Source: Pseudomonadota bacterium | GTDB taxonomy: Bacteria > Pseudomonadota > Gammaproteobacteria > Steroidobacterales > Steroidobacteraceae | Direction: 5' to 3' | Assembly (NCBI GenBank): GCA_021787615.1 | Contig: JAJYLP010000004.1 | Coordinates: 26,399-90,398 of the forward strand | Length of the DNA: 64,000 bases | Shown here: piece after piece, positions 1 through 64,000 of the stretch | Position numbering within the stretch: the stretch's first letter is position 1 | How the letters are laid out: each line of letters begins with the position of its first letter | Translations under genes and position numbers: made by a program | The notes under the pieces: generated by a model | What the model was told of the DNA's origin: nothing | Database searches by the model: none | The model's input: only the letters and a program-made list of their open reading frames with translations

Positions 1-543
1 CGCGCCGATCGGGATCTCGACCGAGTGCCAGCCGGTGCCCTGGCTGAGGCTGTTGAGCGGCACGCCGTCGAATTCGGCGGTAATGGCATTCGTCTCCACG
101 TCGCCCGGGATGCTGTTGTAGCCGACCTTGATGCCGCGGATCGAGATCTGCTGCCGGCCGGTCGCACTGAAATTGTTGGTGCCGGAGACATAGACGTTGG
201 GCAGCGCGGTGAGCGCCTGCGTGCCGCCGGCGTCCGGCCCGAACAGGCTTATGGTCGAGCGGGTCACGGATTCGGCCGGCTGCGAGGAGTCGCGCAGCTG
301 CTTGGCAGTCAGCACTTGGCTCGTGAAATCCCGGTACCCCTCGATCTTCACCGTCCTGAGACTTCTCTTCGCAGGCGCCGGCGGGTCATTCGCAACCGCG
401 TAGGGTTGCGCAGCGCTGCCGGCGGCGCTCGCCTGTATGGTGCCCCCATGGACTCCTCTCGGCGTCGCGTAAACAGGAAGGGTGCCCACCAGCAGCGTCG
501 CCCCCAGGATCGTCTGCACGGCAGACCGAATTCGTCTGTTCAT
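1..543 (-). CDS. TonB-dependent receptor, N-terminal part (runs off left edge): signal peptide plus plug domain
   Basis: Reverse-strand translation from ATG at 543: MNRRIRSAVQTILGATLLVGTLPVYA... then LPNVYVSGTNNFSATGRQQISIRGIKVGYNSIPGDVETNAITAEFDGVPLNSLSQGTGWHSVEIPIGA, plug-domain-like (QISIRG, DGVPL); absent from ORF track because it is open at the edge. Confidence 0.8.
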   Translation of the reverse strand, partial: MNRRIRSAVQTILGATLLVGTLPVYATPRGVHGGTIQASAAGSAAQPYAVANDPPAPAKRSLRTVKIEGYRDFTSQVLTAKQLRDSSQPAESVTRSTISLFGPDAGGTQALTALPNVYVSGTNNFSATGRQQISIRGIKVGYNSIPGDVETNAITAEFDGVPLNSLSQGTGWHSVEIPIGA

Positions 544-746
544 TTCCTGACCTTTCGTGATGTCGCCCAACCGCAGGAGCGGCACAGTAGTGACCGCCCA
601 TGACGCCGGCGTTGCGGAAAGGTTGCGCGCTCATGACAGTCGCACGCGGGGGAATGCGATTTGCGCAGCAATTGCCTGATTGGTTTCCTAATCTCACGGC
701 CGGCTGCGTGCGTGGCGCGCGCGCGCAACTGTCGTAGAATCACCGC

Positions 747-974
747 GTGCGACCCCTGACCCTCTTCGGTCTAGCTGCGCTAACCGTGATGCTGGTGTGC
801 TACGCGCTCGAGGAGCGCCGGCCGATCTACAGTCTTGCCTTCGGCGCGGCGTGCGTGCTCGCTTCGGTCTATGGGTTCCTGCAGGGCGCCTGGCCGTTCG
901 GAGTCGTCGAGGCGATATGGGCGGCGGTGGCCGCGCGGCGCTGGTGGACCCGGCGGCGCGCCCTGCGCGCCTGA
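747..974 (+). CDS. Small conserved membrane protein, unknown function
   Basis: 75 aa, two hydrophobic stretches, plausible start; overlaps 3' end of the convergent gene. Confidence 0.6.
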   Translation: MRPLTLFGLAALTVMLVCYALEERRPIYSLAFGAACVLASVYGFLQGAWPFGVVEAIWAAVAARRWWTRRRALRA

Positions 975-3031
975 GAGATTCGGCGCCGTTCGCGCGCCGG
1001 GGGATTGTCGAATCGCGCGAGCAGCACGCAGCCGTCCCAGGCCCGCCCGAGCGCGGCGCCCGGCCGCGGGACGAGGCGCGTCCGGGCCAGCGCCGCATGC
1101 AGCACATTGCGCGGCGCATCGTAGTCGGCTAGCGCTTGCGTGACGGTCATGATCGGGGCGACCCGTTCGGCGCGTTCCTCGATCACCGTGCCGACGAACA
1201 GGGGCGCCGCGGGCGCCGCGGCGCGCGTGAGCTCGACCCCAGAGCGCCACAACCTGAGCACGAGCCGCTCGCGACCCGCATGCCCGGTCACGGCGTGCAC
1301 CAGCACGAGCACCTCGCGATGTCCGCCCTGCAGGTGTGGCAGGACCGGAAGACTCGCGAGTCGCACGTGCGGCTCGAACCAACGCGCCGCGCTGCGCAGC
1401 GTCCATCCGGGCGGTGCTCGCCAGCCGTGTGCCGCGAGCTCACGGTCCAGCGCCGCGCGCCGCCCCGCCCATTGAAACGTGAGCGGCTCCTCCGCCCCGC
1501 CGATCAGATCGATGCGGCGCGCCGGCAGGCTCGCCCAGGCGCTCCGCCACCATTCGGCGAGCGGCATTGGGCGGATCTGCTCACGCACCGCATAGCGACT
1601 CATATCGGCAGCGTGGCGGCGATCGATGTGCGCCGCGCCGGCAAGGAGCAGGACCAGGCCCACCGTGATGCACAGGCCCGTCGCACCGACCGGCGGCGGA
1701 TCGTGCCGCAGATAGGCAATCCCGAACAGCGCCGCGGCGGCGATGCCGAAGGCCGTGCCGCCGAGCACGTCTGACAGCCAGTGCGCGCCGAGATAGACGC
1801 GCGAGAAGGCGATGACCCCGACCAGCAGAGCGAGCGCGCCGATGACAGGCAGGCGCCAGCGCGGGCGGATCTCCCACGCCGTGATGATGGCGAGGAAGCC
1901 GTACAGGGCCGCGTTGGCCACCGAGTGGCCGCTCGGAAAGGCAAACGCATCCCACCCAGTGTCGATGGGCTCGGGCCGGTGGATGTGCAGCGAGACTTTC
2001 AAAGCGGCGGTGGCGAGCCCGGCGATCGCGATCACCGCGAACAGATGGGCTGCGGCGCGCCAATTGCGCCGCCAGGCGAGCCAGGCGAGCGCCGCGAGCG
2101 TCACGGCCGCGACCACGCGCGCATCACCCAGTTCGGTGATCGCGACCATCGCCTGATCCACCCACTCGGTCCTAAGTCCCTGCAGGAATTGAAACACCGC
2201 CTCGTTGGCGCGCACCAGCGGATCGCCGGCGAGCACATCCTGCAGGACCCCGAAGAACAGCCACAGGCTCGAGAGGACGATGGCCGCGAGCAGCGCCAGC
2301 CCGGGCAGCTCCTTGCGCGCCGGGTCGAGCACCGCCAGCAGCTGGCGTGCCAACCAGCTGTCGCGCTCGCCCGCCCACAATCGCACGCGTTCCTGAGCGG
2401 CGAGCGCCAGCGGCGGCACGCGACGCACGGCGTAGCGCGCGGACACGTACAGCAGGCCGAGCAACGCCAGGAGGATGCCCGCGATCAGCGCCAGCCGGCC
2501 GGCCACCGCTCCGAGCAGCACGAACGAGGCCCCGATGGCGGCCCCGGCGAGGATGTGCGCCGGCGCCCACAGCAGCGCCGAGACGACGTTCATGACATAG
2601 AAGCGCACCAGGTCCATCTGCAGAATGCCGCCGAGCACCGGCACGATGGCGCGCACGCCGGGCGTGAATCGCGCCACGAACACGCTCTTGCCGCCGTGGC
2701 GCTGCAGGAAGGCCGTACCGCGGGTCACGAGCCGCGGATGACCGCGGAACGGCCAGCGGTTGAGGATTGCCGCGTGGTAATGCCGCCCGAGCCAGAACGC
2801 GAAGCCGTCGCTGAGCACTGCGCCGGCGAGCGCCGCGAGGATCAGCGGCCAGAGGCGCAACGCCCCGGTCGGCACCAGGGCGCTGATACCGAGGATGATC
2901 GCATCTCCCGGAACGACCGCCCCGATGACCGGCAGCGACTCCGAGAACGCGACCAGCCCAACCACCCCATAGGCGATCTCCTGGTGGTTCCGGGCGAGCG
3001 TGACAACGAAGTTGGTGAATGCGCCCAGCAT
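869..3031 (-). CDS. DedA family / PAP2 phosphatase / LssY-like C-terminal domain fusion membrane protein
   Basis: Start at MLGAFTNFVV; DedA motif FSESLPVIGAVVPGDAIIL; PAP2 signature FPSGHSVANAALYG...SRVYLGAHWLSDVLGG; LssY-like C-terminus. Confidence 0.85.
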   Translation of the reverse strand: MLGAFTNFVVTLARNHQEIAYGVVGLVAFSESLPVIGAVVPGDAIILGISALVPTGALRLWPLILAALAGAVLSDGFAFWLGRHYHAAILNRWPFRGHPRLVTRGTAFLQRHGGKSVFVARFTPGVRAIVPVLGGILQMDLVRFYVMNVVSALLWAPAHILAGAAIGASFVLLGAVAGRLALIAGILLALLGLLYVSARYAVRRVPPLALAAQERVRLWAGERDSWLARQLLAVLDPARKELPGLALLAAIVLSSLWLFFGVLQDVLAGDPLVRANEAVFQFLQGLRTEWVDQAMVAITELGDARVVAAVTLAALAWLAWRRNWRAAAHLFAVIAIAGLATAALKVSLHIHRPEPIDTGWDAFAFPSGHSVANAALYGFLAIITAWEIRPRWRLPVIGALALLVGVIAFSRVYLGAHWLSDVLGGTAFGIAAAALFGIAYLRHDPPPVGATGLCITVGLVLLLAGAAHIDRRHAADMSRYAVREQIRPMPLAEWWRSAWASLPARRIDLIGGAEEPLTFQWAGRRAALDRELAAHGWRAPPGWTLRSAARWFEPHVRLASLPVLPHLQGGHREVLVLVHAVTGHAGRERLVLRLWRSGVELTRAAAPAAPLFVGTVIEERAERVAPIMTVTQALADYDAPRNVLHAALARTRLVPRPGAALGRAWDGCVLLARFDNPPARERRRISQARRARRRVHQRRAATAAHIASTTPNGQAPCRNP

Positions 3032-3197
3032 GGAGCTTCGACTGTGGATCAGGCCGGCCGTTGCATGGGCCGGCATTATTCCACGAGACGGTCTGGGCCG
3101 TCCGGGCGGCCGGCGGCGAGGGGAAGATTTCCCACAGATGCCGGGCGTTCGATTCGCGCGTAGGCTGTGCCCAGTTGAGCGACTTCGGAGACCCAGC

Positions 3198-3644
3198 ATG
3201 TACCAGCGCATCCTCGTTCCTGTCGACGGTACTCCCACCGCGGCCCAGGGCCTGCGCGAAGCCATCGAGCTGGCGCGCGATCAGAAGGCCGAGATTCTGC
3301 TGCTGCATGTCGTCGATGAGTGGCGGGTCGCCGCCGGGGACATTGCCGCGGTCAATCTCGACGCGGGCGCCAAAGCCCTGCGCGAAGCCGGCGCCGAGCT
3401 GCTCAAGCAGGCCGAGACCCGGGTCCGCGAAGCCGGCATCCGCGTGCAGACCGCTCTGGTGGAGGAACTCGGCATCCCGGTGGGCGAGTGCATCGTGCAG
3501 CGCGCGCGTCAATGGCCGGCCGAGTTGATCGTCTGCGGCACGCATGGTCGGCACGGCATAAGCCGAGTGCTGCTCGGCAGCACCGCCGAGTACATTCTGC
3601 GGCATGCGCCGGTTCCCGTCCTGCTGGTGCGGGTCCCCAACTAA
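3198..3644 (+). CDS. Universal stress protein UspA family
   Basis: MYQRILVPVDGT...GTHGRHGISRVLLGSTAEYILRHAPVPVLLV. Confidence 0.92.
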   Translation: MYQRILVPVDGTPTAAQGLREAIELARDQKAEILLLHVVDEWRVAAGDIAAVNLDAGAKALREAGAELLKQAETRVREAGIRVQTALVEELGIPVGECIVQRARQWPAELIVCGTHGRHGISRVLLGSTAEYILRHAPVPVLLVRVPN

Positions 3645-3700
3645 GACACGGCGCACCGACCCGCCGAGCCCGGCGTGAGCCGCACCGGCTACGCCCGCCC

Positions 3701-4699
3701 CTAGCGAGCGATCTTCTTCAGCACGCTGGCGTTGATCTCCGACACCTGCAGCGTGCTCGCCGGCGAGCTGCTGTAAAGCGCGTAAAGCAGCGCACGGTCC
3801 CAGACAGTCAGGTCCTGCGGCGGATGATCCGCTCCCTGAAACAGCTGCAGAATCGTCGGTGTCGCACCGTCATGCACCGCCGTATTGACCTGCGCCAGCC
3901 CGACCAGCGCGACGTAGGCACCGAGCTGCCCAAACGTGACGTGATGCAGCTGTTTTGCGTCGACCACGACGATGACCGAGGAGAACCCCAGGGCCGTCAC
4001 GTTGCGCAGCAGGGTGTCGACCCCTTGGGAGCAAACCACACCGCCGCCGCCCGCCACGAGCACACCTGCGGCCGCGAGCGCATTTTCCGGCGCAGAGGGG
4101 CTGAGCGGTGCCCCGCCGCAGCCGAGGCCGGCGTTGTACCACACGTGGATCGGTCGCTTGGAGGCGATGAATTGCTGCACCGGGGCGATGCCGTTGCGGG
4201 TGTCGTACATGGTCCGATCCTTGGCCCACCACAGTCTCAGCAGCAGATGCGGCCGGCTGGTGACCATCACGAAGAGGTCGGCGTGACAGTCTTTGCCGGC
4301 GAGCGGCACATGGGCAGCACGCGCCGCCTGCGTGATCCGCGCCAGGATGAAATCGCCCTGCTCGCGCGTGAGGCCGGCCACCAGGGGGCACACGGGAGCG
4401 TTCCAGCGCGGATACTCATCGTGCCCGAACCACACCAGTGTCGAAGACACGAAATGATCGACGACGCCCTTGAGCTTGTTGCGCTCGCGCAGGGCCTGGA
4501 TCGTCACCTGACCGAGCTGCGCCGAGGATTGACGCGTGGCAGGATGCCTGGGCCCTGACGCGACCGGCATAGGCCGTCCAAGCGCCGTGCTGACAGAGGG
4601 ATGGGCACACAGCCCGAGGACCAACACCCCAAGCAGCGCGCGGCCTGCAATCCGCCGCGCGTGCCTCAGATCAGCGGTCCTGTGTCGAAGGCGCGACAT
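3701..4699 (-). CDS. Hypothetical secreted protein
   Basis: 332 aa; hydrophobic N-terminus; no family recognised. Confidence 0.6.
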   Translation of the reverse strand: MSRLRHRTADLRHARRIAGRALLGVLVLGLCAHPSVSTALGRPMPVASGPRHPATRQSSAQLGQVTIQALRERNKLKGVVDHFVSSTLVWFGHDEYPRWNAPVCPLVAGLTREQGDFILARITQAARAAHVPLAGKDCHADLFVMVTSRPHLLLRLWWAKDRTMYDTRNGIAPVQQFIASKRPIHVWYNAGLGCGGAPLSPSAPENALAAAGVLVAGGGGVVCSQGVDTLLRNVTALGFSSVIVVVDAKQLHHVTFGQLGAYVALVGLAQVNTAVHDGATPTILQLFQGADHPPQDLTVWDRALLYALYSSSPASTLQVSEINASVLKKIAR

Positions 4700-4798
4700 C
4701 TACTGAGGCCTGCTGACCTAAAGTGCTGTTAATGGCAAATTATGTTATACGCGAGCACGGAAATTATCCAACGCCTTGATTTATAGTTGTTTTTTAAC

Positions 4799-4891
4799 TG
4801 GCGGAGAGGGTGGGATTCGAACCCACGTGCCGGTTTTACCCGACCATCCGATTTCGAGTCGGCGCCGTTATGACCGCTTCGGTACCTCTCC
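4799..4891 (-). tRNA. tRNA-Ser(CGA), CCA encoded
   Basis: Reverse complement GGAGAGGTACCGAAGCGG...GACTCGAAATC...GTGGGTTCGAATCCCACCCTCTCCGCCA; long variable arm; anticodon CGA. Confidence 0.95.
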
Positions 4892-4922
4892 CCGGGGTCG
4901 GTGATATTATACCTGCATATTT

Positions 4923-6383
4923 TTGCCTCTGTGGAGTCCGCATTTGGCGCGAAGACGCATCCACTCACGGCTCGGTCGGACCGCATTCAGGACGGGCACA
5001 CTCGCAACGGTCACGGCCATGGCTTTACTGGCGCACGGCTCGAACACCCGCACGGTGTTCGCACAGATCCGGGCGCGGGGGGAGCTGCGCGTCGTCACGC
5101 TCAACCTGCCCACCTGCTACTACATTGGGCCGCAGGGCCCCACCGGCCTCGAGTACGACCTGGCGAAGGATTTCGCCCACGACCTCGGCGTGCGGCTGAA
5201 GATCTTCGCGGTTCCGGACGAAGCGGCGCTGCGCGCCGCGATCGCATCGGGCCGCGCGGATATCGCAGCCGCGCAGATCACCGCGAATGCCGCGTGGCGC
5301 GCGGTCGGCGATCCGGCCGCACCGTACGCCGACATTCCGCAGCTGGTGATCTACCGCAGCGGCGAGCCCGCGCCGCAGAATCTGCCGCAGCTGCAGTACA
5401 CCCGGCTCGTGGTGCGCTCGGATAGCCCGCAGGAAGGTGTGCTCGAGAAGCTGCAACTGGTGGCGCCCTTCCTGAAGTGGCAGGCGACCACGCGCGGCAA
5501 CACGCCGCTGCAGGACGTCGCCTCCGGCGAGGTCGGCTACGCCGTCGCGGACGAGCGCACCTACGCATACGCGCATCACTTGTATCCCGACGTACGCGTC
5601 GCCTTCGCCCTGCCGCAACGCCGTCCGGTGCAGTGGATCGTGCGCCAGGGCGCGCCCGAGCTGCTCCACGCGGTCAATCACTATTTCGATTCGCTGCGCA
5701 GCTCCGGGCGGCTCGCCCGGCTGATGCGGCGCGACTCAGGCAACACCGGCACCATCCATTACGAGCGGTCGCGCCTGTTCGAGTTATATTGCGTACAGCG
5801 CCTGCCGCGCTATCGCGAGTGGTTCGAGGAGGCCGCGGCGCGCTACCACCTAGACTGGCAGCTGCTCGCGGCGATCGGATTTCAGGAATCGCGCTGGAAT
5901 CCCGCGGCGATCTCCTCCACCGGTGCCGCGGGCGTCATGATGCTGACATCGGACACGGCCGAGGAGATGGGCCTTGCGGATCGAGCCAACGCCAAGGCGA
6001 GCATCTTCGCCGGGGCGCGCTATCTGGCCCAGGTGATCAAGATGATTCCGGACCACATCCCGCAGCCAGACCGCACCTGGTTCGCCGTCGCCGCCTACAA
6101 TGTTGGTTTCGGGCACGTCGAGGATGCCCGCGTTCTGGCGCAAAAGATGGGCAAGAATCCCGATTCCTGGGCGGCCGTGCGCGGCGTGCTGCCGCTGCTC
6201 ACCGACCCGCGCTGGTATGAGCAGACAGCGTACGGCTATGCCCAGGGCTGGCAGCCGGTCGAGTACGTCGCCCGCGTGCGCGAGTTTCTGCAGTTGCTCG
6301 AGTGGCAGCCTGACAGCGGAGTGCTCGTCCAGACTGCCAGCACGAACGCCCCGGCACCGGTCGCGGACCTCTCCGGCAGCTGA
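4923..6383 (+). CDS. mltF: Membrane-bound lytic murein transglycosylase F (SBP_bac_3 + SLT domains); start uncertain
   Basis: RGELRVVTLNLPTCYYIGPQGPTGLEYDLAKDFA and SLT motif ESRWNPAAISSTGAAGVMMLT. Confidence 0.88.
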   Translation: MPLWSPHLARRRIHSRLGRTAFRTGTLATVTAMALLAHGSNTRTVFAQIRARGELRVVTLNLPTCYYIGPQGPTGLEYDLAKDFAHDLGVRLKIFAVPDEAALRAAIASGRADIAAAQITANAAWRAVGDPAAPYADIPQLVIYRSGEPAPQNLPQLQYTRLVVRSDSPQEGVLEKLQLVAPFLKWQATTRGNTPLQDVASGEVGYAVADERTYAYAHHLYPDVRVAFALPQRRPVQWIVRQGAPELLHAVNHYFDSLRSSGRLARLMRRDSGNTGTIHYERSRLFELYCVQRLPRYREWFEEAAARYHLDWQLLAAIGFQESRWNPAAISSTGAAGVMMLTSDTAEEMGLADRANAKASIFAGARYLAQVIKMIPDHIPQPDRTWFAVAAYNVGFGHVEDARVLAQKMGKNPDSWAAVRGVLPLLTDPRWYEQTAYGYAQGWQPVEYVARVREFLQLLEWQPDSGVLVQTASTNAPAPVADLSGS

Positions 6384-6399
6384 TCCGCGCGCGAGCCGC

Positions 6400-8242
<1,843 letters not shown>

Positions 8243-8297
8243 GCACGCACCATACCACCGAGGTTTACCCGCAGGCGGCCCAAGCGTAAAATTAGCT

Positions 8298-9764
8298 ATG
8301 CGAATTCTCGAACAAGCCCTGACGTTCGACGACGTCCTGCTCGTCCCCGCCTACTCCGAAGTGCTGCCCCGCGAGGTGGACCTGTCCACCCAGCTCACGC
8401 GGCGCATTCGCCTCAACCTGCCGCTGCTCTCGGCGGCCATGGACACGGTCACCGAAGCGCGCCTGGCGATCACCGTCGCCCAGGAGGGCGGCATCGGCAT
8501 TGTGCACAAGAGCATGAGCATCGAGGCGCAGGCCCGCGAAGTCGGCCGCGTCAAGAAATTTGAAAGCGGCATGATCAAGGATCCGATTACCGTCCCGCCC
8601 ACCATGACCATCCGCGAAGTGCTCGATCTGACGCACTCGCGCGGGATTTCCGGCGTGCCGGTGGTCCTCGGCAAGAAGGTGGTCGGGATCGTCACGCACC
8701 GCGATCTGCGCTTCGAGCAGAAGCTCGACGCCCCGGTCTCCTCGGTCATGACCCCCAAGGAGCGCCTGATCACGGTGCGTGAGACGACGCCGAAGGAGGA
8801 TGTGCTGGCGCTGCTGCACAAGCACCGCATCGAGAAGGTGCTGGTGGTCAACGGCGATCAGGAGCTCGCCGGCATGATCACCGTCAAGGACATCCAGAAG
8901 GCGAAGGAATTCCCCCGCGCCTGCAAGGACGAGAGGGGACGGCTGCGCGTCGGAGCCGCTGTCGGCACTACGGCCGATACCATGGACCGCGTGGCGGCGC
9001 TGCGCGAGGCGGGCGTCGATCTCGTCGTGGTCGACACCGCTCACGGGCATTCGCGCGGAGTCATCGACACGGTTGTGCGCATCAAGAAGCGCTGGTCCGA
9101 CCAGCAGGTGATCGCCGGCAACATCGCGACCGCCGAGGCCGCGCGCGCCCTAGTGGACGCAGGCGCAGATGCCGTCAAGGTGGGCATCGGGCCGGGCTCG
9201 ATCTGCACCACGCGCATCGTCGCCGGGGTCGGCGTACCGCAGATCTCCGCGGTGGCCAACGTCGCCGACGCGCTGCGCGACACCGACGTGCCCCTGATTT
9301 CAGACGGCGGCATCCGTTTCTCCGGCGACATCGCCAAGGCGCTCGTCGCGGGCGCGCACGCGGTCATGATCGGCAGCCTCTTCGCCGGCACCGAAGAGTC
9401 CCCCGGAGAGGTCGAGCTCTACCAGGGCGCTTCCTACAAGTCCTACCGCGGCATGGGCTCGCTTGGGGCGATGGCCGAACGCTTCGGCTCGGCGGACCGC
9501 TACTTCCAGGACGCGGCCACCGAGCTCGAGAAGCTCGTGCCGGAGGGCGTGGAGGGACGCGTGCCCTACAAGGGCAGCGTGGTCACCATCCTGCAGCAGC
9601 TTGCCGGCGGACTGCGCGCGGCCATGGGCTACACCGGCAGCCACAACATCACGGACATGCGCACCCGGCCGGTGTTCGTGCGCGTCACCAGCGCGGGCAT
9701 CCGCGAGAGCCACGTGCACGATGTCGCGATCACCAAGGAGGCGCCCAATTACCGCGCGTCCTGA
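8298..9764 (+). CDS. guaB: Inosine-5'-monophosphate dehydrogenase
   Basis: [27 protein letters not shown] domains; [20 protein letters not shown]. Confidence 0.97.
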
Positions 9765-9873
9765 TGCGCATGAGCGCTCCGCGCCCGCTCACCGCCGAGC
9801 AGATTCAGCTCGAAGGAACAGCCCTACTGCGGCCCACGCCGCCGCGCCGCACCCGGACATCCACGCCGACCGC

Positions 9874-11424
9874 GTGCTCATTCTCGACTTCGGCGCGCAA
9901 TACACCCAGCTCATCGCTCGCCGCGTCCGCGAGTTCGGTGTGTACTGCGAGATCCATCCCTGGGACGTCACCGACGGGGAGGTCCGCGCATTCAAGCCGC
10001 GCGGCATCATCCTCTCGGGCGGTCCCGAATCGGTCACCGCGGCCAACGCGCCCCAAGCGCCCTCGGCAGTCTTCGGCCTCGGCGTGCCGGTGCTCGGCAT
10101 CTGCTACGGCATGCAGACCATGGCCCAGCAGCTCGGCGGTCGGGTCATCGGCTCGGCGGAGCGGGAATTCGGCTATGCCGAGGTGACGCTCACCGCCCCG
10201 TGCCGGCTGCTCGAGGGCATCGAGGACCGGCGTGACGGCAGCGGCCGCCCCGTGCTCGATGTGTGGATGAGCCATGGCGACCGGGTGGACGCGCTGCCCG
10301 AGGGATTCAGCGGCTTCGCGGCCACCGGCGCGATCCCCTTCGCGGCCATGTGCGACGAGCAGCGTCGCTTCTACGGCGTGCAGTTTCACCCCGAAGTGAC
10401 GCACACGACCCAGGGCGCGCGGCTCCTCGAGCGCTTCGTGCGCGAGATCTGCGGCTGCGCGGCGCTGTGGAGCACCGGCAACATCATCGACGATGCGATC
10501 GAACGGGTGCGCGCGCAGGTCGGCGCGGGCGCGGTGCTGCTCGGCCTCTCCGGCGGCGTCGATTCCTCGGTGGTCGCGGCGCTGCTGCATCGGGCCATCG
10601 GCGATCAACTGGTGTGCGTGTTCGTCGATCACGGCCTGCTGCGCCTCGGCGAGGGCGATCAGGTGATGGCCACCTTCGCGGAGCATCTCGGCGTGCGCGT
10701 CATCCGCGTGGACGCCGAGCAGCGTTTTCTCGCCGCGCTCGCGGGCGTCACGGACCCGGAGGCCAAGCGCAAGATCATCGGCCGGACCTTCGTCGAGGTA
10801 TTCGACGAGCAGGCGCACAGGCTCACCGGCGTCGCCTTCCTCGCCCAGGGCACGATCTACCCGGATGTCATCGAATCGGCCGGCGCGCGCACGGGCAAGG
10901 CGCACGTCATCAAGTCGCACCACAACGTCGGGGGGCTGCCCGAGAAGATGCACCTGCAGCTGGTCGAGCCGCTGCGCGAGCTGTTCAAGGACGAGGTCCG
11001 CCGCCTCGGCATCGAGCTCGGCCTGCCGCGCGAGATGGTCTACCGGCACCCCTTCCCTGGCCCCGGGCTCGGCGTGCGCATTCTCGGGGAGGTCCGCAAG
11101 GATTACGCCGACCTGCTGCGCCAGGCGGATGCGATCTTCATCGAGGAGCTGCGCCACCACGAGCTGTACGACCGCACCAGCCAGGCATTCGCGGTGTTTC
11201 TGCCGGTGCGCTCGGTGGGCGTTATGGGCGACGGACGCCGCTACGACTACGTCGTGGCGCTGCGCGCGGTTGAAACCGTGGACTTCATGACGGCGCACTG
11301 GGCCCGGCTGCCCTACGAATTCCTCGACCTGGTCTCGCGCAGGATCGTCAATGAGGTGTCGGGCATCTCCCGCGTGGTCTATGACATCAGCGGCAAGCCG
11401 CCGGCGACCATCGAGTGGGAGTGA
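9874..11424 (+). CDS. guaA: GMP synthase (glutamine-hydrolysing); GTG start at 9874 inferred
   Basis: [59 protein letters not shown] terminus. Confidence 0.95.
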
Positions 11425-11615
11425 CACGGCCCATGGCCGTGCGCGGCTGAGGGCGGCAGCGTCCCGGCGGCGCCATCAGGACCGGCATCGATCATCGCGC
11501 GGCCCGAGCGTCGATGCCAGGACTGCAGTCGCGTGCGCCACGATGCCGAGGCATAGGCGCTCCCGAGGCGCGCGGTCGGTGCGGCGTGAGGCTCGAGGCT
11601 GACCAAGGGACGACG

Positions 11616-13240
11616 ATGAACATCCCAACAGCACGGATTCGCCTGGCGAGCCTTGTTGCGGCATTGGCGGGCATCAGCACCCTCGGCGGCACTGCGGCGG
11701 CACGAACCGCTCCGCGCGACCCCGGATATGCCCGACACTTCGGCGATATCACCATGAAGGACGCGGTCCAGCTCGCCTACGTCGCCTATCTGCCTCGGGC
11801 GAAGGGAACGTTTCCGGCGGTGCTCCAATACGAGCCGTACCAGAGCGGGGGCAGCACCTTGGGATGGCCGGACAACCTGTGGCTGAAGAACGGCTACGCC
11901 GTGGTGATCGCCAGCGTCCGGGGCACGGGCTGCGCACAGGGCGTGTTCCATCTTTTCGGGCGCCACGAGGGACCCGACGGGGCGGCCATCATCCACTGGG
12001 TCGGCGCGCCGCCATGGAGTGACCGCAGAGTCGGCATGATCGGCGTCGCCTATCCCGGGTTCACGCAGATTCTGGTCGCCGCCCAACACCCCAAGCTGCT
12101 GCGGGCGATCACGCCTTCGGCGATCGCGGCAAACACGTACAGCCAGATCGTTTACCCGGAGGAATCTTCAACGCGGCGTTCATCGCCTGGTAGAGCCTGC
12201 ACGGCCAGCCATTGGCGGCGGCGCTGGGCGTCAAGCCACGCATCGGCTGAGGTGACAAGGAATGCGCGGGCAACGACAAGGCGCATCCGGCCTCCTCGCT
12301 GTTCCTTCACGCCCGTGCCCATCCGCTTTTCGGTCCCTGGTGGCAGGCACGCTCGCTTCTGGGGGACATCCGCCGGGTTGACGTCCCGACCTTCCTATCG
12401 GGCACCTGGCACGACGACATGATCATGGCGAGCGGCACCACGGATCTGTACGAGCGCCTGAGGGGCCCGAAGCGCCTGTCGATGTCCCCCGGCGGACATG
12501 CGTGGCCGTTCCTGCCGCCGGCCGGCGGCTGGGCGACGCAGCGCACCCGGCTGCGGAGGTTCTGGCTCACCTCGGCGCGGACGCTGAGCGCCGCTCCGCC
12601 CGGCAATTCGCCGGCGGACGAACGGGGACTGCGCGATACGTATCCAACCGGCGTCGAATTGACGGGAAGCAACACCGAATTCGCCGTACCGCCCGATCCC
12701 AATGGCTCGCTCACCTGGACGAGCGCACCGTTTCACGGGGAATTCACGATTCTCGGATCCGAGCAGCTGAGGTTCTACGCGGCGTGCCAGAATCCCGATA
12801 CGGACTTTGAATTCGTCCTGCAGGATGTGTATCCGAACGGGGATGTCCGGTTCCTGCAGCGGGGGATCCTGCGCGCCTCGCTGCGGAGCATCGCCCGGAG
12901 CAGATCGGCACCCGATCATCTGGTGCATGCGTACCGCAGAGCCGCCTATCTCATCCCCGGCCGCATCTACGAATCCCGCCTGTCGCTGCCGCCGCTCGGC
13001 GCCGTGCTGCGCAGGGGTCAGCGGCTGCAGCTCGCGCTGCTCGCGCCCTCGCCCATTGCCCAGCCGAGCTGGGGGCTCGTGCCGGTGGACGTGCCGGGCC
13101 AGAATACGGTCCACGCCTCGGCCAGATATCCCTGCGCGATCATCGTGCCGATGATGGCCGACGCCAGGGCCAAGCGAGCGCCACCTCCCTGCGGCTCGAT
13201 GCCGTTGCAGCCGTGCCGTAAGCCGGCGCATCACCGATGA
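11616..13240 (+). pseudogene. CocE/NonD family (X-Pro dipeptidyl-peptidase-like) hydrolase, frameshift plus two in-frame stops
   Basis: N-part MNIPTARIRLASLVAAL...GMIGVAYPGFTQILVAAQHPKLLRAITP; after ~12160 homologous reading moves to frame of 12419..13240 with TAG 12191-12193 and TGA 12248-12250. Confidence 0.8.
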
Positions 13241-13393
13241 TCCCGAACCCCCGCGGCGATGGCCAGCTCATGCAATCGTCACGTTCCCAGCGGGATCGAC
13301 ATCCATTGCCGAGACGGCCAGGCCGCTCACTGTCCCCGGAGTGTCCGACCGCGTGGGAGTGAACGTCCGCCACTGACATGACTGGAGGCCCTC

Positions 13394-13936
13394 ATGCATA
13401 CGAAGCTCATGGTTCCCATCCTGATTGCGGCGATCGTGGTCTGGCGCATCTACATGCGCATGCGCCGCACGTTCGGGCGCCAGAGCGTGCAGCCGCGGCG
13501 GATGACGATCCGGATCACGGTGCTTGCGCTCATCGGCGTGCTGCTGCTGCTCGCCGCGAAGCTCGACGTGTGGACCCTGGGCGGGGTGCTGGCCGGCGGG
13601 GCTTGCGGGGCGCTCCTTGCCCTGCTTGGCCTGCGCCACACTCAATTTGAGAGCACCCCCGCAGGCCGCTTCTATACGCCGCACACTTACATCGGCCTGA
13701 CGGTGACGGTGTTGTTTCTCGCCCGGCTGGCCTACGACATTGCGCTGCTCTCGCACGGCATGCCGACGGCTTCCTCCGGCCCGGGCAACCCCTACGCGGC
13801 CGAGCAAGACAATCCGCTGACGCTCGCAGTGTCGGGCGCCTTCATCGGCTACTATCTGGCCTATTACGCCGGTGTGTTGCGCAAGAGCCGGCAGCCCGAC
13901 CGTGAGGCTCCGGCGATCCAGTCGACGCCGCAATGA
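13394..13936 (+). CDS. Multi-pass membrane protein, unknown function
   Basis: 180 aa, several hydrophobic helices. Confidence 0.7.
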   Translation: MHTKLMVPILIAAIVVWRIYMRMRRTFGRQSVQPRRMTIRITVLALIGVLLLLAAKLDVWTLGGVLAGGACGALLALLGLRHTQFESTPAGRFYTPHTYIGLTVTVLFLARLAYDIALLSHGMPTASSGPGNPYAAEQDNPLTLAVSGAFIGYYLAYYAGVLRKSRQPDREAPAIQSTPQ

Positions 13937-14252
13937 GCGCGCCGGGCGTCATGCCGTTACGCCACGGCGCAACGCCCCGATCTCCGGCAGCGAGTTGCCT
14001 CGCGCCGGATGCTGCACTGCGACCCGGCCGCGCGCGGTTGCGCACCAGCGTCCACGCAGCCGCAGAGAACACCAATGCATTGGCGACCACCACGGGGGCA
14101 GCCGCGATCCATGTGCCATAGACGATCCATAGCGCAGCGCCAAGCATCTGCAGGCCCCGCAGCAGGCCCGGTCTGGAAAAGAAATACGACGCCACGAACA
14201 CCGCCGTCGCGGTCCAGCCCAGAAGCTCCATGACGGGGTGCGCCAGCGGCAT
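13842..14252 (-). CDS. Small inner-membrane protein, unknown
   Basis: MPLAHPVMELLGWTATAVFVASYFFSRPGLLRGLQMLGAALWIVYG; ATG overlaps upstream stop (ATGA). Confidence 0.55.
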   Translation of the reverse strand: MPLAHPVMELLGWTATAVFVASYFFSRPGLLRGLQMLGAALWIVYGTWIAAAPVVVANALVFSAAAWTLVRNRARPGRSAASGARQLAAGDRGVAPWRNGMTPGALIAASTGSPEPHGRAAGSCATHRRNRPDSSR

Positions 14253-15067
14253 CAGGCGGCCGCCGGGGGTACCGGCACCTCGCGCAGCAGCACGCGGTCG
14301 GTGCGCTCCCGCTCCCAGTCCTCGAGGCGCAAGCCGTTCGCTTCGAGCAGCCGGCGGATCTCGGCGGTGCGCAGACCCAGCACCTGGTCGAGCACCGGCA
14401 CCAGCACGCTGCAGGCATTGTCGCTCAGCACCGTGCACCGGGCGATGCGCGCGAGCTGGCAGTTCTCCGAGACCGCAATGGTGAAGCCGTCCCCGTTGTT
14501 GACGTGCAGCATGACGTGCACGTCGGAGCTCCCGTCGCCGACGTAGATGACCCGGTCCGCATGGATGTCGTGCGTGCGGCTGAGCTCCTCGATCACCGCG
14601 ACTTTGCCGTAACCGGCGACGACGCGCCGGATGCTGCTGACCTCGCCCGAGCCGGGGTCATATTCGAACTCCGTGCCATGGATGTGCTCAGGCGGCACGA
14701 CGCCAGAGAGCGCCGACACCACCACCTCGCGCGGTGCCGCGGACACGACGAAGAACGAGAATCGCTCCCCGCCCAACCCGTTTTGCAGCACATTGACCAG
14801 CGCCGGCAGCGCGTTCTTCAGCCGCACGCGCCGTCCGGCCTCGATGAGGTGCTCGCGCCGCACGCCGCGGAAATCCGGATCGTGGCGGATCAGATAGGCG
14901 AGTTCCCCGCCCTGCTGCACGAGATTGCTGCGCGCGAGCCCCGCGACCTTGCGCTCGAAGTCCCCGACCCCGAGCAGCTCGGCGAGCACGTGTCCGGAAT
15001 CGTTGAAGCTCAGTGTCTGATCGAAATCGGACGCCAGCATGAAATGCCTGTTCATCGTCGGCTGCAT
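14252..15067 (-). CDS. HAD-superfamily (phosphoserine-phosphatase-like) hydrolase
   Basis: FMLASDFDQTLSFNDSG (DxDxT), VIYVGDGSSDVHVML. Confidence 0.8.
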   Translation of the reverse strand: MQPTMNRHFMLASDFDQTLSFNDSGHVLAELLGVGDFERKVAGLARSNLVQQGGELAYLIRHDPDFRGVRREHLIEAGRRVRLKNALPALVNVLQNGLGGERFSFFVVSAAPREVVVSALSGVVPPEHIHGTEFEYDPGSGEVSSIRRVVAGYGKVAVIEELSRTHDIHADRVIYVGDGSSDVHVMLHVNNGDGFTIAVSENCQLARIARCTVLSDNACSVLVPVLDQVLGLRTAEIRRLLEANGLRLEDWERERTDRVLLREVPVPPAAA

Positions 15068-15242
15068 GGTCCGTTGACTCCTGTGTGCGGCGCGTGGCGG
15101 GCGCTTCGGTGCGCACGGTAGCAAACCATGCCGCACGATCAAGCGCTCGCGGTCACCGTCGGGTTGATAAAATTTCACGTGGCGGTCATCAAGCGGTAAC
15201 CGCAGCCTTGCGCGAAGCGATGGCGCACCGGGCAGTGGAGCG

Positions 15243-16484
15243 CTAGCTGCATGGCGACCCCGGCCGTTGCGCTTCCCGCTGCTGCCGCAGGAATGGCCGA
15301 TCGATCTGCTCGGCGTACTGCTCGATGTCCGCGGCCGTGACCCCGCACGCTCTGAAATGCTCCTTCCAGCCGCTCACCACAGCAGCGATCATACGCACTT
15401 CGGCTGCCGCTTCATCTCTCTTGAGGGAGAACAGGCTCGACATCGAAAGAGCATTCTCCAGGGTCGAATCCGCCTCCTCGCGGCCCACGCGCATCTGCTG
15501 AAAGCCGAGCGCCTGCCCCGCGGGCAGCACGTCGTACGCGGGAGAGAGCTCATACTGCTGGTGCTCGGTCACGACGAGCGCATGGTTCTTCTCGTGATCG
15601 TCGGTGTTGTCGATCAGGATGTTAAAGACCATGCGTCTAAACAGCTCGCGCATGTCCGCGACGTACCGCTCGCCCTGCGCGACGCCCTTGCGCCGCAGCA
15701 ACTGTGCGAGCTCCGGATAGCCGAAGGGCTCTGCGGCCGCCCTCAGTGCCACGGCGGCCGACAGACAGTGCCGCCTCGCACCACGGTCGCGATCGAAGCG
15801 TTTGATGGCGATGGCGTGGCCATCTGTCAGGCGTACGGTCATGGTCGATGCGGTCCGTATGTCCGCCTTGCGCGCCAAGGTCATCGTCGCATGCTCGATG
15901 AGCGGGGTGTCCGCCGGCTCGTCGTCGGAGAACTTGATCACCCACTGCTCGCCATCGATGTCGAGCAGTGCCTTGGGGCGCGCGCCACCCATGGTCGCGC
16001 CCGGGGAGATGAGCCTCTTCAGCTCCGGGGGCACCGGCTCGTTGTTCTGGATGCGGCGCACGAGCTCGTGGACCTGGTTGGCTTCTGCAAGCACCGGCAG
16101 GGGCCCGAGGCGGCGCGGCAGATAGCGCTCGGCCGACCTCGAGACACCGAGTGCGCCGAAGCGATCGTCTCCGGCATAGTAGAGATACTCGAGCAGCGAC
16201 AGCCGCGGTGGCTTGTCGATGAAGCGAATGACGCGCTCGCCCCAGCGGTCGGGGCGCGCATCGTCCACCGCGCCCGCAGCCGTGTTGCGCTCCGCCGGCA
16301 CAAATTCCTCGTCAATGAGCGGCAGGTCTTCGCTGAGCGCAAAGCCTTCGCCGAGCCAGCTTGGCGCATAGCGCAGCGAAACGCGCTGATTGGAGCGCAC
16401 GAGCTGCAGCTCGCCGACCGTGCGCGGCCGTGCCGGATCCGTGAGGATCCACAGATACAGGCGGTCGGTGAGCTCGTAGGTCAT
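15243..16484 (-). CDS. hipA: HipA-like serine/threonine kinase toxin
   Basis: GGARPKALLDIDGEQWVIKF; IAIKRFDRD; NILIDNTDDHEKNHAL. Confidence 0.9.
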   Translation of the reverse strand: MTYELTDRLYLWILTDPARPRTVGELQLVRSNQRVSLRYAPSWLGEGFALSEDLPLIDEEFVPAERNTAAGAVDDARPDRWGERVIRFIDKPPRLSLLEYLYYAGDDRFGALGVSRSAERYLPRRLGPLPVLAEANQVHELVRRIQNNEPVPPELKRLISPGATMGGARPKALLDIDGEQWVIKFSDDEPADTPLIEHATMTLARKADIRTASTMTVRLTDGHAIAIKRFDRDRGARRHCLSAAVALRAAAEPFGYPELAQLLRRKGVAQGERYVADMRELFRRMVFNILIDNTDDHEKNHALVVTEHQQYELSPAYDVLPAGQALGFQQMRVGREEADSTLENALSMSSLFSLKRDEAAAEVRMIAAVVSGWKEHFRACGVTAADIEQYAEQIDRPFLRQQREAQRPGSPCS

Positions 16485-16843
16485 GGCTCCCTGCGCCCGT
16501 CGCGGGCCACTGTCGAGGCCGCCGCTCGCGTTGCCCGGCGCTTCAACGCCGCGCGAACCTCTCCCTCGAGCGCCCCCCGGTCCTCCCCGGGCGCCGCCAG
16601 CTCGGGCAACGCCGCCACGCGGCCGATCAGCCACAATGCGGTGGCGTACAGCCCCATCCCCACCCCGGGGTCGCCGCGCTCCAGCCGAATGAGCGTCGGC
16701 ACCGAACACCCCAGACGCCGGGCCCAGGTGCGCTGTGATTCCCGCCGCCGCACGCGCGCAATCGCGAGGTTCTCGCCGAGGCCCCGCAACGCTTGAGCGG
16801 CGACCGGTGGAAGAGTCGTCAGGGCAGGAGGGGTCTTAGGCAC
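16481..16843 (-). CDS. hipB: HipB-like XRE family antitoxin (GTG start)
   Basis: IARVRRRESQRTWARRLGCSVPTLIRLERGDPGV HTH; ATGA overlap with hipA. Confidence 0.85.
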   Translation of the reverse strand: MPKTPPALTTLPPVAAQALRGLGENLAIARVRRRESQRTWARRLGCSVPTLIRLERGDPGVGMGLYATALWLIGRVAALPELAAPGEDRGALEGEVRAALKRRATRAAASTVARDGRREP

Positions 16844-16849
16844 GCATAT

Positions 16850-16883
16850 AGTTTATCAAATTAGCTTATTTGGTCAAGTTTAT
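16850..16883. promoter_or_regulatory. Putative hipBA operator: three 7-bp direct repeats
   Basis: AGTTTAT 16850-16856, AGCTTAT 16863-16869, AGTTTAT 16877-16883 just upstream of hipB in an AT-rich patch. Confidence 0.45.
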
Positions 16884-16910
16884 TTTATCTCATCGTGCTT
16901 TTGCCAGATC

Positions 16911-17866
16911 TCATGCGGCCGTAGCTCGAGCCAGATTCATGAGACTTTCGCTCCAGCCCTCCATGCCGGTCAGCATGAGGGCAACCTGCTCACCGGTGCC
17001 CGTGGCGCGGGTGTGCAGCGTCAGTCGGCTCGACGCGCCGAAATCCTCGAAGGTGACCGTCGTGAGCCCCTTCAGAATCACCTCACCGGCCGCATCCAGC
17101 GCATTGTTGGTGAAGACCAGCCGCGAGGGCTTCTCGACTTCACGAGACTCGCCGCTGGCGCGGTGGTCGCGTCCGACCACGGCGGCCAATTCGTCATTGG
17201 CGCGCATGGTGAGCATCCATTTGCCGCCGACGCGCGCGACGACCTCGCAGTGCGGCACGGTGAATCCTGCCGGGCCGAACCGGCGCGCCAGCTGCTCGGG
17301 ATCCCGTCCAGGCCCGGAAGACCCGCGCCCGCGGCGCGAGCCAGACGCGCGTGAGAGTGATCTCGCGGCGGCGGATGCGCTGATCGGATGCCGGGAGGGA
17401 GGCTACGAGATGATCCATCAGCCCGTTCGCACCCTCTTCCCGGGAACCTTCGTCGCGGAAGCCGCTCCGGTACACGCCCTGCTCGGTAATGACGAGCCGC
17501 GTGGGCCCCTCCTGCGCCAGGAACTGCACCGTTGCGAGCGACACGGAGATCTTGGGCTCGTCGAGAAACATCTCATAGAGGTAGACGATTCGTCGCTGCG
17601 GCACGATGTCGAGGTATTGCGCGCGGACATCGCTGGGGCTCACGATGGGGCAAGTTGGCGTGCGCCCTCGGCGGCCAACGGCAGTGGGGCCGCTCGCGGC
17701 CGCCCACCCGGAAATCGAACTCCCGGGTCACCACCTGCGCCTGCGTACCGTGGAACCAGCGCGCCTTGCCTGCCGCCGTTGCGAATGCCGCAGACGCCTG
17801 CTCGGGTGGCGCCTCGATCTGGCGCTCGAGGACAAAGACACCGTGCGCTGCGCTGTGCTCCACCAT
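16911..17866 (-). pseudogene. Tandem AHSA1/SRPBCC-domain gene(s) with two frameshifts
   Basis: Domain 1 MVEHSAAHGVFVLERQIEAPPE...WFHGTQAQVV continues in another frame as RAQYLDIVPQRRIVYLYEMFLDEPKISVSLATV; domain 2 ITLTRVWLAPRARVFRAWT continues as PHCEVVARVGGKWMLTMRA...GWSESLMNLA. Confidence 0.75.
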
Positions 17867-17894
17867 GATGGCCTCCAAAGATCCGGATACCCGG

Positions 17895-18248
17895 CTATTT
17901 GCCGCTGTCCTGACCGGTCTTGCCGGCCGAGGGCGGCGCGCCGTCTTGCATCTGCCGCAGATAGTCCTCAAGCCGCTCGGCCCAGCGGCTGCGGTAGGTC
18001 TCGATCCACGCCTCGACGCCGATCAGCCCCTTCGGTTCGATGCGCGCGGGCCGGAACTGGGCCTCGCGTCCGCGAGAGATGAGGCCCGCGCGCTCGAGCA
18101 CCTTCAGGTGCTTCGAGACGGCCGGCAGGGTCATCTCAAACGGCTCGGCCAGCTCGCTCACCGAGGACTCGCCCGTCATGAGCCGGGCCAGAATCGCGCG
18201 CCGCGTCGGATCGGCCAGGGCGTGGAAGATCTGACTCAACGCGCCCAC
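17895..18248 (-). CDS. ArsR family transcriptional regulator
   Basis: IFHALADPTRRAILARLMTGESSVSELAEPFEMTLPAVSKHLKVLERAGLI. Confidence 0.92.
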   Translation of the reverse strand: MGALSQIFHALADPTRRAILARLMTGESSVSELAEPFEMTLPAVSKHLKVLERAGLISRGREAQFRPARIEPKGLIGVEAWIETYRSRWAERLEDYLRQMQDGAPPSAGKTGQDSGK

Positions 18249-18265
18249 AAATCAAACTCCTCAGT

Positions 18266-18287
18266 TAATGAACCATTTGGTCAATTA
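18266..18287. promoter_or_regulatory. Putative ArsR autoregulatory operator
   Basis: TAATGAACCA-TT-TGGTCAATTA, imperfect 10-2-10 inverted repeat 18 bp upstream of the arsR start. Confidence 0.45.
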
Positions 18288-18339
18288 TTTCCGCCACAAT
18301 CGCCCATCAAGCCGTCCCAAAGCGCTGGGCGCCCGTTCG

Positions 18340-19011
18340 TTACCTTTTTCGAATCAACGGCTTGCGTGGACGGGAAGCGGGCTGCGGCCGTGAGGCTCCG
18401 GCCCCGGGCCGTTTGAAGCGCCGGCGGGCGCGCTCGGCCTCGCTGCGGACCACACAGTCCTCGGCATGGTCGTTGACCAGCCCCATCGCTTGCATGAACG
18501 CATACAGCGTGGTGGGACCCACGAACCGCCAGCCGAGCCGCTTCAGGTCCTTCGACAGCGCGATGGATTCGGGCGACACGGAGGCGCTCTGCGGACGGGC
18601 GCGGCGCGGGGGCTCCGGTTCGTACCGCCACAGGAAGGCGGCCAGCGAGCCCTCGCGTCGGATCAGTTCCCGGGCCCGGCGCGCGTTGTGGATCACTGCC
18701 TCGATCTTGCCGCGGTGGCGCACGATTCCGGGGTCCCTGAGCAGCCGCCGGACATCGCGGGCCGTGAAACGGGCAATTCGCTCAACATCGAACTGGTGAA
18801 ACACGGCGCGAAAGCGCCCTCGCTTGGCAAGGATGGTTCGCCAGCTCAGGCCGGCCTGGAAGCCCTCGAGGCTGAGCTTCTCGAACAGCCGCCGGTCGTC
18901 GGCGACCGGGAAGCCCCACTCCGCATCGTGATAGGCGGTGTACTCCTGCGTGGCCGCACACCAGCGGCAGCGCCGGCGGCCGTCCGGCCCAGTGACCGTA
19001 GGGCCCGTCAC
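18340..19011 (-). CDS. tagI: DNA-3-methyladenine glycosylase I (GTG start inferred)
   Basis: RCRWCAATQEYTAYHDAEWGFPVADDRRLFEKLSLEGFQAGLSWRTIL. Confidence 0.92.
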   Translation of the reverse strand: MTGPTVTGPDGRRRCRWCAATQEYTAYHDAEWGFPVADDRRLFEKLSLEGFQAGLSWRTILAKRGRFRAVFHQFDVERIARFTARDVRRLLRDPGIVRHRGKIEAVIHNARRARELIRREGSLAAFLWRYEPEPPRRARPQSASVSPESIALSKDLKRLGWRFVGPTTLYAFMQAMGLVNDHAEDCVVRSEAERARRRFKRPGAGASRPQPASRPRKPLIRKR

Positions 19012-19283
19012 CTTGCACTCCTTGCGATGCCGCGGCGCAGCGGGCGCACGGCGTGCGGCGCCCCGCATGGATCGCGTCTCGCGCAGCCCCAACCCGGGCT
19101 CACCGCGCCGTCCCGCCAAGTCATTGTTTCTTCACAACATCCGATCACAATCGGCTTCCGCGGCTCGAGTCCGGGGCCGACACGCCCGTACCTACCGCCG
19201 AGTAGGGTATCATCGCGCCGCGCGCGCAAGGCCCATCGGCGCCACCGCCGCACCCCTGCCTGGCTTCACGGGAGTGGATTGCA

Positions 19284-20453
19284 TTGTCGAACCCCAGCCT
19301 CGACCCCCTCGATCTCTTCTGCGTACGCGAGTCGCTCACCGACGAGGAGCGAATGGTACAGGACTCGGTGCGGCGGCTCGTCGAGGAGCGCGTGCTGCCC
19401 ATCATCCGCGAGTGCTTCGAGGAGCACCGCTTCCCGCGCGAGCTGGTGCCTGAGCTGGCCGCGCTCGGCCTGCTCGGCTCCTCGCTCACCGGTTACGGCT
19501 GCGCCGGTCTCAATGCGATCTGCTACGGGCTGATCTGCCAGGAGCTCGAGCGCGGCGACTCCGGGATCCGCAGCTTCGTGTCGGTGCAGTCCTCGCTGTG
19601 CATGTATCCGATTCATGCCTACGGCTCGGTGCTGCAGAAGGAGAAGTATCTGGCGGCCATGGCCCGCGGCGAGCTCATCGGCTGCTTCGGCCTCACCGAG
19701 GCGCACGGCGGCTCCGACCCGGCCAACATGAAGACCCACGCGCGCCAGCGGGGAGGCGACTGGGTGCTGAACGGCTCGAAGATGTGGATCACCAACGGCT
19801 CGATCGCGGACGTGGCGGTGGTGTGGGCGCAGACCGATGACGGCATCCGCGGGTTTCTGCTCGACATAGGGATGCGGGGCTTCAGCGCACAGCTGATCGA
19901 GCGCAAGTTCTCGCTGCGCGCCTCGGTGACCTCGGCGCTGTTCTTCGATGACGTGCGGGTGCCTGCGCAAAACGTGCTGCCGGGCGTGGTCGGACTGAAA
20001 GGGCCGCTGTCCTGTCTCACGCAGGCCCGTTACGGAATCGCCTGGGGCGTCATCGGTGCCGCGCAGGCATGCCTGGCGCAGTTGCTGGAGTACACCGGGG
20101 AACGGGAGCTGTTCGGCCGGCCGCTCGCGCAAAATCAGGCGGTGCAGATCCGCTTGGCCGAGATGGCCCGCAAGATCACTGCGGCGCAGTTGCTGGCGCT
20201 CGAGCTCGGGCGGCTGAAGGATCGTGGCGCGCTCGATCCGGTGCAGGTATCGCTCGCCAAATGGAACAACTGCCGCGCAGCGCTCGAGGTGGCGCGCGAG
20301 TGCCGCGACCTGCTCGGCGGCGCCGGCATCAGCGCCGAGTACGCCCCGATCCGCCACATGCTCAATCTCGAGAGCGTCATCACCTACGAAGGCACCGAGA
20401 CCATCCATCAGCTCTCGGTCGGACGGGCGCTCACCGGACGCAACGCGTTCTGA
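19284..20453 (+). CDS. gcdH: Acyl-CoA dehydrogenase, glutaryl-CoA dehydrogenase type (TTG start)
   Basis: LIGCFGLTEAHGGSDPANMKT; GGAGISAEYAPIRHMLNLESVITYEGTETIHQLSVGRALTG. Confidence 0.9.
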   Translation: MSNPSLDPLDLFCVRESLTDEERMVQDSVRRLVEERVLPIIRECFEEHRFPRELVPELAALGLLGSSLTGYGCAGLNAICYGLICQELERGDSGIRSFVSVQSSLCMYPIHAYGSVLQKEKYLAAMARGELIGCFGLTEAHGGSDPANMKTHARQRGGDWVLNGSKMWITNGSIADVAVVWAQTDDGIRGFLLDIGMRGFSAQLIERKFSLRASVTSALFFDDVRVPAQNVLPGVVGLKGPLSCLTQARYGIAWGVIGAAQACLAQLLEYTGERELFGRPLAQNQAVQIRLAEMARKITAAQLLALELGRLKDRGALDPVQVSLAKWNNCRAALEVARECRDLLGGAGISAEYAPIRHMLNLESVITYEGTETIHQLSVGRALTGRNAF

Positions 20454-20471
20454 TCGCGCCTGCGCGGGCCT

Positions 20472-21842
20472 TCAGCGGCGCGCTCGCCTGCGCCGCGACG
20501 CGGGCGCAGCTCGTGCTCCCCTTGCCGGCTTGTCATAGGGGTTCTGGTCGGTCCGGTACTCGATGAACACCGGCGTGGCAAACAGATCGAACCGTTTGCG
20601 GAACACGTTGGTGAGATAGCGTGTGTACGCACCCGGCACGGATGCCGTCTGGTTGCCGTGAATCACCACGCGCGGCGGATTGCGGCCGCCCTGATGCGCG
20701 TAGCGCAGCTTGATGCGCCGGCCGCGCACCAGGGGCGGCTGGTGTGCGGTGACCGCGTGCTCGAGCGTACGGGTCAGCTCGCGAGTCGGCATCTCGCGCA
20801 TGGCCGCATCGTAGGCGCGCAGCGTCAAGTGCACGAGCTCGCCCACACCCGTGCCGTGTCGCGCCGAGATGAAATGCAGCGGCGCGAATGGCACGAAATC
20901 GAGTTTGAGCGAGAGCTGGCGGTGAATCTCCTCGCGCTGCTCCATCGCGATGCCGTCCCACTTGTTGACCGCGATGATCAGCGCCCGCCCGCGCGCGAGC
21001 GCGATGCCGAGCACGCTCGCGTCCTGCTCGGCCACCGTGTCATGGGCATCGAGCAGCAGGATCACCACATGAGCCTCGTCTATGGCCTGCAGCGTCTTGG
21101 CGACGCTGGCGCGCTCCACGGCATCCGCGACGCGCGCGCGGCGCCGCACGCCGGCCGTGTCGATCAGCAGGAACCGGTGCCCATCGCGCTCGAACGGCAC
21201 GAGAATACTGTCGCGGGTCGTGCCCGGCTGATCGCTGGCGATCACCCGCTCCTCGCCGAGCAGGCGGTTGACCAGAGTCGACTTGCCGACGTTGGGCCGT
21301 CCGATCACCGCGATGCGCACCGCTTCGGCATCCTCTGCGGCGCCAGGGAGCGGCTCGAGGCCCTCGAGCACATGCTCCATGAGCGCCTCGCAGCCCTGGC
21401 TGTGGCTTGCCGAGATGCCGAGCGGCTCGCCGAACCCCAGCGCGTGAAACTCCGCCGCGGCGATCGAGGTGTCCAGTCCCTCGGCTTTGTTCAGCGCCAG
21501 CGTGACCGGCTTGCCGCAGCGGCGCAGCTCGCGCGCCACGAACTGGTCCTGCGGCGTCAGGCCGGCGCGCGCATCGAGCACGAACACCAGACGATCGGCT
21601 TCGGCGACCGCCCGCTCGGTCTGCGCGCGCATCTGCGCCTCGATGCCGCTGGGGTTCTCGATGAGCCCGCCGGTGTCGACCACCACGCACGGCACGGGCC
21701 CGACTCTGCCGAAGCCGTACTGGCGGTCGCGCGTCAGCCCGGGAACATCCGCGACAATGGCGTCCCGTGTGCCGGTAAGCACGTTGAACAGGGTGGACTT
21801 GCCGACATTGGGCCGTCCGACCAGGGCGACAACGGGCAGCAT
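20472..21842 (-). CDS. der: GTPase Der (EngA)
   Basis: Two G domains: ALVGRPNVGKSTLFNVLTGTRDAIV and VIGRPNVGKSTLVNRLLGEERVIASDQPGTTRDSI. Confidence 0.96.
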   Translation of the reverse strand: MLPVVALVGRPNVGKSTLFNVLTGTRDAIVADVPGLTRDRQYGFGRVGPVPCVVVDTGGLIENPSGIEAQMRAQTERAVAEADRLVFVLDARAGLTPQDQFVARELRRCGKPVTLALNKAEGLDTSIAAAEFHALGFGEPLGISASHSQGCEALMEHVLEGLEPLPGAAEDAEAVRIAVIGRPNVGKSTLVNRLLGEERVIASDQPGTTRDSILVPFERDGHRFLLIDTAGVRRRARVADAVERASVAKTLQAIDEAHVVILLLDAHDTVAEQDASVLGIALARGRALIIAVNKWDGIAMEQREEIHRQLSLKLDFVPFAPLHFISARHGTGVGELVHLTLRAYDAAMREMPTRELTRTLEHAVTAHQPPLVRGRRIKLRYAHQGGRNPPRVVIHGNQTASVPGAYTRYLTNVFRKRFDLFATPVFIEYRTDQNPYDKPARGARAAPASRRRRARR

Positions 21843-21862
21843 GGCGCCGCGGCCGCTCGGGG

Positions 21863-23038
21863 TCAGTGACGCGGCGAGACGCGGAAGGCGGTGATATCGC
21901 CGACGTCGTTGATCACGACGACCTCGTTGCCGATCACCACCGGCGGGTTGGACACGCGCACCCCGCCCGTCTCGGCCCGCGCTTCGAACGCCCCGGTGCG
22001 CTTGTTCAGCCAGTGCACATATCCCTGGTAGTCCGCGACGATCACCGCATCGTTGCTCACTGCCGGCTGCGTCAAGGAGCGAAAGCGCAGCGCCGCCTGA
22101 CTCCACAGCACCGCTCCGTTCTTGCGATTGAGCGCCTCAACCGCCCCGTCCTCCGTGGTCATGTAGACGGCGCGTTGTCCGAGGGCCAAACCGCGGAAGC
22201 TCGAGGCCTTATGCGACCACCAGGGCTGGCCGCTGTTGAGCGCCAGCATGTCGACCGTGCCGTGATAGCCGACCGTGTAGACATCCTTGCCGGCGACGAT
22301 TGCCGCGCCGTGCACGTCGGCGAGGCGCTCGATGGCGGTGCGGCCTTTCGGCTCCGAGACGGTCGCGAGCCATACCTGCGAACCGTCGGAGGCGTTCACC
22401 GCCAGCACCTTGCCGTTGGCGAAACCGCTGATCACCATGTGATCGGCGATCACCGGGATCGCCGCGCCGCGCAGCGACAGGGAGGGCATGTGCTGCTGCG
22501 TCTCCCACAGCTCGTGACCGTTCTGCGGCGAGAGCGCGTGCAGCACCCCGTCGATGGTGCGCACGGCGATCAGGTCCGAGGACACCGCGGGAGAGGAAAC
22601 CACCTCGTCCGCGAGCCGCACTTTCCACAGCAGCTTGCCGTTGTCCGCATCGAACGCAGCCACCTCGCCGTCGGTGGCGCCGAGCACGAGCAGTTTGCCG
22701 TGCACCGCCGGGCCACCGCCGAAGGGGATGTGCGTGTCGGTCCGCCAAAGCTGCCGGCCCGTGCGGGCATTGAACGCCGCCACCACGCCGTCGTGCCCCG
22801 AGGCGAACAGGCGCTCGCCGCGCACCACGAGCCGCAGGCCGAGCAGCAGCGCCCGGGTCTTGGAATCGCCGAAACCCCAGAAATTGAACAGGTGGAAGCC
22901 GCCGACCGAGTCGCTCCAGATCCTGCGCACGCGCAGCGTCGACTTGATGGGGGCGAGCTTGGCCGGCTGATCCACCTCCTTGTGCGAGCAGGCGGCCAGC
23001 AGCCAGGTCGCCGCGAGCGCCGCGGCCCAGAATCGCAT
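21863..23038 (-). CDS. bamB: Outer membrane assembly lipoprotein BamB
   Basis: Lipobox WLLAACSH; PQQ-like beta-propeller repeats; gene order next to der. Confidence 0.9.
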   Translation of the reverse strand: MRFWAAALAATWLLAACSHKEVDQPAKLAPIKSTLRVRRIWSDSVGGFHLFNFWGFGDSKTRALLLGLRLVVRGERLFASGHDGVVAAFNARTGRQLWRTDTHIPFGGGPAVHGKLLVLGATDGEVAAFDADNGKLLWKVRLADEVVSSPAVSSDLIAVRTIDGVLHALSPQNGHELWETQQHMPSLSLRGAAIPVIADHMVISGFANGKVLAVNASDGSQVWLATVSEPKGRTAIERLADVHGAAIVAGKDVYTVGYHGTVDMLALNSGQPWWSHKASSFRGLALGQRAVYMTTEDGAVEALNRKNGAVLWSQAALRFRSLTQPAVSNDAVIVADYQGYVHWLNKRTGAFEARAETGGVRVSNPPVVIGNEVVVINDVGDITAFRVSPRH

Positions 23039-23097
23039 CGATCTCGTGGTATTCGTGTGCAAGAGTCTCATCCCGCTCGGTATCGGTTCGGCCGGTG

Positions 23098-23811
23098 CTA
23101 CTTGCCGCTTGGGGGCTGGGCGGCGCCCGCAGCCTGCCGCGCGCCTGGGGCGGCGGCAGCATTGGACGGCCCGCCGGGCAGATTGGCGGCGATTTGCGAA
23201 ATCTCCAGAGCCAGCAGCTGCCGGTTGGTCTCCCCACCCGGATCGCTGGCGCGCGCCAGGCGGTACTGGGCGAGTGCCTCGCGCTTCTTGCCCATTGCGT
23301 AGTACGCGTCGCCGCGGACAACCGCGAAGCGCGGCGCAAACGCGCCGGGATCGGCGCCCCCGAGGGTGCGCAGCGCCAGCTGCGGCTGATGCAGAGCGAT
23401 CTGGACACGCGCCAAGCGCAGCCGGGCGACCAGCCCCAGAATCGCATCGTGCGGATGCTCCATCACCTCGGTGAGCTCGGAGGCCGCGCGAGCGAGGTGC
23501 CCGGTCTGCACGAACGAGGCAGCCGAGGCGAGCCGGGCCTGATCGGCGTAGGGGGTGGAGCCGTACTGCCGCTCGAGCGTCCCGGCCACGGCGAACCCCT
23601 GAGCCTGATTGCCGCCCGCGAAAGCCTTCTCCATCTGCGCGTAGAGCGCGCTCCCGGCCAGGTCACGCCCGTTGACGTGCGACTGCCACCAGCGGTAGCC
23701 GCCGAGTCCGAGCGCGGCGATCGCCACGCCGGCCAGCATGGCCGGCCCGTTCGTGCGCAGCCACGCCAGCAGCGCTTCCCATTTCTCGCGTTCGTCAAGA
23801 TAACTGTCCAC
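23098..23811 (-). CDS. YfgM-like TPR membrane protein
   Basis: MDSYLDEREKWEALLAWLRTNGPAMLAGVAIAALGLGGYRWWQ; between hisS and bamB. Confidence 0.85.
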   Translation of the reverse strand: MDSYLDEREKWEALLAWLRTNGPAMLAGVAIAALGLGGYRWWQSHVNGRDLAGSALYAQMEKAFAGGNQAQGFAVAGTLERQYGSTPYADQARLASAASFVQTGHLARAASELTEVMEHPHDAILGLVARLRLARVQIALHQPQLALRTLGGADPGAFAPRFAVVRGDAYYAMGKKREALAQYRLARASDPGGETNRQLLALEISQIAANLPGGPSNAAAAPGARQAAGAAQPPSGK

Positions 23812-23826
23812 GACCCCTCCTCGAAT

Positions 23827-25116
23827 TCAGGTCTGCACGGCGGGAGCGGCGAGTGCCGTTTCGATCGCCGCGGCCAGCTCGGGCAGCGGACTCTCGCTCT
23901 GACCGGCGTCGCGGCGCAAAGGTTTCAAGGCCGCGACGCCCCGCGCCAGCTCATCGTCTCCGAAAATCAGCGCCAGCGCCGCGCCGCTGCGGTCGGCACG
24001 GCGGAACTGCGTCTTGAAGTTGCCGCCACCGAGATTCAGCTCGAACCGCCGGCCCGGCAGCGCATCGCGCAGCCGCTCGGCGAGCTCGAGCCCGACAGCC
24101 GAGGCGCGCGCCCCGTTGACGACAATATAGACGTCCGCGGTCGGCGGCGCAGGCAGCTGACCGGCCTGGGTCAGCAGCGCGACGAGGCGCTCGATGCCCA
24201 TGGCGAATCCGATCCCCGGCGTGCTCTCGCCGCCGAGCTGGCCGATCAGCCCGTCGTAGCGCCCGCCGGAGCATACGGCATCCTGGGCACCGAGTGCGTC
24301 GGTAATCCACTCGAACACCGTACGGCTGTAGTAATCGAGACCGCGCACCAGGCGCGAATTGACGCGAAACGGGATCCCCAGCGCCTCAAGCGCCTGGCAA
24401 ACGGCCTGGAAGTGCTCGCGCGACTCGGGGTCGAGGTGATCGGTCAGCACCGGCGCAGCCTCGATCAGCGCGCGCATCTCGGGATTCTTGCTGTCGAGCA
24501 CGCGCAGTGGATTGCCTTCGAGGCGCCGGCGGCTGTCGGCGTCGAGCTGGCCGTGGTGGGCACGCAGATACTCGACGAGCTTCTCCCGGTACACGCGCCG
24601 CGCCTCGGGCGCTCCGAGGGAATTGATCTCCAGCCGCACGCGCGTGATGCCGAGCCGCCGCCACAGGCGCGCCGCGAGCGCGATCAGCTCCACATCGACG
24701 TCGGGGCCGGCGAAGCCCACGGCCTCCACGCTCACCTGGTGAAACTGCCGGTAGCGGCCCTTCTGCGGGCGCTCGTGGCGGAACATCGGCCCGATGCACC
24801 ACAGCTTGTGGCGCGCCCCGCGCAGCATGCCGTTGGAAATGAGCGCGCGCATGACCCCGGCTGTGCCCTCCGGGCGCAGCGTCAGGCTCTCCCCGCCCTG
24901 ATCGACGAAGGTGTACATCTCCTTCTCGACCACGTCGGTGTACTCGCCGATCGCGCGCTGGAACAGCTCCGTGCGCTCGACCACCGGCACGCGGATCTCC
25001 TGATAGCCGTAGGCGCCGAGCAGCTCCCGCGTGGCGGCCTCCAGCGTCTGCCATGCGGTGATTTCCGCGGGCAGCACGTCGTTCATGCCACGCACCGGTT
25101 GGATCTGTTCGCTCAA
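23827..25116 (-). CDS. hisS: Histidyl-tRNA synthetase
   Basis: QPVRGMNDVLPAEITAWQ; LTLRPEGTAGVMRAL; RGLDYYSRTVFEW. Confidence 0.96.
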   Translation of the reverse strand: MSEQIQPVRGMNDVLPAEITAWQTLEAATRELLGAYGYQEIRVPVVERTELFQRAIGEYTDVVEKEMYTFVDQGGESLTLRPEGTAGVMRALISNGMLRGARHKLWCIGPMFRHERPQKGRYRQFHQVSVEAVGFAGPDVDVELIALAARLWRRLGITRVRLEINSLGAPEARRVYREKLVEYLRAHHGQLDADSRRRLEGNPLRVLDSKNPEMRALIEAAPVLTDHLDPESREHFQAVCQALEALGIPFRVNSRLVRGLDYYSRTVFEWITDALGAQDAVCSGGRYDGLIGQLGGESTPGIGFAMGIERLVALLTQAGQLPAPPTADVYIVVNGARASAVGLELAERLRDALPGRRFELNLGGGNFKTQFRRADRSGAALALIFGDDELARGVAALKPLRRDAGQSESPLPELAAAIETALAAPAVQT

Positions 25117-25117
25117 C

Positions 25118-25963
25118 TCATCCTCCAGAATGCCGCGGTGCGGGCAGCAGCTGCCCTTGCGCGGTCACAGCGATCGAGGCGGCATGATCCCGCCCCACGT
25201 AGGGCACCGGTGCTGCCGCGCGGCCGTTGACGCTGAGCGTCGCGCCGACGGCATAGCCGAGCACGACGTGCAGCGGCGCGCCACCGGAAAACGACTTCGT
25301 CGTGCCCGCGCTCAGCGTGCCCCGGAACAGATGGTGGCCGGCGGCGTCGCTGACGCTCACCCAGCTCACAGCCGGAAATTGCAGCGTGATGCGCACGGCG
25401 CCCTGCGCCGTCGCCGGCGCTGTCGCTCGCGGCGGCGGCGGCGCCGCAGCGGCTGTGCGCGGCACGGCGCTCGCAGCCGTGACATGCGCGGGCCCGAGTG
25501 AAGTGCGGGTCTGCGGCCGCGCACTGTGCTGCACCGGCGCCGCCACCACCAGCAGCGCGTGCCGGCGCGACCAGCCCCACCATACCAGGCCGCCGACGAT
25601 CAGCACACCGGCGGCAATGAGGATCACCGCGATGTGCCGGCCGCCTTCGGCCGTCGCGTGCGGAATACGTGTCAGGTCCGGTGCCGGCATCACGGCCGAG
25701 GAGGCGAGCTGCGCATCGAGTGCCTCCTGCGACTCGCCGAGCAGCGCGGCGTAGCGGTGCAGGTAGCTCTTCACGTAGATCGGCGCGCCGAGCGCCTCGA
25801 ACCGCTCGGCCTCGAGCGCCTCGAGCGCCTCGCGGGAGACATGCAGCCGCTGCGCGGCCTGCGCGATGGTCAAGCCCGCCCGCTCGCGCGCGCCGCGCAG
25901 TCGCGCGCCAATGCCGCAGCCGGCCTCGCGGCGCGGCTCGCCGCCTGCTTCTTCCGCCATCAC
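25118..25963 (-). CDS. rodZ: RodZ-like HTH/DUF4115 protein
   Basis: GARLRGARERAGLTIAQAAQRLHVSREALEALEAERFEALGAPIYVKSYLHRYAALLG plus TM and C-terminal domain. Confidence 0.85.
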   Translation of the reverse strand: MMAEEAGGEPRREAGCGIGARLRGARERAGLTIAQAAQRLHVSREALEALEAERFEALGAPIYVKSYLHRYAALLGESQEALDAQLASSAVMPAPDLTRIPHATAEGGRHIAVILIAAGVLIVGGLVWWGWSRRHALLVVAAPVQHSARPQTRTSLGPAHVTAASAVPRTAAAAPPPPRATAPATAQGAVRITLQFPAVSWVSVSDAAGHHLFRGTLSAGTTKSFSGGAPLHVVLGYAVGATLSVNGRAAAPVPYVGRDHAASIAVTAQGQLLPAPRHSGG

Positions 25964-25965
25964 GC

Positions 25966-26747
25966 TCAGCCAGGGTTGTGTCGGGGGACGGCCAGGGCGT
26001 GGGCCTGGGCCGAGTCGGGAAAATCGAGCTGCAGCTGGCGCGCATAGAGCGCCGCAGCGAGCGCATCGCCCTCGGCGCGCGTGACCTTCACCGCGAGCAA
26101 CAGCATGTCGGGCGTCTCGTTGTTGGAGGCCAGAAACCTCTTGATCAGCGCGTGGGCCTGCGCGAACCGGCCCTGCTTGTAATCAAGATCGGCGAGCTGC
26201 CAGGCGGCCTGCTCGAAGCCCGGGCTCACCACCAGCGCCGACTCGAACATCTGAATTGCCCTGGGGTACTGATGCGCCACGCGCAGGCAGACTCCGGCGT
26301 TGGTGTAGGCGGCCGCGGGGGTCAGGTAGAGCGGGTTGCTCGCGGCCTTGAGAAAGTACTTCACACCCTCGTCGGTGCGTCCGGCGTTGCACAGATACAC
26401 CGCGTAGTCGTTCTGGTAGTCCGGATCATTCGGCGCAAGCCGCAGCGCCTCGCGGAATTCGCGGTCGGCCTGCCGCGGCTCACCGAGCCGCTCGAACAGC
26501 AGCGCGCGCGCGCTGTGCACATTCGGATCGTCGGGATTCTCGCGCAGCGCCCGATCGAGCTTGCGCTTGGCGACCGCCAGCTCCCCGCGTTGCAGGTAGG
26601 CGACGCCGAGCTCGGTGTTGAATATCGCCGCCTGGTGGTGGTCGCGCACTACTTGAGGATTGCTGCAGCCGGCGAGCAGCATCGCCGCGAGCCCGGCGCA
26701 CGCGCCGGCGAGCGTGCCCCGTGACCGCCGGGTGAGCCGGGCGGCGC

Positions 26748-26751
<4 letters not shown>
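25966..26751 (-). CDS. pilW: Type IV pilus biogenesis/stability protein PilW (PilF) lipoprotein
   Basis: MLLAGCSN lipobox; TPR repeats; between rodZ and rlmN. Confidence 0.85.
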
Positions 26752-27866
<1,115 letters not shown>

Positions 27867-27881
27867 GGGCGTCAGGCGGCC

Positions 27882-28310
27882 TCAGCCGCGCGGGTGCAGC
27901 TCCGTGGCGCTGAAGAAATACGTGATCTCGCGCTCGGCAGTCTCGGGAGCATCCGAGCCGTGCACCACGTTACGCTCGATACTCTCGGCCAGATCGGCGC
28001 GAATGGTGCCGGGAGCGGCCTTCTTCGGGTCGGTGGCACCCATGATGTCGCGATTGCGCGCGATCGCGTTCTCGCCCTCGAGCACCTGCACCATGACCGG
28101 CCCGGAGGTCATGTAGCGCACCAGGTCCTTGAAGAACGGCCGCTCACGGTGCACGGCGTAGAAGCCCTCCGCCTCGTGCAGCGACAGCCGCAGCATGCGG
28201 GCGGCAATGATGGACAGGCCGGCAGTCTCAAAGCGGCGGTAGACCTCGCCGATGAGATTGCGGGCGACGCCGTCGGGTTTGACGATGGACAGGGTGCGCT
28301 CAAGCGCCAT
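27882..28310 (-). CDS. ndk: Nucleoside diphosphate kinase
   Basis: [28 protein letters not shown]...[16 protein letters not shown]. Confidence 0.97.
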
Positions 28311-28518
28311 TCGGATGACCTTTCGGGAGCGGAATGCGGAACGGGACGCAGCGGGCCGCCCCCCCGCCTGAGGGCGGCTGGCGGACCGGCGTCAATCAAG
28401 CTTTACAGTCTACCCGGTGATACCCGTGGGTGGCAATTTGGCCAAGCCGCCGAAGTGGCGGATTAGAAACGGATTTTGCAGAATTCCGCGCGCCGCGCAG
28501 CCGCACGGGCGGCGAGCC

Positions 28519-28842
28519 TCAGACCGAGAAGCTCTCGCCGCAGCCGCACTCGCCCTTGACGTTGGGATTGCGGAAGCGGAACGCTTCATTCAGCCCCTGC
28601 TTGACGAAGTCCACCGTGGTCCCGTCGATGAGCGGCAGGCTCTCAGGGTCGACGTACACCTTCACGCCGCGGTCCTCGAACACTACATCGCCCGGATGCT
28701 GCTCATCGGCGTAATTGACCACGTAAGCGAAGCCGGAGCAGCCGGTCTTGCGCACGCCCAAGCGCAGCCCGATGCCGTGCCCGCGGGCGGCGAGGAAATT
28801 GCGGATGCGGTGTGCGGCGGATTCGGTCAGGGAAATGGTCAT
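28519..28842 (-). CDS. iscA: Iron-sulfur cluster assembly protein IscA
   Basis: [20 protein letters not shown]...[16 protein letters not shown]. Confidence 0.93.
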
Positions 28843-28872
28843 GACGGTGTCGGACGTGCAGCTGCGCTCATT

Positions 28873-30363
28873 CTACACCGCGGGCCAGCGCCGCTGGCAC
28901 TCGCGAAGCGCATCCTCGAGCGTGAGCAGGCGCCCGAGCTTCTCCACCGGCACCGCGAGGGTCTGCGCCCACTCGGCCGGCGTGCCGGGCATCAACTCCT
29001 CGCCGGTGCGGCCCGGCAGCCGCCCGGCGAGCCACGCCGCCGCCGCGAGAGTGTGCGGGCAGCCGTACACCCGGTGCGACACGCCGCTCACCCGACCCGA
29101 GCAGACGCGCAGCCGGAAGCGGATCCACACGTCGCGTCCCGGGCCGCCGGCCTCGCCCACCACCTCGGCGTCCGCCGTCGCGCCGGTCCCGGGCAAATCC
29201 GTCGCCGGCGACAAGGCCCGCAGCCGCCTCACCTCGCGCTGCACGGCGACGGCGGCCCGGTCGATGTCCTCGGGCGTCGTGAAGCGACCGAAGCTGAAGC
29301 GCAGAGAACTCTGCGCGAGCTGCGAATCGCGCCCGAGTGCGCGCAGCACATAAGACGGCTCGCTCGAGGCTGAATTGCATGCCGACCCGGTCGAGAGGGC
29401 CAGCTCTTCGAGTCCCGTGACCAGGCTCTCTCCTTCGACGCCCTCGAAAGAGACATTGAGAACGCCCGGCACGCGCGGCGCTCCCTCGCCGTTGAGGTGC
29501 ACGCCCCTGATCGCGCGCAGCTGTCCCCACAGGCGCTCGCGCAATGCCGTCAGCCGCGGGCCCTCGGCCTCAAGCAGCGCCCGCGCCAGCGCGCAGGCCG
29601 CCCCGAAACCGACGATCTGATGCGTCGGCAGCGTGCCGGGGCGCAGTCCCCCCTCCTGGCCGCCGCCGACGAGCAGCGGAAGCACCCGTGCGCGCACACC
29701 CGCGCGCACGTAGAGCGCGCCGATTCCCTTCGGTCCGTACAGCTTGTGCGCGGTGAAAGACAGCAGATCGACCGGCAGCGCGTGCACCGCGACCGGAATC
29801 TTCCCGACCGCTTGCGCCGCATCGGTGTGATACAGGATGCCGCGCTCGCGGCACAGCGCTCCGATCGCCGCGACGTCCTGGATGACCCCGGTTTCGTTGT
29901 TGACCCACATGACCGACACCAGGACGGTCTCGGGGCGCAGCGCCGCCTCGACCGCACCCGGGTCGATCCGCCCGCTCCGGTCCGACGTCACCAGCGTGAC
30001 CGCGAAACCCTCCTTTTCCAGGCGCTTGCACGGATCGAGTCCCGCCTTGTGCTCGATGCGCGAGCTCACCACGTGCCGGCCCCGATGCGCCGCGGCATGC
30101 GCGACGCCGAGCACCGCCAGGTTGTCGGACTCGGTCGCCCCGGAGGTGAACACGATTTCCTCACTCGCGGCGCCAATCAGCGCGGCCACCTCGGCGCGCG
30201 CCGCCTCGATGCGCTTGGCGGCGCGCCGCCCGAACGCATGCAGCGAGGAGGGATTGCCGCAGCCGCCTTCGGCCGCCAGGGAGCGCGTCATTGCGCCAAT
30301 TACGGATGGGTCTACCGGAGTCGTCGCCGCATAGTCCAAATAGATCAGGTCGCGTGTGCTCAT
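28873..30363 (-). CDS. iscS: Cysteine desulfurase IscS fused to a degenerate C-terminal IscU-like domain
   Basis: DYAATTPVDPSV; FTSGATESDNLAVLG; FTAHKLYGPKGIGALYVR; LSTGSACNSASSEPSYVLRALG; C-terminal RVSGVSHRVYGCPHTLAAAAWLAGRLPGRTGEE resembles IscU YGCGSAIASSSLVTEWVKGKS. Confidence 0.88.
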   Translation of the reverse strand: MSTRDLIYLDYAATTPVDPSVIGAMTRSLAAEGGCGNPSSLHAFGRRAAKRIEAARAEVAALIGAASEEIVFTSGATESDNLAVLGVAHAAAHRGRHVVSSRIEHKAGLDPCKRLEKEGFAVTLVTSDRSGRIDPGAVEAALRPETVLVSVMWVNNETGVIQDVAAIGALCRERGILYHTDAAQAVGKIPVAVHALPVDLLSFTAHKLYGPKGIGALYVRAGVRARVLPLLVGGGQEGGLRPGTLPTHQIVGFGAACALARALLEAEGPRLTALRERLWGQLRAIRGVHLNGEGAPRVPGVLNVSFEGVEGESLVTGLEELALSTGSACNSASSEPSYVLRALGRDSQLAQSSLRFSFGRFTTPEDIDRAAVAVQREVRRLRALSPATDLPGTGATADAEVVGEAGGPGRDVWIRFRLRVCSGRVSGVSHRVYGCPHTLAAAAWLAGRLPGRTGEELMPGTPAEWAQTLAVPVEKLGRLLTLEDALRECQRRWPAV

Positions 30364-30477
30364 GGATGTTCAACCGCCGCAGCGAGGTACAGCGAGCGGG
30401 CAGCTCGCCGGCGCTTCGCCCCCATTGTGCGGTCGGCGTGGGTCTCTCTCCAGTCGGCCGCGGCGGAAGTTCAGGCT

Positions 30478-30532
30478 TTATATATCTAAATTATATGGAA
30501 TAGCTATATTATATGCAGTAGATATATATAAA
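30478..30532. promoter_or_regulatory. AT-rich dyad-symmetric element in divergent intergenic region
   Basis: TTTATATATCTA ... ATAGCTAT ... TAGATATATATAAA, near-perfect inverted repeat around a central palindrome. Confidence 0.45.
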
Positions 30533-30594
30533 AAAGAACGCAACCATAGCGGCCTGCAGTGACCGGCAACTCCCTAGACACACAGGATTTGACC

Positions 30595-31152
30595 ATGACC
30601 CTACGATCCATCTTTCTGTCGACCCTCGTCATCGGCCTCAGCGTGGCAGCTGCCGCCGCGGCCCCCCAGCCTGCCGGCTTCTGGCACTACCCGCTGATCA
30701 AGGGCTACGGCCCCGAGCACATTTGGCCCGGGGTGGTCGTGCGACCGAAGGCCGGTGTGACCTACAAAGCCCTGTTCGATCTGACCCAGGGAAAGCCGCA
30801 GGCGGCCAAGGTCAACCCGGGTCTCGATCACATCGCGCGCACGATCAACATCTTCGCCGCCGCCGGTGTGCCCCTCAAACACATGAAGTTCGCAGTGATC
30901 ATCCACGGACCGGCCACGCCGATCGCGTTGAGCGCAGCGGCCTACCAGGCGAAGTTCGGCCACCCCAACCCCAACCTCGCGCTGATCGCCACGCTGCGCA
31001 AGGACGGCATCGATCTGTTCGTCTGCGGCAACGCGCTCGGTGACATGCACTTCACCCCGGCCGAGGTCAACCCGGACATCCACGTCGCGCTCTCGGCGCT
31101 GTCCACGGTGATCATCCTGCAGAACCGCGGTTACGCCCTGGTGCGCATGTAA
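30595..31152 (+). CDS. Exported DsrE/DsrF-like protein
   Basis: Signal peptide; RTINIFAAAGVPLKHMKFAVIIHGPATPIAL...GIDLFVCGNAL. Confidence 0.8.
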   Translation: MTLRSIFLSTLVIGLSVAAAAAAPQPAGFWHYPLIKGYGPEHIWPGVVVRPKAGVTYKALFDLTQGKPQAAKVNPGLDHIARTINIFAAAGVPLKHMKFAVIIHGPATPIALSAAAYQAKFGHPNPNLALIATLRKDGIDLFVCGNALGDMHFTPAEVNPDIHVALSALSTVIILQNRGYALVRM

Positions 31153-31210
31153 TTAATCCGCCCCGCGGCCGCGGCGCGGGTTCGCCGCGCCGCGGCAGAG
31201 GAGAAATCCG

Positions 31211-32248
31211 ATGAGTCCGCTGCGCATGACCTGGGTGGCGAGCTGCGCGCTCGCCGCGATCCTCTCCTGCACCGCCCGAGCCGCCGACCTGGGCAAGCCG
31301 GTGACGCCCCCGCGCTATGCCGAACGACTTTATCCGCCCTGGTCGCACGGGCAGAACAATCCGGCGCTGCGCCGGGGCCTTGAGTTCACCGTGCCCGGGG
31401 TGGACGACATGGCCGACTTTCACGGCAGCATCGATCACCCCGCGCTGGTGATTTACGTCGGCGGCAACTATTACTTCGCGATGGCGCCGCTGGTGCAGGC
31501 GTTCGAGGCCGAGCATCCGCGGCTGCGCGGGCGGATCTTCTACGTGACCATTCCGCCCGGGCTTTTGATCAAGGCAATGGCGCTCGGCGGCACGTTCACC
31601 TCGGGCAACCTCACCTTCACGGCCGCGCCCGACGTGTATGCGGCGGGTCTGGAGAAGGTGCGAGCCCAGATCGCCGCCGGTCGGCTCGTGCCGCCCGCGG
31701 TGCCCTACACCACCAACAACCTGACCATCATGGTGCCAGCCGGCAATCCCGCGCACATCCGCGGGCTCCCCGACCTCGGCAAGCCCGGCGTGCGCCTGGC
31801 GATGCCCAACCCCGCCTGGGAGGGCGTCGCGCGGCAGATCGAGCTGGCCCTGACCAAGGCGGGCGGCCCGGCGCTGGCGCACACGGTCTACGTCGCCAAG
31901 GTCGCCGACGGACAGACGATCCTGACGCATATCCACCATCGCCAGACGCCGCTGTTCCTGATGCAGGGCCTGGCCGATGCCGGCGTCACCTGGAAGTCGG
32001 AGGCGATCTTCCAGGAGCAGGTCGGGCACCCCATCAGCCACGTCGACATTCCCGCGTCCGAAAACGTCACGGCCATCTACGCGGCCGCCGTGGTGCGCGG
32101 CGCGCGCCACCCGCGGGCTGCCCGCGCCTGGATCACGTTCCTGCGCTCACCCGCGGCGCAGCGCATCTTCGCCCGTTACGGCTTCAAGCCCATCGCCGGC
32201 GGGGACAAGGCCCATCGAGGCGGCGCACGCGCCTCGGGCCGCCGTTAA
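31211..32248 (+). CDS. Periplasmic solute-binding protein (ModA-like), no adjacent ABC genes
   Basis: Signal peptide; PYTTNNLTIMVPAGNPAHIRGLPDLGKPGVRLAMPNPAWEGV; RHPRAARAWITFLRSPAAQRIFARYGF. Confidence 0.8.
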   Translation: MSPLRMTWVASCALAAILSCTARAADLGKPVTPPRYAERLYPPWSHGQNNPALRRGLEFTVPGVDDMADFHGSIDHPALVIYVGGNYYFAMAPLVQAFEAEHPRLRGRIFYVTIPPGLLIKAMALGGTFTSGNLTFTAAPDVYAAGLEKVRAQIAAGRLVPPAVPYTTNNLTIMVPAGNPAHIRGLPDLGKPGVRLAMPNPAWEGVARQIELALTKAGGPALAHTVYVAKVADGQTILTHIHHRQTPLFLMQGLADAGVTWKSEAIFQEQVGHPISHVDIPASENVTAIYAAAVVRGARHPRAARAWITFLRSPAAQRIFARYGFKPIAGGDKAHRGGARASGRR

Positions 32249-32266
32249 CCTCGTGCGGAGAACACC

Positions 32267-33346
32267 ATGAACTCATCCCCACTCGCACTCGGGCGCGAAC
32301 CGGCCGCAGAGGCGGCCCGCACCTCGCGTCAGCTGGCGCTGGCGCTGCTCGCGGTGCGCTTCGTGCAGGGCTGGATCTACTGGGGCGGCGGCAGCCGCCG
32401 CTTCATCTACGCCCCCGCGAAGCTCGATCCCCATGCGCACAGCTGGATGGCCAATAAATTCCAGACGGCCATGCCCGGGGCGATCCTCGGCATGGGGCAT
32501 GTCGTCGACTACCTGCTGCACCACTTCACCCTGCTCTACGCCGGGGTGATCGTGTTCAGCGCCGTGGAGCTGATCTTCGGGCTGTTCCTGCTCGCCGGCT
32601 TCATGACGCGTCTCTCGGCGCTGGTGACGATCGGCCTCAGCTTCGTGCTGATGCTGCTGTTCGGCTGGCAGGGCGCCACGTGCATCGACGAGTGGACCAT
32701 GGCCTCGGCCAATTTCGGCATGGGCGTTGCGCTGTGGCTGGCCGGCGCCGGAGCCCTCTCGCTCGACGCCTGGCTGCTCAGGCGCCATCCGCGGCTCGCC
32801 AGCACGAGGTGGTTCCAGTGGTTCGGCAGCGCCCCGTGGGAGGCCGCCCGGCTGCGCAAGTGGAGCCTGATCAGCGCTGTGGCGACCGTGCTCTTCGTTG
32901 TGCTCTCGTATAACTACTACCGCGGCTCGGTGCTGACGCCGTACCACGGCGGTCCGGTGAGCCCGGTCGCGCACCACATCAGCCTCTCGGCCGGCCGTTT
33001 GAACGCCGACGGCAGCGTGCGCTTCACCGCCTATCTGGATGCGGGTACACCCGCGGCGCCGGCCAACGTGGTCCGCGCGGATCTGCTTGGGCCCGGGGAT
33101 GCTCCGGTTGAGCACTGGGACGGCGCAGCGCTCGCGGCACTGCCGCCGAGCGCGTTCGTCAATGAGTATGCCTACAACCAGTTCGGACCCGGCTATGCGG
33201 GCATCACCGCGAAAGTCGGGGCGCGCTCGACCATCACGCTACCGCCCGCGCAGCCCGGCCTGCAGCTGCCGGCCGGCCGCTATCGGCTGGTGCTGCACTC
33301 CGTGAACGGACGTCCGTTCGCGCTTGCGCTCGCGTTAGGTGACTGA
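32267..33346 (+). CDS. DoxD-DoxA fusion (thiosulfate:quinone oxidoreductase-like)
   Basis: RFVQGWIYWGGGSRRFIYAPAKLD...; DoxX-like four-helix region then soluble DoxA-like C-terminus. Confidence 0.8.
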   Translation: MNSSPLALGREPAAEAARTSRQLALALLAVRFVQGWIYWGGGSRRFIYAPAKLDPHAHSWMANKFQTAMPGAILGMGHVVDYLLHHFTLLYAGVIVFSAVELIFGLFLLAGFMTRLSALVTIGLSFVLMLLFGWQGATCIDEWTMASANFGMGVALWLAGAGALSLDAWLLRRHPRLASTRWFQWFGSAPWEAARLRKWSLISAVATVLFVVLSYNYYRGSVLTPYHGGPVSPVAHHISLSAGRLNADGSVRFTAYLDAGTPAAPANVVRADLLGPGDAPVEHWDGAALAALPPSAFVNEYAYNQFGPGYAGITAKVGARSTITLPPAQPGLQLPAGRYRLVLHSVNGRPFALALALGD

Positions 33347-33379
33347 GGCGGGGGATCCCAGCCGGGCTCTTTCAGCGGC

Positions 33380-34120
33380 TCAGAACCGCACCGCCACTGC
33401 GAGATTCACCACCGGATACCAGTCGAGCACGTCGAGCTTGTGCTGCAGATTCCGCCGCTCGACGAGCAAATCGCTCTGCGCCGTCGCACACAGGGGGCTG
33501 CCCGGCGGCGCGGCCGAGCCGCATTGCGCATTGAGCGTCACCTGCGGCGCGCCGCCGTAAATCGCGCCGACGTCGAGGAGGAAATGCACGCGGCCGCTGC
33601 CGCCTGTCGGGTTGCCCCAGCCGAAGCCCAGGTAGGGCCCGACCGGATGGGCGAACTTCGCCTGCCCCGTGAGTGAGCCGATCTGCTGCGTGGTGTAGGG
33701 GTCGCCGTTGAGCGTGTAGGTGCCCTGCGTCGGCTGCCCGAGCACATCGAGCTTGGTGGCGTCATCGGCCACGCCGGCGGTGAGGTGAAAGACGCCTTTG
33801 AAGGGATACCAGTCGAGCAGCGCCGTGGCGATGCCGAGCTTGAGCTTGCCGCGGTAGTCGACATCGCTCGTGTTGACGGCATGATGCAGATCGAAGGCGC
33901 TGTATCCGACGCGCATGCCCCACTGGCGTGAGAAGCCGAAACCCAGGCTCAGGCCGACCCCGGGCGTGCCCGCCCCCAAGGCCATGGCGAAGCGGGGCGC
34001 CGCCGCGCTGTTGCGCGGCAGCCCGGTGAAAGCGATACCGACCAGGACGAGTGCAATGCCTGCGGACCGGCGGCGCGCTGCGCACGGCCGGGCATTCCGC
34101 AAGCTGATAGGGCGAGACAC
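33380..34120 (-). CDS. Outer-membrane beta-barrel protein
   Basis: Signal peptide; alternating amphipathic strands; C-terminal ...NLAVAVRF. Confidence 0.65.
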   Translation of the reverse strand: MSRPISLRNARPCAARRRSAGIALVLVGIAFTGLPRNSAAAPRFAMALGAGTPGVGLSLGFGFSRQWGMRVGYSAFDLHHAVNTSDVDYRGKLKLGIATALLDWYPFKGVFHLTAGVADDATKLDVLGQPTQGTYTLNGDPYTTQQIGSLTGQAKFAHPVGPYLGFGWGNPTGGSGRVHFLLDVGAIYGGAPQVTLNAQCGSAAPPGSPLCATAQSDLLVERRNLQHKLDVLDWYPVVNLAVAVRF

Positions 34121-34279
34121 GTTGACCTCCCGAGGAGGCGGGCGGCCTCCGGACCCGGCGGGCGCCACGGCGCGTAGCAGGCGTTTTCAGGCGACGCCAC
34201 AATAGCGAAACCCGCCACGGGAGGACCGAGAAGCGCATCACGCCCGGCACGCCACACCGCGGCGGCACGGCCGCGGCGC

Positions 34280-35023
34280 TCAGGACCCGCCGCGCCCCCC
34301 GGCGCGCCGCCGCCTGCGCTGCACGGCGGTGAGAAAGCCGCGCAGGATATTGACCTCGTTGCGATCCAGCTCGGCGCGCTGCAGGAAGCGGCGGATGCGC
34401 CCCATGAGGTGCGTGCCGCTCTGAGTGCGATCACGGAAATCGACCTCCTCGAGAACCTGCGCGAAGTGCTCGTACAGCCGCGCGAGCTCCGCCGGATCGG
34501 CGAGCGGCCCGGCCGCCGGGGCCGGCTCGACCGACACGCCGCCGGCGCGAAAGAGCTCGTACGCGACGATCTGCACCGCCATGGCGAGATTGAGCGAGGG
34601 GTACGTCCCGCTCGCCGGGATGCGCACCAGCAGGTGCGCCGCCTCGAGCTGCTCGTTGGTCAGGCCGGCGCGCTCGGAACCGAACAGGACCGCGACCGGA
34701 CCGCGGACCGTCTCACTCAGCAGGCGCCCGGCCGCCTCGCGCACATCGGCCACGCGGAAATACTGATCTCGCTCGCGCGAGGTGGTGGCCGCGACAAAAC
34801 CGCAGCCCGCCAGCGCCTCGGGCAGGGTCTCGACCACGCTCGCGCGCGCGAGCACGTCGTCCGCCCCCGAGGCGCGCGCGGCGGCCTCGGGGTGCGGAAA
34901 CTGGCGCGGGCTCACCAGCACGAGCTGCTCGAGGCCCATGTTCTTCATGGCGCGCGCCACCGCCCCGATGTTCCCGGGGTGCGACGTCTCGACCAATACG
35001 ATGCGGATTTGCTCTTTGTCCAT
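34280..35023 (-). CDS. trmJ: tRNA (cytidine/uridine-2'-O-)-methyltransferase TrmJ
   Basis: IRIVLVETSHPGNIGAVARAMKNMGL; VAVLFGSERAGLTNEQL; IPASGTYPSLNLAMAVQIVAYEL. Confidence 0.93.
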   Translation of the reverse strand: MDKEQIRIVLVETSHPGNIGAVARAMKNMGLEQLVLVSPRQFPHPEAAARASGADDVLARASVVETLPEALAGCGFVAATTSRERDQYFRVADVREAAGRLLSETVRGPVAVLFGSERAGLTNEQLEAAHLLVRIPASGTYPSLNLAMAVQIVAYELFRAGGVSVEPAPAAGPLADPAELARLYEHFAQVLEEVDFRDRTQSGTHLMGRIRRFLQRAELDRNEVNILRGFLTAVQRRRRRAGGRGGS

Positions 35024-35052
35024 CGCCCTCAGTGGGTCTTAGCCTCGCCGGC

Positions 35053-36531
35053 TCAACCGGCCGGCTCGGCGACCCGGCGGCGCAGCTCGCTGTGGCGATA
35101 CCCGTAAAAGGCATACACCACGGCGCCGATCACGGTCCACACGACCAGGCGCACCCACGTGCTGCCGGGCAGCTTGTAGACCATGAAGCCGCACACCCCC
35201 GCGCCGAGGAGGCAGGTGACCCAGGGCGCCGGCACTTTGAAGGGGCGCTCCAGATCCGGCCGGGTATAGCGCAGCACGAGCACGCCGATGCACACCGTGA
35301 TGAAAGCCATCAGTGTGCCGATCGAGACCAGCTCGCCGAGCAGATCGACTGGGAACAGCCCGCCGATCGCAGCGGCGCAGACGCCGGTGACGACCGTGCC
35401 GGTCGACGGAGTGCTGAATTTCGCATGAATACGGCCGAATACCGGCGGCAACAGGCCATCCTGGGCCATGGAGTAGAAGATGCGCGCCTGCGCAATGGTC
35501 ATCACCAGCATCACCGAGGTCATGCCGAAGATGGCGCCAAGGTCGATCGGCAGCGAGAACCAGTGCAGCTGCGGGTACGCATCGAGCGCGAGCGCGAGCG
35601 GCGCTGCGACATTGAGCTTCTTGTAGCTCACCATGCCGGTGAGCACCGCCGAGACCGCCACGTAGAGCAGCGTGCAGACAATCAGGCTCGAGAGAATGGC
35701 GATCGGCATGTCGCGCTGCGGGTGCTTCGCCTCCTGCGCGGTGGTGGAAATCGCATCAAACCCGATGTAGGCGAAGAATATGACCCCCGAGGCGGTGAAC
35801 ACCCCGCTCCAGCCGTACTGGCCCGGCCGCCCGGTCGGCGCCGGAATGAACGGATGCCAGTTGGCGTGCTGGATGAAGCCCATGCCGAGCACGATGAACA
35901 GCACCACCACGGCCACCTTCAGGGTGACGATGACGGTGTTGAACTCGGAGGATTGCTTGATGCCGATATAACACACCGTAGCGAGCGCCGCGACGATCAG
36001 CACGGCCGGCACGTTGAGAATGGCGCCGGAGGTCATGACGGAGAAGCTGCCGGGCGTGGCCTGCATGAACGGCGCGTGCGAGAAGGCGTACGGGAGGTGC
36101 AAGCCGAATTCCCCGAGCAGGCGCAATACGTACCCGGACCAGCCGACGGACACCGTCGCCACCGCGAACAGGTACTCGAGCACCAAGTTCCAGCCGATGA
36201 ACCACGCGACGGCCTCCCCGAGGGTCGCGTAGGTGTACGAATAGGCGCTGCCCGACACCGGGATCATCGCCGCGAACTCCGCGTAGCACAGGCCCGCGAA
36301 CGCGCAGCCGACCGCGGCGATGATGAACGAGAGCACGAGGGCGGGGCCGGCGTACTGCGCGGCCGCGACGCCGGTCAGAACGAAAATGCCGGTACCGATG
36401 ATCCCCCCGATACCGAGCATGGTGAGCGCCGTTGCCGAGAGCGTGCGCTTGAGCGAGTGACCCGCGGCATCCGAGGCTTCCGCCGACTCGATTTCGGCGA
36501 CCGTCTTTGTCGCAAAAAGCTGCCTTATCAT
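35053..36531 (-). CDS. APC family amino acid permease
   Basis: MIRQLFATKTVAEIE...LKRTLSATALTMLGIGGIIGTGIFVLTG; 12-TM pattern. Confidence 0.92.
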   Translation of the reverse strand: MIRQLFATKTVAEIESAEASDAAGHSLKRTLSATALTMLGIGGIIGTGIFVLTGVAAAQYAGPALVLSFIIAAVGCAFAGLCYAEFAAMIPVSGSAYSYTYATLGEAVAWFIGWNLVLEYLFAVATVSVGWSGYVLRLLGEFGLHLPYAFSHAPFMQATPGSFSVMTSGAILNVPAVLIVAALATVCYIGIKQSSEFNTVIVTLKVAVVVLFIVLGMGFIQHANWHPFIPAPTGRPGQYGWSGVFTASGVIFFAYIGFDAISTTAQEAKHPQRDMPIAILSSLIVCTLLYVAVSAVLTGMVSYKKLNVAAPLALALDAYPQLHWFSLPIDLGAIFGMTSVMLVMTIAQARIFYSMAQDGLLPPVFGRIHAKFSTPSTGTVVTGVCAAAIGGLFPVDLLGELVSIGTLMAFITVCIGVLVLRYTRPDLERPFKVPAPWVTCLLGAGVCGFMVYKLPGSTWVRLVVWTVIGAVVYAFYGYRHSELRRRVAEPAG

Positions 36532-36593
36532 GCCGGGACTGTACACAAGGCAATCCCGGATTGCGAGGCAGCCCGCCGGGCACGGCGGGCAAC

Positions 36594-37400
36594 TCAGCGC
36601 GCGCGCAACTCCGCCGGCACGAACGGCGCAAACAGCTCGAGCAGCGCCGCGTACACCTTGGGCGTGCCAGCGAGGACGTGTCCGCCCTGAAGGTACTCCT
36701 CGCCGGCGAGCGTGCCGATGTGCCCGCCGGACTCCCGCACCAGCAGCGTGCCGGCCGCCGTGTCCCACGGGGAGAGCCCGAGCTCCCAGAACCCGTCGAT
36801 GCGCCCGGCCGCGACATAGGCCAGATCGAGCGCCGCGGCGCCCGGGCGGCGGATGCCCGCGGTGTTCTGCGTGGCTGCCTTGAGCATGGCGAAGTACGCA
36901 TCCAGGTAGCGGTCGTTGGCGCGGAACGGGAAGCCCGTGCCGATGAGCGCGCCCTCGAGCGTGCGCTGCTTGCTCACCCGGATGCGGCGGTTGTCGAGGT
37001 GCGCGCCGCCGCCGCGCGAGGCGGTGAACAGCTCCTGACGCATCGGGTCGTAGACCACGGCGTGCTCGAGGCGCCCCTTGTGCTCGCACGCGATCGACAC
37101 GGCAAACACCGGAAAGCCGTGCAGAAAGTTGGTCGTACCGTCGAGCGGATCGATGATCCAGCGGGTGTCGTGCTCGCCCTGCGCGCCGCCCTCCTCGGCG
37201 AGGATGGCGTGATCCGGATAGTGCTTGTGGATGATCTCGACGATCTGCGCCTCGGCGGCCCGGTCTACCTCGGTGACGAAGTCGTTGCGGCCCTTCGCGG
37301 TGACCGTGAGGGACTCGAGGTTGTTCAGGCTGCGCACGATCACCTCGCCGGCGCGGCGCGCGGCGCGGACCGCGATGTTAAGCAGCGGGTGAGCGGGCAA
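36594..37400 (-). CDS. suhB: Inositol monophosphatase SuhB
   Basis: HPLLNIAVRAARRAGEVI; WIIDPLDGTTNFLHGFPVFAVSIA. Confidence 0.94.
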   Translation of the reverse strand: MPAHPLLNIAVRAARRAGEVIVRSLNNLESLTVTAKGRNDFVTEVDRAAEAQIVEIIHKHYPDHAILAEEGGAQGEHDTRWIIDPLDGTTNFLHGFPVFAVSIACEHKGRLEHAVVYDPMRQELFTASRGGGAHLDNRRIRVSKQRTLEGALIGTGFPFRANDRYLDAYFAMLKAATQNTAGIRRPGAAALDLAYVAAGRIDGFWELGLSPWDTAAGTLLVRESGGHIGTLAGEEYLQGGHVLAGTPKVYAALLELFAPFVPAELRAR

Positions 37401-37410
37401 CGCGCCGTCC

Positions 37411-38352
37411 TCAGGGCAAAGAGTCGACCGCCGCCTTGCGCGCGGACGGGAAGATGTGCTCGGCCGTGAGGCCGCACTCGAGCGCGATCGCGCTGGAGAT
37501 GTAGATCGAGGAGTAGGTGCCGGCGAGGATGCCGATCAGCAGCGCCGCCGAGAAGCCGCGCAGCACCGGCCCGCCGAGCACCAGCAGCGCCACCACCACG
37601 ATGGAGGTGACCACCTTGGTCATGATGGTCCGGGAGAGCGTCTGGTTGATCGCCTGGTCGAGCACCACGTTTGGCGCCAAGCGCCGGTTGCCCTCGAAGC
37701 GCTCGCGGATCCGGTCGAACACCACCACCGTGTCGTTCAGCGAGTAGCCGATCACGGCCAGCACCGCAGCCACCACGGGCAGGTCGAAGGAGATCTGCGT
37801 CAAGGCAAAGAACCCGAGCACCAGGATCGGGTCGTGCAGCACCGCGAGAATGGCGCCGAGGGAGAGCCGCCAGGTGTGGAAGCGCCAAGCGATGTACAGG
37901 AAGATGAACAGCAGCGTGAAGGCGAGCGCCCACGCCGCGCTTTTCTTCAGCTCCGCGCCCACCTGCGGGCCGACCACCGAGAGCGACTGTACCGTTGCGC
38001 CGGAATTGACCTTCCGCAGCGCGCTCTCGAGGCGCGAGCGCAGCTGCGAGGAAGTCTGATCTCGCTCCGGCGGCAACCGGATGGCGACGGCGCGCGCCGA
38101 GCCGACGTACTCGACCACCGCGTCGCGGAAGCCCTCCGCAGCGATCTGCGTGCGCACCGCTCCCAGATCCGCCGCGGCCGGGAAGCTGGCCTGCACCGTG
38201 ACGCCGCCGGTGAAGTCGGTGGCCAGGTTCAGGCCCCGCGTCACCAGCAGCGCCAGGGCGGCGATCATCAAGACAATGGACAGTCCGAACCACACCTTGC
38301 GTGTGGCCATGAACTGGAAGTTGGTTTGATGGCTGAAGAATTCCACGTGCAA
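37411..38352 (-). CDS. secF: Protein translocase subunit SecF
   Basis: FTGGVTVQASFP; YSLNDTVVVFDRIRERF. Confidence 0.95.
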   Translation of the reverse strand: MHVEFFSHQTNFQFMATRKVWFGLSIVLMIAALALLVTRGLNLATDFTGGVTVQASFPAAADLGAVRTQIAAEGFRDAVVEYVGSARAVAIRLPPERDQTSSQLRSRLESALRKVNSGATVQSLSVVGPQVGAELKKSAAWALAFTLLFIFLYIAWRFHTWRLSLGAILAVLHDPILVLGFFALTQISFDLPVVAAVLAVIGYSLNDTVVVFDRIRERFEGNRRLAPNVVLDQAINQTLSRTIMTKVVTSIVVVALLVLGGPVLRGFSAALLIGILAGTYSSIYISSAIALECGLTAEHIFPSARKAAVDSLP

Positions 38353-38356
38353 TCCC

Positions 38357-40231
38357 CTAGATGTGCAGCCGGGCGAGCTTGCGTCGCCCGCCGTACATGA
38401 GCGTCACCAGGGCGCGGCTGCCCATCAGCGAGGTGAACATCGAAGTGGCGATGCCGAGGGTGAGCACGATGGCGAAGCCGCGGATCGCGCCGGTGCCGAA
38501 GATCCACAGCACCAGCCCCGCGATGCCCGTCGTGACGTTGGAGTCGGCGATCGCCGAGAAGGCCTTCTCGAAGCCGGCGCGGATCGCCGCCTGCGGCGAG
38601 ACGCCCTTCCTCAGCTCCTCGCGGACACGCTCGTAGATCAGCACGTTCGCGTCCACCGCGATGCCCACCGTGAGAATGATGCCTGCGATGCCCGGCAGCG
38701 ACAGCGAGGCGTGCATCATCGACAGCAGCGCCGTCAGCAGCACCACGTTGGCGATCAGCACCGCATCGGCGACCAGCCCGAAGACCTTGTAGTAGATCGC
38801 CATGAACACGAGCACGCTGGCCATGCCGATCACCAGCGCCATGACGCCCATCCTGATGTTCGCCGCGCCCAGACTCGGACCGATGAGGTTCTGGGAGACC
38901 AGTACGGGGGGCGTCACGAACGAGCCCGAGCGCAGCAGGATAGCCAGATCCTGCGCCTCCCCGAGTGTAAGCCCGGTAATCTGGAAACGGTCGGCGAACA
39001 CCCCGTCGATGACCGCGTCATTGATCACCTTCTCGGTGGTGACCTCGCGCGTCTGCTCCTTTCCGTCCATCTTGGTGGTGACGCTGTGCTTGGTGATGAG
39101 CACGACCCCCATCGGCTTGCCGACGTTCGCCTTGGTGGTGCGCAGCATGTTCTCGCCGGCCCGGCTGTCGAGCGTCACGTTGACCTGGGGACCTTGCGCG
39201 CCTTCGCTGGCGCTCGCATTGGTCAGCTGCTCGCCGGTGGCGATCACCTCGCGCTTCAGCAGCACCGGCTCGCCGTTCCAGGTGTCCGTGTAGAGCTTGT
39301 CGCCGAGCGGCACGTTGCCGGTCTGCTGGGCCGTGTACGCGCTGTTCTCCGTGTCGTTCAGATGGAACTCCAGCGTCGCCGTCTGACCGAGCAGGTGCTT
39401 GACCTCGGCCATGTTCTGGATGCCGGGCAGCTGCACGTCGATGCGGTCGTTGCCCTGACGCTGCACGATGGGCTCGGAGACACCCAGCTGATTGGCCCGG
39501 TTGCGCAGAATGGAGATGTCCTGCTCGATGGCATAGTTCTCGCGCTGCCGGATGGTCGCCTCCGGCATGGTGGCCCGGATGACCAAGCCGCCCGACTGGG
39601 TGCTCGTGGTCATGGTCAGGCCGTTCAGCGGATTGGCGAGCGCACGCTGGGCGGCCGCGAGGTCCGCCTGCGGCCCGAGGGTGATCTGGATGGCGTTCGG
39701 CACCGTGCTGCCCCCGGTGGCGACATTGGTGATGCCGGCCACCGGCACATGCGCCTCAGCGAGGGCCCGGGTCGCATCCTGCGTGTAGGTCTGCAGGATC
39801 TGCCGCACGGCGCTCTTGATGTCCACCTGATACAGCAGATCGAGCCCGCCGCTGAGGTCAAGACCGAGGGGCATGGGCTTCAAGCCCAGGTCGCGCAGCC
39901 ATGTGGGGGTCTGCGGCATCAGCGTCTTCGCGGAGATGTATTTCTTCTGAAATTTGCCGTCGACGGCGTCGCTGCCGCGCAGCTGGTCCGGCACGTTCGC
40001 GAACAGCACGACGAGGCGGCCGTTCTGCACATACGCGTTCGTGTAGGCAACCTTGTCCTGCTGCAGCACCGCGGTGACGGCGTGCAGCTCGGCGGTGGTC
40101 ACCGCGGAGTGATCCGCGTGTGCGAGCTGCAGCGCCGGGGCTTCGGCAAACACGTTCGGCAGCGCAAAGAGCACCGCCACGGCCAGCACGACCGCGATCA
40201 GGATGTACTTCCAACGGGCGTATTCGAGCAT
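38357..40231 (-). CDS. secD: Protein translocase subunit SecD
   Basis: LGLDLSGGLDLLYQVD; GIAVDANVLIYERVREELRKG. Confidence 0.96.
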   Translation of the reverse strand: MLEYARWKYILIAVVLAVAVLFALPNVFAEAPALQLAHADHSAVTTAELHAVTAVLQQDKVAYTNAYVQNGRLVVLFANVPDQLRGSDAVDGKFQKKYISAKTLMPQTPTWLRDLGLKPMPLGLDLSGGLDLLYQVDIKSAVRQILQTYTQDATRALAEAHVPVAGITNVATGGSTVPNAIQITLGPQADLAAAQRALANPLNGLTMTTSTQSGGLVIRATMPEATIRQRENYAIEQDISILRNRANQLGVSEPIVQRQGNDRIDVQLPGIQNMAEVKHLLGQTATLEFHLNDTENSAYTAQQTGNVPLGDKLYTDTWNGEPVLLKREVIATGEQLTNASASEGAQGPQVNVTLDSRAGENMLRTTKANVGKPMGVVLITKHSVTTKMDGKEQTREVTTEKVINDAVIDGVFADRFQITGLTLGEAQDLAILLRSGSFVTPPVLVSQNLIGPSLGAANIRMGVMALVIGMASVLVFMAIYYKVFGLVADAVLIANVVLLTALLSMMHASLSLPGIAGIILTVGIAVDANVLIYERVREELRKGVSPQAAIRAGFEKAFSAIADSNVTTGIAGLVLWIFGTGAIRGFAIVLTLGIATSMFTSLMGSRALVTLMYGGRRKLARLHI

Positions 40232-40234
40232 GGC

Positions 40235-40567
40235 TCAGGCGCTTTTCAGGGTGCCCTTGGGCATCAGGGCGCTCACTTGGACCTTCTGTACCTTCACCCG
40301 CACCCCGTCGGCCACCTCGAGCGTCACGAAGTGCTCGCCGACCTCGCTGATGCGCCCGAGCAGGCCGCCGCTGGTGACGACCTCATCGCCCGGGGCGAGC
40401 TTCGAGACCAGCGTCTGGTGCTCCTTGGCCTTCTTCTGTTGGGGCCGGATCAGCAGAAAGTAGAAAACGACGATGAACCCGGCCATCACCAGGAGCGGGG
40501 CCAATTGGCTGCCGCCTGTCGCCGGGGCGGCCGCAGCGGCCCAGGCCGTGGGAATCAATGCATTCAT
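40235..40567 (-). CDS. yajC: Preprotein translocase subunit YajC
   Basis: FYFLLIRPQQKKAKEHQTLVSKLAPGDEVVTSGGLLG. Confidence 0.94.
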   Translation of the reverse strand: MNALIPTAWAAAAAPATGGSQLAPLLVMAGFIVVFYFLLIRPQQKKAKEHQTLVSKLAPGDEVVTSGGLLGRISEVGEHFVTLEVADGVRVKVQKVQVSALMPKGTLKSA

Positions 40568-40630
40568 TTAATGATCCTCGAGACCACCTCCGGAGCCTGA
40601 TCTGCCGGCCCCGGGGGCGAAGGGGCGGCA

Positions 40631-41800
<1,170 letters not shown>

Positions 41801-42865
41801 TCAGTCCGTGGCGCGCTGCGGCCGGGCCGCAAGATCGCGCGCGATGAACATCGCGTCCCCGTAGCTGAAGAAGCGGTACTCGGCCGCGACCGCGTGCCGA
41901 TAGGCGCGCAGCACCGGCTCGCGGCCCGCGAAGGCGCACACCAGCATCAGCAGCGTCGATTCGGGCAGATGAAAGTTGGTGAGCAGCGCATCGATCACCT
42001 GGAAGCGAAAGCCCGGGCGGATGAACAGGCGCGTCTCCCCCGACCAGGGCTCGAGGGCGGCCGCGCCGTGCTTTGCGGCTTGCAGCGCCGCCGATTCGAG
42101 CGCGCGCACCACGGTCGTGCCGACCGCCACGATGTGCCCGTCACGGGCGCGGGCGCTGGCAATCGCATCGCAGGTGTCCGCGCTGACCGTGACCCGCTCG
42201 GCGTGCATCACGTGCTCATCGATGTGCTCGGCGCGCACGGGCTGAAAGGTGCCCGCACCGACGTGCAGCGTCACGAAGGCGGTCTCGACGCCGCGCGCGG
42301 CCACGGCCCCTAGCAGCGCCTCGTCGAAATGCAGGCTCGCGGTGGGCGCGGCAACCGCGCCGCGCTCGCGGGCAAAGACGGTCTGATACCGTTGCCGGTC
42401 CGATGCATCCGGCGCGCGGTCAATGTACGGAGGCAACGGCACCTCGCCCCAGCGGTCGAAGAATTCGAGGACGGACCCCGGCACCCTCACCCGCCACAGG
42501 TCATCGTCGCGCTCGAGCACCTCGAGCACGCCCCCCGCGGTGGTGATACCGAGACCGGGCCTGATCGGCTTGCTGGCGCGCAGCTGCACCAGCGCCTCGC
42601 ATTCGGCGCAGGCCCGCTCGAGCAGCACCTCGACCTGCCCGCCCGAGGGCTTCACGCCGCGCAGCCGCGCGGCCACCACCCGGGTGTCGTTAAGGACGAG
42701 GAGGTCGCCGGGCGCGAGCAGCTGGGGCAGCTCGCGTACCATGCGGTCAGAGCACGCTCCGGTGTCGCGGTCGAGCACCAGCATCCGGCTCGCCGAACGG
42801 ACGGCGAGCGGACTCTGGGCAATACGTTCGGGAGGAAGCGGATAGGCGAAGTCGCTGCGGTTCAC
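41801..42865 (-). CDS. queA: S-adenosylmethionine:tRNA ribosyltransferase-isomerase
   Basis: FAYPLPPERIAQSPL; LVLNDTRVVAARL; TNFHLPESTLLMLV. Confidence 0.96.
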   Translation of the reverse strand: MNRSDFAYPLPPERIAQSPLAVRSASRMLVLDRDTGACSDRMVRELPQLLAPGDLLVLNDTRVVAARLRGVKPSGGQVEVLLERACAECEALVQLRASKPIRPGLGITTAGGVLEVLERDDDLWRVRVPGSVLEFFDRWGEVPLPPYIDRAPDASDRQRYQTVFARERGAVAAPTASLHFDEALLGAVAARGVETAFVTLHVGAGTFQPVRAEHIDEHVMHAERVTVSADTCDAIASARARDGHIVAVGTTVVRALESAALQAAKHGAAALEPWSGETRLFIRPGFRFQVIDALLTNFHLPESTLLMLVCAFAGREPVLRAYRHAVAAEYRFFSYGDAMFIARDLAARPQRATD

Positions 42866-42985
42866 CCGCGCATGTTACACGGGAGAGCAGCCATTCCGGA
42901 TGAGCCCCCATACCCAGAGGGCCCGGGTCCCCGTATACTGCCGGCCTCGTGCCCGAGTGGCGGAATTGGTAGACGCAGCGGACTC

Positions 42986-43216
42986 AGACCAGACAACTTG
43001 AGCCCTCGCGGAGAAATCCGTGAGGTGAAGCCCGTCAAACTCGGTAGAGGCCCTGAGGTTCTCGAGCTCATGCCGAGCCAAGCCCCGCGCCCAGCGGGGA
43101 AGGTGTAGAGAGCAGACGGCGGGCACCTACGGCCGCAAGGCTATGGTGAAGGCGTGCTCCAGCCCACGAACCCGGCCGGCTCCAGCTGCCGGGGCGACGA
43201 AAGTCGAAGCGGGATG
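42986..43216 (+). ncRNA. Group I intron (IC3-like, ~231 nt, ORF-less) in the tRNA-Leu anticodon
   Basis: P2 hairpin CCTCGCGGA-GAAA-TCCGTGAGG (43004-43025); GCCGAGCCAAGCC (43072-43084); GAAGGTGTAGAGAGCAGACGGC...GCTATGGTGAAGGCGTGCTCCAG core with P7 pairing GAGCA/TGCTC; CGAC-GAAA-GTCG P9 (43195-43206); terminal G at 43216. Confidence 0.93.
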
Positions 43217-43245
43217 AAAATCCGCCGCCCTTAAAAGCGTGTCGG

Positions 43246-43265
43246 TTCGACTCCGACCTCGGGCA
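43246..43265 (+). repeat. att core copy 0 (3' end of tRNA-Leu), left boundary of array
   Basis: TTCGACTCCGACCTCGGGCA. Confidence 0.9.
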
Positions 43266-43789
43266 GACCCGCCTCTTCAGAGGCTCGCTTGGCGCCGGCG
43301 CTCGACAACCGCTCCGTTCGGTCGCGAGACACGCGAGGCACTGACCAGCCGGAGCTGATTGGCAGCCGCAGCAGCGTTCAGTACTCACTCGCCTCGGCGG
43401 CGCTGGAACATACCGACCGCAGCTCGCATGACACACGGGTCTTCCGGGCGTCCACTGCAACGACGGTTCTTCCTTTGCGCATGTCGTCCCCCTGGGGCCC
43501 TGCCCGAGTCCTCACCTCACAGTGCGGCAGCCGCCGGGGACGGCGGCGTGACGTTGACGGGCCGGTATCGGCCCTTCTGAGTCATTGGATCGGTATGGCA
43601 TGAGGCGTGAGGGGCACAGCGGACACTCCTGAGTTGGTCGATTACGGCACCGGATCTACGTGATCGTCTCGCGGTCCGGCCAGAATTCTAGCGCCTGAGG
43701 CAAGCCAGAACCCTTTTTTGCTTTGAGCTGTAAGAAGCCTCCGCCGCGAGCGACTATAGGTAATTGGAGATGGTCACTAGCGCGCCGGA

Positions 43790-44338
43790 ATGCCGGAAAA
43801 GAATCAGTCCACTCAAGCCTTAAGGGCGGATGAGACTTATCGAGAAGCGTCTGCAGCCTATGGCGGGGCGCTCAGCCGCCTTGCCCGTGGATACGAGGCA
43901 GAGCCCGAAAAACAAGGGGATCTCCTCCAGGAGATTCATATCGCGATATGGAAGAGTCTCGGTCGATTCAACGGTACCTGCTCGCTCCGGACCTGGGTAT
44001 TTCGAATCGCTCATAACGTCGCCGCATCGCACGTACTGCGCGAACGGCGTCGCAAGGGCGTAAGAATCGTCGGCCTTGAGGAATTGGACGCCGCCGCCGG
44101 CACGCCGGACAGTCTGCAAGCGGTAGCCGAACAGCAGGCGCTCGCGCGGCTCACGGATCTGATCAGGCAACTGATCCCGATTGACCGGCAGGTGATCCTT
44201 TCGTATTTGGAGGGCATGGACGCCGAGGCGATCAGCGATCTCACGGGTTTATCGACATCGAATGTTGCGACCAAGATCCACCGGATAAAGGAAGTACTTC
44301 GCAAACGCTTTGACGCGAGAGACTCAGATGAGCAATGA
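43790..44338 (+). CDS. ECF-type RNA polymerase sigma factor (cassette 1 cargo)
   Basis: QGDLLQEIHIAIWKSLGRFNGTCSLRTWVFRIAHNVAASHVLRERRR; IDRQVILSYLEGMDAEAISDLTGLSTSNVATKIHRIKEVLRKRF. Confidence 0.9.
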   Translation: MPEKNQSTQALRADETYREASAAYGGALSRLARGYEAEPEKQGDLLQEIHIAIWKSLGRFNGTCSLRTWVFRIAHNVAASHVLRERRRKGVRIVGLEELDAAAGTPDSLQAVAEQQALARLTDLIRQLIPIDRQVILSYLEGMDAEAISDLTGLSTSNVATKIHRIKEVLRKRFDARDSDEQ

Positions 44339-44891
44339 GCAAAAGCACCCTGACATGAAGCATCTTTGGCAAAGTCAGGCAGTTGAGGGCACGTCCATGT
44401 CTATAGACGAACTCCGGAACGCACTTGCGAAACTGAACAGAGTCGAGCGCAGACGCATATGGGCAGGTGGGCTGTTTTGCTTGCTGTTCCTCGGCGCTTT
44501 CGGTGCAGTACTTATCATGGCGGCCCCGATTCCCGTCGTGCGCGGCGGTGAATGCTTTTTCGCCATTGGTGCGGGATTCTTCTTGTTTCAGGTCATATTG
44601 GGTCTTCGACGAGCACCGGGAAAATTGCTGAGCCGGGGAGAGCCGGCGGCCTGTGCTGCATTCTACAGGTCAGCACTGGAACGACAGCGGAGGTTTTACC
44701 GCCGGTCAGCGCTCTGGTTTCCGCTTTTAATCTCGGCAACCTTGCTGCCAGTCATCCTGCTGATACCGGCTCTCAGGGTCATAATGATCCCTCTTTGGAT
44801 GCTGCTTGTCCCGTTCTGGATCTACGAAAGCGCGGGAATTGCGAGGAGGTCTCAACGCGAACTCGATGCGCTCAAGGCCGGTCTGAGGTAA
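44328..44891 (+). CDS. Two-to-four-TM membrane protein translationally coupled to the sigma factor (candidate anti-sigma)
   Basis: MSNEQKHPDMKHLWQSQ...; start overlaps sigma stop; hydrophobic segments. Confidence 0.65.
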   Translation: MSNEQKHPDMKHLWQSQAVEGTSMSIDELRNALAKLNRVERRRIWAGGLFCLLFLGAFGAVLIMAAPIPVVRGGECFFAIGAGFFLFQVILGLRRAPGKLLSRGEPAACAAFYRSALERQRRFYRRSALWFPLLISATLLPVILLIPALRVIMIPLWMLLVPFWIYESAGIARRSQRELDALKAGLR

Positions 44892-45344
44892 ATCTTTGGA
44901 GGCCAGCGAAAACTCCCGGGCATCAAATCTGGTCGCATGCTGACCACCTGCGGACGCCCTCGAGGCCGAGTTGCCGCGCTTGCGGAATGTCAGCTTTCCG
45001 GATTTGCGCTGAGCACTAGCTAACGACCGGCTGGAGCCGGGACTTGCTGGCCTGCAGCCCGAGTTCCGCGGACGCGCTTCCGTTCCGGCGCCGCCCCGAG
45101 CGGCCCGTCGCCCAGGACCGCAAAACTCCGGACCACCACCCCGCACAGCAGAGACTGCCACCGCACATAGGGCGTCCTGCGGCTTGCTCGCGCCATCCGT
45201 GGCGCGTGCCTCTACCGTGGGAGGACCGGCAGAGCCCCGGGAATGTCCATCAGGGCCGGAAGATGGCCTCGAAGGCGCCGGCGCAACGACGCCCGTCGCG
45301 GATTTGGCAGCGGTTCCCGGCTGACCGAGCTACGCCGTTGCGTT

Positions 45345-45362
45345 TCGGACATAAATGTCCGA
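45345..45362. promoter_or_regulatory. Perfect inverted repeat covering the hicA start codon (candidate HicB operator)
   Basis: TCGGACAT-AA-ATGTCCGA. Confidence 0.5.
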
Positions 45363-45585
45363 TACTGGCATTGTGAGGGGAAACGAATTCATCCGGAGGG
45401 TCCAGGCAATTGCCAAGGAGCGCCACCTCCCCTCGCGTGTGGATGAGAAGCGCGGTAAAGGACGCCATGTAACGCTCTACTTCGATGATCGGCGGACCGT
45501 TGTCCGCAACCCGAAGGACGAGCTGAAGACTGGAACGCTGCATGCAATGTGCAAGCAGCTCGGTATCGATAAGGCGGATTTATGA
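45355..45585 (+). CDS. hicA: HicA-like mRNA interferase toxin
   Basis: KRGKGRHVTLYFDDRRTVVRNPKDELKTGTLHAMCKQLGIDKADL. Confidence 0.85.
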   Translation: MSDTGIVRGNEFIRRVQAIAKERHLPSRVDEKRGKGRHVTLYFDDRRTVVRNPKDELKTGTLHAMCKQLGIDKADL

Positions 45586-46016
45586 ACGCACGACAGTTTA
45601 CGTATGCAGTGAAGTTGAGTGCGGAAAAAGGCGCTGGCGGATATGTGGTGACGTGCCGCGACCTGCCGGAGGCAATTACGCAGGGCGAAACGGTCGATGA
45701 TGCCCTCGCGGAAGCGGCGGACGCTCTTGAGGAAGCCATTGCTGGCCGTATCGACGACGGAGAAGTGATCCCCGCGCCCTCGCGCGCCAAGCGTGGCGAG
45801 CGTATGGTGAGTGTGCCGCCGTCGATGGCACTGAAGGCCGCCGTGTATCTCGCCGTTCAGCAGGCCGGCATCAGCAACTCCGAGCTCGCGCGTCGCATGA
45901 AACTCGACGAGAAGGAAGCGCGGCGCATTCTCGACCCGCATCACCCAACGAAGCTCCCGAGGATCGAGGAAGCCCTGTCGGTGCTCGGCCGGCACGTCGA
46001 ATTGGTTCTCGCGTAG
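45582..46016 (+). CDS. hicB: HicB-like antitoxin with C-terminal HTH
   Basis: AEKGAGGYVVTCRDLPEAITQGETVDDALAEAADALEEAI; ISNSELARRMKLDEKEARRILDPHHPTKL; ATGA overlap with hicA. Confidence 0.9.
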   Translation: MNARQFTYAVKLSAEKGAGGYVVTCRDLPEAITQGETVDDALAEAADALEEAIAGRIDDGEVIPAPSRAKRGERMVSVPPSMALKAAVYLAVQQAGISNSELARRMKLDEKEARRILDPHHPTKLPRIEEALSVLGRHVELVLA

Positions 46017-46202
46017 CGGGGGCCTGCCAGCGGGTGGGCTCCGGGCGACGGGATGCCCCTGGAGCGGCGGCGGCCGGTCAGTGAAAGGTTGTTTCCGGCT
46101 GCTCTTCACCTTCAGATCGTGCGACGAAAAATGGCTCTCGTTCGCCCCCGTCGCGCTGCTCAGCCTACGGGCCGAGAGGCGCAAAATACCCCCACGGCAG
46201 TG

Positions 46203-46222
46203 GGGGGTATACCTGGGGGTAC
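46203..46222 (+). repeat. Paired GGGGGTA motif upstream of att core copy 1
   Basis: GGGGGTATACCTGGGGGTAC; second motif 61 bp before core. Confidence 0.75.
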
Positions 46223-46275
46223 TTCTGTCCACGCAGTTATGGAAATGCAGTACTTGCCGGCGCTTTTGCGCCTGT

Positions 46276-46295
46276 TTCGACTCCGACCTCGGGCA
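46276..46295 (+). repeat. att core copy 1 (tRNA-Leu 3' end duplicate)
   Basis: TTCGACTCCGACCTCGGGCA identical to tRNA 3' end, followed by CCA. Confidence 0.92.
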
Positions 46296-46565
46296 CCATC
46301 AAATCTTCAAGCACTGCCGCGCACTGGACCTCGGCGTCCTGCGATCCGTCGCGCGGTGCCCAGCGAGCACGCAGGGTGCCGTGCTGGCGGAGCCGGTCGG
46401 TCGCGGCAGGCGGGATGGGGCACACGCCAATCCGTCCTCCAACGCGAGTCGCAGCGACCCAAACGTCTTTTTACGTTGCGCTGTTTTGGCGATGCCCAAG
46501 ACCGCACACTCACAGTGATGCGGTCGCCGGATCGACTAGAGTTGACTTCCGCTTCCGACTCTTCT
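46296..46565 (+). repeat. Left-end repeat of cassette 2
   Basis: Diverged ~270-bp family shared with 48408, 51277 and 53363: GAGCCGGTCGGTCGCGGCAGG, ACACGCCAATCCG, CTCACAGTGATGC, AGTTGACTTCCG. Confidence 0.75.
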
Positions 46566-46713
46566 GGGGCATTCGCCGCGCTCCAGAGCGGTCAGTGAGT
46601 TCTGGTAAAGCAGACATCCACCACAGACGTGAATCGACGCGTCTGAACAGCGCCACGGAACGGAACCTGCGGTCACAGATAATGCGCAAGAGCGATTGAG
46701 CGTTGCGTTCGTG

Positions 46714-47340
46714 TCACCGCGGACCTGCAAGAATTGCAGAATCAGCCATCTTTGCGATTGAGTCCTCTTGTTCTGAATCCGAGAAATGCGATGGCAATAC
46801 CAATTGAATCTGGTACAAGACGCGCCCCTGCTCCCACCAAAGGTTCGCGGGAGCACACGATCCCCCACAGCTCACGGCCCTAAAAAATCCACGGATTCCG
46901 TGTGCAAGCCTGATTGCGTGAACATTTGATAGCCGCTCTGGGCTGTAGCCCGGATTCGCCTTGGCGAAGAACATTCCAGCAAAGCCTGCGTCCCCGACTC
47001 CCACCTTGTAATACAGGGAAATGTAATACAGGGAAATCTGATATTCCTTTGGGGTCGCTTTGTCGACGGTCGCGTGACGGATCGTCTCAACGCCGCCGGG
47101 TAACGCGCTAGGCAACAAGATTGGAATGCGCGAGTTACCCTCAACCTTCGCCAGAGCGGATACGAGAACTCGTGGCAGAGACTTGGCACGAGCGGAATGT
47201 GCCGATGCGACGTATGAGGCAGCAATAGGGACCTGCACCGGCGATTCGGCGGCGCGACAGCCCACGGAGATGACGAAGATTGACACAACAGCCGGGACCC
47301 ACTCGGGTCTCAGACAACCCGTAAGCCCCCAATTTTGTAA
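46714..47340 (-). CDS. Hypothetical exported protein (upstream start uncertain)
   Basis: ...LPRVLVSALAKVEGNSRIPILLPSALPGG...GIRGFFRAVSCGGSCAPANLWWEQGRVLYQIQLVLPS...SAILAGPR, protein-like composition unlike antisense ORFs. Confidence 0.6.
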   Translation of the reverse strand, partial: LQNWGLTGCLRPEWVPAVVSIFVISVGCRAAESPVQVPIAASYVASAHSARAKSLPRVLVSALAKVEGNSRIPILLPSALPGGVETIRHATVDKATPKEYQISLYYISLYYKVGVGDAGFAGMFFAKANPGYSPERLSNVHAIRLAHGIRGFFRAVSCGGSCAPANLWWEQGRVLYQIQLVLPSHFSDSEQEDSIAKMADSAILAGPR

Positions 47341-47565
47341 AGCGTTCACATCCAGTACCCCCGGCGCCAGTGTGCGCGCCTCCGACGAATGTCCGCAAAC
47401 GGGAAGCTCGATCTGGCCTGGTATCGGTCCGCTCTTGGCCAACTGCTACCCCGACGCGCGGATATCGCACGGTTCCGAGTCGGCTTCCGGCACGCTTAAG
47501 GCCAGCCGCGACAGTGCTATTATTTTATGCTAGTTTATGATACAGTCATCTTGCTGGAATACCAC

Positions 47566-47832
47566 ATGCCTTCAAGCTACACACTGGGTGAACACTTCGA
47601 GAGCTTCGTCAAGGAGCAAGTCGAAGGTGGGCGGTACTCATCCGCGAGCGAGGTCGTTCGAGACGGATTGCGGCTCCTGGAGGAGGAGCAGCAGCGGCGC
47701 CAGGCCGTGCTCGAGGCTCTTCGGGGAGAAGTCGTCAAAGGCCGGCGCGGCGGCAAACCGAAGCCCGCTGCGGACGTACTGGACCGTCTCGAGCGCAAAT
47801 ACACCAAAATGACCCGGGACTCCGGGAAGTGA
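47566..47832 (+). CDS. parD: ParD-like antitoxin
   Basis: SSYTLGEHFESFVKEQVEGGRYSSASEVVRDGLRLLEEEQQRRQAVLEALRGEV. Confidence 0.92.
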   Translation: MPSSYTLGEHFESFVKEQVEGGRYSSASEVVRDGLRLLEEEQQRRQAVLEALRGEVVKGRRGGKPKPAADVLDRLERKYTKMTRDSGK

Positions 47833-48126
47833 ATGGCCGCGTACTTCACCCCACAGGCGGAAATCGACTTAGAAGAGATCGGCGACTACATCGCGCTGGA
47901 TAACCCGAGGCGCGCGGTGACATTCATCCAAGAAATTCGGCGACACTGCGAGAAAATCGCCGATGCCCCAATGAGCTATTTGGCGCGCCCGGACCTCGGT
48001 GACGCGATCCGCATCTGCGTACATGGGAATTACCTCGTCGTGTTCGAGCCGTTCTCGGACGGTGCTCTCATCCTGCGCATCCTCCATGGCGCACGGCATC
48101 TGCCCGGAATATTCGGCAGTCAGTGA
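47833..48126 (+). CDS. parE: ParE/RelE-like toxin
   Basis: MAAYFTPQAEIDLEEIGDYIALDNPRRAVTFIQEIRRHCEKIADAPMSYLARPDLGDAIR. Confidence 0.92.
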   Translation: MAAYFTPQAEIDLEEIGDYIALDNPRRAVTFIQEIRRHCEKIADAPMSYLARPDLGDAIRICVHGNYLVVFEPFSDGALILRILHGARHLPGIFGSQ

Positions 48127-48312
48127 CCGAGGATGCCGGCCCCGGACTCGACTGAACAAGCAACTCAATCGCGCCAGCCGCGAACTTTTTCGGAGCACGG
48201 CAACGTCCAATTGCGAATGACTCTTCGTGCATCCGGCAATCAAAGTCGAGATGACGTCTACGGCGGTGAGAGATATCGCCGCATGGACATGCGCGGCCTC
48301 ACCGACTGGGCT

Positions 48313-48333
48313 GGGGGTACCGAGTGGGGGTAC
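48313..48333 (+). repeat. Paired GGGGGTAC motif upstream of att core copy 2
   Basis: GGGGGTACCGAGTGGGGGTAC; second motif 62 bp before core. Confidence 0.75.
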
Positions 48334-48388
48334 TCCGACCCAATTTCCTGACCGTCTCTCAGTAATTTCAGTTACTTATGCCCAGAGA

Positions 48389-48407
48389 TCGACTCCGACC
48401 TCGGGCA
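48389..48407 (+). repeat. att core copy 2
   Basis: TCGACTCCGACCTCGGGCA followed by CCA. Confidence 0.92.
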
Positions 48408-48670
48408 CCATCAACTCTTCAAGCATTGCAGTGCGCTGGACCTCGGCGTCCCCCGCTCCGTCGTGGGGCGCGCAGCGAGCCGCACAGGACGCTGGCCGCC
48501 AGCGAGCACTCGCCACTTCTCAAGCGCGACGTGGGTCTACCGCGTATTGAGCAACGACGTCAGCGCCTTCTTAATGTTACTCCTGTGCAGTGACACACAA
48601 GGCTCCGCTCTCACAGCAATGCACCCGCGGAGTAATATAGAGCCGACTTCCGGTTCCGACCCAAAGCTGC
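48408..48670 (+). repeat. Left-end repeat of cassette 3 (most diverged)
   Basis: CCATCAACTCTTCAAGCATTGC...CTGGACCTCGGCGTC matches 46296 start. Confidence 0.65.
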
Positions 48671-48796
48671 GGTCTGGGACCAGCGCTAGATTGCCGCGCG
48701 CCCTCCAACTTGCATACCCACGGTCGCAGCTTGATCTGACAGGAAGTCTGTCTCGATCCGATTGATATATTCGGCCGCTTGATTCAACACACCGTA

Positions 48797-49345
48797 ATGC
48801 CGCCAAATAACTCGCAGGAAGAATCATCACTGATCGTCATATCGCCCTACGATCCGTCGTGGCCAATCATGTTCGAAGTCGAGACGCAGACTCTCGAGCG
48901 AATTCTCACACCTTGGATCGTTGGCCCGATTGAGCACGTAGGAAGCACTGCGGTTCCCGGCCTTGCGGCAAAGCCGGTGATCGACATCATGGTTGCCGTT
49001 GCCACTTTGGCAGCATCTCGTCCGGCAATATCTGCGGCGGCAGAAGCAGAATACATGTACTGGCCGCACAGAGCTGATGTAATGCACTGGTTCTGCAAAC
49101 CTTCGGCCGTTCGTAGAACGCATCATCTCCACTTGATTCCCTACGGCAGCGAACTCTGGCAAGCTCGGCTCGGCTTTCGAGACGCGTTGAGAGCAGACTC
49201 TGATCTAGCAAAAGAGTACGCTCAGCTAAAATATCATCTCGCTGCCAAACATCGATATGATCGCGAGGCTTACACAGAATCGAAAACAGAATTTGTCCAG
49301 CGGGTTCTTGCATCCCTCGGCTTAGCTCAACCAGGCAACAGCTAA
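48797..49345 (+). CDS. GrpB family (UPF0157-like nucleotidyltransferase) protein
   Basis: IVISPYDPSWPIMFEVE...IVGPIEHVGSTAVPGLAAKPVIDIMVAV; HHLHLIPYGSELW. Confidence 0.88.
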   Translation: MPPNNSQEESSLIVISPYDPSWPIMFEVETQTLERILTPWIVGPIEHVGSTAVPGLAAKPVIDIMVAVATLAASRPAISAAAEAEYMYWPHRADVMHWFCKPSAVRRTHHLHLIPYGSELWQARLGFRDALRADSDLAKEYAQLKYHLAAKHRYDREAYTESKTEFVQRVLASLGLAQPGNS

Positions 49346-49416
49346 CGCCCGCCGAGTCGAGCCCAATGGAGTGCGCCGATCAGCCCAAGCGTTGAATGAG
49401 TGCTTGTAGCCGTCCC

Positions 49417-50286
49417 TTAAGCCCTTTTTAGCAGCGTCGGGTATCCATTCGTTTGCAGCTCTGCCACCACCTTGTCTGTCAACTTCCAGGCGTCACCCTT
49501 CAGGCGAACCACGAGATCGTTCCAGACTCGCCCGAACGCCTCGACCGCATCATCGTCGCTGAAATGGACACCCGCGGGCAACAAGGGCGCGATGTCTTCC
49601 GTCAGGCTGCGCGTCAATTTCTCCAGCATGCGCTGTTCAGCCACGGCACGCGTTATGGACACGCCCTCGAGGGACAAATAGTGCTCGAAGCTCGCCACCA
49701 GCCGATCGGCATCCAACGCCAATTCCTTCAATCCCTCTCCAAGATCAAACAGGTCACGGTTCTTACGCCGCTGCAGTAGTGCGCGGAATTTTGTACCGAA
49801 CAGTTCTTCAGGTTCGAAAGACGCGATTTCGGCCTTGCCCTGATACCAGTCGCTCTCGACTGCGAAGGGGTAGTGGCGAACGCCAAACAAGCTCTCTTGT
49901 TCACGCGTATTGATTTCGACCTTCAGCTTCAACGCCGATTGTGTGGCTTCCGGGGTAAACTTAAACACCACGTGCATTGAATGTCCCGCCTGCTCTCTGC
50001 TACACCTGCCCAGCCACGCGAGCGCTTTTCGGATCGCATCGACTGTGGCACCGATCGGCTCCGGCCGGGTCTGCACCAAGTCAATGTCATCGGAATAGCG
50101 CAGCGGCTGCCGGAACAGCAGCTTATGAATCGCGGTACCACCGCGAAACGCGATCCTGCCGCGCAGAGCCGGTGCGCTGAACAGGTCGCACAGCGCGCGG
50201 CAGATAATGAGATCCTGCTCCACCTGCCGCAAGTCAGGCCATGGTGATTTGGCGCTCCACGCCTGAATATAGGCCCGGGGAATCAA
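49417..50286 (-). CDS. abiEii: AbiEii nucleotidyltransferase toxin
   Basis: RIAFRGGTAIHKLLFRQPLRYSDDIDLVQTRPEPIG; EELFGTKFRALLQRRKNRDLFDL. Confidence 0.88.
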   Translation of the reverse strand: MIPRAYIQAWSAKSPWPDLRQVEQDLIICRALCDLFSAPALRGRIAFRGGTAIHKLLFRQPLRYSDDIDLVQTRPEPIGATVDAIRKALAWLGRCSREQAGHSMHVVFKFTPEATQSALKLKVEINTREQESLFGVRHYPFAVESDWYQGKAEIASFEPEELFGTKFRALLQRRKNRDLFDLGEGLKELALDADRLVASFEHYLSLEGVSITRAVAEQRMLEKLTRSLTEDIAPLLPAGVHFSDDDAVEAFGRVWNDLVVRLKGDAWKLTDKVVAELQTNGYPTLLKRA

Positions 50287-51101
50287 GCGTCGGCCTCGAT
50301 CGACTCATTGAGGATCAGCCTCCACCGGGTCACCTTCTCGTGCAGTCCCGGCAGCCCTTCGATCAATGGTTTCACGGAAGGATCGAGCAGCACGGCCGTC
50401 TTGGATTTCTGAACAAAAGGACGCAGCGCATCCGCTTGCTGTACGTGACGCACGCGCTCCAACAAATAGCCGAGCCGACGCACCGATGAGTTCTCGTAGT
50501 GGGCGGCGAGCTTGGCCAGCCGCTGCGGTCGCGCCTGCGCACCCAGGTCTTTCACGATCTGGGCCACGGCGTTGATGCCACCCGCCCTGTGGAAATACCG
50601 TACACAGTCGAGCAGCGTCAATTCGATGCCGGCCACTTTCGCGAAGCCCGCGTCGCTCTTCAGCGAGTTCAGCCAATCTTCTCGATTGACATCGGCGAAG
50701 GCCGTGGGATTTTGATAGACGAACTCCAGACGGTGCCGACCGATCTCGAAGCCGCGCAGCTGCTTCGGCACCATCACCTGAAACACCATCGACGCCTGAT
50801 GCGAGGCGCCGTGGAACGCGGCGGCACGCAGTAAACCGATGCGATAGTCGAGCTGCAGGTATTTCATCAGCGGGTCGATCCAGCGCGCCGGATCGGGCGC
50901 ACCAATGTTGCGGTCTTCCGGGCGCAGAATCAGATAGAAACCATGCCGGGGGCTCGCTAGGCGGTTCTTCCCGGCTTGCCGCATGAGCGCCATGCTCAAG
51001 GCCTCAGACGACAGACCAAGCGTCGCCTGCGCTTCCTCCCTCAGGAAGTACGCACGGCCGTGGGCAAGGCGATCTTCCATGTACTGCTCAAGATTTTGCA
51101 T
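50283..51101 (-). CDS. abiEi: AbiEi antitoxin / transcriptional regulator
   Basis: RAYFLREEAQATLGLSSEALSMALMRQAGKNRLASPRHGFYLIL; ATGA overlap with abiEii. Confidence 0.88.
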   Translation of the reverse strand: MQNLEQYMEDRLAHGRAYFLREEAQATLGLSSEALSMALMRQAGKNRLASPRHGFYLILRPEDRNIGAPDPARWIDPLMKYLQLDYRIGLLRAAAFHGASHQASMVFQVMVPKQLRGFEIGRHRLEFVYQNPTAFADVNREDWLNSLKSDAGFAKVAGIELTLLDCVRYFHRAGGINAVAQIVKDLGAQARPQRLAKLAAHYENSSVRRLGYLLERVRHVQQADALRPFVQKSKTAVLLDPSVKPLIEGLPGLHEKVTRWRLILNESIEADA

Positions 51102-51112
51102 TCCCAAATCAT

Positions 51113-51147
51113 ATACGAAAACATACGAATTTTGTATATTTTTGCAT
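51113..51147. promoter_or_regulatory. Candidate AbiEi operator: 17-bp imperfect dyad
   Basis: ATACGAAAACATACGAA-T-TTTGTATATTTTTGCAT just upstream of abiEi. Confidence 0.5.
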
Positions 51148-51181
51148 ATGACTTGGGAGTCGCGAGCTGGACCTCCTCATC

Positions 51182-51201
51182 GCGGGTACGGCTGCGGGTA
51201 T
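51182..51201 (+). repeat. Degenerate paired GGGTA motif upstream of att core copy 3
   Basis: GCGGGTACGGCTGCGGGTAT; aligned second motif 63 bp before core. Confidence 0.6.
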
Positions 51202-51256
51202 AGGCGCCATGCCTGATACGATATCTCCTTAGGATTCAGTGCAATGGCGGGTCTCA

Positions 51257-51276
51257 TTCGACTCCGACCTCGGGCA
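51257..51276 (+). repeat. att core copy 3
   Basis: TTCGACTCCGACCTCGGGCA followed by CCA. Confidence 0.92.
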
Positions 51277-51555
51277 CCATCAACGATTCAACCATTGCGG
51301 CGTCGCAATGGCCCCAGAGTCCCGCGCCCCCGTCGTGGAGCGCCCGGCCAGCGACCCGCAGCGCAGTGCCGTGGGAGCCGGTCGCTCGCGGCAGGTCAAA
51401 TGAGGTACGCGCCAATCCGGCCATCAACGCCGACGCCATCGACATTGATGTCTATTTGATGTTGCCGTTCTTTTTAGCTATCCCCAGGGCCGCGCAATCG
51501 GAGTGATGCTCCCTCCGGACTCAGTGAGTTGACTTCCGCGCCGAACCTTGGTCAG
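51277..51555 (+). repeat. Left-end repeat of cassette 4
   Basis: GAGCCGGTCGCTCGCGGCAGG, ACGCGCCAATCCGGCC, GGAGTGATGC, GAGTTGACTTCCGC shared with copies at 46296 and 53363. Confidence 0.75.
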
Positions 51556-51575
51556 CCTATGCGGTTCCACATAAC

Positions 51576-51968
51576 CTAACCGGCAGCCGGATGTCTGTCA
51601 CTAATGTTGCTGGTGGCCCGCAGGAATGCCCGTGTCTTGATGTTCCACGCCAACAGACATCCCACCCCAATAGCACCAGGCAACATATACCACCAGGGTG
51701 ACTGGAATTGTCTTGGAGCCCAAAAACTCAGGAACAGAAACGACAAAACCGCCACAAATAATGCCGACACAATCTTTGGATCTCGTCCGGCTCGGCGTTT
51801 GGCAGAACGCAGAAGCGGAGCCCTTTCTGTCGGTCGGACCATTTTTAGCATTGGAAATAGAAACGAAACCCAAGCGGTTCGCCGCGCCGCACGATATTCG
51901 CGTTCTCGCTCAGCATCCGACAGAATCCTTGACGCGATCCAATTGGCTTCAATTCGGGAGAGCCGCAT
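51576..51968 (-). CDS. Small membrane protein, unknown
   Basis: 130 aa with two TM helices (KIVSALFVAVLSFLFLSFW, WYMLPGAIGVGCLLAWNI). Confidence 0.5.
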   Translation of the reverse strand: MRLSRIEANWIASRILSDAEREREYRAARRTAWVSFLFPMLKMVRPTERAPLLRSAKRRAGRDPKIVSALFVAVLSFLFLSFWAPRQFQSPWWYMLPGAIGVGCLLAWNIKTRAFLRATSNISDRHPAAG

Positions 51969-52188
51969 TGTTCTAGGCTTAATCCCAAGGATAAACCATT
52001 GTCATTTCGTCTTTATCAGACGCCTTCAGGGCCACCAAGAACGGAACTCGGCAGCTTAAGGGTCATCGCAGCACTGCCGAACGCCCGCGTACGCGCACTG
52101 TACGCAACGTCGAAGGAGCGACCAGAGACTGCGCGGGATCGGCTAGAGACACACAGCACAGCATAGCGTTCGTGAATATGCCCTGTTA

Positions 52189-52587
52189 CTACGCAATCCA
52201 ATCCTCAAGCCGAATGCCATCGATCCGCGAGAACTCTCGTGTGTTATGTGTAACTAGAATGATGTCCAGCGCATGCGCATGACTTCCGATGAGCGTATCG
52301 AGCGGACCAATCGGTCTCCCCTGCTGCTCGAGCGATGCACGGACCTCCCCATAGGTCATTGCGGCGCCTTCATCGAAACCCGCAACCTCGAGCGGCAACA
52401 GAAATTCGCCCAGTGCGTCATGCGCAACCTTGGGGCGACTACTTTTTGCCGCGCCGAAAGTGAGTTCGCCCAACGTAATTGACGAAATTCCGACCTGTCC
52501 GATCGCCTTGCCGCGTATCTTCTTAAGCGCGACCGGATTCTTTTTGATGATGGCGATGCACGTGTCCGTATCCAGCATCCATTTCAC
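52189..52587 (-). CDS. vapC: VapC PIN-domain toxin
   Basis: MKWMLDTDTCIAIIKKNP...ISSITLGELTFGAAKS...GPLDTLIGSHAHALDIILVTHNTREFSRIDGIRLEDW. Confidence 0.95.
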   Translation of the reverse strand: MKWMLDTDTCIAIIKKNPVALKKIRGKAIGQVGISSITLGELTFGAAKSSRPKVAHDALGEFLLPLEVAGFDEGAAMTYGEVRASLEQQGRPIGPLDTLIGSHAHALDIILVTHNTREFSRIDGIRLEDWIA

Positions 52588-52817
52588 TGCAGCGGCTCCC
52601 GCCGCTCGGCTTCACGTGGCTGCTCGCGTTCGTTCATGAAATCTGCCGGAAACTTATCCAGGCTCTGAACCAGCGTATCCCACGATTTGGCTTTGGGCAG
52701 AAGTACGACCGCACTGCCGACGCGCTTGATCAGCACCTCTGCTCCGGCAAAGCGGAACTCCTTTGGAAGCCGTACCGCCTGGCTGTCCCCGTTCTTGAAG
52801 AGCTTGGCCGTTTTCAC
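52584..52817 (-). CDS. vapB: VapB antitoxin (GTG start)
   Basis: VKTAKLFKNGDSQAVRLPKEFRFAGAEVLIKRVGSAVVLLPK; overlaps vapC start. Confidence 0.93.
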   Translation of the reverse strand: MKTAKLFKNGDSQAVRLPKEFRFAGAEVLIKRVGSAVVLLPKAKSWDTLVQSLDKFPADFMNEREQPREAERREPLQ

Positions 52818-52961
52818 GAATGCACCTTGGTCTTTATTACATATAGATAAATAATATATATCCGGGTGGATTCTGTCAAGCGCACTGTCTCTGACCACTT
52901 GTAGTCCCCCCACCAGCCGCCTTCGCCCAGGTCGCCGCTAGCGAGGCGCGGGAACTCCTCT

Positions 52962-53159
52962 CCCGGCAAGACACGCATCACGATCAGGATCGATGACGAC
53001 GTCATCGAAGCATTCCGTGTCAAAGCAGAAGCGGCCGGGCGCGCCTACCAGACCCTCATCAACGAGGCGCTGCGCGCCGCGCTTACCGAAAATGATCGGC
53101 CCTTGACCGCCAAAGTGATGCGCGAGGTCGGTCGGGAAGAGCTTGCGCACGCTCGGTGA
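52962..53159 (+). pseudogene. BrnA/CopG-like antitoxin remnant lacking a start codon
   Basis: PGKTRITIRIDDDVIEAFRVKAEAAGRAYQTLINEALRAALTENDRPLTAKVMREVGREELAHAR*; upstream in-frame stop, no ATG/GTG/TTG. Confidence 0.7.
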
Positions 53160-53267
53160 CGCGATCGAGCAGGCCCTCTCGCGGCGATTCGAGGTGTCGC
53201 CGCATGGACAAGCGCGGCGCTCACCATCTGGGCTTGGGGTATACCGCAGACATGACGGAGACCGGCG

Positions 53268-53288
53268 GGGGGTATGACCTGGGGGTAC
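53268..53288 (+). repeat. Paired GGGGGTA motif upstream of att core copy 4
   Basis: GGGGGTATGACCTGGGGGTAC; second motif 62 bp before core. Confidence 0.75.
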
Positions 53289-53342
53289 CTTTCGCCGCAG
53301 ACCCGCCGCGGGACATTGAAATTCAACTAGTTGCGGCGGTAT

Positions 53343-53362
53343 TTCGACTCCGACCTCGGGCA
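53343..53362 (+). repeat. att core copy 4
   Basis: TTCGACTCCGACCTCGGGCA, followed by GACCC as at the intact tRNA gene. Confidence 0.92.
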
Positions 53363-53630
53363 GACCCAGCACTTCCGGCACCGCCGCGGATTGAATGCTC
53401 GGCGTCTCGTGCTTCGTTGCGAGTAGAACGGAGAGCCAGGACAGGCGCTGTGCCGCGGTAGCCGGTCGGCCGCGACAGGCCCGAATGAGGTACACGCCAA
53501 TCCGGCCGCCAGCGCGGGTGGCAGCGGCACCGGCGCCTTTTCGATGCTGCCCTCTTTTCGGCGATGCCAGGGGCGCACACTCACAGTGATGCATCCGCGG
53601 GATCGCATCGTGTCGAGTTCCGCTTCCAAC
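53363..53630 (+). repeat. Left-end repeat of cassette 5
   Basis: TAGCCGGTCGGCCGCGACAGG, TACACGCCAATCCGGCC, TTTTCGGCGATGCCAGGGGCGCACACTCACAGTGATGC shared with 46296. Confidence 0.75.
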
Positions 53631-53801
53631 CCACTGCTGCCGCTCATACGGTCTCGGGTTCTGCGGCTGGTCACAAAGTGCAGCGGTCGTTGAATCGACC
53701 GATCCGGAGGACATCCGGCTGACTCACGACATCCGCATCAACTGCCGGCTTGCTTCGGACCAGGGGGGGTCCTAGGAGATCGCGCCGACCAGCGCCATGG
53801 C

Positions 53802-55691
53802 TCAAAGTTTCGTGAAGCCATCACTGCTCCACTCTTCCGAGCCGACTCCGTGGTGAGCGAAGAAGAGGCCGTCGGGATCGTATTTCTGCTTAATCCTGGC
53901 GAGCCGTGAATAGCTCTCGCCCCAGAAAGCCTGCCGCCACCCCTTCTTGAAGTAGTTGGTTTCGTTCACGTAGGAGCCGCTCTGCCCCGCAACGGCGCGA
54001 AGTCGCTCCATGCAGCGCCCGATCGCTTTCGCGGCGGCGCGTCCCCTGGCGACCTCGGGCTCATGCCCCGGAATTCCCGGATACGCGGGGCCTTCCCCAT
54101 TGGCCACGATCGCGAGCGCAAAGGCGGTGAGAACCGCCGGATTGGTGGCCGTATCTCTTGCGGCGGCAATTGCCTCGGGCCGGGCACCGGCGAGACCTTT
54201 GTTGAAATGCAATTCGATCCAGGCGTGCCGTGATGCGGCGAACAAGGTATCGGCAAGCCTCCCCTGGGAATTGCTCGCGAGCAGGGAAGCGGGCATCCAC
54301 AGCGAGTCGTAACCCCAAATGTACCAGCCAACCTGACCCCCATCGGCGTCCCACCAGAAATCCGACGGGGCCGCACCGGGCCGATCGTCTCGATGAAAAA
54401 GTGGCTCGTGCATCACACGCACGAGGACGTCGTCCAAGATCGCGTGGAACGGATTGCCGTTGCGCGGATATACGATTTCCGGCCAATGCTCAGCGAGCCA
54501 GCCGGCATCCCACATGCGTCGGGCGGGGAGGCTTCCATTCGCGAACCGCCCGGGAATCGAAAATCCGAGCGGTGATGACTTCACCCAGTCCAGGAACGGC
54601 TGCCAGACTGCTCGCAGCTGCTCGTCATTCAGTCCCTGCGAGAGCAGGTCAATCTCGAGGATGTTGTCGCCGCGTACGTGCACCTGCTCTCCCCAGTGCT
54701 GATTGAACAGATGCGCGGAGTAGAAGCTGACGAACTCTCGCAGCAGCCTCCGGTAGGCGTCGTCCGAGGGCGCTTTGATCTTGAAGTTCGTGACGCCAAA
54801 ATACTCAGGGAGATCGTGCGTGCGGACGGTGAGCTTGCTCACTGCCGCGAAGGAGCCGCCGCCGCCGCCCTTGAGCGCCCAGAACAGGTCGGGATGGGTG
54901 CAGGCGTTGGCGATCCGGGTGCGACCGTCTGCCGTGACGACCTCTGCCTCAAGCAGATTTCCCGCTCCCGTTCCGTAGCGCTTGGAAAAGCTTCCGAAGC
55001 CCCCTCCCAGGATGAGTCCGGCAACACCCACCGTCGTGCAGCCCCCGCCCTGGACGTACCGCCCACCTTCGGTCGTAACCGCCTCGTAAGCCTTGAGCCA
55101 GCAAGTTCCCGCGCCCATGGTGACAGCGGGTTGTGGCGCGATCTTGCCTTCGCAGCCCCGAGGCACGAACGCGGCATGCATCTCGACGTCGGTCATGTGA
55201 CGCGTCCAGATCAGCAGCGAATCGGGCGCATTCGAGGCGCCGATGTAGCTGTGTCCACGACCTTTGATGACCAACCTCAGATTGTTGTCGCGCGCAAAGT
55301 TCACCGCCGCGGCGATGTCGTCCGCATTCCGCGCCACCACCGCATAGACGCTGGGTTGGGTCCGCCAGGCATCGACCCAGCCGAAAGTCTCGGTCAGCCC
55401 GGGCTGGTCGGCGACATAGTAGGGGTTTCTGATCTCCTTGCCGAACTGCCGGGCGGCGACGCTGTTCGGCGCGGCTTTGACGACATCGATCGGAAAGCTG
55501 ACCGGAATCAGGTTCCCATCCACCCGGGCTTTCAGGGCGGCCCACTCATCCGCCTTCGGCCAGCCGGCATCGGTGGGCCGTACGCGGCGGATGAGACCTC
55601 TCCCGGCGAGCGGATCGGCCGACGCTGCTCGAGGCAGAAGCGCAAGAACGGAAGCGACTGACAAGCCCGTGAGAATCTCTCGTCTGCGCAT
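53802..55691 (-). CDS. FAD-binding (berberine-bridge-like) oxidoreductase with twin-arginine-like signal
   Basis: MRRREILTGLSVASVLALLPRAASA; NLRLVIKGRGHSYIGASNAPDSLLIWT; GGGCTTVGVAGLILGGGFGSFSKRYG. Confidence 0.88.
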   Translation of the reverse strand: MRRREILTGLSVASVLALLPRAASADPLAGRGLIRRVRPTDAGWPKADEWAALKARVDGNLIPVSFPIDVVKAAPNSVAARQFGKEIRNPYYVADQPGLTETFGWVDAWRTQPSVYAVVARNADDIAAAVNFARDNNLRLVIKGRGHSYIGASNAPDSLLIWTRHMTDVEMHAAFVPRGCEGKIAPQPAVTMGAGTCWLKAYEAVTTEGGRYVQGGGCTTVGVAGLILGGGFGSFSKRYGTGAGNLLEAEVVTADGRTRIANACTHPDLFWALKGGGGGSFAAVSKLTVRTHDLPEYFGVTNFKIKAPSDDAYRRLLREFVSFYSAHLFNQHWGEQVHVRGDNILEIDLLSQGLNDEQLRAVWQPFLDWVKSSPLGFSIPGRFANGSLPARRMWDAGWLAEHWPEIVYPRNGNPFHAILDDVLVRVMHEPLFHRDDRPGAAPSDFWWDADGGQVGWYIWGYDSLWMPASLLASNSQGRLADTLFAASRHAWIELHFNKGLAGARPEAIAAARDTATNPAVLTAFALAIVANGEGPAYPGIPGHEPEVARGRAAAKAIGRCMERLRAVAGQSGSYVNETNYFKKGWRQAFWGESYSRLARIKQKYDPDGLFFAHHGVGSEEWSSDGFTKL

Positions 55692-55910
55692 GCTCGAGCC
55701 TTTCTTGCTGCTCTGAAGGTACGGATCCCCTGCGTTCACGGGGCTCGGGGCCCCCGCATGCCTCTGCCAACCGCGCTTTCCTGATGCGCAATGCAACGCC
55801 GGGGTGTGACAGGAAAGCGCAAACGCTAGCGAACTTCGTCTCTGGCCGCCAGTAGCAAGGTGACGAGCGGCGCCCCTCAGGGACGAAAGGCGCCCTGCAG
55901 GTGAGCAGAT

Positions 55911-56771
55911 TCAGCGAAGCAGGTGCTGGAGGCGATCGCGATAGCGGCGGCTGAGATTCACGAAGCTGCCATCGTGCAGCACGATACGATAGTCGCCATG
56001 GTCCCAGGGCTGGATCTCCCGGATCCGATCGAGGTTGACGAGATGCCCGCGATGGACCCGTACGAACCGCTTCTGATCCAGCTTCTTCTCCAAAGCTGCG
56101 AGCGACTCCCGCCTGGGATAGGCCGTCCCCTGAGCGTGCACGGTCACGTAGTTTCCATTGGCGTCGATCCGGTCGATATCGGAGACGTTCAGGACGTACT
56201 CCCGGTTGAGTTTGCGCACGATCAGACGTTCGGGGGGCGTCTCGCCTGGGGGATTCTCGGTTGACAGCGCCGCTTTGCCGGTTCGGGCCTCCGACCAGAA
56301 CCCGTAAAGGCGAAACGCCATGATGCCGACGACCACCGCCCAATATGTGATGAAATCTTTTCGATACTCGTAAAGCCAGTTCGGCCACCAGCGGCCGAAG
56401 TCGTAATGCTGCCCCAGAAACCGGTACGCCCCATCGCGCAGTGCCACCATGCCAGCCACATGAACAAGCGAGAACGGCAGCGTGGCGAGCAGATGCGCCG
56501 GGAGATTGCGCAGCCAGCCCGGCGGGGTCACCGGAAACTGAGTGAGCCACCACCCGACCGCCGGGATGAGCAGCGCGATGCAGATGACGCTGGAGGTCTC
56601 CCATATGACGGGCTGCCACACTGGCAAGTGGACCCCGAGGCGCTCCCAATTGGTCATCGTCGTGTACACGTTGGACACGGCGACGACCGCCAGCAGGATG
56701 ACGAAGAACGCCATTTGCTGAAGAAAGACTGTGCGTGCGCTGTGCGGATTGAGTTCCGGGGAGGTGTCCAT
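55911..56771 (-). CDS. Membrane-anchored LytTR-family transcriptional regulator
   Basis: Four hydrophobic segments then KLNREYVLNVSDIDRIDANGNYVTVHAQGTAYPRRESLAALEKKLDQKRFVRVHRGHLVNLDRI. Confidence 0.88.
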   Translation of the reverse strand: MDTSPELNPHSARTVFLQQMAFFVILLAVVAVSNVYTTMTNWERLGVHLPVWQPVIWETSSVICIALLIPAVGWWLTQFPVTPPGWLRNLPAHLLATLPFSLVHVAGMVALRDGAYRFLGQHYDFGRWWPNWLYEYRKDFITYWAVVVGIMAFRLYGFWSEARTGKAALSTENPPGETPPERLIVRKLNREYVLNVSDIDRIDANGNYVTVHAQGTAYPRRESLAALEKKLDQKRFVRVHRGHLVNLDRIREIQPWDHGDYRIVLHDGSFVNLSRRYRDRLQHLLR

Positions 56772-57162
56772 CGTGATCGACCTGTCTACCCAATGCAATT
56801 ATTGCCCAGACCTGGAAGGATCGCATTGTTTAGAGCCACCCTGGTCCTCTCGGCTAGCTCGTGCGGTTCGATCGTCCGATTCCGCGACCGAGCTTCCCAG
56901 GCGCCTACCCGGCCCGAATGGGCTGCGTGCTCACTGATGTCGCCGAAACTGGTGCCGCCTGCTACGTACATCGCCGGCGCCTTTCTCGGTCGCGGCGAGC
57001 CGACCCACGCGTACTGGTCGATCCTTCATACGTTCAACGGCCGGTATCAGAGTGAAGCGGCGTCTCGATTGGTTGGTCTATGGAAACGACGAGCGGCAGC
57101 AGCTGGCCGGCCGGAGACGCCAAGCACGCGCGGCACAGCGCAGCGCCCATCAACACACTCCG

Positions 57163-57506
57163 TTACTGCGCAATCCAATCTTCGAGTCGAAGGCCGTCGA
57201 TCCGCGAGAACTCTCGTGTGTTATGTGTGACTAGAACGATGTTCAGCGCATGCGCATGACTGCCGATGAGCATATCGAGCGGCCCAATCGCGCTCCCCTG
57301 CTGCTCGAGCGATGCACAGACATCCCCGTAGGTCATTGCGGCGCCGTCATCGAAACCCGCAACCTCGAGCGGCAACAGAAATTCGTTCAGTGCGTCATGC
57401 GCCACCTTGGGACGGCTACTCTTTGCCGCGCCGAACATGAGTTCGCCCAACGTAATTGACGAAATTCCGACCTGCCCGATCGATTTGCTGCGTATTCTCT
57501 TAGGTG
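57163..57506 (-). pseudogene. 5'-truncated vapC paralog of 52189..52587
   Basis: IGQVGISSITLGELMFGAAKSSRPKVAHDALNEFLLPLEVAGFDDGAAMTYGDV...LRLEDWIAQ; lacks the first ~25 residues; nearly identical DNA stops at ~57506. Confidence 0.85.
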
Positions 57507-57653
57507 ATGCGCGAAAACGTCCGGGAAGCCCTTGCGCACGCTCGGTGAAGCGATCGAGCCGACCCTTAGCGGCGATGCGAGGCATCGCCGCATGGACATG
57601 CGCGGCGCTCACCGGCTGGGCTGGGGGTCGCGGATCGCGGCCGCAAAGCACCG

Positions 57654-57674
57654 CGGGGTACCGGATCGGGGCAC
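57654..57674 (+). repeat. Degenerate paired GGGGTA motif upstream of att core copy 5
   Basis: CGGGGTACCGGATCGGGGCAC; second motif 61 bp before core. Confidence 0.65.
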
Positions 57675-57727
57675 TTCGACCCAATTCCGGGCCGTTTCTT
57701 ATTTGGAATCAGTGACTTGTGCCAGAG

Positions 57728-57746
57728 TTCGACTGCGACCTCGGCA
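57728..57746 (+). repeat. att core copy 5 (right boundary of array, diverged)
   Basis: TTCGACTGCGACCTCGGCA, one substitution and one deletion. Confidence 0.75.
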
Positions 57747-58075
57747 CCACCCTTGCGAGCGTCGCTGTGGTCCGCCCGGCGACGCTGCTCGACCGGAACA
57801 GGGAACGCTTGAACGCCATCGCACGAAACGGTGAGCCAGTAGGCGCGCGGCTGTGCGCCGCGTGGCCGCAGCCGCAGATTTAGCCTTTGTCTTTGAGCCG
57901 TCCGGCTCCGGGCCGATAGCGCCGTCAGCGGCGCTTGTGCGGTCGGCCCCCGTCTGCGAGTGTGACCGGCCGCACGAGTCCGCCCACCCCGGAGCCGGGA
58001 CAGGCCCATCAGTGAGTGAAAACGTGAAATGCAGTCCCATCCGCCTCCGGCGGCACCCTTAATTTGCTGATTGCC

Positions 58076-60022
58076 ATGAGTGCCTTTTGCTTCATTCGGC
58101 GTGCGACGCTGCGCGGGTGCGCGGCCACACTGCTGCTCGGCGCCTGGACGCTCGGCGCCGCCGCGCGCGCCGGCTGCTTCGATGTGCGCGCGCCGGCATA
58201 CCGCCAACTACGTCCGCTGGCCATGCAGAATCCGCCTCGGGCGCTGGCCGAAGTGAAGGCCCGAATGGCCGCCCTGCCTCCCGATGCGGCGCAGCGCGAG
58301 CCGCGGGCTCTGGCGGCCCTGTATGCCGTGCGGGCGAGCGCCTACGGGCAGCTCACCCTGACGCACCCGCAGCGCACCGCCGCGCTCGCAGGGCTCGCCC
58401 TGCTGCACGATCCGACCGATCCGCTGCGCCTGGAGCTGCTCGCCAATTACGGCAGCAGCTTCTCCGCTCCGGCGGCCATCACCAAAGCGCTCGTCGAGAT
58501 CAAACGGGCGCGCGCACTGCTGCCGCATGGATCGCGCAGCGACGTGTGCCTGCAGGCCGACCAGGGTTTCATGAACATGTTGCGCAACCGCACGAGCCTG
58601 GCGATCCGCGAACTGACCCAGGCCTACATGCAAAGCGTTGCGAACAAGCTGCCCATGGCCCGCGTCGTGGCGAGCGAGGGACTGGCGGTCGCACTGCGCA
58701 GCATGGGCGATGATCACGAGGCGCTGAATTACATCGGCCAGCAGATCGCGTGGGACAAGGCCCATCATGCGAGCGACGATCTGTCCGGGGGCATCTACTT
58801 CAAGGGTGAGATCCTGCGGGCCATGGGGCGCTACCACCGGGCCATCGCGGCGCTGCGACAATCGCGGGCAATCAGCTCCTCGGTCGGCGATCAGCAGGGC
58901 GTGGCGTACGCGAATCTGCGTATCTGCGAAACGAACATTGCGTTGAAGCGCTATGCAGCCGCGCGCCGTGAGTGCGATCGGGCGGCCCCGGTGCTCACCG
59001 CCGGCAAGGTGGCGAGCATGATCAAGGAAACGCACGTGCAGCTTGCGCGGATCGACCTTGCCCAGGGTCACCCGCGGCGCGCGCTGCAGCTGCTCAGTCA
59101 GGTGCTCGACAAACACGGCGCCGACATGGTCGCCTTCACCGTGGCGCCGGCCTACCTGGCGCGCGCCGAGACCAACGCCGCATTGCATCACTACAGCGGC
59201 GCCTATCATGACCTGAGCACCTATATGCGCCTGTACAGAGCGCAGAACCGCGGCAATCAAACCCGGCTGCGCGATGCGCTCGAGGTGCGCTTCCAAGCCA
59301 AGCAGGAATTCCAGCGCAACGCGGTGCTGCGGCGCAAGCTGCAGGCCGCCTCCGACAAGGCCACCAGACAGAATCAGCTGCTGCTCTGGATGGAGGCAGC
59401 GGGCGTCGGCGGTGCACTCGTCATTGCGTTGCTTTCGTACATCGTAATTGCCGACCGGCGCCACCGCCGCCAGCTCGTGGTGCTCGCCAACGCGGATCCC
59501 CTGACCGGCATGCCGAACCGTGGCTGCACCGCACAGCTGGCCACCGCGGCGCTCACCGAGGCGCTCGAGCAGAGCCGGCCGCTCACGGTGGCGCTCATCG
59601 ATTTCGACTACTTCAAGACCATCAACGACCAGTGCGGGCACGCCGCCGGCGATCACGTGCTGCGAGAGTTCGCGCAGCTGTCGCGCGGCGCGCTGCGCGC
59701 CGGTGACATTCTCGGTCGCTGGGGAGGAGAGGAATTCCTGCTCGTGTTGCCCGATGCGACGCTCGACTCAGCGCTCGCCACCGTCGAGCGGCTGCGCGTG
59801 CTCGCCCTCGGCATCCAGATCCCCTGCCCCGAGGGAAAGATCAGCCTGCCGCGAGTCACCTTCAGCGCGGGTCTGGCAAGCACCGCCGACGGGCCCCGCA
59901 CGCTCGATGAGATCGTCGCACGGGCCGACGTGGCCCTGTACGAAGCCAAGGACGCCGGCCGCGACGCGGTGCGTATCAGTAAAGCCCGCGCACAGGGCGC
60001 GCCCGAACCGCGCCGGGCTTGA
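58076..60022 (+). CDS. Diguanylate cyclase with N-terminal TPR-like region, TM and C-terminal GGDEF
   Basis: LANADPLTGMPNRGCTAQL...RWGGEEFLLVLPD. Confidence 0.88.
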   Translation: MSAFCFIRRATLRGCAATLLLGAWTLGAAARAGCFDVRAPAYRQLRPLAMQNPPRALAEVKARMAALPPDAAQREPRALAALYAVRASAYGQLTLTHPQRTAALAGLALLHDPTDPLRLELLANYGSSFSAPAAITKALVEIKRARALLPHGSRSDVCLQADQGFMNMLRNRTSLAIRELTQAYMQSVANKLPMARVVASEGLAVALRSMGDDHEALNYIGQQIAWDKAHHASDDLSGGIYFKGEILRAMGRYHRAIAALRQSRAISSSVGDQQGVAYANLRICETNIALKRYAAARRECDRAAPVLTAGKVASMIKETHVQLARIDLAQGHPRRALQLLSQVLDKHGADMVAFTVAPAYLARAETNAALHHYSGAYHDLSTYMRLYRAQNRGNQTRLRDALEVRFQAKQEFQRNAVLRRKLQAASDKATRQNQLLLWMEAAGVGGALVIALLSYIVIADRRHRRQLVVLANADPLTGMPNRGCTAQLATAALTEALEQSRPLTVALIDFDYFKTINDQCGHAAGDHVLREFAQLSRGALRAGDILGRWGGEEFLLVLPDATLDSALATVERLRVLALGIQIPCPEGKISLPRVTFSAGLASTADGPRTLDEIVARADVALYEAKDAGRDAVRISKARAQGAPEPRRA

Positions 60023-60132
60023 GGCCGAGCGCGGGATCCTGCTGTCGACAAGGGCGCCCGGCCACCGTATGCTGGCGCAGGTTCATCCGCGCTTAAGCCT
60101 CATGCGCGTTGCCTCCGTCATCGCCTGACACC

Positions 60133-60672
60133 ATGAATTTCTGCAGCCAATGCGGCGCGCGACTGACGGTGCGCGTCCCTCCCGGCGATCATCTGCCGCG
60201 CTACGTGTGCGATGCGTGCGGCGCCATCCATTACCAGAACCCGCGCCTGGTCGTCGGCTGCGTGCCCGAGCACGATGGCCGCATTCTGCTGTGCCGGCGC
60301 GCGATCGAGCCGCGCCGCGGCTTCTGGACGGTGCCGGCGGGGTTCATGGAAAACGGCGAGACGCTGCAGCAGGCGGCGGCCCGCGAGTCACGCGAAGAGG
60401 CGCTCGTGGAAGTCGAGATCGGCTCTCTCCTGTCGGTGGTGCACGTGCTGCATGCGCAGCAGGTCCACGTGTTCTTTCGCGCCACCATGCCCAAGGGGGA
60501 GCACCAGGCCGGGCCGGAGAGCCTGGAAACAGCGCTGGTGCGGCCCGATGACATCCCCTGGAGGGAACTCGCCTTCCCGAGCACGGAATTCAGCCTGCGC
60601 CGCTTCCTGGAGGACCGCGCCGCAGGGCGCGAGGTCCATCACTTTACTGCCCTCGCACGGCGGCTCAGCTAG
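60133..60672 (+). CDS. NUDIX hydrolase with N-terminal zinc ribbon
   Basis: MNFCSQCGARL...YVCDACGAIHYQNP; GFMENGETLQQAAARESREEALVEV. Confidence 0.9.
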   Translation: MNFCSQCGARLTVRVPPGDHLPRYVCDACGAIHYQNPRLVVGCVPEHDGRILLCRRAIEPRRGFWTVPAGFMENGETLQQAAARESREEALVEVEIGSLLSVVHVLHAQQVHVFFRATMPKGEHQAGPESLETALVRPDDIPWRELAFPSTEFSLRRFLEDRAAGREVHHFTALARRLS

Positions 60673-60845
60673 CCGCGTTCGAGCCCGGGGGCGCTTTGCG
60701 GGCCGCCGGCGCGACATGGCACAATATTTGTCGTTGTTGCGGACGTCTGTAACCCTCCGGCTCAAGCTACTGTTCACGCCGTGCGCGGCGCCGTTTCCGG
60801 TGATGGGCGAATGCGGCCTAGTCCGTTGATCCAGAAGGAATTCCG

Positions 60846-61169
60846 ATGACTTTCGTGGTGACTGAAAACTGCATCAAGTGCAAGTACATGGACTGCGTGG
60901 AAGTGTGCCCCGTGGATTGCTTTCACGAGGGCCCGAACTTTCTCGTCATCGATCCGGACGAGTGCATCGATTGCACCTTGTGCGAGCCGGAGTGCCCGGC
61001 GGAGGCGATCTTCTCCGAGGAGGAGCTGCCGGACGGCCAGGAGTCATACAAGCCGCTCAATGCCGAACTCGCCAAGCAGTGGCCGGTGATCACGGAAAAG
61101 AAGGAAGCGCCCGCCGACGCCAAGGAATGGGACGGCAAGCCGGACAAACTCAAGCTCCTGGTGCGTTAG
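60846..61169 (+). CDS. fdxA: Seven-iron ferredoxin FdxA
   Basis: [55 protein letters not shown]. Confidence 0.95.
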
Positions 61170-61211
61170 CGCGCCACAGGCGGGTGTACGCGGCGAGTGC
61201 CGCGCGGGCGT

Positions 61212-62141
61212 TCAGGAGCGCGGATGGTGGCGCGAGTGCAGGTCCTTCATCCGCTCGCTGGCCACGTGCGTGTAGATCTGGGTGGTCGACAGGTCGCTGT
61301 GCCCGAGCAGGATCTGCACGACGCGCAGGTCCGCTCCGTGGTTGAGCAAGTGGGTCGCGAAGGCGTGGCGCAGGGTATGCGGTGACAGTCCCTTGGCGAT
61401 ACCCGCCTTGCGGGCGTAGCGTTTGATGATGTGCCAGAACGCCTGGCGCGTCATCCGGTCGCCCCGGCGGGTCGGAAAGAGATAATCCGTCTGGCGCTCG
61501 AGCAGGATCTCGTCGCGGGCGCCACGCACGAACTCGGTCAGCCAGCGCACCGCCTCGTCGCCGAGCGGGATCAGGCGCTCGCGATTGCCCTTGCCGAGGA
61601 TGCGGATCACGCCTTGATTGAGATTGACCTGCTCGTAGCGCAGGTTCACCAGCTCCGAGACGCGCAGCCCCGTCGCGTACAGCACCTCAAGCATCGTGCG
61701 GTCGCGACTGCCGAGCGGGTCACGCACCACGGGCGCCGCGAGCAGCGACTCGACCTCCTCTTCGGTCAGGGACTTGGGCAGGGATCGGCCGATCTTGGGC
61801 ATGGCGATCTGGGCGGTCGGATCCTCGGAGATGAGGCCCTCGCGTACCAGGTAGCGGAAGAAGCGGCGGAAACTCGACAGCTGCCGCGCGGTCGAACGAG
61901 GACGGGCGCCGGCGTGGACCCGCCAGGCGATGAAGTTCTGCAGGTCCTGACGGGAGGTCCGCACGATCGACACCCGCCGCTCGGTCAGCCAGCGGGCGAG
62001 CGCGGTGAGGTCCGCCCGATAGGCCGCCAGCGTATTGGCCGAGAGGCCGCGCTCCATCCACACGGCATCCAGAAAGCGGTTGACCGCCGGATCCGCGTCG
62101 GGGTGAGTAGGCTTGGCAATTACGGCAGAATCGTTCGACAA
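61212..62141 (-). CDS. xerD: Tyrosine recombinase XerD
   Basis: LYATGLRVSELVNLRYEQVNL; SPHTLRHAFATHLLNHGADLRVVQILLGHSDLSTTQIYTHVA. Confidence 0.94.
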   Translation of the reverse strand: MSNDSAVIAKPTHPDADPAVNRFLDAVWMERGLSANTLAAYRADLTALARWLTERRVSIVRTSRQDLQNFIAWRVHAGARPRSTARQLSSFRRFFRYLVREGLISEDPTAQIAMPKIGRSLPKSLTEEEVESLLAAPVVRDPLGSRDRTMLEVLYATGLRVSELVNLRYEQVNLNQGVIRILGKGNRERLIPLGDEAVRWLTEFVRGARDEILLERQTDYLFPTRRGDRMTRQAFWHIIKRYARKAGIAKGLSPHTLRHAFATHLLNHGADLRVVQILLGHSDLSTTQIYTHVASERMKDLHSRHHPRS

Positions 62142-62346
62142 TTTCCGTCTCGCTGCAGATCCGAGCGCCGTCCGACGATTCCCGGCCCCGTCGGCAAATA
62201 TTCCGGCGTCACGGTGGCAATCGCAGTATGGTGATCAGCCGCCAATGGGCGGCGTGATGATCATCACACTCAGGCCCTCTTGTTAACGTAATAGAGAACC
62301 CGATCACAATAGCGTCGCAGCGCTGCGTCGCTGCGCCGACCGTACG

Positions 62347-63171
62347 ATGCCGCAGGAACCGTCCGCACCTCCGCGCCCGCTGCGCACTCTTGCCCTGCTA
62401 CCGCTCAGGCTGGCCTTCACCGTATACGCCGCAGCCGTCTTCCTGGTGATGGGGCTCGGGGCGCTGCTCGCGACCAGTGCCCTGCCGGGGCTTGCCCGCC
62501 GGCGGGCCGCCGCCCGGCGCATGGCGCGGCTGCTGCTGGCCAGCGTCGGCATGCGCCCCGCCGTACGCGGCCTGGAACACCTGCCGCCGGGGCAATGCAT
62601 GATCGTCGCCAATCACGCCAGCTATCTCGACGGCCCCGTGTTCACCGCCGTACTGCCCGCGCGGTTCGGTTTCGTCATCAAGCGGGAAATGGCCAAGGTG
62701 CCGCTTGCCGGCGCATTCCTGCGGCGCCTCGGCTCGCAATTCGTCGAGCGCTTCGATCGCCGCCGCGGCGCCGCCGATGCGCTGCGCGTGCTGCGCACGG
62801 CGACCAACGGTCATTCGCTGGTGTTCTTCCCCGAAGGCACCTTCACGCCCACCCCCGGGCTGCTGAAGTTTCACAGCGGCGCGTTCACCACGGCCGTGAA
62901 GGCAGGCTGCCCGGTGGTCCCGGCCGTCGTGCGCGGCACCCGGGCCGCGCTCTCGCCGCGCGGCGAGCTGCCTCGCCCGGCGCGCATCGAGGTGCAGTTC
63001 CTCCCGCCCATCACCCCGCCGCAGGGCGCGCCGGCGCATTGCGCGGCCGTGCTGCGCGAGCAGGCGCGCGCAGCCATCCTCAGCGCGCTCGGCGAGCCGG
63101 ATCTGAGCTCACATGTTGCGCCGGTAGCGGCCGCCGACCTCGTACAGGGCGTGGGAGATCTGTCCGAGTGA
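62347..63171 (+). CDS. 1-acyl-sn-glycerol-3-phosphate acyltransferase (PlsC family)
   Basis: [18 protein letters not shown] (HX4D); [22 protein letters not shown]. Confidence 0.88.
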
Positions 63172-64000
63172 GCAGATCTTGACGGTCTGCATCAGCTCCT
63201 CGAACACGTTGCCGCCGTTGCGCGCGATGTTTTTCAGCCGCACGAGCGCCTGCGGCGCGCGTGTGATGTTGCGCGTCTGAAAGGCATTCACGGACGCCAC
63301 CTGAGCCTGTTTCTCCTCCTCGGTCGAGCGGATGAGCTCGGCGTGCGCATGCTCGGCTTCGGCGTCGGACTTCGACAGGAAGGTGTTGACCCCGATGATC
63401 GGCAGGGTGCCGTCGTGCTTGCGGGTCTCGTAATACAGCGACTCCTCCTGGATCTTGCCCCTCTGGTACATCGTCTCCATGGCCCCGAGCACCCCACCGC
63501 GCTCGCTGAGCGCGTCGAATTCCCGGTAGACCGCCTCCTCCACCAGGTCCGTCAGGTACTCGATGGCGAAGGATCCCTGCCAGGGATTCTGTGTCTTGTT
63601 CAAGCCGAGTTCGCGGTTGATGATGAGCTGAATGGCCACCGCCCGCCGCACGCTCTCCTCCGTCGGCGTGGTCAGCGCCTCGTCGTAAGCATTGGTGTGC
63701 AGGCTGTTGCAGTTGTCGAACAGGGCATACACGGCCTGCAGCGTGGTGCGGATGTCGTTGAAGGAGATCTCGCGCGCGTGCAGGCTTCGTCCCGAGGTCT
63801 GCACGTGGTACTTGAGCATCTGGCTGCGCGGCCCGGCGTGGTACAGATCGCGCATGGCGCGCGCCCAGATGCGCCGCGCCACGCGGCCGATGACCGCGTA
63901 CTCCGGATCCATGCCGTTGGAGAAGAAAAACGACAGGTTGGGCGCGAAATCGTCGATCTTCATGCCGCGCGCCAGGTAGTACTCGACGATCGTGAAGCCG
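63109..64000 (-). CDS. icmF: Isobutyryl/methylmalonyl-CoA mutase (IcmF-like) C-terminal part, open at right edge
   Basis: [89 protein letters not shown]. Confidence 0.85.

Follow-up and report, generated by a model that had tools for sequence, protein, structure and literature searches.

Small integrase-less cassettes stand in tandem behind a tRNA-Leu gene and share arm-type sites with P4-type integrase elements

Results

Five cassettes behind one tRNA

We analyzed a 64,000-nucleotide stretch of a Steroidobacteraceae genome (the window), in which five cassettes without an integrase lie between a tRNA-Leu gene and a chromosomal GGDEF-nudix-fdxA-xerD block. The array follows a grammar that recurs in its genus, and its arm-type sites are common to cassettes and to elements carrying a P4-type integrase. 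From these sequences, we consider it quite likely that the tRNA-Leu(CAA) attachment site holds non-autonomous, CIME-like cassettes on which a P4-type integrase works in trans. Related species carry these packages at this locus too, but in different orders, so the cassettes are probably swapped, much as in integrons, by a recombinase supplied from another place in the cell.

The tRNA gene and the cores are as follows.

42951-43265, +: tRNA-Leu(CAA), the attB host gene, interrupted in the anticodon loop by an insert of ~231 bp (about 42986-43216)
43246-43265, +: core within the tRNA 3′ end, T-loop to discriminator base, 20/20
46276-46295, +: core copy 2, junction 1/2, 20/20
48388-48407, +: core copy 3, 19/20
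51257-51276, +: core copy 4, 20/20
53343-53362, +: core copy 5, 20/20
57728-57746, +: degenerate distal core, array/chromosome boundary

Because the insert interrupts the anticodon loop, ARAGORN miscalled the 3′ part of the gene as tRNA-Phe. Relatives without the intron have GCGGACTCAAAATCCGC at the insert position. The tRNA-Leu insert of one relative resembles a group I intron (RF00028), a weak match with an E value of 0.0028, below the gathering score; in the window itself, no group I intron reached the Rfam gathering score.

The core repeat, TTCGACTCCGACCTCGGGCA, is the 3′ end of tRNA-Leu. An earlier note on this DNA had mapped copies of it along the array, and we found all of them, including the 19/20 copy at 48388 and the diverged one at 57728-57746. 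With up to 3 mismatches allowed, the pattern occurs five times in the window versus none in 100 shuffles, and within the whole 3.73-Mb assembly the core is confined to the tRNA-Leu array locus. The degenerate distal core, TTCGACTGCGACCTCGGCA, also closes the array of a relative, G008. The repeat unit far exceeds 20 bp: the ~250-300 bp 3′ of each internal core are related at 60-80%, as are the ~150-200 bp 5′ of most cores.

These cores delimit the five cassettes that the earlier note had proposed.

43266-46275, +: cassette 1 (3.0 kb), ECF sigma factor, membrane protein, HicA, HicB
43790-44338: ECF sigma factor gene
44310-44891: membrane protein gene
45373-45585: HicA gene
45582-46016: HicB gene
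46296-48387, +: cassette 2 (2.1 kb), ParD, ParE; right-end family II
47527-47832: ParD gene
47833-48126: ParE gene
48408-51256, +: cassette 3 (2.8 kb), GrpB, AbiEii, AbiEi
48779-49345: GrpB gene
49417-50286, -: AbiEii gene
50283-51107, -: AbiEi gene
51277-53342, +: cassette 4 (2.1 kb), hypothetical protein, PIN toxin, MazE-like antitoxin
51576-51968, -: hypothetical gene
52189-52587, -: PIN toxin gene
52584-52913, -: MazE-like antitoxin gene
53363-57727, +: cassette 5 (4.4 kb, composite), FAD/BBE oxidoreductase, LytTR regulator, PIN remnant
53802-55796, -: FAD/BBE oxidoreductase gene
55911-56798, -: LytTR regulator gene
57163-57684, -: PIN remnant from a cassette-4-like unit

The cargo consists for the most part of toxin-antitoxin and defense genes. 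It had been described as unrelated from one cassette to the next, but this does not hold throughout: the end of cassette 5 derives from a cassette-4-like copy. In a self-comparison, 52149-52525 matches 57126-57502 at 88%, and 53115-53359 matches 57504-57744 at 71%. We regard cassette 5 as a fusion because its end is a deleted copy of cassette 4. Cassettes have 1 to 5 ORFs each, on both strands, and complete units are small throughout (median, 2.2 kb; most, 1.0-4.5 kb). The earlier note had overlooked the conservation of the cassette ends, the paired arm sites described below, the recurrence of such arrays in the genus, and the absence of an integrase from every cassette. No cassette carries one, and action in trans is therefore the step on which our reading turns.

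Empty sites, other orders, and exchange between species

Beyond the array lies a conserved chromosomal flank.

58064-62141, no strand assigned: conserved flank, GGDEF-TPR, nudix, fdxA, xerD
58064-60022, +: GGDEF-TPR gene
60133-60672, +: nudix gene
60846-61169, +: fdxA gene
61212-62141, -: xerD gene

A search of relatives for empty sites found them in three deep ones (G002, G055, and G039), where nudix directly follows the tRNA. At least 17 of the 58 genus genomes have arrays of this grammar, all genomes being metagenome-assembled with short contigs. There are states with one, two, and six or more cassettes; G050 has 7 cores on C51 and G048 has 8 on C23.

Whole cassettes have changed position and species. 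Cassette 1 is 97.6% identical over 2,551 bp to a cassette of G061 that stands between two others, and cassette 3 matches a cassette of G012 over its full length at 91.7%, first after the tRNA there; both genomes are 6% contaminated, and two tRNA-Leu contigs mark G012 as a mixture of strains. G050 and G048 have common cassettes in different order, and cassettes 3 and 4 of G050 are precisely missing between their neighbors in G048. Cassettes are 91.7-97.9% identical where tgt, queA, GGDEF, nudix, and xerD of the same species pairs are 71-85% identical, with the short, slow gene fdxA at about 91%. We dropped another candidate for transposition: the ParDE part of cassette 2 is 95.9% identical to cassette 1 of G006, and the agreement is confined to that part and the right end.

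The earlier note had ascribed the array to serial site-specific integration at one attB, giving modular cassettes rather than one old island. The empty sites, the transposed cassettes, and a cassette identity above that of most neighboring genes bear this out. Relatives show alternative orders and counts, with empty sites and shuffled positions, and not the same five cassettes in the same order.

Two bins labeled "Acidobacteria" also have arrays (L075 and L087); we took them as mis-binning because the tRNA-Leu 3′ end at the start of L075 is of the same intron type. The core-junction pattern had no match in viral contigs. There was no DNA match for cassette 1 in plasmid records or for cassette 2 in phage records.

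Arm-type sites and integrases

Three junctions of the window have arm-type sites.

46187-46221, +: TACCCCC-8-GGGGGTA-5-GGGGGTA, 54 bp 5′ of the core
48313-48332, +: GGGGGTA-6-GGGGGTA, 56 bp 5′ of the core
53268-53287, +: GGGGGTA-6-GGGGGTA, 55 bp 5′ of the core

Paired GGGGGTA thus lies 54-56 bp upstream of 3 of the 5 non-tRNA cores; good arm sites are absent at the other two junctions (51257 and 57728). These are the only GGGGGTA pairs in the window's genome. The motif TACCCCC-8-GGGGGTA-5-GGGGGTA is present in 12 of 58 genus genomes but in 0 of 368 from elsewhere in the class, and every match that we inspected adjoins a core at a fixed spacing. Off the arrays, GGGGGTA pairs in the genus lie mostly between a tRNA (Cys, Ala, Asn, or Leu) and the start of a P4-type integrase. 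A 13-kb element of G010 at tRNA-Leu(UAA) has integrase-proximal arms, and its distal arm pair and core have the same build as cassette left ends.

We then considered the integrases. The window array has no tyrosine recombinase gene. PF00589 matches in the window's genome comprise xerD and xerC plus three more that lie on other contigs, and no P4 integrase homologue was found there at E ≤ 1e-30. A profile seeded with Xer-like integrases missed the P4-type integrases near GGGGGTA sites, and a P4-seeded profile recovered them; the latter found no integrase in array loci beyond the chromosomal xerD and the G059 element. The 25 Pfam families most often found in the cassettes include no serine recombinase. 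A P4-type integrase (PF13356) adjoining the tRNA, lacking in the window and its genome, stands directly behind the same tRNA-Leu in G059 and G044; both elements run off their contigs, and their distal ends are outside the assembled sequence. Since its own genome is without an intact P4-type integrase homologue, the window array is probably an orphan, comparable to an integron that lacks its integrase.

How the array may be built

Four parts make up each unit: a right end, the accessory genes (in many cases toxin-antitoxin or defense genes), a left end, and a core. In most units the left end has paired GGGGGTA arm sites, and the core is the same as the final 20 bp of the tRNA. We propose that a P4-type tyrosine integrase (Arm-DNA-bind_3, PF13356), with its gene on autonomous elements that occupy this tRNA in relatives, recombines cores in their T-loop part. 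Units could in this way enter, leave, change order, and move from one species to another with the tRNA kept intact. The array grammar, the empty sites, and the exchange of whole cassettes are seen in the sequences, whereas we infer the action in trans on the window cassettes, the formation of excised circles, and the way in which cassettes travel between cells.

A rather unlikely alternative is serial accretion and decay, in which each cassette was once a full P4 island that then lost its integrase, leaving a stack of CIMEs with a trans-acting system never present. Accretion is the accepted route to tandem CIMEs (PMC5704250). The fusion in cassette 5 is decay, and the integrase has been lost from the window's genome. 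Family-IV right ends are homologous to those of the G059 and G044 integrase elements (four cassettes scored 31-39, and 500 shuffles reached at most 23.5), which favors our own reading as well; families I to III showed no detected similarity to the right end of the G044 element, which, like the two junctions without good arm sites, counts against our reading. Against accretion and decay, array loci hold no integrase remnant apart from the G059 element, complete units are uniformly small, and units without an integrase have recently passed from one species to another, being 97-98% identical with boundaries exactly at the core. Such exchange points to present-day movement without an integrase of their own.

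Still less probable is that homologous recombination between the common 150- to 300-bp ends, by natural transformation or chromosomal segment transfer, reshuffles an old island in which the core is a relic. Cassette ends are related within families, hybrids exist (G048.4 is made of G050.6 and G050.4), and the divergence of cassette 1 from its G061 counterpart in the first ~460 bp is expected from end exchange. However, in the pairs G050/G048 and window/G012 homology stops at the 20-bp core, past which the ends are no more alike than background. For shared full-length cassettes, homology outside the core is at background on at least one side (0.43-0.54 versus a null median of 0.47). The fixed spacing of the arm sites is retained, and one att site serves both empty and array states.

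That XerC/XerD mobilize the cassettes in an IMEX-like manner is hardly credible, and we rejected XerD as the driver: xerD lies ~3.5 kb past the distal array end, but this position is ancestral because it is the same in the empty-site relative G002, the arm sites match those beside P4-type integrases, and Xer recombinases are not known to have an arm-binding domain.

Beyond action in trans by a P4-type integrase at this locus, a broader proposal strikes us as evenly balanced: cassette capture and stockpiling throughout the genus by a P4-type integrase, not IntI, with the tRNA-Leu 3′ end as attI, double-strand arm-and-core sites as attC, integrase-less cassettes captured, put in new order, and traded among species by an integrase in trans, and orphan arrays that outlast it. 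If so, integron-like stockpiling of small adaptive cassettes would not be limited to IntI and attC, and ordinary tRNA islands could yield it once their integrase works in trans. The stockpile here holds many toxin-antitoxin and anti-phage modules. Small integrase-less genes beside tRNAs might then form a large mobile pool, missed by island finders that depend on an integrase. The idea can be tested, since the analysis defines the sites and the arm motif along with donor and acceptor junctions and names two integrases as candidates.

Comparison with known systems

The earlier note had likened the array to an integron. The likeness holds for behavior: accessory cassettes with many toxin-antitoxin genes are reshuffled at one fixed place, and orphan arrays resemble integrase-less attC clusters. 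It does not extend to membership, since junctions show no attC-like single-strand folding (z-scores of -0.06 and -0.15 for the two strands of 40 junctions) and a P4-type integrase is implicated rather than IntI. Cassette ends gave no convincing conserved RNA structure. Unlike integrons, the window array has no IntI beside an attI, the att sites are double stranded with arm repeats, and the tRNA is the insertion point. Integron cassettes usually have one promoterless gene in one orientation, whereas these have several in both.

P4-family islands of the genus have a PF13356-PF22022-PF00589 integrase 3′ of a tRNA. The window array has their GGGGGTA-type arm sites and T-loop core, but its cassettes, of about 2 kb, have neither an integrase nor the arm sites proximal to one. 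Tycheposons are marine tRNA-associated elements, tRNA-anchored cargo islands of which some have no recombinase of their own; we name them as a lead.

For CIMEs, tandem accretion is described in ICESt1-related elements of Streptococcus (PMC5704250). Like CIMEs, the window cassettes are att-flanked units without integrase or transfer genes, in tandem at one site and predicted to be mobilizable by a related element; the G059 and G044 elements, at the same tRNA, are candidate partners for accretion. Unlike them, these arrays hold up to 6 or more ~2-kb units with largely defense and toxin-antitoxin cargo, have P4-type arm sites, recur across the genus, and exchange whole units between species.

The ssrA genomic islands of Dehalococcoides, with an integration module in 16 of 31, likewise stand in tandem behind an RNA gene with a 20-bp 3′-end repeat and a motif 5′ of each repeat (PMC3146451), and the window array has this same arrangement. 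Those islands use a serine recombinase, DsiB, and reach ~12 kb (PMC3146451); here the arm sites are of the tyrosine P4 type and the cassettes are small, none with an integrase. CIME accretion and the ssrA islands are the precedents, and the array is a variation on this known theme.

The tRNA-Leu core and the cassettes it bounds

According to the earlier note, the 20-bp 3′ end of a tRNA-Leu gene (the core) recurs in direct orientation. Indeed, we found it at every position named (43246, 46276, 48388, 51257, 53343 and 57728), against a chance expectation of 0. The distal copy, at 57728, differs from the core in two places, and within the 3.73-Mb assembly the core occurs at this locus only. The host tRNA is Leu(CAA), which reads GCGGACTCAAAATCCGC in relatives without an intron. 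In the window, it carries an insert of ~231 bp in the anticodon loop (42986-43216); a relative's insert has weak similarity to the group I intron family of Rfam, and presence of the insert varies among species of the genus.

Contents of the five cassettes, numbered outward from tRNA-Leu
Cassette 1, from the core at 43246: ECF sigma factor, membrane protein, HicAB
Cassette 2, from 46276: ParDE
Cassette 3, from 48388 (2849 bp): GrpB, AbiEi/AbiEii
Cassette 4, from 51257: PIN toxin and MazE-like antitoxin
Cassette 5, from 53343: FAD/BBE oxidoreductase, LytTR regulator, PIN remnant

None of the five contains a recombinase gene. Cassette 5 is a fusion, since its terminal ~620 bp are a deleted copy of cassette 4. 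Similarity among cassettes exceeds the core, extending ~250-300 bp past internal cores and, ahead of most cores, over 150-200 bp. Of the five non-tRNA cores, three are preceded by paired GGGGGTA (arm) sites that end 54-56 bp short of them, with an inverted TACCCCC in one of the three sets; these are the sole such pairs in the genome. The right ends, with which cassettes start, fall into four families. The first 250-300 bp of cassettes (43266-43605 and others) are conserved, more than an attachment site normally needs, and no conserved RNA structure was found in them.

Exchange of cassettes between species

The locus order queA - tRNA-Leu - nudix - fdxA - xerD is kept among 58 genomes of the genus; all genomes compared are MAGs. 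By our own count, at least 17 of the 58 have non-tRNA core copies, with seven cores on a single contig in G050 and eight in G048. We sampled 39 core-to-core units, a few from overlapping records. They have a median length of 2.2 kb and range from 1.0 to 4.5 kb, apart from one of 513 bp that is bounded by a doubtful core. Cassette proteins are enriched in PIN, PemK/MazF, MazE, Fic, AbiE, ParE and DUF6036 families.

The empty sites and altered cassette orders that the earlier note proposed seeking in relatives both exist. The site is empty in G002, G055 and G039, where the nudix gene lies ~100 bp or less behind the tRNA, and the order differs in G012 and G048. Window cassette 3 matches, at 91.7% identity over its full length, the cassette that stands first behind the tRNA in G012. 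G050 cassettes 2 and 5 match G048 cassettes 5 and 6 at 97.5% and 97.9%, respectively, again full length; G050 cassettes 3 and 4 are absent between the G048 pair, and upstream of that pair G048 has the front half of G050 cassette 6. Each shared cassette has at least one side on which identity falls to background past the core. For these pairs of species, identity is 71-85% in the xerD, nudix, queA, tgt and GGDEF genes and ~91% in fdxA. Judged by sequence, cassettes have passed between species recently as core-bounded units, because they are more alike than most flanking genes and the likeness drops outside the core. The core variant TTAGACT goes with the left cassette, and the exchange point therefore lies to the right of the core's third base.

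A candidate integrase

Outside the array, most of the genus's GGGGGTA pairs separate a tRNA from the beginning of a P4-type integrase, which has an arm-binding domain. At tRNA-Leu(UAA) of G010, such pairs occur at either end of a 13-kb element, whose core comes after the distal pair, as in cassette left ends. Behind tRNA-Leu(CAA), the array's host gene, G059 and G044 encode P4-type integrases of 398 and 393 aa that share 86% identity and begin ~170-200 bp from the tRNA. Family-IV cassettes share right ends with these integrase elements, and G059 also has integrase-less cassettes. From the common sites and location, we infer that the integrase probably acts on cassettes in trans. Assembly gaps aside, the window array is probably an orphan, since its own genome has no P4-type integrase homologue at E <= 1e-30, only fragments. 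The G059 element (L044 1-5686) also has a gene for a replication initiator of plasmid type (PF10134, RPA), which suggests a plasmid-like element that integrates.

Other tRNA-Leu elements

A second, unrelated tandem array occupies the same tRNA-Leu in another species (L022, G005 C200, 3516-14250). Its ~60-bp repeats run from anticodon arm to CCA, TTACACAT repeats precede the core, and the cargo includes TOTE primase-helicase, Fic, DUF4143 and ChrB; no integrase was found in it. L198 (G043 C78) and L199 (G008 C12) have junctions with the GGGGGTA pairs of the window array, but there the core is GGTCCGGCCCCGGGCACCA, matching tRNA-Leu(UAA), a sign of comparable tandems at a second tRNA. An 11-kb element at tRNA-Leu (L038, G062 C69, 7783-18801) has an inward-facing P4-type integrase at its distal end, adjoining a second whole-tRNA-half repeat. 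L075 and L087, Acidobacteria-binned contigs with the gammaproteobacterial locus of the window array, are probably mis-binned.

Comparison with known systems

The integron likeness raised earlier holds in that the array works similarly; it does not extend to membership, since the junctions do not fold like attC and IntI is absent. The closest known arrangements are CIME accretion (PMC5704250) and the Dehalococcoides ssrA islands (PMC3146451). We found no description of a P4-based array of this kind in open-access papers. The novelty lies in features that occur together here: numerous small cassettes without an integrase, arm and core sites of P4 type, recurrence across the genus and exchange between species.
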